Shown here one piece after another: positions 1 through 64,000 of a DNA stretch of 64,000 bases. Under the pieces are notes generated by a model. That model saw only the letters and a program-made list of their open reading frames with translations, ran no database searches and had not been told where the DNA came from. Each line of letters begins with the position of its first letter. The stretch's first letter is position 1. Origin of the DNA: Turnera subulata (lineage: Eukaryota; Streptophyta; Magnoliopsida; Malpighiales; Passifloraceae); contig JAKUCV010002023.1 of NCBI GenBank assembly GCA_028386065.3, positions 59,070 to 123,069 on the forward strand. The letters are read 5' to 3'. A program made the translations under genes and the position numbers.

Positions 1-27
1 CGCCTTTGGAGTTATTTTCCCGATAAC

Positions 28-2726
28 TTAAATGCCCCAGGCTGAGAAGGGCCATGGTGATGAAAGAGGGGTTGGTGGCAAGGGGGGTTGTAACTGTAGT
101 TTCCTGTGTACTTGGCAGGTGTGGTAGCACCTTACATACTTCGCACAATCAGCTTCCATAGTTGACCAAAAATATCCCAATCGTAGATTCTTTCGTGCTA
201 ACATTTCTCCTCCCATATGCGGGCCTTCGTCTCCTCCACGTACTCTCTTAATGATCTTTTGAGCTTCTTCATTGTCAACACATAATAAGTGAACGCCTGA
301 CACATGTCTCTTATAGAGCTTTCCAGCGCATATGATATAACCACTAGCCAACCTCTTCAAAGTTTTCTTTTCACCAGATGTCGCTTCCTTTGGGAATGTT
401 CCGTTATTAAGAAATTCAAAGATGTTTATGTACCAAGGGCTCGCATCGTCGTCATTCACAACAAATTGATGTAGGGGCTGGTTTATCTCGGCACTTGTCA
501 AGGCCATTATAGGAATATCTTTCCCAGGGAAGCTGCTTAGGCAATTCTCAAGCCAGAGTTCGTGTGTTCCTTCCTCTTGGTCAAAATATGGCTTATCCTT
601 TCTTTGGACTATCAACGTAAGATGATGGCATTGCTTGGCATCCCCATCATTGAGGAGAGTGTAGCTAAAGCATTAGCGAACTGGTTGTCTCGTCTTGGCA
701 CGTTTTGGAAATAAATCATCTCGAATTTGGCCGCGAGTATTTGTAGATGCTCATGATAAAGTGCCAATTTTTCTTCCTTAATCTTACATTCCCCCTCTAC
801 TTGAAATATTACCGAAGCCGAATCTCCGTATACCTTCATCTGTTTTATGCCCATATTCAATGCTATTTCCAACCCGATGATGCATGCTTCATGTTCGGCC
901 ACGTTAATGGTAGGTTCAAATTCTAATTTGCAAGAGATGGCATATCTCACCCTTTCGGGAGATACAAGGATGATTCCTGTTCCAAACCCGCTTGCATTGG
1001 CCGCACCATCGAAGTAAATCTCCCAAACCAGCATCTATACACTCATCACTTCCTCATCTGGAAACTGTGGCTCAAATCTTTCATCACCCTCTCTTGGTTG
1101 AGACGCTAAGAAATCAGCTATGGCCCCTCCCTTGATAGCTTTCTGAGACACAAACTAGACTTTGAACTGTGACAGGATAGCCACCCATTGGGTAGTACGA
1201 TTTCTTGGTACCGGTTTCTCCATCAAATATTTTATTGGATCCATTCTAGAGATAAGCAACACTTTAAAAGATATGAAATAGTGCCTCAGCTTTTGGCAAG
1301 CCCATGTGAGAGCCACATAAGTCTTTTCCACCACGGTATAGTTCAATTCATATCCATTGAATTTCTTGCTCAGGCAATAGATGGATGCTTTGATGCGAGA
1401 ATCCGGCAGATACTGAGCTAACATGGCCCCCACGGCCTCTTAAGTGATAGTCAAGTAAAGTAGCAATGGTTCCCCAGACCTCGGAGGTTGGAGGACAGGT
1501 GGGTTAGTTAGGTACTCTTTGATTCGGTCAAAGGCTTCTTGGCATTCATCGTTCCATTTAGCAGGTATCCCTTTCTTGAGTAATCGATGTATCGATGCAC
1601 AAATGCTAGACAATTGAGAGAACAACTAATGTACTGGACTTGTCCAAGGAAGCCCCGAATTTCCTTCTCGTTCTTTGAAACCGGCATATCTTGAATTGCC
1701 TTAATCTTGGATGGATCTACTTCTATGCCTTGCTCACTCACCATGAATCTCAATAACTTGCCTGCCTAGACACCAAAAACACACTTTTATGGATTAATCC
1801 TTATCCCGAATTCCCAGCACCTCTCAAAGAATTTTCTCAGATTGATTACATGGGATTCTCGCGTTTCAGACTTTACAATCATATCGTTAACGTAGACTTC
1901 AACTTCTTTATGCATCATATCATGTATGAGGGTAGTGGCCATTCTCTGGTATGTGGCTCTGGCGTTAATCAGACCAAAAGGCATGACCTTGTAGCAAAAA
2001 GTGCCCCAATCGGTGCGGAAAGATGCCTTGTTCTTGTCCTCTAGTGCCATCTATACTTGATTATATCCCGAAAATCCGTCCATAAAGGATAACAATGCGT
2101 GTCCGGCGGTGGCACTACCAATAAGTCAATGTGCGGTAGTGGAAACTCATCTTTGGGGCAAACTTTATTCAAATCTCGATAATCGAGACACATTCTTACT
2201 TTCCCGTCTTTCTTTAGTACTGGTACAATATTAGCCAACCACTCGGGGTACTTGATTACTTCTAAAAACCCAACCCGAATTTGCTTTTCCACCTCCTCCT
2301 TTACCTTTAGCGCCCATTGGGGCTGTAATTGTCGTGCTTTTTGCTTCACAGGTTGGTGTTAGGAAAGAGAGGGATACGATGTTGCGCGATGGATGGATCA
2401 ATTCCGGGCATGTCTTCATATCACCAGGCGAACACATCCACAAACTCCTTGATTAATGCAACTAATGCATTTTGGGATGAGTTTACGAGAGTTGTGCCAA
2501 TCTTGGTGATCCTTGGACTACTTTCGGTCCCTAAATTGATTTCGATAGAATCAGGGAGTTCGTTCATCTCATTACATTCACATTCATCATGCATGCAAGA
2601 ACTAACATCACAAAAAACATCCAAGTAATGAAAAGAGTGTCTCATTTTATTATAGTGAGTTTTAATAAAGTTTCCATCTGCAAAGGTGTGAGAGGAGGTG
2701 AGGCTGAAACCCCAGGGGGTGCTCAT
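28..2726 (-). pseudogene. Tat-lineage pol remnant (RT, RNase H, aRNase H, integrase N-terminus)
   Basis: Fragments in several frames follow the normal pol order. 2726-2421 is the pre-RT linker ending in EFVDVFAW. 2349-2041 is the RT N-terminal part (VRMCLDYRDLNK). 2050-1787 is the RT palm (MPFGLINARATYQR). 1753-1508 is the RT thumb. 1625-1155 is the first RNase H (YCLSKKFNGYE, MDPIKYLMEKP). 1034-612 is the second, archaeal-type RNase H (YFDGAANASGFG). 615-28 is the integrase zinc-finger region (GYFWSTMEADCAKYVRCYHTC). The RT active site YVDD reads YVND at 1883-1894, which would abolish catalysis. A stop at 28 replaces the Asp of the conserved WGIDVIG segment. At least four frame breaks are needed to link the pieces, so this is a dead copy. 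Confidence 0.9.
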
Positions 2727-2771
2727 TCTGCTCCTCGTTTAAAAACTCATCTTCACTCCCGGACTCGGATT

Positions 2772-3068
2772 CTACCAACTTGTGAGTGGTGTGTGCTCCT
2801 TCTTCGTTCCCATCATTAGGCATTGAAAAGACAATGCTTGGTTTCCTCCATTCCTAGTTGGTGTATATGGTTGCTTAATGTTGAAGACACATCTCCCCGT
2901 AGAATCACCCTTCGTCTTTGAGCCTTTGGTTTCATGTACTTCTGGGGATATTTGCCTCTCACGACCCTCGGGAGACGTCACCTCCTTTTCCTTCAATAGC
3001 TTTATCATCCCTGATTCCCCAAACATGGTGTGCGGCTCCTCATTCTTGTCTGCTTTAATCTCAGTCAT
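2772..3068 (-). pseudogene. remnant between protease and RT of the Tat element
   Basis: A 98-residue open stretch directly upstream of the pol remnant in the same orientation. It is rich in Lys, Glu and Ser and has no domain I recognise. Its position and low-complexity hydrophilic composition fit the linker between protease and RT in Tat polyproteins. It may equally be non-coding decay. No zinc knuckle and no DSG/DTG protease motif is visible here, which supports loss of gag-protease. Confidence 0.35.
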
Positions 3069-3162
3069 GTTGCTCTAGCATCAGAAAGGCATGCATAAAG
3101 ATTCCGGGTACACACGAGCTTTTCCTCTCAACCCTCACACAAGAAATTTCGCTTTTTATGGT

Positions 3163-3217
3163 TTTGTTTGTTTGTTTGTTTGTTTGTTTTTTGTGTTTTG
3201 TTTTTTTTTTTTTTTGA
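3163..3217. repeat. (GTTT)n microsatellite and T run
   Basis: About six GTTT units followed by an 18-base T run, lying in the leader of the Tat element between its LTR and pol remnant. Simple-sequence expansion, no coding content. Confidence 0.9.
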
Positions 3218-3282
3218 ATTAAAAGGCACTTTATCTGCACATACAAGAAATCACAACAAACATACATATACATGTACCACAT

Positions 3283-3675
3283 ATTGATTAATGATGCATG
3301 AGATGCTCAGGGTAGATATTGGTTGGGGGCCAAAGGACCGTCACTAAGGGGTAGTTTGGCCTACTCACATGTGACGTAGTGCGCCGCATGAGGTCACTGG
3401 CCTATTAACCCCTATCATTGCTAAATGGCGAGAAATAGGCTCACTCTAGCCGATAACCCCGTTTACGGTATGTACCAGACTAGGATCCCCAAACCCTCTT
3501 AAGGTAGAAGCTTCACACGTAAATCATGGATGCAGGGCACACATATGACAACACAAAGAGGCACACAGTAATCAACGATCGCACACACTTTCTTGAACCC
3601 TCTAAGTCCAGTCACCAAAAGTGAAGACCCGACCAAAAATTAATTTGATTCCTCACTACATCAAAGGAGTCGCCA
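3283..3675 (-). other. leader region of the Tat element, no gene
   Basis: Roughly 390 bases with no credible coding sequence between the pol remnant and the LTR. At the LTR side (3666-3675) the minus strand reads TGGCGACTCC, which is repeated at the equivalent place of the second Tat LTR (60724-60733). Its position immediately inside both LTRs suggests a primer-binding site, but I have not matched it to a particular tRNA. Confidence 0.45.
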
Positions 3676-5732
3676 CCCGAATTTTATTAAGGACAAAATT
3701 CAGGGAAAAACCTTGACATCCATAACCCGCAGCAACTGGTCATAACGTTTCAAAGATGTAGGATTCAGGAGTTCGTCACAGATGGGAAGGTGTTAGGCAC
3801 TCATCCGTGTTGGGACGAAATCATATGCAATTGAAGATTCTTGCATGCCTTATGCACAGACAACACAAAAACAAAACAAAAGGAATGAAAATGAAAACAA
3901 GACAGTAAATAAACACATAATTGAGCTTGAGATTCCACCACCAGAACCCACCTACGTACTCTGGTGGCCAGATTCAAAGCTCACGTAGTTCTTACATGGC
4001 ATCATAACAACACACAACATAACAAGAATCGATGCAGCAACATCTCAGCAACATTAACATTACTACAGCAACATTGACTTCAAAGTCGCAACATTAACAT
4101 CACAATCACAACATCAACATCACAACAATATCGCAATAACATAGCATAACCCACATCTAGATGACATCACAGTAATATTTACATCATAATAGCAATATCA
4201 ACATCATGACAACAACATCCATATCACAGTAGCAATATCCATATCAGCGATATCACAGCATCAGCACAACACAACAGCACAAAGAAGAAAAAGAAACACA
4301 TAATTTAGCTTGCATCCTGTTTTCAGACCGAGACTACCTACGTACCCATATGACTCGGGTCAAGGCTCACGTAGTTCTAAATATAGATTCACACGATAAT
4401 CAAAGCATCATCATCAATAGCATCACAACACAGCAACAAAAATTGAATTAAGGGGTTAGGGTTACCTCTTGAAGCCCTCCTCTCGCTCCCGTTAGTTTTT
4501 CACTCTGCAATAGAACCTTGACTCGACTTTAATCGAAAAATGGTGCTAAAAGAGGCTAAATCAGTGTCTGAAGTCAACAGCAAAGTTGTAGATTTCTTTA
4601 TTAGCTTTTCAAAGATTCTAAGAATGTAGAAATTCGACGTCTGTAGCCCGAGATATAGCAATTTTCCCGAGACTGTGAAAGGAAGAACACTCCTCTCGGG
4701 TTTGCACTCTTTTCTCCAACGATTTGCTCCGATTGGCCTCCTTCTTGTAACCCTCTTGCTCTCCTCTTGCTACTGGGTTGTTACTACTCCTCTCCACGAA
4801 ATCTCTCCAGAAATCAGCTCCTAAAACAACTCATAAACTCAAAGAACTAGGGTTTCTCCAAGCACTCTAAGCTTATGGGTGTGTCGGGAATAATTCTAAT
4901 GTGTGTCCTTCTAATATGTAATGGGGTTTCTATTTATAGTGTTCAGGGAGTAAGGAGTCTTCCTATTAATCTAAAGGTTGAGATTGAATCCCTAATTCTG
5001 ACGGTTGTGGGCTAGGATTACGAAATAGAGGCAAAAAGAAGGTTCTGGAAGGAACGACCGCCATAGCCCTGGCGGTCATGTCATGATGTCCGTCAGGGGC
5101 CGGCGGTCATCTCTCCTTGTATGCCGTTGGTGGCGGTCATGTCGCTATGTCTGCCACCGACTGTGCAGTTTGTTCTCTTTTCTAACTTTTTCTCCTCTAT
5201 TCCGATTCCTAGTTGGTTTCCACGCCTTTTAGAGTATTCTCTGACCCAAAAAATACCCTAAACTTGTCTCCTACTCCATTACTTTTCCTTTTTATCAACC
5301 CCACATCAAATTATTCCCTTTTCCAATTAAAACTACCATAAAAACACAAAATAGGCACATGTCCAATCCGGGAGGAAGAGGCAATGAAATTGTTGAATCC
5401 CCATCTTTTTTTGGCTTATAATTAATCCTAAATTTCTAGAAAAATTAGAATTAAAATTAGCTGCAGGCCATGTTTAAATGGGCTAACTTCTCTGGAGGAA
5501 TCCATATTTTACTGGCCCAAACTTAATATCTATTTCTAATCCAGAATTAAATAAATAATAAAAGACCAAAAATAAATAAAAAGAAATAAACAAATAAAAT
5601 ATCCTTATTCTACTACATCAAATCACAAATATATTCATACCATCAATCAAATCTTCTCATCAATCAAAGACATAAACAGATTTATAATTTAAAATAATAG
5701 AATAAATCATGGGTCAAATTTGGGTGTTCACA
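3676..5732 (-). repeat. Tat-type LTR (5' LTR of the minus-strand element)
   Basis: About 2.06 kb. It shares several blocks with 60734-62259 in the same orientation: the inner boundary motif, the segment near 4450-4500 and 61120-61165, the 'tatttatagtgttc' segment near 4930 and 61405, the GGCGGTCAT cluster near 5050-5150, and the outer 'gggtcaaatttg(g/a)gtgttcaca'. Inside are runs of imperfect 'caacatcaacatcac' repeats at about 4000-4280. On the minus strand a CTATAAATAG box near 4935 may be the LTR promoter. Confidence 0.7.
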
Positions 5733-6615
5733 ACGGGTACCTCCGGCAAAAGGTGCTACCTGCACGACCCTTTCTATAATAACAAAAGGCAACCCAGAAT
5801 CACAAATCACAAACACAACTCCAAAGAGTACCTGTGCGATCTTTTGCATGACCCTCCGGGTCTACTGTCTGGCTGTACCAGCACTTAATGTCATGACTCT
5901 AATCATCTAAGTTATATTATCTCATTTTTATTCTCACTTGTTTTCATTATTTACTGAATCTTTTCATCAATCATGTTTTCCGAGCAGGTTACATGCCTCA
6001 TCGCTCGTCTGGGAAACCAATACGTTATATCATCAAATCAATTTTTAGTGTTCCGCTTCACAGACCATATTCATATTCTTAACAACAATTACCCGGCTAT
6101 CCATGACATTCTCAAATACGAAACCAGACACTTGAACAGCAAAAGCAAGATCAACCACAAGCATCACAATAATATTCACACCCACAACAAAGATTATCAA
6201 ACATACAGACAAACAAAACAAACAACGTGGGTATTATATGTAGCATATCAAGGCTTACTAATCCTCACCCTCGTTGTTCTATAAGTCTTGAAACCGTCAG
6301 CTGGTTCCACTCTTGATTTTCAATTCCTATTTAATAACAACCATAGTCACACAGGCTGCACAGGCAATATGATATGCGTGATTCATGCATCGTTTACCAT
6401 ACAGTTGTCTTATACGAGGTGCAATATTTGAAATCGTTCCGAGTATATAGAGCTTTCTTGTATATACCATTACCACGTTAGGTTGTCACATAAGTTATAT
6501 TGATGTGAAATACTTTACAAAATTAGTATAGATTAACAATAAATCCATGTAGTTATCCAAATAATATTTATATAGATACTATGTATATCATAATAATTTA
6601 GATCCATATTATAAT

Positions 6616-6669
<54 letters not shown>
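5733..6669. other. unassigned AT-rich repeat DNA
   Basis: No gene seen. The first 170 bases, read on the minus strand, hold a CAGGTAGCACC element that recurs at about 7487 inside the neighbouring solo LTR, so this is probably another degraded Ty3-type LTR piece. It ends in a (TA)n tract that abuts the solo LTR. Confidence 0.4.
6620..6668. repeat. (TA)n microsatellite
   Basis: About 24 uninterrupted TA units immediately outside the end of the solo LTR at 6670. The LTR probably inserted into or next to this tract, which may explain the imperfect target duplication. Confidence 0.95.
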
Positions 6670-6671
<2 letters not shown>

Positions 6672-9600
6672 AACGCTCGTATCCCAATTTATTAATATAA
6701 AATATAAATAAAATTTAAAATGATCAAATTGTCCTTTTCATCCCCGGGACACAAAAATCATCAGACAATATAATGCCACGGAGCAACAATTCCAATACGA
6801 CATGTCAGGAAAATAAATTCAACCGGCAACACCGCCGAGAACATAAATAGCATCACATAATCATGCCCGAGCAATATCTTTAAAAAAGGATGCAGCAGAA
6901 GACATATAAATATATAAAAAATCAACATCAACAATTCTGCATGCCGACTATAGATCCGTTCCCAAGCTAAGTAGGCATAGTTACCTGAATGCGTCTTCTG
7001 ATCCATGTCAGCCAACCTATGAGTAAAAGTGAGGGGTGAGACCAAACCATTGTCCCACCATAAAACAAATAAACCAAAATATACAATTACAAACAACCAC
7101 AAATACACCGGTACCTGGCAGTAACAGCGACAATGCACAACACAGAGTCATCTGTTTATTATTCCACGTTTGTCTTAATTTTTCGTGTTGTAGTTATGCT
7201 TAATCAGTTATCAAAGATGAATATTTTATCAGGGTTAAATATTTTATGAGGGGCCCTCTATTGTGTGTGTCGAGCTCGGTAGCGTCTGGCCAGACTAGGG
7301 CACAAACCCAAATACAAACACCTTGAAAGGGGTAGATTTCGAGAAACAAAACCACCGATAAACCTCGAAGTGGTTGCCGGCTCCTTGAGGGTGCACTCAG
7401 AACATACCTAATGGGTACAAGTCATCTAGGGGTACACCAACCTTCCCCTATGCTAAACCGCATAAAATCCCGAGGGGTACCCGACCCTCCCATCGGTGCT
7501 ACCTGTCAACAGCCCCATAGTAGTACTCTTTTAGTTATTCTTAGTTTATAAACATTATCCCTACAATTATGATTCCAAGAGATTATGCAGATCATATGTC
7601 CTCACGTTAAGTTTTCGAGGTTGTGTGCCTTATTAGTCGATAACCCTCACATCCGGGCCTTAGGCCCAAAATTAATAACAATTGGTATCATACATCAAAC
7701 ATGGCATAAACACCAATAACTGGGATATAATCAACAGACACACAATAAACTGTAAACGTCATTATAGTACACAATACAAACAAGAGCAACAACACAACAA
7801 GCACACACGCTTGCAGCATTCAATGCCAAACGACATTTACTACGTCTTTTACCATGACAATTAACCGAGTATCATAGGCAGTAATGCATACAAAGGTTTA
7901 TATGTCCTCATCTGGGCCATAATAATTGCCTCGAAAAAATGAACCCTCGTTATGCCTCGACAGTTCCTATATCATTAACATCCTACGAAAATATACATCA
8001 CATAACATATTTACTCATGAAAATAAATGAATGCATACTAATGATGTAGTCTTAAGTCTTCTAACCCGATTGTGTTCATTAATCGCGAGTCCACTAAAAG
8101 GTCAAGTTCTAAGCCCAAATATCTCTTATAAATCTCGCCGAACCCATCCACTGGATCCATTGCCTATAGGTAGACATGGCAAAACGGGTATTGACACGAC
8201 AATCCGACACAAACCCGACACGAGTTTAGCAGGTATAGGTTAGAGATTTTCAACCCGTTTAGTTGAATGGGTCGACCCGACACGACACGAAAGTTAGCAG
8301 GTCAGGTCGCGAGTTGACCCGCCAACCTGATAGGTACCTATTTATGACCCGATTATATTTAGAGTATAGATATTTTATTGATTTAATATAAGAATTATTT
8401 AATATTTAAGGCCAAAGTTACTAAAATTATCCAAAAATATTTCTATAAATACTTTAAAATATTATTATATTATGATTTTACAAATTATAATTTTATTTAA
8501 TATATGAGAAAATCTAATTATATGTCTATTTGCTTAAAAAATATAACGATTTGTGCAAAATAGAAAAATTTCAAACTAATTTTTGGGCTTGTTAGACTTA
8601 ATAGGTAACCCGCGGGTCAACCCGAACTCGACACGATAATAAACGGGTTGGACATGACACGACATGATTATTAAATGAGTCAGGTCGGGTTGAAGATTTC
8701 GAACCCGTTTACCTGTTCAACCCGACGCGAATTCGACACGACAAAACGGATTACCAGGTCTACCTATAGGTCTAGTTACTTGATTATATTTCGAAGGGCC
8801 TAACTTATATTACCAGGTTAACCATTAGGCCTGAAACCCAAATCATACATTTAATCATTGTTTGGGCCTAAAGCCCATCTTAAATTAATTACTCTTTATT
8901 GGGCCTAAAGCCTATTCCATAGCCAATAACCATGTAGAGGAGTTAATGGGCCTAGGCCTGACCCATCATGATAATCAAGCTAACTCGTAAACCCGAGCCT
9001 AGTCTTTCCGACCTAAAGATACTATGCACGTTGGTAGGATTTCGGCCACCCGTCTCTCCTCTCCATACCCAATTTCCACTATATTCATATTTCAATGCAT
9101 CGATTAAATGCATTTACGGTACATGGTATGCTCAGAAATTGAAATACATGAATCGTCTGGAAATTACCGTTTAATACTAGATCTCAATGCTCGCCAGAGT
9201 CTGGCCAAACCTCACCGAAAAATCCACAACAGTCCCGAACCGCCTCCTTAACATTCTGCCAAACACCAAAATCAACAACCCGACATCTAACACCTAGAAC
9301 CCATGTGTTTAAGACCATTTAATGAATTCAATAGGCCAGTGGCACCGAAAAAAGGAACCAAACTCAAGCCCGAGCCGTCAACACTGCCCAGGAACCCTCT
9401 CGTGCCTGGAAACCCAAAACGACTCACTATCAGAAGCTAACCCCATACCAGCAACCCAGATTCCCGCCAGACCACACCACCACTGACATAACCTGCAACT
9501 CCATCACGCCCACACTCGCACGCAGCCAACAACCACACCCGAAACCACCACCAACAACAACCACAAAAGACAACCTAGATCGAGTTAATTCAACCACCAC

Positions 9601-10326
9601 AAGACGAAAGGAAGAAAAAGAAAGAGGGAGAGTAAGGCGGCACATAGCGTACCTGACGATGCAGTTGGTGATGATTCCTCGTCGCGCACTCGAGACCATG
9701 CCCAAGTCCCGCACCAAACCTCGAGACCCCTCCTTCATCTTGGTAGCGGCAGACTGCGGTAGAAGACAATGGCGGCAACGTCTCAGCGGCAACGGGGATC
9801 TCACAGAGGAGGGAAGAGGAGGAGATGACAGGGGATGGAGGAAATGAGAGGAAGAAAGTGTAGCCGAAATCGGGAGACAAGAGGGAGAGGGAAAAGTGAA
9901 AGAAAATAGAAGAGAGGGGGAGTGGCGGCGAACATGGGAGAGGAGGAGAAAGTGGGAGAGAGAGAAAAGGAAGGAAAAGAGGAAGAGGGAAAGTAGAGTT
10001 TGATCTGACCGAGCCAAAACGACGTTGTTTTGGCTTATGCACGGTCAACACGAACTGTTCTTTTATTTATTATTTTTTCTCTTTTCCTTGGCTCAAAACG
10101 ATGTAGTTTTGACAAAAACTACAACAAACTTTGTGTTTCAACCCGAAACACCAATTATCTCCAAAGAAAACCCAATTAAGGAGTAATCCCAATATAAACG
10201 CAATATTTCCAAGGAAAATACAATATCTTTCTTGACTATAAATTCCCAAAAATTCTTCGAGGGTAAAATTAGACATTAAATTCCAAAAATTTCATAAAGT
10301 TAATTATGAAAAATCGGAGCGTTACA
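6670..10326 (-). mobile_element. solo Ty3/gypsy-type LTR (about 3.66 kb)
   Basis: On the minus strand it begins TGTAACGCTCCGATTTTTC at 10326 and ends with GGGATACGAGCGTTCA at 6670. TGTAACG(C/A)(C/T)CCG...GGGGCGTTACA-like ends are typical of large Ty3 LTRs. The interior has the usual layout of such LTRs: a pyrimidine-rich leader (9590-10050 on the minus strand), a donor-like boundary near 9650, and a terminal 'CTCACCCCTCA' segment near 7030. Flanks are TATAT (6665-6669) and TGTAT (10327-10331), 4 of 5 matching. No internal retrotransposon domains exist on either side, so this looks like a solo LTR left by recombination. Short frames inside it (9430-10051, 7682-7864, 8031-8243) are not genes. 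Confidence 0.75.
8171..8762. mobile_element. hAT-like MITE nested in the solo LTR
   Basis: 592-bp element with inverted ends TAGACATGGCAAAACGGGT and TAGACCTGGTAATCC (opposite strand), flanked on both sides by the 8-mer CCTATAGG (8163-8170, 8763-8770). An 8-bp duplication and a TAG..TGGCAA terminus fit non-autonomous hAT elements. CCTATAGG is its own reverse complement, so it could instead be part of the inverted repeat. The interior is rich in GACACGAC and GGGTCAACCCG motifs in inverted arrangement. No coding capacity. Confidence 0.7.
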
Positions 10327-11030
10327 TGTATTATATTATTTAGGTACCAAAATAATTATTGGTTTCATGAATAAGGATTACTAATTATTACTTAGCCATA
10401 ATAGAAATACCATAATGCCATAGTTAGAAAATTAATACCAGATTAAACAACCTAGGTATTTTTACCAGGCCAAAATAGCATGCCCAATAAGACTAACCCC
10501 ACTTCAATTCACAATATAGCCCAAGGCCATGGGTTAGGCTGCGTCGTTTGGCCCATTAACCAGAGCCCAACCAGTAGCTGAGTCACGACTCGGTAACGAC
10601 TCGCCAAGCACAACTCCTCGGGGCTGGACAAGTGAGGGAAAGAAACGGGCAGTGGTTGCGTCGGCATGACAGCGGCGAGGCTGATGGCCACAGGACGCGC
10701 GGCGTGAGGTGACTCTAGGACGGCAGTGGTAGACCTTTCGGCGAGGTGAGTGGTGCAACTCGATGGCTTGTGGTGGCTCCACTCTTCAACTCGCCTTTGT
10801 CAATGACACACCATATGAAGGACTGACGGGGGAGAAAGGGCGGCATGAGTTGGGCTCGGTCTGTTGTAGTGAGTCTATGGAGAAGCGAGGTGATGGCGGA
10901 CAGAGGCGGCTCCTCGCGTGCAATGTCGGGCTGGTCTCTTGACTGACAACGCGACGACGGTTGAGTATAACCCTCAAAAGCCATGTTCTTTTCTGTACAA
11001 GGTTAATCCAAAACAAGAGGCCTATGCCTC
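10327..11030. other. unassigned region with a GC-rich patch
   Basis: 10500-11020 is GC-rich relative to its surroundings and has overlapping minus-strand frames of 60-89 codons. None has a recognisable domain, and the composition resembles the leaders of Ty3 LTRs seen elsewhere in this window. I see no supportable gene. Confidence 0.35.
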
Positions 11031-11039
11031 GCTACTAAT

Positions 11040-12050
11040 TGTAGGCTCAAAAACAAGCTAAGAGGGGGGGGGGGGAATTAGCTTTGTAATTGAAACAGTG
11101 AGTTATTTAACTGTTTTCGCGCCAAATCACTTAACTAGACAAAGTTGAGTTTTGTAACTCAAAAGCACCAAAATTTGGAAACTTGAAAAACTAAAGAGAT
11201 TAAGTGTGAAAATACAAAGCAATCAAACATACAAAAAACAACACAAACATTTAAAGTGCTTCCCTCTAAACCCTATGGGTACATCCACTACTCAATGCTC
11301 CCCCTTGAGATTTGCTGAATACACTATATAGTTTCTTCTAAGGTGAAACTTGACCTTTTACAATCTAACTTTTTCAAAGGATCAAGCTAAAATATTTAAA
11401 AGGGTTTTTCCCAAGGCTCACTCTCTAACCTAGGCTTTTATAGCTAAACCCAAGCCTGTACCCAGAGCTTTTTATTAAGGCTCAAGCTTTAAACCTATTA
11501 CTCACCCCTTAAGCAAAATCTACTCATTCTCACTTAAGGAATAATTTTTCAATCACACAAAGAGTGACACACTCTTTGTTTACAAGTTTAGCTAAAAAAT
11601 ATCACAAAGTTGTATAAGTAGAATTAGCAAGCTCATTCTCAATCAGCCCAGTCTTTAATCTCTTGCCTTCTTGCTCTTCTCTGGAAGGAAATTACCTATT
11701 TATACTACTTGATGGCTCCCAACGAAGTTAATTGGAGATAGGACAAATGAGAGTCTTTTTCCAAAAAAAGGCTTGAGATATAGTAGAAAAAGACTTATAA
11801 AATGGACTGTCCAAATGTATAAATTTTCAATTCGTCTATTTAATGCTCTTGTGCCTTCTAGAATCCTTTCTTCACTGCTGAAAACTCCAATAGGACAAGA
11901 AAAATAGATATATGACTTGATTGATGGAAGTTTTGTGTTCCTCCCCAATCTTCCTCTTATGTGTGTATACTTAGAAGTGCACTTTCCTTCTTTTACCCAT
12001 TAAGGCCATGTGTCTTGACTTGGATCTTCATAAAGACAAAAAAAATGTCC
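11040..12050 (-). repeat. degenerate copia-type LTR related to those at 13.5, 20.7 and 25.0 kb
   Basis: Begins 'ctaagaggggggggg-aattagcttt' and later reads 'tacatccactactcaatgctcccccttgagattt', both diagnostic of the LTR pair at 13522-14485 and 20702-21676. The rest is diverged and the right-hand end is only approximate. No second copy or internal region is adjacent, so it is a solo or truncated LTR. Orientation is inferred from that pair, whose internal genes are on the minus strand. Confidence 0.55.
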
Positions 12051-13521
12051 AAAAATCCTTGCCCTTTTACTTTTGAAAATTCTAGAAAGTTTTTAGTAAA
12101 TAGGGATTTAAAGAAGTGGTGAATAGTAGAATGTGGAAGAAGACAACCCACACTATAAAAGAGTCGTTGGCTTTTTCAACATGTTCATGCGTTTGGTTTT
12201 AGAAAAGAAAACTGGTCTCTTTTCTTTCATAAAATGGCATCACTTTGATAAGTGAAAAAAGCAACACATCTTAAGCTTTTAAGGAAGAAAGACTTGAACT
12301 TTAGTAAAAAGAAATTTTAAAAATCCAAAACCAAAGGTGAGCTCGTGCAAATAAAAGGTTTATGTTATATTGTATTGGGCTAAAAAATATTACAGGGCCA
12401 ATACGATTAAGTTCAACTTATAAGCACATGAAAAATTTAGATGGGGAATAAAATAATAAAGCAGCAATATACTGGCATGGCATGTATTGTTTTAAAAAAA
12501 ATATTTTATGTTTGACATAATGAAAAACAAAATAATATGGAGCAATAAAAAAATATAAGATACAAAGAGGCATTAATTAACATTCTAGCCCCTTTCATTA
12601 AGTATGAACTTCGCTACTGAACTGTAATATTTGAATCACAAAAATTGTAACAACTTGACAACCTAACTCAAAAGAATGGGAGACAACATTCACAAAATAA
12701 ATGATTGAATAGACCTATCTTTAATTTTAGTTGAACTACAATTCAAATAAAAATGTTTTTTTTAAAAAAATGTGAATGCTTTTGTAATTTGTTTATCGTG
12801 AAAATTCATTATATTGATTAATTAAAATAGTATCGTCTGGCACAAGATTAGACAATGTATCCAAAAAAAATTGGATTGTGAACTCTTTTCTAATATCACG
12901 AGAAAAATTATGGAAAAGAAGATAAAAAGTGGATGAAATGAAATGAGGGAGTCATATTTTTGTAATTATAATCATATTTTTAATTCTGTAAAAAACTTAT
13001 GTTTTAAATAAATAGATAAACATTTGTTTGAAAGGTTTTTAAGAAACATAGGCAAGATGAAAAACAAGTGTTTTCTAATTCTAAATATTTTGAAGAGTTA
13101 AAAAATAAATACTATTTATTTTTAAAAAATAAAAAAATATTTTATTTTTTCTTATGAAAAGATAATAATTATTTGGTCCGATAAGATTGTATGGCGTCCA
13201 TCCAAATTATGGGGTTGTACAAGAAAGTTACCTTCAAATTTTATTTTTGCTTCAAATATATATATGTGTGTATATATATGAATGAATGAAATGAAAGATT
13301 TGGAGGAAAAAGTATATTATATATATATGAATGAAATGGAAATGAAGAATTAGAGGAAGAAGAAAATATTGTGCCACATGGAAATTTTTACACAAGATAT
13401 TTTCTCAATTGATATGATATAATTTAATATGTTAATACTTTCTTTAGTATATAGCAAATATTTTATGATAACTTTTAACATTCTATTCCTAAATTAAATA
13501 AAAATTCATAGAACTCTATCT
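12051..13521. other. AT-rich intergenic DNA without genes
   Basis: Long A/T-rich stretch with no credible coding sequence. An imperfect tandem repeat of about 60 bases (tatatatgaatgaa...gaggaa) lies at 13258-13360. 13353-13521 is homologous to 24745-24905. Confidence 0.6.
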
Positions 13522-14485
13522 TGTTGGCCCAAAGTGGCTAAGGGGGGGTGAATTAGCCTTTTCGGATTAAATCCGATTTGGTGTCTCTAATGCCAAAGTG
13601 TTTATGTGTTTGGGTTTTGTGTTTAAGAACACTAATGAACAAACTAATTAACACACAATGAGGAAAGATTAGAGATAATTGGACACACGATTTATAGTGG
13701 TTCGCCACGCAGGACTACATCCACTACTCAAGGATCCCCCCTTGAGATTTCTAACTAACTCTTATTATGGTTTTTCACAGGTTCAACCACTAACCTAAAA
13801 TACAAGTTTTTCCTTTAGGCTCAACTCAAACCTCACACACTCACCACAAAGTTTTCCCTAACTTTGCCTTATAGACAGAAGCTATAACTAAGTACAACAA
13901 CTTTTCCCTTCAAAGATTGTCTCACAATGAATGAACTAAGAAAAGTGTTTATCTCTCTCTCTTTAGCTTGACTTGAGAACTGCAAGTGCACTAACTTTGC
14001 TTGAATATTGAATCTCGGTTTAGCAGCTCTGAGGTTGTCCTTGAATCAGCATCTCACTATATAGACAAGTTGGAAGATGGCAAATTCATAAGATCCGTTA
14101 CATGTCCCTTTCCATCCAGCTGGTTTGTCTTCCGAGGTACCAGAGCGTCAACGTTCACTTTGCCTGTTGTCCCTCTCACTTTGGCACGAGATCCAACTGT
14201 CAGTAGCTTTTTGTAATTGATATTATTGTTTAGCATAGTCCTAGGAAGTTTGAATTCAGCTGACATTTGATTTGTTTAAGGTAGCCTTTTCATTGATTCA
14301 GATTCCACAAATGATAGTGTACTAGGTTCCTTTGTCCAATCCCCATAGGGATTAAACAAATCAAGTCACATGGATGTCTTTTGATGAAAGCGACATCTCA
14401 TGTGCACTAACACACTCTCCAATCCCACTCACTTCTTCTTCCAAGGAGTTGATCACGGATGGGGCACTATGTGAGCTGCAAATCA
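13522..14485 (-). repeat. copia 3' LTR (left copy)
   Basis: Starts TGTTGGCCCAAAGTGGC and ends GAGCTGCAAATCA as read on the plus strand. It aligns along its whole length with 20702-21676 with scattered substitutions and small indels. The short frame at 14001-14216 lies in the LTR and is not a gene. Confidence 0.85.
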
Positions 14486-15597
14486 TTTTCTGTTTCATGT
14501 GTATCTGCACTTTGAGGTTGTGGGTTTTGATTCTCCACTTCTACAACATCTTCAAGATTGTTAGTAGAAACAAATTCATCAAAGGAAACATGCATAGATT
14601 CCTTTACCATCAATTACCATCTATTATATACATAATAAGCCTTACTTTTAGATGAATACCCAAGGAATATACCCTCATCAGATTTTGCATCAATTTTACC
14701 GAGTAATCCTTTGTATTCAATATAAGCAATTAGACCCCAAAACCTTAAAGTAACTAATGTTTGGTTTCCTATCATTCCAAATCTCATAGAGAGTCTTTTC
14801 TAGTGTAGATCTAATGGTTACTCTATTTAGGATGTAAGGAGCTGTGTTGACAACTTCTGCCCAGAGGTAAGAAGGAAGATTATGTTCATTTAACAAGGTT
14901 CTTGCCATCTCATGAAAGGTTCGGTTCTTCCTCTCAACAACCCCATTTTTTTAGGGAGTTTTAGGGGCCGAAAGAATATGGTTAATGCCATTTTCTTTAC
15001 AGAAGTAATTAAAAGATATCACTTCTAATCTTTGTTAACCTATACTCTTTCTCATTCTGTAACTTTCTAACTAAAGATGCAAACTCATAAAGAGCATGAT
15101 CCTTTTGAGCTAGAGAGATTATCCCAAGTAAAGCATGAGTCATCATCTATAATAACAAAAGTACATTGCTTACCTCCTAGACTTACCATCCTCATTGGCC
15201 CAAAGAGATCAAGATTTAAAAGTTTCAATAGCTGGGATGTTGCTAGAGCATTCATAGGTTTGAAAGAGCTTTTGGATTGTTTGTCTAGTTGACAAGCTCT
15301 GCATATCCTTTCTTTTTCAAACTTCATTGATGGAAGTCCTCTTACAAGCTCCTTCTTTAGTAGGTTTGACATGAGTTCCATGTGTGCATGTCTCAACCTT
15401 CTATGTTATAACTCAGGAGTTTCTGTGCTTAACATTAAAACACTTGTTTGCAAGGTTAGCAACATAACACATATTAGTGGAGCATAGATTTCTTATCCAT
15501 TTTCCCGTGAGGATTATGTTGTTTTTCTCAATGCTAGTTATCGAACATCCATTTGCTTCAAAGGTAACTTTACAACCACGATCATAGAGTTGTCATA
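14486..15597 (-). pseudogene. copia GAG-pre-integrase and integrase remnant
   Basis: 15396-15085 carries the GAG-pre-integrase region (MRHAHMELMSNLLKK, then CRACQLDKQSK, a zinc-binding CxxC) and the start of the integrase core (LDLFGPMRMVSLGGKQ, FVIIDDDS). 14908-14717 is the integrase core C-terminal part (LPSYLWAEVVNTAPYILNR). The frame can be followed with one stop to 14486, where the LTR begins, so RT and RNase H are deleted. Upstream, the frame continues across the CACTA insertion into 18762 and above. Stops and frameshifts make it non-functional. Confidence 0.85.
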
Positions 15598-18500
15598 CAC
15601 TACTAGAATGCAGCCCTTTACTCTCGGATTTAGCAAGGGATTTTCTGCAATTTGTAACGGATTTTGGTATTTGCAACGGAATTTGTCACGGATGAAATCC
15701 CTGATTAAACGGTAGCAACGTTTAAGCCAACACTCCTTTAAACATTGCCTGGTAAAACGCTGCTTAAACCGGTCCTTAGCACGGAATTATTGATACACGG
15801 CCTTGTTTCCCTTGCAAATTACCCGTAACTAAAACCCTCACTAGTTGCAAAGATTCTTTCCGTCACAAACCTATATCCCTTACTATTTGTAAATGAATAA
15901 AACCCTCACAATCCTCTCTAAATCCGTCACAAACTACAATTACAAAAACAAATAAAATAAATAAAACCAACACTGATATTGTAATATATTTCCTAATTGT
16001 ATTTCTTTTTTTGGTACAGTGGAAATTAAACATATAAGCTAATTCGTATATTACAAGCATCAACAGACAATAGAGAAAGCATATGAGGAGCAATTACAGA
16101 AAAAATTATTGGCACAAAGTAAAAAGAAAATGCACATCTTTATTGCAATGTTTTTACACAAGCACAAGTTAATTATAATAAAAAAAATTATAATGATTTT
16201 TACATAATAAAATATAACAAACTAAACTAGAATCCAGAAAATGAATATCCACCTACACCTACAGATCTGCTCGAAAACATCAAGCCACGGATAGATCTGC
16301 ACACCATCTTCTTTATATGAACCGGATCTGGGAATCCCGACCTCGGGTCGGCTCGCCTCCGCCTCCACTGGACACTTGGATCTACCCAGAATCCGTCACC
16401 AACAAGCCGTACTCGCCATGAATACAACCAGTTCGTCAACAATCCCAAATTAAACCAGAAAGAACAACCAAAACAACATTAGAACCCGGAATTAAACAAT
16501 CAACATAACCCAACCAACCATAACTCAAAATCATCAGGAAAGGAAAGTGAGTATTAGATGCTTAACCACAGATTTCCCGGACCGGATTCTCAACCATCTC
16601 TCGACCCCAGATTCATCGAGATCCGCAGTCGATTAAGCTTGACGCGCCGTTCACTATGTCTCCTGGCTACCGACACAACCAAGCTCGCCTCGTCGTTCTC
16701 ACCTGAACCAGATACCAGCCTGGCTTGCCTCGTTCATCACAGAACCACCACCAGTTAGATGACGCCTAGGAGGGTTTGAAGAAGAAGAAAAAAAGTGTGT
16801 GGTTTAGATGGCGGCTAGGGGGTTTGGAAAAGAGGAAGAAGAGTGTGTGGTATAGATGGCGGCTAGGAGGATTTGGAGAAGAAAAAGAGTGCTTGGTTTA
16901 GATGGCTGTGGCTAGGACGGTTTGGAGAATGAGAAGAGAAGGGGAGGGAGAGAGACGTGAGAGAAAGGCAGAAGAGAGAGGGAGAGGCAGAAGAAAATGA
17001 GGAAAGAAATGAGGATAGGGAGTTAAGGATGCAATTTATATCCAGGTCTAACCCTAGGGTTTCCACTAAAGATTAAACGGCGTCGTTTAGCAATTCAACC
17101 TCCACAAGTCAATGTGCTCCTCAAAGGTCAAAATGCGATGGTCTTGGTGTTTTATGTACAAGATTCACCAAAACACGGTCGTTTTAATCAAAACACAGCC
17201 TAATTGTGTGTTCCAAAGAGAACTCTTTTTCAGATTATTTTCAAACTTGTTTTAAAAATTATTAAATTATAGGAACTAATTTGAATAAAATTAAATAATA
17301 TTATATAGAAAAAAACTCTTACAATAATATAAAACCATTTAAGATTTATAGAAAATTTAGAAAAAAAGTTAAATATTTTTTATATAAACATAGAGTAAAG
17401 TATCTATAGATGAAATGACACCACAAAATATTTTCCAAAAATTAGCTTAATTTTTTTCAAACTTCCCTCATCTACATTAAAATAAGTTATAATGAAATTT
17501 TTAGAAATCGTTGAACAATAAGAAAAATAAATTCCTATGCGAAAAAATTACTAAAAAAGTATATTAGGCCAAAAAATAATACTTTTAATTTTTTATAAAT
17601 AAAAATATTTTAAAAAATTGAGATGTTACACACATGAGTTGACAGCGCCGAGACTATATGTGACCACACAATCACGGTGAATGGATGGCCGGAAAAAAAC
17701 CATTAAATAAGGAGAAAAACCATTATTCACCATCGAAATGTCATCGGTTTTAGTCCTCATCAATTCCACTATCCGGCTCTTGGTTTCATGGCAAAGCTCG
17801 ACCTTCCGCCCTCGAGTTGCCAATGGAATAAGTTTCTGAAATCAATTATTCTAAGAATTAAATATAAGATTATGCCCACTTACAATCCTTAGGGTCGTCC
17901 TTTTTTATACTTATATGTATTACGCTTTCTTTTTTTGCTCGTAAGGTAATGGAACATATGTTGTAATAACGCGAGCTATATTAGTAATTTAATTACATAT
18001 AGCGTCATGAAATATTAATTTTAATATCTTCCAAATTCATATGAATTTTAAGAAATTATTTTTTAAAAAATAGTTTTTTTAGAAGCATAAGTATGTTATT
18101 AATTACTTTCTAAATAAATTAAAGTTCAATATAGATTTCTTTCAAGATATGTTAATTTAATAAAGTTTCTAATATGACTTAAAATGAAAAAGTAAGAATA
18201 TTTTTAAATAAAATCATGCAAAAAATATATTTTTAAAAGTTTTTACTCATTAATAATTAGTGAAAACGGAAATTTCACCCGTCACTAATAGCAACGGAAA
18301 TTGCATAATTTCATCCGTTACAAATTGCAAGGGACCAAATCCGTCACTATTTGTCACGGAAATTTCACCCGTCACTAATAGCAACGGAAAAAACCCTCAC
18401 AAATCCGTTTTTGGAATATAACACTTGTGACGGACAGATCCCTTGCAATTTGTAAGGGAAAAATTATCCGTTACAAATTAGTGACGGGCAAATCCCTCAC

Positions 18501-18761
18501 AATTCCCTCACAACAAAAGCGGGAAGGAGGCGGGAAAAATATCCGCTTCCCGGGCAAAATTTACTCACGGATTTTGTCACGGAAAAGTAATCCCTCGCAT
18601 AATCCGTCACTAATTTTTGTGACGGAAAATTTCCCTTACTAAATCTGTTGCAAAGCTCACTTTTGCCACGGATTTTGTTTCCTCGCAACATCCGTCACTA
18701 TTAGTGACGGAAATTTTGATTCACACAAAATCCGTTAGTAAATGGTTGCATTCTAGTAGTG
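15598..18761. mobile_element. non-autonomous CACTA (En/Spm) transposon
   Basis: 3,164 bp with perfect inverted ends CACTACTAGAATGCA / TGCATTCTAGTAGTG and a 3-bp target duplication ATA (15595-15597, 18762-18764). The ends carry the clustered subterminal repeats typical of the superfamily: many copies of GTGACGGA, CAACGGAA and CCGTCAC at 15630-15850 and 18255-18745. No transposase is visible. The middle holds a GC-richer segment (16220-16760) of unknown origin, a short tandem repeat and AT-rich filler. It inserted into the copia gag-pol frame. Confidence 0.95.
16756..16930. repeat. tandem repeat, about 50-bp unit, four copies, inside the CACTA element
   Basis: Units of the form 'tagatggcggctaggagg-tttggagaagaagaa-gtgtgtggtt' repeat about four times with decay. 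The segment borders a GC-rich patch that may be captured host or LTR sequence. I cannot identify its source. Confidence 0.75.
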
Positions 18762-20643
18762 ATATACACAAGAGATTGACCTTCAAATTATCAACTAATA
18801 GCACATATTCAATCATAAGATCCTTACTCGCATTACCTATACCCAGAACTTTGCCTTTCGATTTGGCGCCTAAGACGCCAGATCGTCGGCCTATTGAGTG
18901 GAGGGATATGAACATACATGGGTCTCGGTCATGTGTTTTGAGCATCCACCATCGAGTACCCATTGATCCCTCTTTTCCTGCAAGATAATTAGGTTTTTGG
19001 TACCCAGACAAGCTTGGGTCCTTGGAGGTTAGTTTTGGTACTTTTAGGTACCCACATGAACTTAATTGGACAATGTTTCTTCCTAAATATGCAATTCTTT
19101 ATACCATGTCCAATCCTACTACAAAAGTGACAAGTAATATGATTCTGATGTTTCTCACTAGACTCAACAAACATATTTCTATGTGATTTAGTTCTTCTAG
19201 TATGATGGTGAACATGGTTATGAGATTTCTTAAGCTCAAGCACATTGTGTGTAGCACCAAGACCTATCTTTTGTAAAGTATGTCTTTGTTGTCCAAGAAT
19301 CATATCAAGCCCTTTGCTTCCACATTCAAATTTTCTTAGCATATCATTCAGGTGTTCTACAAGCTTTGTTAGTTTACTGTTTTCTTCTAGATTCTTATCA
19401 TGTTGCTCTTTGTTAGCAAGCATTTTCTTCTCTAGTTCACTATATGCGCTTTTCAGAGCTTCCTAACTCGTTTTGGCATCAACGATGCCAGAACTGCAGG
19501 CGATTAGTTCTTCTTCTAGTTTTTCACATTTAGCTTGTCGATCTGACTTTTCTAACTCTAAAGCTTCTATTTTCCTTTTAAGCAGTATGTTTTCTTTTGC
19601 CATTTTCTTAAAACTCCTAAATAACTCATCATATGCATCATGTATATCATCAGAATCACATTCAGAGGAGTTAGAGTCGATTACCTCATTGTCATCTCTT
19701 GCCATGAGATATGTTTTGGCAGCTTCTTCTTGTTCTGAATCACTCTCAGAATCTAGATCATCTCATGCTGCCATTGCCTTCTTTCCTTTGCTGTTAGAAA
19801 CATCAAACTTGGGTTTTCTTTGTAAGGGACAATCCGTATTAATATGTCCAGGGCGATAACAAAGATGTTGATTCTTCTTTGGCTCTTCAAGTTTGACTCC
19901 TCTAGAGCTTCTTTTGCTTTGATTTCTTTTCTTGAGGAGCTTGAAAATTTTGCGAGTGATAAGAACTGTTTCTGAATCACTCTCAGAATCATCCTCTTGT
20001 GCATTGAAAGCTAACTCTTTCTTCTTTTTGGATCTTTCTTCAAATTTTGAGCCATACACAATGAGGTTTCCCATGAGCTCATTATAAGTAAGCATATTTA
20101 TATCTTTGGCTTCCTCAATGGCTGTGACTTTGGGTTTTCATTCAGTTGGAAGGGATCTAAGGATTTGGTTACCTTCTCCTTTGTTGTGATCACTTTCCCT
20201 AGACATGCAAGGTTGTTGCATAAAATTGTGAACCTTGTGTCTAGGTCTTGAATGGACTCATCACTTCTCATTTGGAATAGCTCGAAGTCTCTCATGATTC
20301 TGTTCGTCTTGGATTCTTTAACTTGTTTGGTACCCTCATGTGCTACACAAAGAAGACTCCAAATTTCATGTGCGGTGTTGCATGATCGAACTCTTTCAAA
20401 TTCGGCATGGCTGATGCCATAAAGGAGTATAGTCTTGGCTTGGGCATCTAGTCTTGCTTTCTTCATTTGACCTTCACTCCAGAATTACATGCCTTTAGCT
20501 GGACATGAATATGGTGAGTTCACAACTTGCCACATCTCTAAATCATTTCCTTCCAGAAACGTCTTCATGCGAAACTTCCAATGATTAAAGTTGAGACCAA
20601 TGAAGAAAGGTGCGTTGTTGATGTTGTTCCCCTCAAATGCCAT
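18762..20643 (-). pseudogene. copia gag and protease remnant
   Basis: The start codon is at 20643 (MAFEGNN...), directly inside the right LTR. 20466-20098 is the gag core (ARLDAQAKTILLYGIS, CNTAHEIWSLL). 20095-18989 holds a degraded first knuckle (HLCYRPGHINTDCP, first Cys lost), coiled-coil segments (19705-19463) and an intact CCHC knuckle (CHFCSRIGHGIKNC) at about 19123-19082. It is followed by the WVPK-type linker. 19011-18762 is the protease region, whose active-site DSG is not intact, ending at VLLVDNLKVNLLCIS where the CACTA element interrupts it. Several frameshifts and stops. Confidence 0.85.
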
Positions 20644-20701
20644 GATCTTGTCTCCTGGAGGTTAATCCACAGATGGAGATACCTTGCTCCGAACTCTATC
20701 T

Positions 20702-21676
20702 TGTTGGCCCAAAGTGGCTAAGAGGGGAGGTGAATTAGCCTTTTCGGATTAAATCTGATTTGGTGTCTCTAATGCCAAAGTGTTTATGTGTTTGGGTTTT
20801 GTGTTTAAGAACACTAATGAACAAACTAATTACACACAAGGAGAAAGGATTAGAGATAATTGGACACACGATTTATAGTGGTTCGCCACGGAGGACTACA
20901 TCCACTACTCAAGGATCCCCCATTGAGATTTCTAACTAACTCTTATTATGGTTTTTCACAGGTTCAACCACTAACCTAAAATACAAGTTTTTCCTTTAGG
21001 CTCAACTCAAACCTCACACACTCACCACAAAGTTTTCCCTTGCTTTGCCTTATAGACAGAAGCTATAACTAAGTACAAAACTTTTTCCTTCAAAGATTGT
21101 CTCACAATGAATGAACTAAGAAAAGTGTTTATCTCTTTCTCTTTAGCTTGACTTGAGAACTACAAGTGCACTAACTTTGCTTGAATATTGAATCTTGGTT
21201 TAGCAGCTCTGAGGTTGTCCTTGAATCAGCATCTCACTATATAGACAAGTTGGAAGATGGCAAATTCAAAAGATCCGTTACATGTCCCTTTCCATCCAGC
21301 TGGTTTGTCTTCCGAGGTGCCAGAGCGTCAACGTTCACTTTGCCTGTTGTCCCTCTCACTTTGGCACGAGATCCAGCTGTCAGCAGCTTTTTGTCATTGA
21401 TATCATTGTTTAGCATAGTCCTAGGTTGGTCTTAGGAAGTTTGAATTCAGCTGACATTTGATTTGTTTAAGGTAGCCTTTTCATTGATTCAGATTCCACA
21501 AATGGTAGTGTACTAGGTTCATTTGACCGCTCCCCATAGGGATTAAACAAATCAAGTCACATGGATGTCTTTTGATGAAAGCGACATCTCATGTGCACTA
21601 ACACAGTCTCCAATCCCACTCACTTCTTCTTCCAAGGAGTTGATCAGGATGGGGCACTTGTGTGAGCTGCAAATCA
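20702..21676 (-). repeat. copia 5' LTR (right copy)
   Basis: Partner of 13522-14485. Just inside it, the minus strand reads GAGTTCGGAGCAAGGTATC, at the position of the usual methionine-initiator primer-binding site (GGTATCAGAGC) but clearly changed. Confidence 0.85.
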
Positions 21677-21933
21677 TGGTTAGAAGCACAAGATGCTATA
21701 CATAGGTTTGTATAAGTTTGTCATAATCAAAACCTAGTTAGTGCATTTAATCATATAATAATAATTGGCATATTAAATTGTATTTAAAGGTATATTATAA
21801 TATTATGATCAATGTCACAATTTAATCCATGCTTTATGTTAATAATCATACTTAATTAGGCCTAAGCAACTTCCTAATCATCAATCGATTCACATATGTC
21901 TCTCTACATTATATATATATATATTAAATCAGA
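21677..21933. other. short AT-rich spacer, nothing seen
   Basis: About 260 bases between the copia LTR and the solo LTR. AT-rich, ends in a short (AT)n run. No feature recognised. Confidence 0.6.
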
Positions 21934-24717
21934 TGTAATAGCCCAGGTAAAATTTTGGATTTTTACCGGGACTGTAGAAGTCTTTTTACCGTGATTTACT
22001 GTTGAATTAATCTTGGGTAATTAATTCAAGGTAAATCGGGAGTTGTTTTTCGAAACCGAGAGTTTTCCCGCGCTCGTGATTTTTCCGTGGATTTTTCGGA
22101 CCTAAGTTGGTATTTCTCGGGTTTCGTAATTTCTCGGAAAATCACACCGGAAAATAACTAAGGGGGTATTGATTATTTTCTGGTCCGGATCGGACCCGCC
22201 TGCATTATTGATATCACATGAATAATAGTATTTCACCGGTTATAAAAAAGAAGAAGCAGCAGAAGAGGAGGAAGAAGAGAAGAGAAGAAGAAGAGAAGAA
22301 AAAAAGAAAAGGAGAGAAAAAAAAAAGAAAGAGAGAAAAAAAAGAGAGAAAAAGAGAAAAAAAAAGAGAAGAAGAAGAAAAAGGAAAAAAAGAAAAAAAA
22401 TCAGAAAAAAAAAGAAAAAGAACCAATCAGAATAAAAAGAAAAAAAAAGAAAAGAAAAAGAAAAGAAAAGAAAAATCAGAAAAATAGAAAAGAAAATCGG
22501 AAGAAAATAGCAGAAAATAGGAAAAAAAAAAGAAGAAGAAAAAAAGAAACCGGCTACTGTTCACCGCCACCCCCTCTGCTACTGTACATCCCGTGGCGTT
22601 CCGGCCGTTTTTTCGCCGCACCGCCGCCACCAGCGCCTGCGTCACGCCAACGCGACCTCGACGCCGTTGCCTCCTTCCGTCCCCGCCGCTGACGCGCGCC
22701 AAAGAGCCGCTGACCCGCCGAGAACCCGGCGGATCTGCTTCAACCCAGGCTGCCGCCTCGCGCCTCTTTTCCTCCACGCATGGAGTCGCCAGCCGCTGCC
22801 TGATCTCCTGCACCGTGCTCGCCCTTCCCCGCGCCCGTCGTCGCCGTCGCGCCGCTGCGACCCGCCAAGGTGAGCAGATCTGGGTTGTCGACCCGTGTGC
22901 TTGTCCGGGTCGCGAACCTGGGTTACAGCCGTGGGCTTGATTTTCTTTGGGTTGGGCTGTTTGTGTGCTTGGGCTGGGCATGGACTTGCTGTTCATGGCC
23001 CAGTCCAGCAAAAAAAAAATATATATATATATATTTATTTATTTATTTTTTGATATATAATTTTGGAAAAAAAGATATATTTATTTTGAGAAAATTGTGG
23101 CCAATTTAATTCTGGTATTTTCAGGGAAATATAAATATATTTACTTGGGTAAATAATTAAGTTTTGTTTTGGAAACTATTATTAATTGGAAATATATATA
23201 TATACCTTGAAATTAATTTCTGGAAAATTTAATATGTATATTATTTCGACTGGAAAATTATGATTTTGTTATATGTATATAAATATGTATTTTGGAAATT
23301 AAAGTTAATTATATTTTGTGTTGGAAAATATTATTATTATATATAATTAGAAAAGATAAATACTATATAAATATTTTCTGAAAATTATAAATAGGTTGTT
23401 ATTTTCTGGAAAAATTATGGAGATTATAATCTTGGAAAACTATAAGAAAATATTTTGAAAAGAATTTTAATTAAAGTATGGTACCGAAAATTATATTCGG
23501 ATATACGTACGGTAAATTATTTTCGGTAAAAGACAATAATAACGGAATTGAACCGGGATGGGTATATATCGTAGTATTGGCATCATAGTATACCGATTAT
23601 GTGCATTTATGTGTATATATGGTTTGTGGTATAGGTTTGGATATCGGGCAGTTTCCCGAGGAGCCGGCGTCGGACCGGTCATTGTTTCCGGAGTTGAGTA
23701 ATCGGCCAAGGTGAGGATGGATTTCCTTCAATATGTGCCTATATTACTCGGTTATTATGTTTTGATGATTGTGCATTGTTGATTGTTGCTTTTGAGGTGT
23801 TTTGGTTCGGGATGTTTATCCCTGTGTCTTGTTTGGTTTCTGGGATGTTTATCCCCGTGTTGATTTTCTGTGTCTTTCGGATTAAGTTTAAAGAATTAAT
23901 AATAAATTGTGAAAGGATGTCGATCCTTGGTATTTTGGGTTAGGGATGTTGATCCCCGAGATATGATTTTGGATGATGATAATATAATTGTCACATGGTA
24001 AGTAGAGGTACGACCGGATGGTTTGAGACTGTTTTGTGGTGCCATGTTCTGGGTTACTTGTGATGGGCATGTTGATGCCGGTTTGATTGGGATGTTGATC
24101 CCTGAGTTTGTATTGGGATGTTGATCCCGGGTTCTTTTTGATCTGGCACCAGGAACAGTTTGATAACCTGGTACGACCCTAGCTTATCCGTGACGGGGCC
24201 CGGAAAGATAAAATTGGATAATTGGATTTTATTTGAGTCTTTTTGGTCTTGGACCGGGTTTTGGGTCCAGTCTTTCGGTTTGGTATGTATTTGGCGGTTT
24301 TTGCCTGTTTTTGGACCTTGAGTTTTATAGTGTGCATATTGATTGTCTTTCCTTCGTCGGTGAGCACTTCGGACTCACCCCTCACCTGCGGGCTTTCATC
24401 CCGTAGGATGAGTTATTTGTTGTACAGGTTTGGTGCATTCCAGACAGGCTGCAGCGTTATCCCTTGGACAGGGCTTGGATCCATAGTTTGCATCAGTGTC
24501 GCATACAGTGTTTGTGAGTTATTAAAGTCTTCCGTTGTGCATACTTTTATTATTATTGGGCCATTGGGCCGGTTGAGTTATTTATGATGTTTTCTATTTT
24601 GGGCTGTTGAGCCCGTGTTCCTGTTATATACATTGTATGCTGGTCTTATTTTGGTTGGCTCGTCACAGTTCCGGCACGTGTTTACTGTGTACGGTAAATA
24701 CGGGTCGGGGCGTTTCA
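21934..24717 (+). mobile_element. solo Ty3/gypsy-type LTR with perfect target duplication
   Basis: 2,784 bp beginning TGTAATAGCCCAGG and ending GGGTCGGGGCGTTTCA, flanked by TCAGA on both sides (21929-21933, 24718-24722). It has the organisation of large plant Ty3 LTRs: a purine tract, a 'tactgttcaccgcc' leader with GC-rich patch (22550-22870), repeated 'gggatgttgatccc' blocks (23810-24140), a 'ggactcacccctcacctgcgggc' block near 24370, and the TG...CA ends. No internal region remains. The open frames inside it (Lys-rich 22218-22487, GC-rich 22593-22940, 24243-24587) are products of composition, not genes. Confidence 0.92.
22244..22552. repeat. purine-rich (GAA/AAG)n tract
   Basis: About 300 bases almost wholly A and G on the plus strand, inside the solo LTR leader. 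It generates a long Lys/Glu/Arg-rich frame that is an artefact. Confidence 0.95.
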
Positions 24718-24744
24718 TCAGAGACCCGTATTTCTACAGAAATA

Positions 24745-25045
24745 GAAAATATTATGTCACGTGGCCATTTGTACACATGCCAATTTCTCAAATGATATGA
24801 TATAATTTAATATGATAATCATTCTTTATTATTTAATAAATATTTTATGAAAATTTTTAAAATTTTATTTCTAAATTAAATACAAACTCTTAGAATTCTA
24901 TGGTATTAAAACTATGTCTCTTGGAGTTTTAAAAATCATCGGAATTCCATGCTATAAAGACTATGTCTCTTAGTGTTCTTTGTATTTAGACAATATTTTT
25001 TAGAATTTCTAACATTAAGTACAAATTTTTGGAATACTTCAACAT
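24745..25045. repeat. dispersed repeat, homologous to 13353-13521
   Basis: 24745-24905 aligns with 13353-13521 (shared 'gatatgatataatttaatatg', 'tattttatga', 'aaattaaata'). It is followed by two to three imperfect units of 'ttagaattctatg-tataaa-actatgtctcttag' (24890-25010). In both places the repeat is followed by a copia-type LTR of the same orientation. Confidence 0.6.
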
Positions 25046-25880
25046 CCTATCTATGTTGGCCCAAAAGTGCCTAAGAAAGGAGGGGTGAATTAGGCTTTGA
25101 ACTTTTTCGGACAGACAAGATTTGGCTTTTGTGGTACCAAATCTTTATAGCACTTAGCGAGTGCTGTCAAATAAGAATACAATTAAGGAGAGTAAGAGAG
25201 AATGGACACAGGTGATTTAGACTGGTTCCCCCTCACCAGATACTCTACTATCTAAAGGTTCCTCCCTTTAGGATTTCAAACACTCACTATCCTTCGGTTT
25301 TTGCGAGTTCAACCTTAACCTTTACAATCACAAGCTTTTTTAGGCTAAGCTCGAACCTTTACAAGATTTTTACAGGCTAAGCTCTAACCTACCCTCAAAT
25401 CTAATCCTAGATTTGAGTACCCATCAAATCTAATCCAAGACTTGCTTACAAATTACCCTTTGAATGTGTTTTACAAAGCAAGCAGAAAAACCAGATTAGA
25501 TACCAAGATTCTTAGTACACGTATATACTCAGATCTTGCACAATAGCTAGAGTGAGTCAGAGGTGTAATGGACCCTCTTTATAGAATCTGAGTGGGGGGA
25601 AAGGCACTGCAACGGCTCTTTAAAGTCCTAGTTGACTTCAGTTCATTAAATCTTCAGCTTGGTATTGTTGCGCCATGTCAACTCCTTGGTTGCAAAGAAT
25701 TACCAAATCTGGAAAGTTTGGACCACCTTTTTTGGGTTGAGTACAAGTTTGGACCACCTTCTTGGGTCTAGTAGGCTAAAATAGCCTTTCATTGTTATTG
25801 TTATGTCTTACATTAATTACATTACACAAATCACCTTTATAGAAGGGTTATTTTAGTCTATAGGAAAATAATGCTCATTA
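25046..25880 (-). repeat. diverged copia-type LTR (solo or truncated)
   Basis: Begins 'ctatctatgttggcccaaaa-gtgcctaag' and keeps the 'ggtgaattaggctttg', 'gactggttccccctcacc' and 'ggttcctccctttaggattt' landmarks of the LTR pair at 13.5 and 20.7 kb. The right end is not resolved. No partner or internal region is nearby. Confidence 0.6.
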
Positions 25881-26222
25881 ATTGTGAAATTTTGTTTCTT
25901 TTCTTAGTGACTTATCATATGCCCCTAGGGCACAAGATAGAAAAACCCTATTCTCTTAATATTTGTTTAAAATTGAAACTCATTGGCAAAATATACATCT
26001 AAACTCTCATTCCGTCCACATTAAAGGAAATTTTTTCAAAAACAAACAACGAAAAAATTAAAGTAACTTTTAGTGTTATTTTCGTTCACTTTTTAAAAAA
26101 AATTATATTAAAATAATATAGATATTTTTTTGATATAAATGCTTTTTTTTTATCACCACTCAATACTTCTATATATATACGCAATGAGAATCTAACGAGA
26201 ACAAATAGTATGAACTTCTTAT

Positions 26223-27584
26223 GGGTTAATGGTATAGATGGTACCCGAACTAGTTCAAATTCGTCAATTATATATCTCGACTTTTTTTCCGTCAATTATG
26301 TACCCGTAGTTAGTGAGTTTGCGTCAATTGTATACCTCGTGCAGCACTTTGATGACGTGGCGTGCTGCTCGTTAATAGTGAATAGCAATTTAGTCCCTGA
26401 GTTTCTTAATTAATCATATAAGTCCTTTATTAGTATATAATTTAGTCCATATATTTTTTATTATTTAGAGTTAATCCTTAGTATTATATGTAATTATTTT
26501 TTTTGTACATCAGAATTACATAAATAACCCAAACCCCAACCCCCCCAAAATTCCCCTTCAATCCCGCCCACTCGGATCGAACCCATGACCCCTTGGAACC
26601 CAATCCAAGGGAGATGCCACTACACTACAAATAGTGTTGGCATTATATGTAATTATTATTTACACAATATTTGATTAAATTATTTTTAGTATATATAATA
26701 TTTTTATTAAAGTAATAAGCATATAATTATTTTTTTATAATAAGTGTTGTAATACACAACTAGTTATATTTATAAATTAATGTGTATATATTATCTAGTC
26801 CTAAGAATCATTCAATTAAATTACTTAATTGTAATAATTTATTAGATAAAATTTAATTGAAAGATTCAATACATAAAGGAGATGCTTTACCTTATTAATT
26901 TTAACAATATAAGAATTTTGAAATTCAGAAAATAATACAAAAGGGGACCCACTTACTATGTATTATAATAATATGATTTTTGAAAAATAAATTCATGGCC
27001 CAACAGTTGGAGCACTTACAAAAGAAATATTTTAAACGAAACAAAAATAATAAATGCCAACTATTAAATTATATGTGAACATTATTAAATTTTATATAAC
27101 TAAATATATATAATAAATTATTATTACGATTATTAGTATTATTATTATTATAAGAGACCATTTTATAAAAGTATTGAATTCTTTAATTTCTTTTGTGAAT
27201 AATTATAATTTATTAATATAATTAAAATTAATCATGTATAAAAAATAATTATAATATTAAATATTGCACAAATAATAATTATATATAAAAGTAAAAAAAA
27301 TTAAATTATCGTATTATCGTTCTAAAAAAGAATTTGATTGGGTATGAATAAAATTTAAGGACTTAATTGTATAATTCTAATGGACCTACATGATTAAATT
27401 TGAAATCTAGGGGGCAAACTGACACAAGTTATTGGCGGGCAGCGTGCCACATCATCAAAATGCTGCCCGAGATACACCATTGACCAAATTTCAAAAGTAC
27501 AGGTATATAATTGATGGAAAAAAAAGTCGGAGTATACAATTGACGAATTTGAACTAGTTCGGGTACTATTTATACCATTAACCC
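26223..27584. mobile_element. Mutator-like non-autonomous element (long-TIR MITE)
   Basis: 1,362 bp with long inverted ends (about 200 bp, starting GGGTTAATGGTATA(G/A)AT and staying recognisable through the 'AACTAGTTCAAATTCGTCAA' and 'ATGTGGC-GCTGC' segments). It is flanked by a perfect 10-bp duplication AACTTCTTAT (26213-26222, 27585-27594). Long TIRs plus a 9-11-bp duplication define Mutator-like elements. No transposase is encoded and the middle is very AT-rich. A SINE is nested inside. Confidence 0.93.
26499..26641 (-). mobile_element. tRNA-derived SINE nested in the Mutator-like element
   Basis: A 143-bp minus-strand insertion flanked by a perfect 16-bp duplication ATTATATGTAATTATT (26483-26498, 26642-26657). 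Read on the minus strand it starts with a tRNA-like head containing an A-box-like TAGTGTAGTGGCATC and a perfect RNA polymerase III B box, GGTTCGATCC. It ends in a short A-rich tail. The head is not a functional tRNA. Confidence 0.93.
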
Positions 27585-27726
27585 AACTTCTTATCTTAAC
27601 TATGCTTGGCTACAAGACTTTTTGTTCGAAATAGAAAAAAACGTGACTACTAGAAAACTCGGCCAATCCTTACCCAATCCTGAATTTTTTAAATTTTGGT
27701 GTTCAACATCGTTGATTTGCCCAATA

Positions 27727-27988
27727 CTCCCTCCGTTCCGAATTAATTGACGTTTGAGGGGAAAAAATTTATTCCAAAAAAATTGACGCTTTACAATTCT
27801 CAATGAGCATTAATTGAAGTTTTTTCATATTTATCCTTAATTTTACATAACAATTATATCTAGGTTGTTTAATTTTATTAAAAATAAAATAAAAGTAAAT
27901 TAGTCAAATAATCCTAGATTCTAGACTATTAATTATCTTTCTTAATTTGTGTATAAATACCTTAAACATCAATTAAAAAGGAACGGAG
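27727..27988. mobile_element. Stowaway (Tc1/mariner) MITE
   Basis: 262 bp with ends CTCCCTCCGTTCC / GGAACGGAG and a TA target duplication (27725-27726, 27989-27990), the classic Stowaway signature. AT-rich, no coding capacity. Confidence 0.93.
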
Positions 27989-28252
27989 TAGCTCATTGTG
28001 CATCAAATGTTAGGATACCGATACGTACTTATGCCACGACACATAATATACTTAAATTAACTTCTTTTTAAGGTCCACGACTTCAAAAAGTGTTAAAATA
28101 AAGTAGCATAAGAATAAGATCCCATCATAGCCAGCCAACCATAACCATTGAGAAAAACATATCGTAAAAGACAGAAACTTTTATCGGATTAAGAAATCAT
28201 CCCCACTATTTGAAAAAAATGCTAAAAAGACAAAGTACGTATCACATTTCCC

Positions 28253-28262
28253 TTATAAAAAG
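28253..28262 (+). promoter_or_regulatory. candidate TATA box of the HHP4-like gene
   Basis: CTTATAAAAAGG lies about 650 bases before the first internal exon border and 1.09 kb before the start codon. This is reasonable given a spliced 5' leader. A weaker TATATATA lies at 28783. Inference only. Confidence 0.35.
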
Positions 28263-28900
28263 GAAGTTTTATTAAATTTAAAGCAATCCTCTGTGGTTGA
28301 ATTTGGTGGAAAGCGAAACTAGAGATGCGTCCTTTCATCATCAAACCCCAACAGAAATATCGTTAAAACGAAGGCCCCCACCGCCACCGCCAAAAAAAAA
28401 AAAAGCATCGAGTACATATACACATGTAGCAATGTTTGAACATAAATATATATAACCTCGATTGATTTGATTGATCGGATTCGATTGTTGTTCGTTCTGT
28501 GTTATCGTCGTCATAGTGGTTATCGATTAATGAGGGACAAGAATTGGAAACCAATTTGGCAGTTGGCACCCACCAGCTGACGCCACCAGTCCCCACCATC
28601 TTTGGCATCTCCGCATCTCCCGAAAACCGAAAGAGCATCTCTTTCCTTTCCTTGGTTGGTTCCGTTAAGCCCTATTCCAGTTCTCATCATCAGATTTGCC
28701 CCCACCCTCCATCCCCAAAACGCATTTTTCCCTTTTTTTTTCTTTCCTTGTCGCCTTTTGCCTGAGTTTTTGTGGAATTCTTTTATATATATTGATTGCT
28801 TCAGGGACTTCCCCGCCTGGTTTATTTGATATCAGGTGGCGGTTCTTCAATCTCAGCCCACCCGGGTATTTGATATCAGGTGGCGTTTCTCTTATTTCAG

Positions 28901-29336
28901 GTAAATTTTGGTAATCCTTACTTTTTTTTCTTTTTTCCTTTCCATCGTTACTCACGACCGATTATGGAATTCCTGATATTTCTTTGATCATTCTATGAAA
29001 CTGATTTGGAATATGTTTCTTGGACGAGTAAATGCAAACATTTTGATCTTCTTCCTTGCATGCTTTGTGTTCAAAGCTTGGTGAGTTAAAAGGTGCATCT
29101 CAATAATAATGACCTTCCCAGTTCCCACCACCCGACCCAAGTGTAGATATTTTTGTTATATATTAAAGATAATGGTTTTACGCTTGTGAAGTGAAACCCA
29201 AGACACCCTAATCGTCGAATGTTATTTTGAATCTTGAAATGGGGTTTTGTCTCTGTTGCCAAATTTTATGGATTCACTATTCGCCTATTGTTGTTGCTTC
29301 CGATACCTGAGGTATTGCATGCGTTTGCCTTGACAG
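28901..29336 (+). other. probable intron in the 5' untranslated region of the HHP4-like gene
   Basis: A consensus donor (TTTCAG|GTAAAT at 28900/28901) and a pyrimidine-rich acceptor (GCCTTGACAG|GG at 29336) bracket 436 bases just before the start codon at 29339. The leader exon contains a short imperfect duplication of 'tttgatatcaggtggcg' (28827 and 28869). Confidence 0.5.
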
Positions 29337-29338
29337 GG

Positions 29339-32300
29339 ATGGGTGGTGCCGATCAAATCAGTGAAGATTCAACTGTTATGACTGAAAACATGGAGAAGCT
29401 TCAAGTAAGCTCTCCAAAAGAAGGCAAAGGGAAGAGATTGTGGAAGAAAGTAAAGTATCAGCTGGTAGAGTACCATTCTTTGCCTGGATATTTGAGGGAC
29501 AATGAGTACATTGTTGGCCATTACCGTGCTGAATGGCCAGTGAAGCAGATTCTACTTAGTATGTTTACTATCCACAATGAGACGCTGAACGTTTGGACGT
29601 AAGTTGTTTATCTGTATACAAATGGAATCCTTAAACGACTTGGTTTGTGTCTCTGTGTATTGGTTGGTATGCTGCCTCCTTGTTTATGGCAGTTTGGTTC
29701 CTGATAGAAGATATGATGCATTTTCGATTTTTATCCATTCCTGTTTGATGTGCGGAATTTAGTGCATTGATGTCTCCTGTGCAATTTCTATAGGTAGAAC
29801 GTGGCATAAGATGTAAGATGTCTTTATCTTTCTAAGAAAACGATGAACTTCAAGTTAATTGGACAGGTTTCAAGCATCATTTTGAAATATTTAGTTAATG
29901 CAAGTAGCAGGTCTGTGTTTCCCTCGGTATGGACTTGCTACCACAAAGAGCTACTGCTGTCGAAATCCTGAAGTTCCAATGTGAAAACCTGATTTTGACT
30001 TTATAGAGCTGAAGCTAAACTTTTATATTCAGAATTTTGGTAGGCATAGTTGACCCACTCCATTCTGTTATCCTTCTCCGCAACTATGCTGAGTTCTGAC
30101 AAAATAATTTTACGCTTCTCTGAATTTTCTCTGACATGGCTCTAATTTAGTCATTGCTTTATTCTCTGTCAGAAATTATATATTCTGCTGCTGACTTGTC
30201 CACAATCATACTATTGATCGCAGGCATCTTATTGGGTTCTTCCTTTTTCTTTCCTTGACCATATACACTGCAATGAAAGTTCCAAAAGTTGTTGATCTTC
30301 ATTCTCTACAACTTCCAGAGGTCTTGAAGGCAGATTTGCACAGATTGCATGCCTGCCTACCTTCATTGCCGAACATGCCTGATCTACACAGGATTAGAGA
30401 AGAGTTAAAGAATACATTGCCTTCTATGGATTTGCTTCAATCTCTATCAGGCTGGCATGTTATGGAACTTTTATACAATTGCCTGCCTGAGAGATTCTCC
30501 CATGGAAACCAAACTAACATTTGTGTTCTGGTAATGCCTTTCTCTTCCTTAAATCAAATTGATTTGTCTTCCTAGTGAATCCTAGTGTGGCTACTAAAGT
30601 GATTTGTTTTACTAATTGCCCTTGATATCGTTTAGATTTTTGCATAAGATCTAGCATGGCTTTCCAGTATCATGAAGTGTTCAATTATTATACATTGTTT
30701 CAGAGACTATCTATGCTATGGCCGTATGTGCTGCTCTCTATCTACAAGAGGTGGAAGAGAGCTGCTGGTGCTAGAAACAATGGCATGCTGGAAAGATATT
30801 TATCTAGGAATGCTTTACGTTGTTGAGAAAATGGTTGATGGTCAAGTCAGACTTTACTTGTTCAAAATGCAGATATTGCAGGGATGCTAAGATCCATGAA
30901 TTAATTGGTGATGGCATATGAGAGCTCATAGCTTGGTAACTTGGTTATTTATCATAATCGATTTAATTTTTTCTTTTCCTTCTTGGTTATATGATCTGAT
31001 ATCGTAATTAGTGAAACCAATGGCTAAACTTAAATACAGAAAGGAAATTTTATTTTATCTGAAGATCCATAATCATGGCATGGATAGTACTTAGCGCTTG
31101 TGAAGGAGATGACCTAGCTAGTAGGGGTGTAAACGAGTCGAGTCGAGCCGAGTAGTGCCAAGCTCGACTCGAGCTCGTTAAGGAAAACACAAGCTCGAGC
31201 TCCATCGAGCTTCTATATTGAAGCTCGAGCTCGAGCTCGTTAGGTCTTGCTAGTACTCGAGCTCGACTCGTTAAGGCTCGTAGTGGTTGGGCCATGACCC
31301 AATTTTTTTCCAAACATATGACTTAAAATCAATATTTACAAAGCCTAGCCACCCTAAGCCTATAATTGGGCAAAGCTCGATAATGCTCGCGAGCTTGGCG
31401 AGCCGAGTATTGGTAAGCTCGAGCTCGACTCGATAATCGTTCTAGCTCGACTCGAGCTCGATAAGCACAGAGTCGAGTTCGAGTATCCACCGAGACGAAT
31501 CTGAGTAGCTCGTGAGTAGCTCAACTCGTTTACACCCCTAGTAGAAACTAAAGACTGATGGAGTAATGTGGCTATTCATTGGTCTAGATGATAGAACAGG
31601 GTATTTGTTGGCACTATCAATATATACTTAGTGGGCCAGTATCAGGGTGCTTTCCGTGTGCCAATGTTATCATTGCCATGTTCTTGATGTGTATCCTGTC
31701 ACTGTGCCATCCAGGAAAAGTCTCCGAACTGCAAATGGATTACTGTCTACTGTAACTGCCCTTTAGTCTGTGTTGGTTGATGAAGGCCAGCGAGACTTGA
31801 TTATCTTGTGCTCTTGTGGTGTTTCTACTGAAGCAATCAGTATGAAACAACATACTTTATGATATCATTCTCAATTGGTTATTACATGATGGTAATGGGA
31901 GCAGAATTTTGGTTTTTCTTTTAATGCTTTGGCCATAAACTTTTCTACAATGGTAATAGGTTTTTAAAGAGCGAAAATATCCTGTCTTTGAAGAGGGAAT
32001 GTGTATTTTCTTCGATGATAGGAATGGTGCCTCAACGAGGTGCTAGCTTAGGGTTCAAATGATTACAGCAGGAATTATCTAGTGATGTTGATAATGACAG
32101 CTATTTTAATTGGTACTTTTATATCCAGTGTAGAAATATAGGCATGAAGAAGCTGTGCTTTCACCAACTGTTTCTTGGTGAATTTGTCTTTCTATATTGG
32201 AACTTCATGGAATTAATACTTGTTTCATCTTTACCTTAAACGCAGCGTAGCATGAAGGAGGATGTTGCAAACATTATAGCACCCTTGACGGTGAGGCCAA

Positions 32301-33094
32301 TTAATTGGTACTTTTATATCCAGTGTAGAAATATAGGCATGAAGAAGCTGTGCTTTCACCAACTGTTTCTTGGTGAATTTGTCTTTCTATATTGGAACTT
32401 CATGGAATTAATACTTGTTTCATCTTTACCTTAAACGCAGCGTAGCATGAAGGAGGATGTTGCAAACATTATAGCACCCTTGACGGTGAGGCCAATTACA
32501 CGGTGGCCGTTCTTTGCGTTTTTGGGCGGCGCAATGTTTTGCTTGCTTGCTAGCAGCACCTGCCACCTTTTCTCTTGCCACTCTGCACGGTTATCGTACA
32601 TCATGCTCAGGGTTGACTATGCAGGAATAGCAGCCCTTATATCCACGTCTTTTTATCCCCCTGTTTTCTACTCGTTCATGTGTTATCCCTTCTTCTGCTA
32701 TCTCTATTTGGGATTCATAACCATCCTGGGAATATCCACAATTTTGTTCTCTCTCCTGCCAACGTTCCAGAAACCCGAGTGGCGTACCACTCGTGCATCC
32801 CTTTTCTGCTGCATGGGTTTTTCTGGTATAGCGCCTATCTTGCACAAGGTCATCTTGTTCTGGAACCAGCCTGAGGCCCTCCACACCACTGGATATGAGG
32901 TTTTGATGGGACTTTTTTATAGCCTCGGAGCACTAGTTTATGCTACAAGAATCCCAGAAAGATGGATGCCAGGGAAATTTGACATCGCTGGGCATAGTCA
33001 TCAACTCTTCCACATACTTGTGGTGGCTGGGGCTTATACTCATTACCATGCAGGACTGGTTTATCTAAAGTGGCGAGACCAGAAAGGATGTTGA
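29339..33094 (+). CDS. HHP4: heptahelical transmembrane protein 4/5-like, PAQR family (3 coding exons)
   Basis: Exons 29339-29598, 30224-30530 and 32441-33094 join in frame (introns in phase 2 and phase 0, all GT-AG) to encode 406 residues. It is a seven-helix membrane protein of the adiponectin/progestin receptor-like (PAQR, hemolysin III) family, for which Arabidopsis HHP members are linked to hormone and sugar responses. The N-terminal cytosolic part has the plant signature KYQLVEYHSLP and DNEYIVGHYR (about residues 40-65), then IHNETLNVWTHLIGF. PAQR motifs lie in exon 3: SSTCH with His 231, DYAG with Asp 248 and HSHQLFH at 374-380. The His and Asp residues form the predicted zinc site. 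The C terminus KWRDQKGC is the usual HHP4/5 end. The start is supported by family length and the acceptor just upstream. A 195-bp duplication covers the exon 3 border. AATAAA near 33170 is a possible polyadenylation signal. Confidence 0.93.
31122..31540. mobile_element. MITE in intron 2 of the HHP4-like gene
   Basis: 419 bp with inverted ends TAGGGGTGTAAACGAGT / ACTCGTTTACACCCCTA and an interior dominated by GAGCTCGA and CTCGACTCGAG palindromes. The TAGGGGTG terminus resembles non-autonomous hAT elements, but the flanks (CTAGCTAG and GTAGAAAC) do not form a clean 8-bp duplication. The plus- and minus-strand frames in it are not genes. Confidence 0.75.
32106..32498 (+). repeat. 195-bp direct tandem duplication over the intron 2/exon 3 border
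   Basis: 32106-32300 and 32301-32495 appear identical over the unit. Each copy contains the last 140 bases of intron 2, the acceptor AAACGCAG (ending 32245 and 32440) and the first 55-58 bases of exon 3. Only the second copy continues into the rest of exon 3. If the first acceptor is used without further splicing, the frame runs from RSMKEDVAN... into intron sequence and stops at 32434. Confidence 0.97.
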
Positions 33095-35396
33095 AGGAAT
33101 TCCGTCTTGAATGTTAAAAAATTGCTCAAGGGAAGAAAATGTGTAGTGTACGAACAATGGTGTAGTAAAATAAATAGGTGAAAGTGGCCTAGGTAAAAAA
33201 TGCCATTTGACTGTTGTGGAAAAGCAAAATGCTTGCCTCCCCATACTTTATGTGTGCATTTGTTCTTCATTTAGCTACAATGTACATGCATATGTTGTTA
33301 TGAATGACTGTTTCATGTGTTGAGTTGGTGTACTAGAAATAAGACAATAGAGCTAGAGAACTCGGTCCAATTAATTAGAAATAGGCTATTTGCCCTTGCC
33401 TTTAGAGGAATGCGGCGACCGACAGTCACTTGGACAGTCGCGCATTCCTGGTTGCTACGTAATGAGTAATGAGTCTTTAATTCATTATGTGCGTTTCTGG
33501 TTTAAGGAGAGAGAAATATAATAAGAATAAACTAAAACTACCATTAATATTTATCTTTATCATTATAAGAGATAGATTTTCATTCAGAATAAACTATTAA
33601 TACTACACCTAAGAAAAGAATGGTCGGAATAAATTTTAAATTAGAGAAAGTTTCCTAATTATAGAACAAAAAACTTAGCGTAGTACTATTATAAAAGAAT
33701 TTATGTTTTCCTATATGGTAGAATTCAATTAGTTTTATTATATCGTTCTCATTATTATTATTATTATTGAATGATATGTTTCATGTGCCTAAACAATTTA
33801 TTTGCCTTCCATATATTTTTATTTTATTTTAATTACTATATTTTCTTGAATTACGTATATTTTTAAATATATTTTTCTTTGATTACATATTTTTCTCAAT
33901 ATTTATAGCTATTTTGACTTAACTATGTAAAGAGAGAGAAATAGTATGTTAGATAAGAATAAATATTAATAGTTTAGTAATTGTGAAATAGTCTCTCTTA
34001 ATGATTATACCAAAAAAAACAAAAAAAAAGATTATACAAAAACAACTGATAATTATTTCAAAATGAATAAAAAAAACTTACTACGTGACAATGAGCGACT
34101 AAGGGTCTAAGGGGTCCCTTAACGACTCCTGCTCCTTGATGACTGTTGCTAGCATTCCTCTTGCCGTTTATACGTCCCTTTATAGTTTGTGGTTTGACCC
34201 ATTTTCAACTTTCAAACTGTAGGCAGGTCGTTGAATCAGAAACGTTGTACTCAATTGTGTTGTTGTTCACTTCGCAATAATGATAACTATCAACCGGGAT
34301 CGACACTTGTAGTAATTCTGTAATGCTTAATCCCGTAGCGAAGAGTGTCGATCGAAGGTAGATGCCTCAATTCGAAGCTTTATTGCGGGATTACGATTTT
34401 CAGAGGCACGTGATTTGGGCCCAATTGTATTCTGAGCCGTCGCTTTTCCGAGAGTCAGAGGCACGTGATTCTTCCTCCTCCTTGTCTTTTATATTTTTAG
34501 TCAGAGGCAAATATTGTGGGGAAAGGTTGTTAGAACTTTAGCAACGTTTATGATAAATCAAATTGATACCTTATTGAAATTTTTTTAAAAAAACATTAGT
34601 AACTTGCACGCAAAAATGAACACAAGCTATAAGAAACCACTGAATGATTCTTTTTCTTTTGGGTTCCACCGTAGGATTAAAATTGAACGTGGAATTTTCA
34701 AATCTCCAAACTTGCCAGGCTGGCCTCTTTTTGTTTTGCAGCTTATCACAAAAGAATCTCAAGATTTAGTTCTCTAATTTGATTAGATCGTGCATGTAAA
34801 ATGTGTTAATTCCAATGAAAGACAAGTGAATGAAGCATTAGGCTGCCTTTCTCTCGTATCAAATCACATAACCTTCTTTGCATTCTTTTTATTTTTAAAA
34901 TCCACATGACATAACCTCCTGCTACCCTCTTTCCTAAAAGAGTACCTTGAGCCTGCACCCAATGGTGTAGTAGGTTGAGAGCACCATTGATATTCTTGAT
35001 CGCTCGGAGATGAGATTTGTGGATTCGATAGAATTTACTCAGGCTAAATATAAGCAGTTAAAGGAGGATGCTCGAATTCGGGACGTTCATCTAAGGGGTA
35101 CTGAGTTTTGTATCGTTCAAGTTAACAACTGTTATATGTTAGAATTGTATTAATAGTAAATCTCATAGTCTTTGTTCGACAAAAGAAGAAAAATCTAATA
35201 GTCTTGGATTCTAAATTAAATGGCATCTTTTTGTCGAAATAAATTAATTCGCATCGTTGGTTTGAAAAATGGAAGATGATAGGCCAGAGAAAGAAGGGAA
35301 GGGTGTTGGATTCCTAAATAATACTACAATGCCTATGGGTCGCCCTTTCATGTTCGAAGACGTCATGGGCTTGCCTCAAACTCGATAATGTTTGAG
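33095..35396. other. intergenic DNA, no gene recognised
   Basis: AT-rich downstream region of the HHP4-like gene. Short open frames (33061-33270 and 34571-34762 minus) show no domains. A 120-base stretch near 34990-35100 has coding-like composition but is too short and unrecognised. Confidence 0.5.
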
Positions 35397-35640
35397 GGTT
35401 TTTTTTTATCTTGTGTTCTATATGTCCTTAGAAATAAATTTCTACAATTAATAAAATTTTATATTTTAGTGATTGGAATAATCTTGTTTATGTTAAAGAA
35501 TGATTTGTGAAGTTAATCGAATATATGACAATGTAAGGATTATTCTAGTCACTAAAGAAATAAAACTCACAAATTGTGGAAATTTACTTCTTTTTTAAAG
35601 AATTTATCATGTGCACTTAAAGGACAAGATAAAAAAGCCC
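35397..35640. repeat. MITE-like inverted repeat
   Basis: The two arms ('tttttttatcttgtgttc...ttctacaatt...tttagtgattggaataatc' and its inverted partner ending 'aggacaagataaaaaa') pair imperfectly over about 110 bases each. A similar right arm occurs at about 25870-25955. Target duplications not resolved. Confidence 0.5.
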
Positions 35641-35906
35641 ATATTTTAACAAAATAATTTTTAAATTTTTCTAATTAATTTTTCAGCTATTATAATTTCA
35701 AAAAAAAATTATCTCTGGTATACCTCATGAAGGGAATTCATTCATTACAATTGAAATTCATTCATTAGCATGAATGTCAATTAGGATTGAACTTTGTTAG
35801 ATAATGTTGCAGTTAAAAATATTACAGACCCACAAATTTCAAAGCCTAGGATCTGGTCGACGGGTTGCAGATCCAAGACATAGTCGATGAATTTGCAGAG
35901 GCCTAA

Positions 35907-36322
35907 TGTCACAACTCGGGAATCCAAGGCGTACAGGGTTTTTTTGGGCTTGCTGGTGCACGTGTGGGCTGAACTATTCTTATTAGATTTGGGCTGACCA
36001 TTTTGAATCCTAATAGGAATAGATTTGTGGTTGGAAACCTAGTCGCGATAGGAATCCTATTAGTTGTAGGCAAAAGGTTGAAACCTTGCGGCACCTATAT
36101 AAATAGGACACGTGAGGGGGAGTTGTTGGGCGTGTATTATTGTTGATGGTTTATTAATAATAATAACGAGTCTTCTCCCAATTACTTCTCTTGCTTTATT
36201 ATTCTCTTAGTTCTCTCTCTTCTCTGTGTTTGTCTGTGTAGGCTTACAAGTTAAGGGAAGATCTTGCTTGTGCCGCACGATGAGAGTGTGCATCCGCTGC
36301 GCCACACTCTTTGGCCGTGACA
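35907..36322 (+). repeat. chromovirus 5' LTR
   Basis: 416 bp, TGTCACAACTCGGG...GTGACA, with a TATA box (CTATATAAATAGG near 36096). Partner is 39419-39834. Short minus-strand frames here are not genes. Confidence 0.9.
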
Positions 36323-36339
36323 AGTGGTAGCGGAGCTTT

Positions 36340-36690
36340 GCTTGCTGTTAGTGTCGATTGGTTCGCTGTTGGTACGGATTGGTGCGCTGTGGTGCAGATC
36401 TGGGGGCGCCAATTTGTTCGTTGGTGCAAATTTGGTCGCGCCAATTGGTTCAACTTGTGCAGGTCCGGGGGCGCTAATTGGCTCGCTGGTGGGTGCGGCT
36501 GGGCGTGCTAATTGGCTCGCTGGTGGGTTCTCTGGGCGCGCTAATTGGCTTGCTAAGTGGTTCGTTGGGCATGCTAATTGGCTTGCTAAGTGGTTCAGTG
36601 GGCGAGGTAATTGGCTCGGCTGGGTGCGCTAATTGGCTCGTGGGCGCGCTAATTGGTGTGCTATTTGGTGCGATTGGGCTGCAGCAAGGC
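36340..36690 (+). repeat. tandem repeat in the chromovirus leader
   Basis: About ten imperfect units built on 'gcgctaattggctcgctggtggg' between the 5' LTR and gag. They keep three reading frames open by chance, giving Gly/Leu/Ala-rich frames that I do not regard as genes. Confidence 0.85.
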
Positions 36691-37070
36691 TAATTGGTAC
36701 GAAATCTTTTTTATCCTTTTTTTGCAAACAAGAATTGAATTAAGTCGTATTATTTGTTCTCTTTTTTTTTAGCCTAGTCGATTTTTGTTGGTGCTTGGAC
36801 AAAGTGCAATCTTGTTGTTTGTTTTCTTTGCTGGCCGATTCGTGCATCTTGTTGGGAGGGTGTAGATTGGCTTGGGATTTTAGACAGCAAGGTTTGTGGA
36901 GCTTTGGAGTAGACTAAGTGACTACTGTGGGCAGAGAAGGGGCTGGTTCCTTGCGCAGAAAAGTAGTACTTGGGTGCTTATTTTGAGTTGTGGTATTAAC
37001 AACTTGTTTGTGGAGGTGGTGTTGCCTTGATACAGGTTTTAAGCACAGGCACACTTTGTGTAGAGAGGAT

Positions 37071-38824
37071 GGTTGAGCCAACGAACGAGTTGGCAAGATC
37101 TTTTGTTACCAAAGATGGGACAGAGAAGGATAATGTGCAAGAGGATGACTAAGAGCGTAGACATCCAAAGGAAAGCTACGAATCCAAACCCAAGAAGAAA
37201 CATCGGTTGCAATTGGTGAATCCTTGGACTTCCTTGGATAAACAGATGACGGATCTCATGGATCAGTTTGGGGTCTTTCAAATCAAGAAGGAAGGAATGC
37301 TGGAGGACTTGGAGGGTACAAAGAATTGGCTGTAAGGGGCACTACAACAGATGGCCGATGAACTGAGACAAGAGTTCAGGCGGGAGCTGAAGACCACTAT
37401 TGGTGACTTGCTGGTTCATTTGTCTAGAGTCGAAGTAGGCTTGGAGCATAAAAAAGCGCTCAAGGAGGACATGGTACTTTGCAACAAATGGCCGATGAAC
37501 TGAGACAAGAGTTCAGGCGGGAGCTGAAAACCACTGTTGGTGACTTGCTGGTTCGTTTATCCAGAGTCGAAGTAGGCTTAGAGCATCAGAAAGCGCTCAA
37601 GGAGGACGTGGTACTTTGCAAGGCGACACTTGCAAGCTTGGTGTCAGGTGGTGTATAGGGTTCGACAAAGCCTAGAGCTAAAGTTGAGGTTCCAAAGCCA
37701 CAAGGATATGATGGTTTGCAGTCTGCTAGGAAGCTTGATGGGTTTTTATTCGAGGTGGAGACATACCTTGCTAGGTTGGGCATAACCGAGGAACCAGAGA
37801 AGGTGCAAAAGGCAGTAGTGTATCTTTTTGAGGCTGCACAGTTATGGTGGCGGTGCAGGGTGTCTAGTCCTGGAGTGGAGGGGTATTACCTTCATGGGAT
37901 GGGTTCAAAGCAGAACTCAAGACATAGTTCTATCCACAACATGCTGAGCGGGAGGCGCGAGACAAGATGCGGACACTCAAGCAGGGGGATAGTATTCGAA
38001 AGGATGTTCAAGATTTCCAAGAGTTGCTATTGGAGATCAACATACCAAAGACAGAGGCATTCTATGCTTTCATGGGTAGTCTGAAAATGATGGACACAGG
38101 ATGAGTTAGATCGACGAGGAGCGAAGACATTTTAGGAGGCCATTGCCATTGCTGATTCCTTGATGGAGTTCACTGTGGCACGAGGGAGAAAACGATCGCC
38201 AACACGGGACGTCATTGGCAAAGATAGTGGGGAGAATGTCAAGCAGGAAGGAAGTAGCATTTGGTGCTTTCTCTACAAGGGGCCTCATCGGAAGATCGAC
38301 TGTCCAAAGAAGAACAGACTATCGGCAGTGAAGCGTGTAGATGCGGACTCTCAGGATGACCGAGAAGCTGATGTCAAGATGGCTACTTTGAAGATACTAG
38401 GAGCCATGGATTTGTCCAAGCATGTGCAAGATAAGGGGAGGATGTTTCTTAAGTTATCAATTTATAGGGAAGAGCTGGATGCCTTAGTGGATACTAGGGC
38501 AACTCACAATTTCATGGAGGTGGATGTGGCCAAGAGAATGGGAGTTCGGTACAGGAAGGTTGATGACAGTGTCATGAAGCCGGCAAATGCGAGGGAACAA
38601 CCCGTTATTGGAGTTGCACATGATGTCAAGGTTGACATAGGCAAGTGGCACGACAAGGTTAACTTCACTGTGGTGACGATGGATGACTATTCAGTGGTTC
38701 TTGGGATGGAGTTTCTTTCGAAGAAACGGGCTGAAGTCTTTGCTAAGGAAGGAAGGATAGTACTTCACGGGGACAAGCAAGACTTTACTTTGTACCAAGG
38801 TTATAAAACCTGGGCCGACCATTG
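37071..38824 (+). pseudogene. chromovirus gag-protease remnant
   Basis: The likely start is at 37071, with a stop after about 27 codons and further stops beyond. A 137-bp segment of gag coiled coil is duplicated in tandem (about 37345-37481 and 37482-37620). 37716-37860 holds the gag core (LDGFLFEVETYLARLG, AAQLWWRCR). 38160-38822 is an open 221-codon stretch with a defective zinc knuckle (CFLYKGPHRKIDC, second Cys replaced by Tyr). It is followed by an aspartic protease in which the DTGATHNF motif reads DTRATHNF, and VLGMEFL near its end. Loss of the knuckle Cys and protease Gly argues that it is inactive. Confidence 0.88.
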
Positions 38825-39105
38825 ACCTATTTCAATGGCCGGGTCGCGAGTTTAGAGGTTAATCGGGGTTTAACCAGGGTCTGACCGGTATTAAAATTAA
38901 TAGTAAAAATATATAATTTTTTTAATTAAGGTCCAACCAAAGGTCTAATCATGACCAAGGCAAAATTTTGAAATTTTTGTCTTTTTAACCCGGAGAAAAC
39001 CAGAAATGGGTCAATAAACCCGGAAACCTAGGGGTAAAAAACCCGAAATTGTCTCCAGGTCACGATTACCTGGATTCAACCGGCCAGGCCGGTCCAGGTC
39101 TGACA
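38795..39105. repeat. unclassified inverted-type repeat replacing pol
   Basis: About 310 bases with GGTTATAAAACCTGGGCCGACC at the left and GGCCGGTCCAGGTCTGAC at the right, rich in CCGG and AACCCGG motifs. It sits exactly where RT to integrase should be. The edges are approximate. It looks like a MITE or deletion filler. Confidence 0.45.
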
Positions 39106-39110
39106 GCAAT

Positions 39111-39410
39111 GCTTTGTACGCGGCGCGTAAGGATGCTTTGAAAGACAAGCAGGCTCTTACGGTGATGCGAGTTATGCTAGGGACGAGGTCAAGGGTTAGA
39201 GCTATACAGGTTAGGAGGACGCCTATTGTGCAGATTTTGGCGGACAGACTTATTCGGAGGCACGGTACGGATACACCGGTGGTCGAGTATCTTGTGCGAT
39301 GGAGGGGAAGTCGTGGAGCAAGATGGATAGGCGGGCACAAATTGTAGAAGTTCGGGCGAAGGATAGCTGATTATCGTCGAACAGCAACGAGGACGTTGCC
39401 AGAATAGGTG
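39111..39410 (+). pseudogene. chromovirus integrase C-terminus with chromodomain
   Basis: The frame at 39114-39347 reads IVQILADRLIRRHGTDTP then VEYLVRWRGSRGARW, the typical chromodomain of plant chromoviruses (VEYLVKWKG). It continues with a frameshift to a stop just before the PPT and 3' LTR. The integrase core is missing. Confidence 0.85.
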
Positions 39411-39418
39411 GGGGAGAA

Positions 39419-39834
39419 TGTCACAACCCAGGAATCCAAGGCACAAAGGGTTTCCTTGGGCTTGCTGGTGCGCGTGTGGGCTGAACTACTCTTATTAGAT
39501 TTGAGCTGGCCACTTTGAATCCTAATAGGAATAGACTTGTGGTAGGAAACCTAGTTGTGATAGGAATCCTATTATTTGTAGGGGAAGGGTTGAAACCTTG
39601 CGGCACCTATATAAATAGAACGCGTGAGGGGGAGTTGTTGGGCGTGTATTGTTGTTAATGGTTTATTAATAATAATAACGAGTCTTCTCCCAATTACTTC
39701 TGTTACTTTATTATTCTCTTGGTTCTCTCTCTTCTGTGTGTTTGCGTGTGTAGGCTTACAAGTTAAGGGACGATCTTGCTTGTGCCGCACAGTGAGAGTG
39801 TGCATCCTCTGCGCCACACTCTTGGGCCGTGACA
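39419..39834 (+). repeat. chromovirus 3' LTR
   Basis: 416 bp partner of 35907-36322, followed by CTAAT. It contains the same TATA element near 39608. Confidence 0.9.
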
Positions 39835-40144
39835 CTAATCTCTTATGTGAAGAAATAAGGAGTAGTAGCATACAGATTGCGGACAGAAAAAAGATGAGGA
39901 CAATTTTATCACAATCTGACAAGAAGAATGGATAGTGAGAGGTAGTGAGTGCAAAAGGTATGCCACTTATTGTCTTTAGCCCCCTAAAGTTACTAGAGTT
40001 TGATATTAACGTGTTTGGCCTCTAAACAATATAAAAGGGGAAGAGAGCACACACAATCACTTATACACACACACATTTACTTACTTTACTCTTTTGTTAT
40101 CCTTACTCTTTATATTTTTCTCTTGTCTCCTAAAATTTTTAAGA

Positions 40145-40343
40145 TGTTATAAAATAAAACGTGGATGTCCTATTACACCTAACCTCCCATTATAAATTCT
40201 GTAATGTTATTGTTGAGTATGACAGAAAAATATGAACCGAGTTCTTCCTGCACATTGTCTCATTCCTTCTTCCCTTCCTTCTCCTTCTCTTGCCCTTTTT
40301 TTCTTCTCTATATTCATGCCTTAAATTCACACAATTTATAACA
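40145..40343 (+). repeat. 5' LTR of copia copy 1
   Basis: 199 bp, TGTTATAAAATAAAACG...CACAATTTATAACA. The ends form a 9-bp inverted repeat (TGTTATAAA/TTTATAACA). Confidence 0.97.
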
Positions 40344-41640
40344 CGTTATCAGCACGATTTTCTCTACCCAAAGAAATGAAAAACCGAAAGAAAGGAAGAA
40401 GACGACCAAACAGTTCGTCACCTCAAAAGCTCCCTTCCCTCTGTTACTGTTCATCCGGACCCGACCGGCGCCGCCTCTCATCTCACCACAGCCACCGTCA
40501 GACGCGTCGCGCCGTCGCGAGCTTGACGCCGTCCTTCCCATCGGCTCCCGCCGCCTGACGCGTCGGCAGGAAGGAAAGACCCGACGTGGAAACCGGCGAC
40601 CCACTTCCTGCCGCCCGAGCCTGCACCGCCGTTGCCGCCCCCTACTGCCTCTGACGACCGCCGCCAAGCAGCACCGCGACTCATCCCTTGCATCGCGCCG
40701 CGCCTCCGACCACGCCCCGCCCGTCGTCACAGCCTGCAACTCGCCAAGGCTCGCGACCCGCGAGTTGGAGAAGAAGACCCGTACGGGTCGGGCCGATCCA
40801 ACGGGTTGCGGGCCAGAACTGATGGGCCTGCGCTTGTATAGTGTTCGGGCCGGTTTTTTTTTTCACAAAGTACGGGCCTGGGCTTGCACAGTACACAGAC
40901 CTGGGCCAGCATTGTGTAAGCCCAGTCCGTTAAAAAAAAACTGAAAAAAATAAAAAAAAATAAAAAGAAAAAAGAAAAAAAAGGGGGGATATGTACCAGA
41001 ACTCGGATTTACACTTTAGTCCCTGGAGTTCTCTTTTATGCAGGTAAGCTCTTACATTTTAGTCCTTCAATTATTAAAATTTCCGATTTTGTCCTAGATG
41101 AATTTATTATTGTTTAATTAATGATGTTATTGTGTGATTAAATGTTTAAATTAATATTGTTTTTGGATAATTAAATGTATTGTGAGCTCACGATGAGCCT
41201 CGGAGTAATGATTCGACACGGTGAATAGAAATTATCCGGACTGTGAATAGTAATTTCCGGCACCATGAATAGTAATTTCCGGCGACCGTGAATAGTGATT
41301 TTGGCAGGAAACCGGCAAACCCAGAAGTGTTTGGTCGGAATTTGAGACCTCGTGATTTTGATCGTGAATAGTAATTTTGACCGAAATCCGAACGCCTCGA
41401 ATTTTTCCCGGCGAACCCCGAAGTGTTGGTCGGAATTTTATACCTCGGTTATTTCCCGGCAGGTCCGGAAGGCGTGAATAGCTATTTTTCGGCGATCATG
41501 AATAGTAATTTTGACCAATCTGGCAACCGTGAATAGCGTTTTTGGCCGATCCGACGAACCCCGAAGTGTTTGATCGGAATCCGACGCCTTGGGTTTTTCC
41601 CCGCCGAGCCCAGAAGGCTAATGGCATATACATACCGGAA
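40344..41640 (+). other. GC-rich leader and (G)TGAATAGTAATTTTC repeats of copia copy 1
   Basis: 40376-40830 is a GC-rich patch with a 'ttactgttcatccggacccgac' start resembling Ty3 LTR leaders. 41219-41545 has about eight imperfect copies of 'cgtgaatagtaatttccggc'. No credible protein is present. The Arg-rich frames on both strands are compositional. Confidence 0.6.
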
Positions 41641-41732
41641 TAGTAACGGATATTAGTAATATATATTATATATATTATTGCTGAAAGATTTATCGAGTAA
41701 GCATATTTTTTTGTTTTTATTTAAATTCCGAT

Positions 41733-41983
41733 TGGGCTATTAAAGGGCCCACTGCATTTAAATTCATGCCTTTAATTTTATTTATGCTTTTATTTGGGCT
41801 CATAAAAGGCCCATAATGGCCGGCTAAGCCGCCTATTTCTTTACATTTTTAATTGGGCTCGTATAAGGCCCATCGCTTTTATTTTGCTGCAATTTAATTT
41901 TTTAGTGGGTTCGCTATAGGGCCCATTGTATTTAATTACCTTGCCTTTAATTTTATGCTTAATATGGGCTCGTACTAGGCCCA
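41733..41983. repeat. array of five TGGGCT...AGGCCCA inverted pairs
   Basis: Five degenerate units of about 60 bases, each with an inverted pair such as TGGGCTCGTATAAGGCCCA (41733-41751, 41795-41813, 41854-41872, 41906-41925, 41965-41983). TGGGCY is the plant Site II (TCP-factor) motif, so it may be regulatory. This is inference. Confidence 0.8.
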
Positions 41984-42535
41984 TCATTTAATTTTCTGTC
42001 ATTTATTTTTACTTGGGATAATTTATTATAGGCCCCTTCCTTATTTATTAAGCATTTACTTATTAAATTATGTTATTTGAATTTGAGGCTCTTAAAATTT
42101 CTGGAAGAAATTTATAATGGGCATTAAATGCGAAAATGCATTTAAATGAGAATAGTCTGAAAGACTAAATATAAGAGTCCAGAAGACTCGGGAAACGAAA
42201 AAAAACGAAGACTGGAAGCCTTACCGTTCAAAAGATCCTGAAGATCCTTTCAAAGAAAAATCGAAAATACACACTATTACCACCAGAAGATGGAAATTAT
42301 ATGACCACCAGAAGGTGGATATTATACTTGCTTACCCTGAAGGAGCAATTTATTTTATATTCAATTTATTTTCAGTTTAAATTATTACGCATTGCAATTT
42401 ATTTTTATTTACTTTTCAGTACTTTATAATTGTTTCTTAGAATAATGCCTGAAGCATTAGTCTCGACGACTATGCCAAATTGACATCCACAGGGGGAGAA
42501 TTATATGTGTGGATGTCAATATAACATATTATGAC

Positions 42536-42722
42536 ATCTCGAAATGAAAAATGATTAACACGCTCCAGAAGAGCATAAATGCGAATATGTTCCTGAAGAA
42601 CGCATGTTTTAATATGATCCAGAAGACCGTATAAATGAAAAATGATTAACACGCTCCAGAAGAGCATAAATTCGAATATGTTCCTGAAGAACGCATGTTT
42701 TAATATGATCCAGAAGACCCTA
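42536..42722 (+). repeat. tandem duplication of about 96 bp containing three mini-hairpins
   Basis: The unit contains GCTCCAGAAGAGC, GTTCCTGAAGAAC and GATCCAGAAGACC and occurs twice in a row with very few differences. It lies between the leader and the antisense gene. Confidence 0.9.
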
Positions 42723-42964
42723 TATTTACACGAGTATAGACACCCCAGTAATAAAATGAATTATTATGGATCCCAAATGAATTGACTCAGATTTATTCCC
42801 TGAAGCGAATAAGACAGTATAATTATTTGTGCCTGTGGGCATAAATGAGATAATAAATGGAAAAGGATCAAAGTAAACATGCATATTATTATTCCATAAA
42901 CGGATACATAACTGGAGAACATTCAAAGAAGAATGGTTCTCATACATATATTAAAACAAATAAT

Positions 42965-43648
42965 CTATCTGTTGGGTTCAACATTAACCCTAAAACTCTG
43001 AGCCTCACCATTAATGTTGACCCTAACACTGTCGTTCCAGGAGAACCACATACCACCCCTGTTGTTTTCTCCAGGTATCTCAAACCGATTCGTTGGAGGA
43101 AAACGAAGTGGAATCACACCATGATTCTCTCCTGCTTGCCATAGAGTCTCAGTAATCAATACCATGTTAGGCTTGTACTGATTCTTCAGATCCCTTAAGG
43201 TACGCACAAAGTCTTGAGACCTTCTTGCTATACCCCTGCAATTCCATAATAAAAGTCGTACCTTAGGCCATGTAGGTGGTAACCCAGTCACCCTTGGGAC
43301 GCTCCGAGCCATCATGGAAACCTGATAATAACTGCTTTCATTTAAAATTTGACATGAAGGCTCTAGCTGAAATTCCTGCATCCTCGCAGATATAAAAAAC
43401 ATTATAGAGTTAGCTGAGCCATAAAAATTTGTCCTGAGATTGCCTTGGTCCTCCAGGACGAAAGTTTCTTCCATTGGAGTCACAAAGAACCTAGACGAGT
43501 ATAGCTCATCTACAAATACTAAACGAGGAATTCTCGCCAGATCATTAGGCAGCTCCTCTTGTTGTTCATTTACCATGCTATAGGCCAATCTATTTCTTCT
43601 GCCTAGTGAGGCACCCTCAACAAAGAAAACAGTAGCTGGGGAAGGCAT
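42965..43648 (-). CDS. antisense ORF of the copia family, C-terminal LINE-type endonuclease-like segment
   Basis: An uninterrupted 227-codon frame antisense to the copia element. I chose the ATG at 43648 (MPSPATVFF), because the related copy at 56889 starts at the same place (MPFPTTVFF). An in-frame ATG at 43729 would add 27 basic residues. Residues 1-125 match nothing I know. Residues 130-225 (LLLWNCRG, Asn 137; NMVLITE, Glu 167; RGGMWFSWND) resemble the start of the endonuclease/exonuclease/phosphatase fold of plant LINE ORF2. The Asn and Glu are present, but the later Asp/His catalytic motifs are absent, so nuclease activity is unlikely. A TATA box lies about 100 bases upstream. Function unknown. 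The second copy shows mostly synonymous differences. Confidence 0.65.
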   Translation of the reverse strand: MPSPATVFFVEGASLGRRNRLAYSMVNEQQEELPNDLARIPRLVFVDELYSSRFFVTPMEETFVLEDQGNLRTNFYGSANSIMFFISARMQEFQLEPSCQILNESSYYQVSMMARSVPRVTGLPPTWPKVRLLLWNCRGIARRSQDFVRTLRDLKNQYKPNMVLITETLWQAGENHGVIPLRFPPTNRFEIPGENNRGGMWFSWNDSVRVNINGEAQSFRVNVEPNR

Positions 43649-43742
43649 TTTTTTGTCTTGGTTGAGTTTTTCTTTTTCTTTGCTTTGATGAATTTTTCTA
43701 TATCTATGAGTTTTCTTGTATCTTCCCATGTAATCCCTCCCC

Positions 43743-43750
43743 CATTTTAT
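43743..43750 (-). promoter_or_regulatory. TATA box upstream of the antisense ORF, copy 1
   Basis: Minus strand GCTATAAAATGGGGG, about 100 bases upstream of the ATG at 43648. The equivalent place in copy 2 has CTATATAAAGGGG. Confidence 0.55.
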
Positions 43751-44109
43751 AGCCTGAGCATAGATAGCCAGGTGTCCCCGAAAAGATCCAGAAGATTTTT
43801 CGGTGGATTATATTATTATTCAGCAAAATTCCAAAACTTTACAATCCTCGAGGATTTGCTTTTGGAAATGTCTGCCACTACATTAATTATTGCTCAATAA
43901 TTCCGATCTTTTCCGACATGAGTGGCAGAAATAAGTTTAAAATTGGCACATATATAGCTAGCCTGGGGCTAGCAGTTGAGTAATTGAAACTTAACATATC
44001 CAGCCAGAAGCTGGAATGCACTAGCCTGGAGCTAGCAATTTTAAATGTTTAGATACACAGCTTGCGCAGCCTGAAGCTGGCACCAACTTGAAGTTGGTTC
44101 ATGGATTTA

Positions 44110-46433
44110 TTGTTTGGCATGACCGGATGGGCCATCCCGGGTCAATAATAATGCACGAAATTTATTGGATCATTCATTAAAAAACCAGAAGTTTTACAAT
44201 CAATGAATTTCTATGAGTTTGTTTGCTGCGAAAGTTATTTTACGGCCTTCCTAAGATGAGAATGGCCTAGTATCAACAGCAAGTTTGAGAATAGTTCAGG
44301 GATATAAACGCGGACTGATAAATCCACAGTGTTAACCATCTAGGTAATTTTTACGATGCATCGACTAGATGGTCTATTGTGTGACGCAAGTTGGCATTGT
44401 GCGCACTTATTTTGAAGATTAAGCCACTTGCGGGTACATATCCCTACTTATGTTACTAGACTATACGTCTAGATAATGCTGGTATATTTCATCAATGGAG
44501 AATATATATCATTGGAAATAAACCCAAAGAGATCTGGGCCATATTGACAATTGATTGCAGGATCATTGATGAAATGTTACTGTTTGATAAAATGGTATTT
44601 TATATGCAGCAACACTTGAATGCATCAAGCCAACATGATCGGATCTCCCCTTTAATCGATTAATGGTCACATACTTAGTATCTCCCATCTTCGGACGATC
44701 GATTATATAGTATAAAAATTCTCCACCACAGCATTGTTTTGTTGGTCCTTAAAGAAGATTGGGAATATATGTTGTGTATGTTGGGTATGTTAATTTAATG
44801 TTAGAGTATTACCCAACATAAGGGGGAGGAAATAAGCAGCTGGATCAAGAAATTATTGAAATGACTTATCAATATTTAATTTTTGATCCTCGAATATTAG
44901 TATGAACCTGAAGTTCTAAGAAATGATTCATTTGCAAAAGATTAGTAAGTCATTTGCCAGACATATTTATTTGAAATATGTGACTATATACCAGCTGCAA
45001 ATGCTCCTGTTTTGATGTTCCTGAAGAACAATATAAGTATGCAAATGAATCCATATGGATTATACTCGGTTCCAAAAAGAAAAGAAATTCTCGATAAAGA
45101 AAAAGGAGCAAAAGTGATAAGATGGCCCCAGTGAGAAGATAAGACCTCCAGTAGAGGTTAGAATTAAAAGTCCTCCAGAAGAGGTTGATTCTCTGACACA
45201 ATTGATAAATTTCCAGAAGTAACTCAGGTACCTGAAATAAATGAGCATGATGAGATCTCAATTACAGTGTCAGGAATAAGATGGAACCGACGAGAAATAA
45301 CCGTCGACGGAATACTTGTTTATAATATAGCGCTAAATAAAATGAGGATCATGAACCTACATTTGACGAATGTAGGCGCAGTATGATTGGCCAAAATAGA
45401 GAAACATGATTAAAGGCTGTGTTGGACTCGCTCGAAGCGAGAAATTTCCGGACCTGTAGTCCATACACCAGAAGGTGTAAAATTCAACTGGTCATAAAAT
45501 GGAAATTTGTGTGGGAAAAGAATATGAGATATAAAGCACGGTTTATGGCACAAAGTTTTACCCAAATGACCAGGTACTAATTATGAGGAGTTTTACTCCC
45601 CTGTGGTGGATGCAATTATGTTAATAAGTCTGGCATCATATAAAATGAATTTGAAATGCATCTAGTAAATGCTATTATAGCCTATTTATTAATATGGATC
45701 CATAAGTCATGAAGATCCCTGAAGGATCCAAGTTGCCTGAAGCAACTAATTCCCGGGAAATTACAAAAAAAAAAAAATTGAGTTTAAATCATTTTGAGTT
45801 TGAATAAATTTGTATGTTTAGTGATTAGAATTCCAAAAGAGGTTTCCAAATACCGTGCTATTAGACTGGTCCTGGAGTACCCTGTCTAAGTGCAATGTGT
45901 ATTGCTTGTAACATAAAGCCTGAAGCTTTTGATATAAGCCTATTGGCAATATATGTATTTGCTCTTATCTTCGGGGAATAACAAATGTGTAATCCTGTAA
46001 ACCCGAAAGAGAGTATAGTTGATTTTTGTAGATGTAGATTCCTTATTTAGTCCACATAAAGCACAGACGGACATCAGCTACAATTTTACACATGATGTTG
46101 CTATATTATCGAGCCTACAAAAGCAAGATGGGAAGATAAACGTTCCAACGACAAAATTATGGAGATTATGCTGCCAACTCTGTCTAATTGAAGTTATGAT
46201 GTAACAAAAATGATCAGACAAAACACACGTCACCAGAAGCTGACAAGGACGATTGGGATGCAATAATATCAAGCAATCAATGGAGGCCAAAATGAGGGGG
46301 AGTAGAATACGCACTGCACTCTTTTTTCCTTCACCAAGTTTTTATCCCACTGGGTTTTTCTTGGTAAGGTTTTTAATGAGGCAGTTCTTCCTAAACGTAT
46401 TCTACCCAGTGTAAAATGACATCCAAGGGGGAG
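44110..46433 (+). pseudogene. degenerate copia pol of copy 1
   Basis: Sense-strand pieces in normal order. The GAG-pre-integrase motif VWHDRMGHPGS lies at about 44116. Integrase fragments continue to about 44800. The pre-RT linker with PPVEVRIKSPPEEVDS lies at about 45145-45195. The RT N-terminus follows: SARFEARN-like at 45430, TPEG at 45468, YEEFYSPVVDA at about 45583-45615 and IPEGSKLPEATNSRE at about 45713-45760. Then comes a gap where the YVDD palm should be, a C-terminal RNase H piece (LQKQDGKINV at about 46110-46140), and the tail. Many stops. The RT core loss is shared with copy 2. Confidence 0.85.
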
Positions 46434-46632
46434 TGTTATAAAATAAAACGTGGATGTCCTATTACACCTAACCTCCCATTATAAATTCTGTAATGTTATT
46501 GTTGAGTATGACAGAAAAATATGAACCGAGTTCTTCTTGCACATTGTCTCATTCCTTCTTCCCTTCCTTCTCCTTCTCTTGCCCTTTTTTTCTTCTCTAT
46601 ATTCATGCCTTAAATTCACACAATTTATAACA
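46434..46632 (+). repeat. 3' LTR of copia copy 1
   Basis: 199 bp, one C/T difference from the 5' LTR (position 46535 region). Followed by the duplicated TAAGA. Confidence 0.97.
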
Positions 46633-46637
46633 TAAGA

Positions 46638-47840
46638 GTAGTTTTAGCTAGTTTTTTCTCTCTCTCTTTTTTTTTTTCACATCCCACGGGCAAGATTATT
46701 ACATATTTCGAGCACCGGCGCCATAACTCACCAAGGTTGTACAGCATCTCTTCCATACTTGTAATACCTTCGGCCCACCATACAAGGCTAAAGGCTACTC
46801 TGCTCGACCTACACACCGAGTTTCTATAATAAAGTTATCGTCTTTAGCCCCAAAATTCGAATCTTTACGTGCGAAATCGAGTTTTATTTAGTCATTAAGC
46901 CCAACATAAGGAACGTGAAACATCGCCCCCCAAAGCGAACTTAATCTTGGATTTGATAAATAGAGGATTGCTTGACTATTACCTTAAAAGGGCCAAGATC
47001 AAGTTTTTTTAGGGAACAGATAAAGTTTTAAAAGGTCCACATTTTGTCATAAACATATAAGTTTAATCTGGTAAATAATGTGGAGGCTATTGAATGAATG
47101 TAGATATGTGGAAGGGCAGCTTTTTCTTGGTTAAAAAATAAATCATTCTTTGAAGAAAAAAAGAGAAGTTATTGAATATACTAAATAGGAACTTGAAGTT
47201 AAATGTGGGCCTTCACATTTTTTTTGGTCGAAACCGGGATGTATATTAAGAATATACTCGAGCATGATACATGGTTAGAAGTCGGTGGCTCACTCCGACT
47301 CCTATCTTTTAAAAGAAAACTCGTGCAGACAATAAGTTACAAAGTATAAACATAATGAACCTGGCTAATCTAATCAAGCAATCCAAACAAGAAGTCATGT
47401 CCAAACAATGCTTCATGGGAATCTAATCTTGTGACTTATGACTTAATGCGTCTGCGCTATCAGATTTGGAGGTCTGCTCTTTTTTAAAAAATAAAAAAAT
47501 CAAGATCTGTAGGTCTGATTTCCTATCGGATCCTTCTCTCATTTTGCAATTACTACTTGTCCGTCGGATCTTCTCAGAGTTATTTGCAATTAGTTCCAGA
47601 TGATGCGACTGATCCGATGTTTGTTTCAGTTGGTTTCGTTTCTTTCGAGTTTCAGAATACGATATAAAGAAAATGAGCTTTAAGTCGGAGTGAATTATTG
47701 TCCTAAACTCCTAAAATCCCAGATTGGTTTAAGGTTGATAAACTTATCGCAAAGAGAAAGAAAAAACAATAGTACGATACAAGCCAATTCCGTTCGAATT
47801 AAGCCCAAATTTGCGGAGATTTCGGAGCTAACCTCCAAAT
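46638..47840. other. intergenic DNA upstream of the GT34 gene
   Basis: No gene seen. 47217-47410, read on the minus strand, ends 'aatatacatcccggtttcgacc' plus an A run. That resembles the 3' tail of a LINE-type insertion, but no target duplication was found. Confidence 0.4.
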
Positions 47841-47847
47841 CCAAGCC

Positions 47848-47856
47848 ATATATAAA
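47848..47856 (+). promoter_or_regulatory. candidate TATA box of the GT34 gene
   Basis: CATATATAAAC about 640 bases before the start codon. A pyrimidine-rich stretch (48185-48245) in the inferred leader is common in plant 5' UTRs. Inference. Confidence 0.4.
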
Positions 47857-48494
47857 CTAAATCAAAAGTGTCGGTCGCGCTCACGTGTAATAATCAACGT
47901 GTCACTGCCTTCCTACAAACACCTAAAAAACCCCAATGTACAGAGACCAAAGGACCCACACTACCGTACTTCACGCCCATATCCGCTCCCTTAACCATAA
48001 CCAGCGCCCCCTTCCCCCTCGCGCACTTTAGCCTCCACGGCGCCACGAAACCGACGCATCGCTTTATTCACTCCCCCCACCTCACTCCAGTAACCAGTCA
48101 ACACCCGTCTTCCTCGCCTCAAACTGTGTCGTATGTAAACACTATCCCCCTCGCCCTCCCTTAGTAGTTTAGTTTTCTGTTTAGCTTTTTTTTTTTTTTT
48201 TTCCACTTTTGTCAGTTGTCACTCTCTCCCCCTCTCTTACCCTCGGCGTAGCAACAAACCCACAAAATCCAAACCGATAGCAAAATTGGGAACTCTATCT
48301 GTCCCTCTCCCCCCACATTAACTCACAAATTTTGAGATTTAATAAAATTTTTGGCATTGTATTAAAGTCCCAAACTTTTGCGCTCTTCCTTTTGGAAACA
48401 ACACATCTAACATACCATTACTGTCCAAACTCCAAACTACAAAACCCACACACACATAGAAACCTGGCTCCCCATTTTGGTACTTCAAATTAAG

Positions 48495-49886
48495 ATGGTC
48501 ATCCCAACAGAGCTCTCCAAGTCTCATCACTACTCCACCGCCCCCATGCCAACCAAACCCAACTTCCGAATCAGACACTTCTCTTGCTTCGCCGACGGCT
48601 TCCTCTACCTCGGCGGAGCATGCCTCGGCTTTCTGCTCGTCTGGTCCCTCTGGTCACTCGCCGGCTCCACCCTCACCCACACCTTCGACCCCGCCTCCGC
48701 CGTCAGGGCCGCCGCCAGCTCCGGCTCACAGAAATGCGTGCAGGAAAACCCCGCGGTTGATTTGCGGTACGACCCTCCGGAGCCCACCTTCTACGACGAC
48801 CCGGAGCTGAGCTACTCCCTGGGGAGGCCCATCAAGAACTGGGACGAGAAGAGGAAGGAGTGGCTGAAGCAGCACCCCTCGTTCGCGGCCGGGGCGCGGG
48901 ACAGGGTGGTGATGGTCACCGGGTCACAGACGAAGCCCTGCAAGAACCACATGGGGGATCACCTCCTGTTGCGGTTCTTCAAGAACAAGGTGGACTACTG
49001 CAGGATCCACGGGTATGACATCTTCTACAACAACGTCCTGCTCCACCCCAACATGCCCAGTTACTGGGCCAAGCTACCCGTCGTAAAGGCCGCCATGCTG
49101 GCCCACCCGGAGGCAGAGTGGATCTGGTGGGTCGACTCCGACGCGGCGTTCACCGACATGGAGTTCAAGCTCCCCCTGAGGAGGTACGATTACAAGAACC
49201 ACAACCTCGTCGTCCACGGGTGGGCCCGGCTCATCTACGAGGACAAGAGCTGGACGGCCTTGAACGCCGGCGTTTTCCTGATCAGGAACTGCCAGTGGTC
49301 CATGGACTTCATGGACACGTGGGCCAAGATGGGGCCCATGAGCCCCGATTACCCCAAGTGGGGCCAGATCCAACGGTCGGTATTCAAGGACAAGCTGTTC
49401 CCGGAATCAGACGACCAGTCGGCGCTGATATATCTGTTGTACAAGGACAGGGGCCTGATGGACAAGATTTATCTGGAGGGCGGGTATTATTTCGAGGGGT
49501 ACTGGGTGGAGATACTCCCGACGTACGACAACATCACCGAGAAGTACACGGAGATCGAGAGGGAGGACGGCAAGCTGCGGAGGCGGCACGCCGAGAAAGT
49601 GAGCGAGCAATACGCTGCGTTTAGGGAGCCACACCTGAAGGAGGCGGGTAACGCGAAGGGGAGCTGGAGACGGCCGTTCATCACGCACTTCACGGGGTGT
49701 CAGCCGTGCAGCGGGGACCACAACCAGATGTACGGCGGGGACACGTGTTGGAACGGGATGGTGAAGGCCTTGAATTTCGCGGATAATCAGGTGCTCCGGA
49801 AGTATGGGTTTGTGCGCCCGGATCTACTGGATTCCAACACCGTCAACGAGACGCCGTTCGATTATCCCGAGGAGGGGCCTTGGTGA
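48495..49886 (+). CDS. GT34 family glycosyltransferase (galactomannan galactosyltransferase / AtGT6-GT7-like)
   Basis: A single exon of 463 codons. The protein is a Golgi type II membrane enzyme: a short cytosolic tail, one membrane helix at about residues 36-56 (LYLGGACLGFLLVWSLW), a stem, then a GT34 catalytic domain. The metal-binding DxD motif is D214-S-D216 in WIWWVDSDAAF. Other family blocks are VMVTGSQ, GDHLLLRFFKNKVDYCR, LNAGVFLIRNCQWS, ESDDQSALIYLLY, FEGYW and HFTGCQPCSGDH. GT34 members transfer galactose to mannan or xylose to xyloglucan. These blocks and the short stem fit the galactomannan galactosyltransferase-like (GT6/GT7) branch better than the xyloglucan xylosyltransferases, but substrate cannot be settled from sequence. 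The ATG at 48495 (MVIPTE) is preferred over the in-frame one at 48477 by family comparison. Third positions are very GC-rich, unlike the surroundings. Confidence 0.95.
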   Translation: MVIPTELSKSHHYSTAPMPTKPNFRIRHFSCFADGFLYLGGACLGFLLVWSLWSLAGSTLTHTFDPASAVRAAASSGSQKCVQENPAVDLRYDPPEPTFYDDPELSYSLGRPIKNWDEKRKEWLKQHPSFAAGARDRVVMVTGSQTKPCKNHMGDHLLLRFFKNKVDYCRIHGYDIFYNNVLLHPNMPSYWAKLPVVKAAMLAHPEAEWIWWVDSDAAFTDMEFKLPLRRYDYKNHNLVVHGWARLIYEDKSWTALNAGVFLIRNCQWSMDFMDTWAKMGPMSPDYPKWGQIQRSVFKDKLFPESDDQSALIYLLYKDRGLMDKIYLEGGYYFEGYWVEILPTYDNITEKYTEIEREDGKLRRRHAEKVSEQYAAFREPHLKEAGNAKGSWRRPFITHFTGCQPCSGDHNQMYGGDTCWNGMVKALNFADNQVLRKYGFVRPDLLDSNTVNETPFDYPEEGPW

Positions 49887-52800
49887 AAAAAAGAGATCAT
49901 CCCGGATAACAAACAAAAAAAAAAAAGGTAAGTTAGGGTGTGGCGGACTTTGTTAGTACTTGGTGGTAAATTTCTTGTATCGTATAGAGTAAATTGATCT
50001 AAAGAAGTGAAAAAAAAAAAAGAAGAGTAAATTATACTACATCAGTCAGTATGTATGTAAATGAAGGTGCTGCGCCCAGAATTTTGCGGGAAAAGAATAT
50101 TTAATAACAGTAAGGGTATTCTTTTTTCTTAACAAGGGTTTTGGTTCCACTCCACTTTGGTTGCTTTTTCGCTTTGGATTATCGAATGGTGTTACTCTTT
50201 TTCTGCTTTTGGACTTTTACTTTTATGGGCCACCATAATTTAATTTATTGAGTGGTAGTAAGGTACTGGCATTTGGGGCCTTCAAGAATGCATGATTGGA
50301 GGATGATGTTTCATGCATGGGAGCCGTTGTCTGACGAGAGATGAGAGATAATTTTGCTGCGGGCCCTGGATTATGGTTGAACTTAAAAGAGTTTACAGCA
50401 CTTGTCAGAGTGGGCACGTGTCTGATTTTAGACTTCTTAGTAGGTGGAGAAGAAATCATGTTACTCTACTGTTCAAAAGAAAGAAAATTCTTTGGGGATT
50501 GCTCGCTCATCTCCTCCGGTGGCAGATATTGCATTTTTCTCCTCTGTGCCTAACCATCTGCAATAATTTTATTATTATGTTAAAACTTAACTAATAAAAT
50601 TATTTTGAGTTATTTACACACATTGGACGAAGTAGAGCAAATTCATACTAGATGTATTGAGAAGAGGTATAGACTGTAGAGACAGCTATGATTCAACCAG
50701 GGTACTGCGGGGTTATCTGCAGGATGAGTTCCGGTTTCAGTTGCAAAAAAGAAGAGAAGAGAAGAGGTGTTGGAAAAAAAAAAAGGGGGTGTACAAAGGT
50801 GATGAAATCTAGATATATATTATGGGTCAATGTCTCGGCATTACCTTCGGCTTGTGATTCTGTTCTTATTTGAATTTCCTCTTTTCTACTTTAGGCAAAA
50901 ATCTTAGTTTTCTGTTGTGTGCACTCACACTTTGAATCCCTACAGAAATCTGAAACTCTGTTGCATATCATCCAACTAGTAACAAGATTTCTATTTCCTT
51001 GTGATGTAATTAGTTTTGGTTTTGAGATTCAAAATGTTTTGAAAGGCCAAAGAGTCTTGGATGGCTTCGGAAGTAAAAATTTCAAGTAAAGGTGATAGAC
51101 ACTGGTTTTTGTTAGCAGGCAGCTAGAGAAAAAGATGGATCATCACATAAATGAAATATATTTGCAGTCAGTGTCTTCACCGGTGACGTCTGTGTTACTA
51201 AAAATTTATCACTCTTTAGTTAACCACTAACTTTATCATATAATTCTCCATCCTCAATGAGATAAGCTATCTTTTTTTAGCCCCAAATCCTGAATGTTTG
51301 TGTCACGTTGTATATAGTATTGGTGTTAAGTAGCTTAAATTGCATTTCGGATTTGCATAGATTAACACATCTGTAAGCGCATCTAAGTTACTTTAAGTCT
51401 GCATCAATGTAATGATTTATGAGATACAAGATGTATGATGTTTGAATGTTAAGTAGCTAAAGGCAGTATTGTGACTGGTACTAGAATAGTATTTTTCTGG
51501 GTTTGTCGTAATAGAATAGTTGTGTTGTGAAGCCTCCTGAGCAATTTTAGGGTGTGAGCTTAAAGTATAAGTCTACAGTGCTAATGATGCATCTTTTTCT
51601 TCAGTGCGCAGAGTGGAGTGCTTCAAGTCATCCATTCTGGTGCCCATAGCTGCCAGTTTTCTTGTTCATGTTCATCGGCATGGGCGCTCCAATATCTTCA
51701 TCTAGTGTGCCAAGAGTCACTCATAACTAGCACAGATATACCCTGTCCATATTTTAGTTGCAGATCATTCGTCCATGTTTTATTCTTTGCTTAATTTTCG
51801 AGTTCTAAATGTTACCTTGTACATTTTTGTCTTCACAAGAACTGGCTGGCTGGTTGGCTTGCTTGCTTTTCCAAATGTAAATCTAGCAACAGCCATATAT
51901 AAAGTTTCACCTGCTTAGGGGTATTATGCCATCATCTTACTGAAAACATAAATCTTTCAATTTCAAAGTTTGTTGATCTGATCATACTGGAGTTGTGTGG
52001 GACCAATAATTTGTGATACAGGCACTTTTGAGAACCAGGAAGCAAGTGGTAAATCATGTAATGACCTTGGAGACTTTTTGTGCTTCTGGTGTATCCACTT
52101 TTGGTGGAAAATGACATCGAATTTCACACGGCTTTGTCAATAACTGGAACTGAATGGAACACGGCGTTTTGTGCAACTGGAATTTATGGTTGTGGCTCCT
52201 CTATGTATGCTTGATTAGATTTAATTCTTTCTAGCCCTCGTAGCGGGCGGAACCACAAACAAGGTTGGTTCCGAAAAATTACATGACCATTACTTGATAA
52301 CGATCTAGGGGAGATACATCGCCGAAGCTTTACATTCCAAACGCTTGTGGATCATCAATGCTGCAATTACACTTTAAAGCAGAAAAATCCAAAACCAACT
52401 AACATTAGGTGCAACCGTAAGCTTATTTCATTTTCCTCAAAATCCAAAGTTCTGAAAAATATGCAGCATTTCCCTTAAGACTCTAAAATACAGGTTTTAA
52501 GTAATGGTAAAAACTGCGGAATTTGTGTTGTTGGTAATGATCCCACCTTGTAAACCACGGAGAGGGATGAGTTAATCTGTTAGTTATAGGATACTCTTCT
52601 TTGTATACTCTTCTAGTATAAAATGCAAAAAAATCCAGAACGATCCATCATTGAAAGCCATAAGATTTCTTAACCAAAAAGAAGAAAGCCACATACTTTC
52701 ATAGATTTTTGTAACATCATAAGAAGGGATTCCTTTGATGAGTGAAAGTTGGATGTTAAAGAGAAAAAAAATGAAAAGTTAGATGGTAAAGAAAAAAGAA

Positions 52801-53754
52801 GAAGACAACCGCAAGGTTTGTACCAGTCATGCCGGTACAGCCGTTTTCATGCCGAGGTTTTATGCAGAACTTTGTGCTTTCTACGGTCATACATTTATGC
52901 ATTGTAACAAGCTAGATAAGATTGACTGTTCGACCAGCCCAAATGCTTAAGTATTAATGAGTTAGGCTATGAGTTGATGCTACATATAAGCTTAAAGAAC
53001 TCCTTATTTTGTTTCTAATTCTTTTTTGTTGATCGATTATTTTGCTTCTGTTTTTGTGGAACTAGGAGTACAATATTGTCGGTGATGCTCATTATTTGAG
53101 TGATGCTTTACTGAAGTATACTAATATTTCTTTTTGCCAAAACTTAAGCTAACAGTTTTATGTTTGAATGAAGTATGTACTCCTCTTTTTTTTTTTTCGG
53201 TTGAAGATGTACTTTGACAATGGGTCATGACAAATTGACAATGGATGAATGCAATATTAAGGCTAAATCACCAATTTTTTGTCTATTTTCCTTATAAAAT
53301 TTTTTTAATGTACAATCTTGGGGATACAATTTTAACGAAGAGAAATTTTTTCCTCCTTTTGAAGAAATGACATCAAAATAGAGTCTGCTCTCCTTTGCTT
53401 TTTCTCGACACAAAGTAGCGCTCTGTTAGTAAATAAACTGCGACAATTCTTTTGTATCAAGAGTTGAACACATCTAAAAATCTTACTATTTCTCATTATG
53501 AGTATGCTTTAGGAGAGTAACAGTTAAATTATTAAATTTAATTATTATTTGTGGAAAAGACATATACACTATAATAATATATTAAAAAAAAACTTTCTCC
53601 CAAAATGGAGAGGATCGTAGTTTTTGGTGTATGTTATTAGCTACATTTGGGCTTTCGAACAAATGGTAGAGAGACGAATCCTCGCGCACAGGAGACGACC
53701 CGGTGTGGGCCCGGTTTAGTTAAAATCTGAAAAAGCACAACACAATTTGATTAC
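49887..53754. other. intergenic DNA, no gene recognised
   Basis: Downstream of the GT34 gene. Small frames (50223-50594, 51932-52117, 53225-53413) have no recognisable domains. 52850-52920 has a CxxxGHxxxxC-like string that could be a decayed zinc knuckle, but it is too short to call. Confidence 0.5.
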
Positions 53755-53943
53755 TGTTATAAATATACATGTTTAAGTAGATAAAATTTGATTGGTAATG
53801 GAGGAGAGGGAGAGGAAGAAAAGGAAGAAGATGAAGAAGTGAGCAGCCAAAGAGGAGCTCGGCTTCGTTATATTTTATTTCTTTACTGATGAGCATATAT
53901 ATAATATAAGGTTAGGTACAATAGTTTCACACGTTTTATAACA
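53755..53943 (-). repeat. 3' LTR of copia copy 2
   Basis: 189 bp. On the minus strand it starts TGTTATAAAACGTGTG at 53943 and ends TTTATAACA at 53755. Only the ends resemble the LTR of copy 1, so it is a different subfamily. The outer flank is ATTAC. No partner LTR exists in the window. Confidence 0.8.
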
Positions 53944-56700
53944 CTCCCCCTTGAATACTGTTGTATTTTAGGTAGAATATGCTTTTTTGGGACAACTGCC
54001 TCATTAAAAATCTTACCAAGAAAAATCCAGTGGGATAAAAACTTGGTGAAGGGAAAAAGAGTGCAGTGCGTATTCTACTCCCCCTCATTTTGGCCTCTCT
54101 TGATTTCTTGATGACGTTGCATACCAATTATCCTTGTCAACTTCTGGTGACGTATGCTTTGTCCTATCACTTTTGATACATCACTACCTTAATTGGGCAA
54201 TATAGGCATCATTATCTTCATAATTCTGGAGCATCTTCCTTGCCCTCTTGCTTTTGTGGTCCCGATGATATAGCAATTTTCACGTGTAAAGAAGTAGCAG
54301 ATGTCCATCTGTGCTTTATGTGGATCAAATAAAGGACCTGCATCTGCAAAACCAACTATATACTCTTCGGGTTTACAAGGTTAACATAATAACACATCTG
54401 TTATACCCCGAAGATAAGAGCAAAGTTATATCTTGCCAATAGGCTTAAGTCAAAAGCTTCAGGCTTTATGTTACTAGCAATATAAATTGCACTTTGATAG
54501 GATTCTCTAGGACCAATCTAATTTTTGATGAGATTTTTCATCTCAAAACCTTTCTTGAAACATTGCATTTGGAGACTTCTTCAGGAGTTCCAATTTAAAC
54601 ACAAAAATACATATAGATATGAATTATCAACATAAGCAATAATAATTTATGCATACTCAAAATGATTTAAATCATGTAATAATCAATTTAGCTTAATTTT
54701 ATATATATTCCCGGGAATTAGTTGCTTCAAGCAACTTGAATCCTTCAGGGATTCTCATGCATATGTCATGACTTATGGATCTGTAAAAATAGGCTGTAAT
54801 TGCATCCATTAGATGCATTTCTAATTCTTTCATATAATGCCAGACTTATCAAAAATAATTGCATCCACCACAGGGGAGTATATCTCCTCACAATTAATAC
54901 CAGGTTATTTGGGTAGAACATTGTGCTACAAATCGTATTTTGTGCGACAAGCCGTGCTTTCCCCCTTTTTTGCACAAGCACCCATTTATACTCGACCGGT
55001 TTTATACCATTGTTATACCGACTACAGGTCCGAAAAATTCTTCGCTTCCCAAGCGAGTCTTACACAGCCTCAATTATATCTCTATATATTTTGGCCAATC
55101 ATTCTGCGCCTACATTCATCAATAGATGTAGGTTCATGATCCTCATTTTCTTTCATAATTTTTAGCGCTATATAAAATAAATATTCCTTCGACGGTTATT
55201 TCACGTTGGTTCCATCTTATTCTTGACACTGAATAATTAATCGAGATCTCGTCATTTTCATGTGTTTCTTCTGGAACTTTATCAGTTGTGTCAGAAATCT
55301 CTTCTGGAGGGTTTTCCTCTTCTTGAGGATTTTTAATTTGAACCTCTACTGGAAGCCTTATTTTCTCACTGGGGGCATCTTATTTCTTTGCTCATTTTTC
55401 TCTATCGAGAATTTTTATTTTCTTTTGGAACCGAGTATATTCTACGCTTCTTGCATACTTTAGATTCATTTGCATACTATACTTGTTCTTCTAGAACATT
55501 AATTTTAACAGGAGCATTTGTAGCTGATATATAAGATTTGGTCACTTTATGTGTCTGGCAATTTCATATCAATTTTTCTGCAAATGAATCATCTTTTGAA
55601 CTTCAGGTTCACACTAATTTGTTTGAGGATCAACAATCATATATTGATAACGCATTTCAATAATATCTTGATCCAACTGCTTATTTCCTCCCCTTTATGT
55701 TGGGTAAACTCTTTCATTTAATTAATAACCAACATACCCAACATATATTCCCATTCTTCTTTTAAGGACTAATTCTATTATGCTGTGGTGGAGCATTAGG
55801 TACATATACTGTACAGTCAATGGTCCAAAGATGGGTTCGTGATCATGAACCAATTAAATGGGGAGATCTTATGATAACTTGTTGGCTTGATACACACAAG
55901 TGTTGCTGCATGTAAAATTCTCAAATAGCAATAGCAATGGTCTTGCAATCAATTGGAAATATTCATTGAACGATTCACCCAGATCGTTTTAGGTGTGAAC
56001 ATAAGCTACATGATGTTCAACCATTATTTCCAACAATATACATTAACCATTGAAGGAATACACCTGTATTATCTAGACATATAGTCTTTGTAACATAATT
56101 AGAGATGTGTACCTGCAAGTGGCTTAATCATTAAAATAAGTGCGCACAATGCCAACTTGCATCACAAAATAGACTATCTAGCCGATGCATCGATTAAAAT
56201 CATAAAAATTACCTAGATGGTCAACACGGCAGATTTATTAGTCCAGCGTACATGTCCCTGAATTATTTCCAAACTTGCTGGTGATTCTAGGCCAGCCTCT
56301 TCTTAGGAAGGCCGAACAATTAATTTCGCAGCAAACAAACACGTGGAAATTCATTGATTGTAAAAACTTCTGGTTTTTTAATGAATGACCAAATAAATTT
56401 TGTGCATCATTTTTGATCCGGGATGGCCCAACCGGCCATGCCAAACAATAAATCCGAGAACCAACTTCAAATTGATGCCAGCTTCAGGCTGCGCAAACTG
56501 TGTATTTAAACACTTAAAATTGCTAGCTTCAAGCTAGTGCATTCCAACTTCTGGCTGGATATGGTAAGTTTCAATTACTCAATTGCTAGCTTGAGGCTGC
56601 TATATATGTGCCAGCTTCAGGCTGCTATACATGTGTCAATTTTAGGCTTATGTCTGCCACTCATGTCGAAAAGATCAGAATCATTGAGCAATAATCAATG
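53944..56700 (-). pseudogene. degenerate copia pol of copy 2
   Basis: Read on the minus strand, 56480-56230 holds the GAG-pre-integrase and zinc-binding part (MAWPVGPSRIKN region, HSLKNQKFLQSMNFHVFVC). Integrase and linker remnants continue to about 55200. The RT N-terminus lies at 54990-54700 (ARLVAQN, IPEGFKLLEATNS-like). The YVDD region is absent, as in copy 1. The C-terminal RNase H tail is at 54330-54060, and the frame MRGSRIRTALFFPSPS at 54085 matches 46290-46400. Many stops. Confidence 0.8.
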
Positions 56701-56827
56701 TAATGGCAAATTTTTCAAAAAAGCATAATCCTTGAAGATTAAAACACTTTTGGAGTTTTGTGAAAAATAATACATATTTCTAATCACTAAAAATCTTCTG
56801 GATCTTTTCGAAGACGGAAGGCTCAGA

Positions 56828-56837
56828 CTATATAAAG
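56828..56837 (+). promoter_or_regulatory. TATA box upstream of the antisense ORF, copy 2
   Basis: ACTATATAAAGGGG, 59 bases before the ATG at 56889. Equivalent in position to the box at 43743-43750. Confidence 0.55.
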
Positions 56838-57913
56838 GGGGGAAGATATGTGGTGGAAACATATAGAAAATCATCAACAAGATAAAACATGCCTTTCCCG
56901 ACTACTGTCTTTTTTTGTTGAGGTGCCTCTCTAGGAAGAAGGAATAGACTAGCATAGAGTATGGTAAATGAACAGCAAGAGGAATTACCGAGTGAGCTCG
57001 CAAGAATTCCTCGTTTAGTTTTTGTTGATGAGCTTTACTCATCTAGGTTCTTTGTGACTCTTATGGAAGAAACTTTCTTCCTTGAGGACCAAGGCAATCT
57101 AAGAGCTTCCTTTTATGGCTCAGCTAACTCTATTATGTTTTTCATGTCTGATAGAATGCAGGAATTCACTACCAATTTCTAGCCTCTTTCTTTGGGCAGC
57201 TTCCCGTAAGCAATTGGTAAGGAAAATAGGTTTTCTTACCTATTCGTTACGAAATCCTTACGGGAAAAACGTTCCTTTCCGTATGCTTTCCGTTTCCTTA
57301 CGGGGACCATCCGTAAGCAAAACGTTCGTAAGTAAATTCTCACCCGTAAGGATTTTGTAAGGAAACTGTTAGAAAGGTTTCCTTACGGCTTTTGCCCGTA
57401 AGGAAACGGTAAGTGTTCCTTAACAAAACAATCAGTGGGCCCCATTCGTGGACAAATGTTTCCGTAAGGAAACGTTAAGGAATTGGTAAGGAAAAAACTT
57501 TACTTACAATCCTCTTTCATAACAAAACCCTAAGCATTCCGTAAGTAAAAACAAATAAATTAAAAAAAAAATTGCATCAAACAAAACCCAGAAACATGAA
57601 TATTGAACCCAGAAACTAAAATAGAATAAATTCAAACCTTCAACATCTTAATTAATCAAAGTGAACATAGAATCTGACATTGTTAAAATCAGTATGAAAT
57701 TCTCAGACACTACAATTTAGCACCAAATTCAATGCCTTAACAATAGAAAAAAAAGCTACAAATACAACATAATAATGCTGGTGAGAACCGGAAGACTTGT
57801 TCTTCAAAGTAGGACTAGGTGGAGGACAACTTGGCAATGGAAAAGAGTTGGTAAAACTGACGTTTGTTGGTTGATCATTCAATTGTGCATATGGGAAAAG
57901 AGGAGCCAAGAAC

Positions 57914-58040
57914 CTACTCATGACCACAAAGGATGTGTGCATAAGCAACTCTTGAATTCAGTAGGACTGCTCTCTGAAAAATTTTCAGTGCTGTTTCATG
58001 GTCTTGCTGCAAACTATAGCAGTTTCCCATATCACACCTG
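57914..58040 (-). pseudogene. CDC27: CDC27 (APC3) TPR exon fragment
   Basis: Encodes MGNCYSLQQDHETALKIF, then QRAVLLNSRVAYAHILCGHE, ending in a stop at 57914. This matches the C-terminal tetratricopeptide repeats of plant CDC27/APC3, a scaffold subunit of the anaphase-promoting complex. An acceptor-like CATGCAG precedes it. A captured fragment rather than a gene. Confidence 0.85.
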
Positions 58041-58426
58041 CATGTTCATTCAACACAGCAGCATGAAAAAAAAAAATAAAACAGTGAAAAAAACCAAAGA
58101 TGCTGATTCTTGAGCCAAGTAATTTAACTTCATGTCTTCCATCAGATGCTATAAAATATACAAAGTGGCAACAGAGACAAACTACAATGGAAGAAAAGAA
58201 GCAATCTTATTTCCATTAATTATTATTTCTTAGACTCTATGTCACTACAAAAGTGAGGATATAGTATGTGCTAATAATGTGAGTAACAGTTGAAAGTAAC
58301 ATAAAACAAACAACTCTAAAGTTATAAGGTAAAACTGAAATGTAGACTTGCATCAATCTCAAGCAAAAAAAACAGCTAGCACGTTTTCAAATTGACGATA
58401 TAAAAACTGGGAGAAAGATGCACAAC

Positions 58427-58473
58427 CTGTAGATAAGCCCAAGAATGTAATGCCCAGGTGCTCCATTTGGAAC
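58427..58473 (-). pseudogene. CDC27: CDC27 (APC3) exon fragment
   Basis: A 47-nt exon with intact AG...GT borders encoding VPNGAPGHYILGLIYR, a conserved N-terminal segment of plant CDC27. Confidence 0.85.
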
Positions 58474-58711
58474 CTGCAGAGAGAGGACAGGAAGTGAAAA
58501 AATAAAATTTCATTCCAAGAATTATTTCAGCACACAGAAAACTGAAAACCAGAAACAACTTTAATAGTGGAAAAATTTGCCTAATTCGGCAAGAAATTCA
58601 GGTCTTATAGGTACAAACTTAAAATGAGGACAAAAATATGGCTCTCTTTTTGGTAATAAATACTATTACAAATATAAGAAACATTCTTCACATAAAGAAC
58701 CACACTCATAC

Positions 58712-58822
58712 CTCTGATGTAGTCTCATTAGCAGGAGATAATGCAACTTTGGCTTCATTCAGAAGATCCATTTGAAAGGACGATATTGCAAACAAGTAGC
58801 GGGATTGAGCCCATTTGTGTTC
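58712..58822 (-). pseudogene. CDC27: CDC27 (APC3) exon fragment
   Basis: A 111-nt exon with plausible borders (TTGAAG|GAACAC and CAGAG|GTATGAG) encoding HKWAQSRYLFAISSFQMDLL, then NEAKVALSPANETTSE, followed in CDC27 by the VPNGAPGHY exon as seen here. The order of the three CDC27 pieces matches the gene, with the middle lost. Confidence 0.85.
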
Positions 58823-59095
58823 CTTCAAATAATAATGAACAGAGAAGAGGAAAGATTTATGAATAAACAGAAAAACAAGTCAATTTGATGGGCTTTCCAT
58901 TTCCATGCCCAAATCATCAATAATTAAGAGGATGTCGTATCCAATATCGTCGACAGTTACAGTTGATCTAAAAGGTTTCTCTTAATGCATGGTTGCCAAT
59001 AGCAATGCCTCCAATGCAATAGAATTAGCAATAACCTTTATTCAAATGCATGCTAGAGAATAGAGGCACTGCAGTAACATCGAAATCCTAACCTA

Positions 59096-59183
59096 GCTAC
59101 GAAGCTCATCATGTATGGTAAGCCTGACACCACCAAGTCTCTGCACACTTGCACTAAGCTCATCCAACTCTTCATCTTGTTGC
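59096..59183 (-). pseudogene. SYP61: SYP61-like syntaxin exon fragment
   Basis: Encodes QQDEELDELSASVQRLGG, then VRLTIHDELR, the start of the SNARE helix of plant SYP61-type syntaxins (trans-Golgi Qc-SNARE). An acceptor-like CATAG lies upstream. It lies 5' to the CDC27 pieces on the same strand. Confidence 0.8.
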
Positions 59184-60733
59184 CTATGTACAAACACAAA
59201 ACTAAGCACAGAACAAGAGATATATCTGTGATGTACTTTTATAAGGAAAGGAAAGAAAAAGAAAATCATGATGTACTTTATAAGAAGCATCTGTCTATCT
59301 GATTCTGATTGGATAAAATCATCAGAGTCATTGTACTGATTGGATATAAGAAAAAATTAATTGTTGATTAAGAAAAAATTAATTTTTCTTTCTTGTCTGC
59401 TGGTCAAAAGAAAACCAATAAAACACAAAAGGAATTATATTCTGCATGGAACGCTTGATTACCAATTGAATGATCAACAAGCTTAATTGGTCATGCCACC
59501 ACTGAACTATATAAAGCTTCAAAAGCAGAAGATCAACAGTGATGAATTAAATTAAAAAGGGAGGGATAGATAGAAAAGATAGCAAGCAATAACACTCCTT
59601 TGTACTCTCCCAAAGAAGACTATATGAAGAATGAATGAAACAGCTAATACTGGTTTCTATTATTTTCTCTTTGCTACAAACACTCATCACTTTTAAAAGG
59701 TAAACTATAACTTTAGGGAGCCAACCATATCAGCTGGACCAGGACATTCCTTTTACTATGACTAAGAAAAGTTCCCAGCTAATATTCCAACTAGATCCTA
59801 CTTGTCAAATATTGAATCAAAGCAGTTATTATCAGGTTTCCATGATGGCTCGGAGCATTCCAAGAGTGTCAGGGTTACCACCTACATGGCCTAAGATACG
59901 ACTATTACTATGGAATTGTAGGAGTGTAGCTAGAAGGTCGCAAGATTTTGTGCGTACCTTAAGGGATCTGAAGAATCAGTGTAAGCCCAACATGGTACTG
60001 ATTACTGAAACCTTGTGGCAACCTGCAGAGAACCATAGGATAATTCCACTCCGTTTTCCTCCAACAAATCGGTTTGAGATACCTGGAGAAAATAACATGG
60101 GTGGTATGTGGTTTTCCTGGAACGACAATATTGGGGTCAACATCAACAACGAGGCTCAGAGTTTTAGAGTCAATGTTGTACCCAACAGATAAATAATTAT
60201 TTCAACTTTTGTATAAGAATAGTTCCTCTATGTGGATGTTCTCAAGTAATGGATCCATTTTGCAATAATATGCATGTTTTCCCTTAGCTTTGCCATTATA
60301 ACCTCATTCACGGCCACAGGCACAATTAATTTTACTGTCTTATTCGCTTCAGGGAATAGAGCAGAGTAAATTCAACAGGATCCACAATAATTTTTTTTAT
60401 TACTGCAAGTGGGGGTTTCTGTACTCTTCAAGAGTATTTACTCTTCCAGAGCGTAAATATATGATCTTCTAGATCATAGTAAAGCTTGCGTTTTTCGGGA
60501 ACATATTCAAACTTATGCTCTTTTGGAGCGTATTATCCTTTTTCTCATTACGAGATTGTACTATCACATGTAATGTGAAATAGTTGACATCCACACATAT
60601 AACTCTCCCCCTTGGATGTCAATTTGCATTGTCTTCATGACAAAGTGAATACCTGACCCAAAATCACTTGGGCCTATTCACCTTTCCTTTACACCTTCTT
60701 CATAACCGTCATCCAACATCTTTGGAGTCGCCA

Positions 60734-62259
60734 CCCAAATTTTATTAAGGGACAAAAACTTGGGAAAAACCCTTCATGTGACTCCATTTAGGCAACTGAT
60801 TAGCGAACCAAAGATGTTGGACCTGGGGATTGTCATGGATGGGAAGCTGTTAGGCACCCATCCATGTTGGGGCAAAACTTTGTGCAATTAGAGGACTTTG
60901 TATGCCTTGTTCAAGTGTGCAAGTGTGAGCACCAAGACACATAATAACTGAATATTAAAAAGAAATGAGAGAAGAAGAAGATTGGGCTTGAGTTTCCACC
61001 ACTAGAAACCACCTACGTACCGCTGCGACCGGGTTCAAAGCCCACGTAGTTCTTGATGTGGCATCACAACAATCACATCATCACCAGCATCAACATCTCA
61101 ACAATAATTGGTCAGTCAAAAAGGGATTAGGATTACCTCTTGTAGCCCTCCTCTAGCTCCTTGGCTTGGGTTGTGCCTCCCACACAATTTTCTCCCACTC
61201 CTCAACTCAATCTTGGAGTTCTTCTCGATTTTCCCCTCTTCCTGCCTTCAATGGATGATGCTACCCACAAAATTCTACTAGAGTTTTGCCTATGGAACTA
61301 TTTCTTAAGCTTGGAGAGATAGAGTTTCTCCAAGCTTTTAAGCTTTATGAAGAGTGTTTGTATAATAGAATGTGTGTCCCCTGAAATGTGAAAGGAGGGT
61401 CCTATTTATAGTGTTCTAGGTGGCCTAGGGGCGTGGACCAACTTAACGTCCAAGGTAATGGCCAAAAATCTGGGCCAAAACTGAGTAGAATCAGATTACG
61501 GGCGAAAATCGGGGAGAAAACGCGTTTCTGGAGGTGCATGACCGCCATGGCCGGCGGTCATCCTATGGATGACAACCAGGCCGGGCGGTCATGGGTGGAA
61601 GACCGCCCAGGCCCGGTGGTCATCCCGAGATGACCGCTCGTGCCTACACATTTCACCCGTTCTTTCCTTTTTCGGTCCCCGATTCTCCCCTAATTCCTCC
61701 CTGATTGATCCTACCGCATAATTAACCCCTAGACTGCTTAGAATCCTCTGCTTTCTTGATTACTACTCCCCTCAATCATCTCCTAATTGACTAATTACAC
61801 ATTGATTCCTCATTTTAAGCCAAAATCATACCAAAAATATTCTTGCTATTAAGGAATGATTTAACTCTGATTTTCCACGAAAAATCAGAGCTAAATTTCT
61901 CTGCAAGCAAGGTGTTAATGGCGTGTGCAACTTTGAAGAAAAGTCCATACCTTATTAAATTGGACCCTTACATTTATTTTCAACCCAAAAATAAATATAA
62001 TTGGGTTCAATAAATAAACAAGCCCAAATTTAATGAGATAAAATACATTTTAGCAATTTAGTCCTTAATATATCCTACGATTAAATCGTCTCATTAATCC
62101 TAGGCATATAAAAGTCTTAATTACTATAACGTATAAATTCTATTAAAATTAAATCCCATCCATGCTTCAACCCAAGACTAACTCATCAATCTTATGATTC
62201 AAACATGTCTGGAGTCTAATCTCAATAGAATCTTTATGGGTCAAATTTGAGTGTTCACA
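60734..62259 (-). repeat. Tat-type LTR, second copy
   Basis: Same family and orientation as 3676-5732. The inner boundary with TGGCGACTCC is at 60724-60733 and the outer TGTGAACACTC at 62259. No Tat internal domains follow on the left, where copia copy 2 begins, so this is a solo or truncated LTR. It may extend right through the tandem repeats to about 62990, because 'agatgcccctt' adjoining the outer end is common in such LTRs. Confidence 0.65.
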
Positions 62260-62404
62260 GATGCCCCTTGTTGGTGAGTCTTTAAAATTTTATGGACGAA
62301 GCAACGCAAGGAAGGAACAACCAAATTTGGATAACGAGTGTGAGTGTTGTGGACCAATGGTTGGAGCATCACATGCTCTACCTCGAGAATCATCTCATCC
62401 CGAG

Positions 62405-62850
62405 GTTTCTTTTGGGATTTTCCTGGTCCCAAAAATCATTAACAAAGGATCATCTCACCTATGTTAACTAGGGATATTGTCTACCTCCAGTGGCGAATTC
62501 ATTTTTGGGATTTTCCTGGTCCCAAAAGTCATTAACAAAGGATCATCTCACCTATGTTAACTAGGGATATTATCTACCTCCCGTGGGGAATTCATCTACT
62601 GAGGGGTTTCTTTTTGGGATTTTCTTGGTCCCAAAAGTCATTAACAAAGGATCATCTCACCTTTGTTAACTAGGGATATTGTCCACCTCCCATGGGGAAT
62701 TCATCTACTGAGGGGTTTCTTTTGGGATTTTCCTGGTCCCAAAAGTCATTAACAAAGGATCATCTCACCTGTGTTAACTAGGGATATTGTCTACCTCTTG
62801 TGGGGATTTCATCTCATCTCAGGGGTCTTGGGATTTTCCTGGTCCCAAGA
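62405..62850. repeat. tandem repeat, about 105-bp unit, five copies
   Basis: 'gggattttcctggtcccaaa' starts at 62414, 62507, 62616, 62724 and 62829 (spacing 93-109), with 'catctcacctatgttaacta' and 'tggggaattcatctactgag' between. The short plus-strand frames here are produced by the repeat. Confidence 0.95.
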
Positions 62851-62992
62851 GCTAACGGGAATCATCCCGTGGTTCATCTACATCGTCTCGGCGCTTCTCT
62901 ATGTCGGGACATCGTCTCTGGGATATCTATCCCTCAACATCTTCATCAATTCTATCTTAGGGGCATCTTCCCTGTTAGGGCTAATGCTTCCA

Positions 62993-64000
62993 TGTTTTAT
63001 TTCAGGGTTTTGATAATGACAAACCAACCAAAGCTCCATTGATGAATTCCTTGAAGCAAACAAAACATCAATCAAAGAAGCATGAGTCTAAAGACAAAGG
63101 AGTACAAGATTTGAAGCAACAAGGATGAAGATATATAGAGAATTCATCTATAGGAAATCCTTGTAAATGGTAACTCAAGTATTCCAAGTTAATGCTCAAA
63201 TCAAAAATCGTTTTCCTTCATGCATTCATATCATAAAACGACTTTTGAGTCCTAAAACATCGATGTTCTGTCCACAACATAGATGTTGTTTTTAAACAAA
63301 CATCGATGTTGTGTACAAAACATCGATGTTGTATTTTCCAAACTTTTCCCAATTTTTGACAGAAGTATAAAAACATCGATGTTGTATTTTAAACATCGAT
63401 GTTGTGTAATTCTCAAGTTTTCCAAAATTTGGCAGAAGCGGAAAAACATCGATGTTCTGTTGGCAACATCGATGTTTTGACAAAGTGTTTTTAAACATGA
63501 TTTTTGCGAAGCTAAAAAACATCGATGTTTGATCAGAGAACATCGATGTTGTGTTTGAAAACATCGATGTTGCTCAAACAAACATCGATGTTTTACTAGC
63601 CGTTGGGTCAATTATTTGAATGCAACGGCTAAACATCGATGTTCTTGAACAAAATATCGATGTGGTGCCGTTATGAGCAGAAACCTTTTTCCAACAAGCA
63701 TGCTACTTTGTTTAAAGAGTTTCAGACTTTGTCCCCAACATCTATATGCATCTTTTAGATTATAAATAGAGGCTTTAAACCTCATTTTCAGATTGGTCAA
63801 CTCCCATATACATTCAAGCATTCTTTGAAAATCATTCAACAAATTTTTGAGCTATAACTTGTGAGAATTCTGAGTTGTTCAATAGAGCTTTCTTTTGTAC
63901 TCATATCCACTCTATTAGAGAGTTTTGCTTGAGAGATTGTAAGTGTTATTCATACACCACAAGGGAGGATTGTTCCCTTGAGAGAAGTCTTAAGGTGTGG
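62993..64000 (+). repeat. start of a SIRE-type copia LTR, runs off the window
   Basis: Starts 'tgttttatttcagggttttgataatgaca', resembling SIRE/Maximus LTR starts, and contains a TATA box TTATAAATAGAGG at about 63760, a typical position. No second LTR or internal region is visible, and strand is inferred from these features. It contains the ATCGAT palindrome array. Confidence 0.55.
63255..63666. repeat. array of AACATCGATGTT palindromes
   Basis: Twelve exact CATCGATG cores, most as full AACATCGATGTT, and two one-base variants within about 410 bases. Many are paired 20-30 bases apart. They end about 95 bases upstream of the TATA-like box at 63760. Frames through it are His/Arg/Cys-rich artefacts. 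Confidence 0.95.

What the first reader, a model, noticed from the sequence alone, without database searches (positions are those of the whole stretch)
40145..60640. A non-autonomous copia family that keeps one intact gene, in antisense
Two diverged, oppositely oriented copies (40145-46632 and 53755-60640) both lack the RT catalytic core and have decayed pol, yet both carry the same antisense reading frame at the same internal place. In copy 1 it is open for 227 codons. The rest of the element is riddled with stops, so an open frame is unexpected unless it was maintained. Antisense extra genes are known in some plant LTR elements (for example Tat-lineage Grande). I know of none with this protein in a copia family, but I could not search.
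Basis: partly seen in the sequence, partly recalled or inferred. Interest (0 to 1): 0.88.

Follow-up and report, generated by a model that had tools for sequence, protein, structure and literature searches.

The report
One-gene antisense copia retrotransposon family
A plant-type jumping-gene family that has lost the core of its copying enzyme still keeps one gene, written backwards inside it and containing a piece of another jumping gene's DNA-cutting enzyme; its changes show that natural selection preserved this protein, which would likely help the family spread with borrowed machinery.

Summary
Copy 1 (40145-46632) is a young LTR element (1 mismatch in 199-bp LTRs) without an RT core. Antisense, at 42965-43648, lies a 227-codon frame. 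Of 58 other copies from the same genome, picked by flanking sequence, 24 keep it intact and 34 do not; 138 scored places encode it. Omega is 0.30 in frame against 0.95-1.81 in shifted frames and flanks; 24 pol-remnant controls give 0.71-1.43. Copy 1 against copy 2: dN/dS 0.10 at dS 0.66. Short indels are 10-12 times rarer than in the flanks. Constraint lies mostly on internal branches; tips are closer to neutral, as for a gene needed by source elements that decays after insertion. All 40 places scored for the 3' pol stretch run contiguously across the missing RT core, so the family multiplied without its own RT while this frame was conserved. A CTATA block lies 60-108 nt before the ATG. Residues 133-219 match the first 85 of 217 positions of the endonuclease domain of the genome's LINEs; the first 132 residues have no relative found. 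Most likely it is an accessory gene helping the family exploit another copia's machinery (inferred).

The parts
40145..40343 (+). 5' LTR of copy 1 (TGTTATAA...TTATAACA)
   Evidence: 99.5% identical to the 3' LTR
46434..46632 (+). 3' LTR of copy 1
   Evidence: TAAGA duplication at 40140-40144 and 46633-46637
40344..40357 (+). primer-binding-site candidate CGTTATCAGCACGA, shared by other family members
   Evidence: directly after the 5' LTR; the exact motif or its complement next to an LTR in 8 of 20 fetched loci, a near match in a ninth (L019)
46425..46433 (+). polypurine tract AAGGGGGAG before the 3' LTR
   Evidence: sequence; similar tracts
42965..43648 (-). conserved antisense gene, 227 codons plus stop
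42992..43252 (-). part of the frame (residues 133-219) homologous to the first 85 positions of the LINE EEP endonuclease domain
   Evidence: 44-bit match to a profile from 20 LINEs of the same genome; best of 2000 shuffles 6.9 bits
43746..43751 (-). candidate TATA box (TATAAA), 103 nt upstream of the antisense ATG
   Evidence: CTATA block at 60-108 nt in 37 of 38 rows
44025..44177 (+). trace of the GAG-pre-integrase domain
   Evidence: PF13976 E 0.0052 here and 0.00054 in copy 2, both below the curated cut-off
45410..45804 (+). broken pieces that look like the start of a copia RT; the catalytic core is missing
   Evidence: pieces, read by eye; RVT_2 positions 75-106 only, E 0.17, in copy 2; 40 of 40 scored places contiguous here, copy 1 included
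53755..53943 (-). LTR-like end of copy 2 (3' LTR in its orientation)
   Evidence: sequence and adjacent polypurine tract
56889..57166 (+). copy 2, N-terminal part of the same frame, with two stops
57167..59783 (.). nested insert of about 2.6 kb that splits the frame in copy 2
59784..60192 (+). copy 2, C-terminal part of the same frame, open

Best explanation
A family of copia-like LTR retrotransposons without an RT core carries one protein gene, antisense to its broken pol, that stayed under purifying selection while the family multiplied, and that likely helps the element spread with gag-pol proteins supplied by another family. Shown: the frame, its selection, the shared RT loss in the places scored, recent LTR pairs, and homology of its last third to the N-terminal part of LINE endonuclease domains. 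Inferred: the gene is predicted to be read from its own antisense promoter (CTATA block, A-rich leader, ATG); the protein is predicted to be a nucleic-acid-binding, catalytically dead endonuclease piece, since it keeps the WN motif and the glutamate of ITET but lacks the rest of the domain; it would act mainly on the element that encodes it, or that element's RNA, because otherwise broken copies would be propagated as well as intact ones.
For: Omega 0.303 in frame (36 rows) against 1.306 and 1.813 in the shifted frames and 0.947 and 1.376 in the flanks (29 and 31 rows); 0.265 with 50 rows. On 20 rows, 0.408 in frame against 0.706-1.426 in all six frames of four 600-bp pol blocks, 24 values. 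NG86 copy 1 against copy 2: dS 0.655, dN 0.068; copy 1 against L076: dS 0.785, dN 0.060. Indels under 60 bp: 1.07 per kb in the frame, 13.15 and 10.82 per kb in the flanks. Changes on internal branches by codon position 1/2/3: 37/16/123; on tips without copy 2, L076 and L086: 97/86/141, with them 120/101/213. RT core absent in 40 of 40 scored places. LTR pairs 86-99% identical in the 10 of 20 loci where a pair was found. EEP homology. CTATA block in 37 of 38 rows.
Against: No RNA or protein evidence. 34 of 58 sampled copies are not intact, and some inner stops recur in several copies. No helper element was identified: the two longer elements with a similar LTR that were opened are the same family with nested inserts. 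Tip branches still show a third-position excess (97/86/141). The sense frame that shares third positions with the gene also gives a low omega (0.427), as a mirror effect would; it holds 11 stops in copy 1, so it is not the coding frame. Loss of gag was not tested beyond two open frames without a Pfam match. The structure model is useless (pLDDT 32), so binding and nuclear action are guesses.
Confidence: 0.72

Rival explanations
1. An autonomous, unsampled sister element carries gag-pol plus this antisense gene; selection acts there, and the RT-less copies are its by-products.
For: Only the best 40 candidates per DNA search are scored and only a fraction of the family was read; a copia with gag and RT must exist somewhere to move this family.
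Against: 40 of 40 scored places share the same contiguous stretch across the missing RT core, which points to one loss before the radiation; constraint sits on branches inside the RT-less tree while the pol pieces of 20 of the same copies give omega 0.706-1.426; the two longer elements with a similar LTR that were opened show the same layout with nested inserts and no long pol frame.
Confidence: 0.15
2. A host gene, or a gene useful to the host, that hitch-hikes in the element; selection is for the plant, not for the element.
For: The unit looks gene-like: candidate TATA box, leader, ATG, stop. Captured genes are known in plant LTR elements (PMC7264820, part 1 read).
Against: 138 scored places encode it at 83-100% identity, which is a transposon pattern; tip branches decay. 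No single conserved locus stood out, but distant host homologues cannot be seen behind the family in a search that scores only the best places.
Confidence: 0.08
3. The open frame is an accident of recent expansion, with conservation caused by gene conversion or by a DNA or RNA signal, not by a protein.
For: Intact copies of sample 1 differ from copy 1 by only 1.6-4.7% in the frame; one non-coding window (43845-44145) has a phase chi-square of 5.2 on distinct changes, within the 4.1-10.3 of the frame windows.
Against: Third-position excess (218/78/559 at positions 1/2/3), omega near 0.3-0.4 against 0.7-1.8 in control frames and blocks (the mirror sense frame apart), an unchanged length of 227 codons in L076 at 15% divergence, and 10-12 times more short indels in the flanks directly beside the frame. 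Gene conversion does not favour third positions.
Confidence: 0.03

Closest known systems
Antisense additional ORFs of plant LTR elements (Grande gene23, RIRE2, Retand, PvRetro13), review PMC7264820 (parts 1 and 2 of 3 read)
   Same: A conserved ORF antisense to gag-pol in many copies; for Grande, a promoter of its own and a nuclear protein are reported there; function unknown.
   Different: Those named lie between pol and the 3' LTR (Grande and Retand are Gypsy elements; for Grande recalled); the review reports no similarity to other TEs for such ORFs. Here the element is copia-like, RT-less, the gene lies upstream of the integrase/RT traces, and part of it is a LINE endonuclease piece.
Retand TRP28 ORFs (PMC11963269, abstract and passages seen)
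   Same: Antisense ORFs in the great majority of clusters; some elements are non-autonomous.
   Different: Gypsy, pol-3'LTR region, TRP28 domain; P0002 has no Pfam match.
Bdelloid rotifer ORF3 genes (PMC5408684, abstract and passages seen)
   Same: Extra ORFs in LTR elements of kinds also found in other retroelement types (GDSL esterase, DEDDy exonuclease).
   Different: Animal elements; other enzymes than this truncated EEP; I saw no antisense placement in the passages shown.
Orchid Gypsy with an AlkB m6A demethylase ORF (PMC9289625, abstract and screen section read)
   Same: A plant LTR element that acquired a functional extra domain.
   Different: Gypsy, 25 kb. That screen of 121 genomes used RT as its marker and found 15 extra domains, all in Gypsy-type elements, at its n5 filter; an RT-less family would escape it.
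Non-autonomous LTR elements that keep one gene (TR-GAG, BARE-2; recalled; TR-GAG seen only as a search term with its listing)
   Same: Mobilised in trans while retaining a single gene (recalled).
   Different: The retained gene of TR-GAG is sense gag (recalled); here it is an antisense accessory gene.

Membership tests
LTR retrotransposon | LTR pair TG..CA, target duplication, PBS, PPT | tested here: met
   Copy 1; LTR-like pairs in 10 of 20 fetched loci
Ty1/copia | copia-type pol domains in order PR-INT-RT-RH | tested here: inconclusive
   3 of 10 pieces sent matched: GAG-pre-integrase E 0.0052 and 0.00054, RVT_2 E 0.17, all below curated cut-offs; the rest is by eye from recalled motifs
non-autonomous family | no RT catalytic core in the copies that multiplied | tested here: met
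   40 of 40 scored places contiguous across the gap; recent LTR pairs
antisense aORF-3R (Grande/Retand type) | conserved ORF antisense to gag-pol | tested here: met
antisense aORF-3R (Grande/Retand type) | position between pol and 3' LTR | tested here: not met
   The frame (42965-43648) lies before the GAG-pre-integrase and RT traces (44025-45804)
antisense aORF-3R (Grande/Retand type) | own antisense promoter | not testable with these tools
   Only a candidate TATA block
Retand TRP28 protein | PF04195 domain | tested here: not met
   No Pfam family at E up to 10
LINE EEP endonuclease | homology to the domain | tested here: met
   44 bits over domain positions 1-85 of 217; shuffles at most 6.9 bits
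LINE EEP endonuclease | complete domain with all catalytic residues | tested here: not met
   The frame ends after about 40% of the domain; N136 and E167 are invariant in 13 of 13 aligned rows, the later part is absent (residue roles recalled)

The most novel reading that the evidence does not exclude
This is a retrotransposon satellite: an element that shed gag and pol and lives by a single antisense gene, a LINE-endonuclease-derived protein with its own promoter that commandeers another copia family's particles or integration complex for its own RNA or DNA, as a satellite virus does with its helper.
Probability: 0.3. Interest if true: 0.88.

Novelty: new variant of a known kind. Interest (0 to 1): 0.74.

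Why it matters
Purifying selection on a protein of an element that cannot copy itself means that the protein should favour its own element, which turns the open question of what antisense genes in plant retrotransposons do into a direct test: here there is no working pol to confuse the signal. It also shows a LINE domain recruited into an LTR element and kept after truncation, and a kind of conserved transposon gene that RT-anchored surveys would miss.

Tried and rejected
Homology searches with the frame: Pfam no hit, PDB nothing meaningful, 5.8 billion proteins none at E 0.01 or at E 1 with a 13-row alignment. Single-sequence structure prediction: pLDDT 32, not used. The N-terminal 140 residues against the upstream DNA of four LINEs and two other EEP loci: no meaningful match. 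Autonomous partner by LTR: 41 matches, 40 candidates scored of 224; the two longer LTR-bounded ones opened are the same family with nested inserts; a third long one (C6922) was not read. First indel and codon counts on 20 loci were replaced by the larger set. The phase scan was weaker than I first took it: one window outside the frame (43845-44145) reaches chi-square 5.2; the codon-model control was run for that reason. The EEP resemblance was first a recalled lead; it became a result only. Literature searches; their listings show no copia with such a gene, but most subscription papers are not held.
Full report
What is there. Copy 1 is a complete LTR element by its ends: LTRs 40145-40343 and 46434-46632 with one mismatch in 199 bases, a TAAGA duplication, a primer-binding-site candidate at 40344 and a purine tract before the 3' LTR. 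Between them I found no intact sense gene. Pol survives as short pieces: of 10 pieces sent to Pfam three matched, two as GAG-pre-integrase (E 0.0052; 0.00054 in copy 2) and one as RT start (RVT_2 positions 75-106 of 244, E 0.17, copy 2), all below curated cut-offs; the copia assignment of the other pieces is by eye. Two open frames of the 5' region have no Pfam match, so loss of gag is likely but was not tested further. On the opposite strand, 42965-43648, is a frame of 227 codons from ATG. Copy 2 has the same frame in the same place, broken by two stops and an insert of about 2.6 kb.

Is it a family? A 1-kb pol-side query (44000-45000), which starts about 350 bp outside the frame, finds 41 matches at 40 scored places, copy 1 included, among 2791 candidates. 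The protein query finds 138 scored matches, copy 1 included, among 8301 candidates, at 83-100% identity; by my count 65 of those 138 rows show no stop over the aligned part. That list favours good copies, and it also counts stops upstream of the ATG. Counts from these searches are lower bounds.

How many keep the frame? Sample 1 is the 39 places other than copy 1: one has no match, 36 keep some of the frame, 15 keep all of it with start, stop, no indel and no inner stop. Sample 2 was chosen by a query 1.75 kb away (45400-46300, 40 places with copy 1): I asked for 20 of the other 39 and received 19, none of them in sample 1; 14 carry the frame, 8 intact by script, plus L076, which direct translation shows to be 227 residues long without a break. 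Together 24 of 58 are intact and 34 are not. Of 24 inner stops, 21 are C-to-T or G-to-A against copy 1, as decay of methylated DNA would give; some recur, at residue 157 in four copies and at 94 and 204 in three each, so they may be repeated hits or inherited breaks.

Is it selected? In the codon model omega is 0.303 for the frame on 36 rows; the same letters in the two shifted frames give 1.306 and 1.813, and the flanks give 0.947 and 1.376. Four of the 40 possible rows were dropped for low coverage. With omega fixed at 1 (and kappa at 2, so not strictly nested) the log-likelihood falls from -2984.9 to -3042.8. With 14 rows of sample 2 added (L078, flanks only, dropped) omega is 0.265. Both parts of the protein are constrained: 0.340 for residues 1-132 and 0.261 for 133-227. 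As a control, 20 rows give 0.408 for the frame and 0.706-1.426 for all six frames of four 600-bp blocks of the pol remnant, 24 values; the one other low value, 0.427, is the sense frame that shares the gene's third positions, and it holds 11 stops in copy 1. NG86 dN/dS is 0.104 for copy 1 against copy 2 and 0.076 for copy 1 against L076. Short indels are 1.07 per kb in the frame and 13.15 and 10.82 per kb in the flanks. A scan of codon phase along the element on 20 loci is strongest inside the frame (chi-square up to 10.3 on distinct changes), but the scan alone is not clean: a window just outside, 43845-44145, reaches 5.2.

When was it selected? Mapped on the tree, changes on internal branches fall 37/16/123 on codon positions 1/2/3; on tips they fall 97/86/141 without the three most diverged rows and 120/101/213 with them. 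On the 36-row tree the internal counts were 22/12/72. So the gene was constrained in the source lineages and decays, not quite neutrally, after insertion. The 40 places scored all run contiguously across the place of the missing RT core, so those source lineages had most likely already lost RT. LTR-like pairs were found in 10 of 20 fetched loci, 86-99% identical. The LTR sequences differ strongly between subfamilies: with standard blastn at E 1e-5 only the window's own copy matched the copy 1 LTR among the first 28 loci, and the genome search lists other copies at 74-99% identity.

What is the protein? A database of proteins from public genomes and metagenomes, Pfam and PDB give nothing. A profile from the EEP endonuclease domains of 20 LINEs of the same genome matches residues 133-219 with 44 bits over its positions 1-85 of 217; best single BLASTP 36.6% over 82 residues; 2000 shuffles reach at most 6.9 bits, and 13 of 13 family proteins score 38.6-45.6 bits. 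The domain is cut after about two fifths, so N136 and E167 remain (invariant in 13 of 13 rows) but the later catalytic residues are gone (roles recalled). It is therefore predicted to be inactive as a nuclease. Residues 1-132 have no relative found; they are not the LINE's own upstream sequence in the four LINEs tested.

How would it be expressed? Upstream of the ATG a block with CTATA, in three main variants (TATAAAA, TATAAGAA, TATATAAA), stands 60-108 nt away in 37 of 38 rows; the exception, L021, has lost its 5' part. The leader between block and ATG varies in length. This looks like a core promoter and 5' leader; it is not shown by RNA.

Mechanism and rivals. The best reading is an accessory gene that benefits its own element. 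Because RT is absent, the element must be copied by another family; a protein under selection in such an element should act preferentially on its own RNA or DNA. What it does (packaging, nuclear entry, integration, shielding from silencing) is open; I favour binding of nucleic acid, from the EEP ancestry.

Known or new. Antisense extra genes in plant LTR elements are known (PMC7264820, parts 1 and 2 of 3 read; PMC11963269, abstract and passages); those named there lie between pol and the 3' LTR. A screen of 121 angiosperm genomes anchored on RT found its 15 extra domains only in Gypsy-type elements (PMC9289625, abstract and screen section read). Bdelloid LTR elements share kinds of extra ORFs with other retroelements (PMC5408684, abstract and passages). 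The listings of my searches show no copia with such a gene. I file this as a new variant of a known kind.

Noticed in passing
window 48411-49886 (+): 491-codon open frame with a glycosyltransferase family 34 domain (PF05637, E 1.2e-61), lying between the two element copies.
   Followed up: no
window 57167-59783: The insert that splits the frame in copy 2 is about 2.6 kb and begins with GTAAGGAA-rich sequence; it was not classified.
   Followed up: no
window 13511-14486 and 20691-21677: A direct repeat of about 990 bp, 95.8% identical, possibly the LTRs of another element.
   Followed up: no
window 38136-38825 (+) and 28-672 (-): Aspartyl-protease and integrase zinc-binding domains of other LTR elements.
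   Followed up: no
window 32435-33094 (+): Haemolysin-III-related domain (PF03006, E 2.6e-54), apparently a host gene exon.
   Followed up: no
L009-L028, element ends: LTR sequences differ strongly between subfamilies although much of the internal region is 85-95% alike, which suggests fast LTR turnover or exchange.
   Followed up: partly
window 41200-41620: Degenerate tandem GTGAATAGTAATTT-type repeats in the 5' internal region of copy 1.
   Followed up: no
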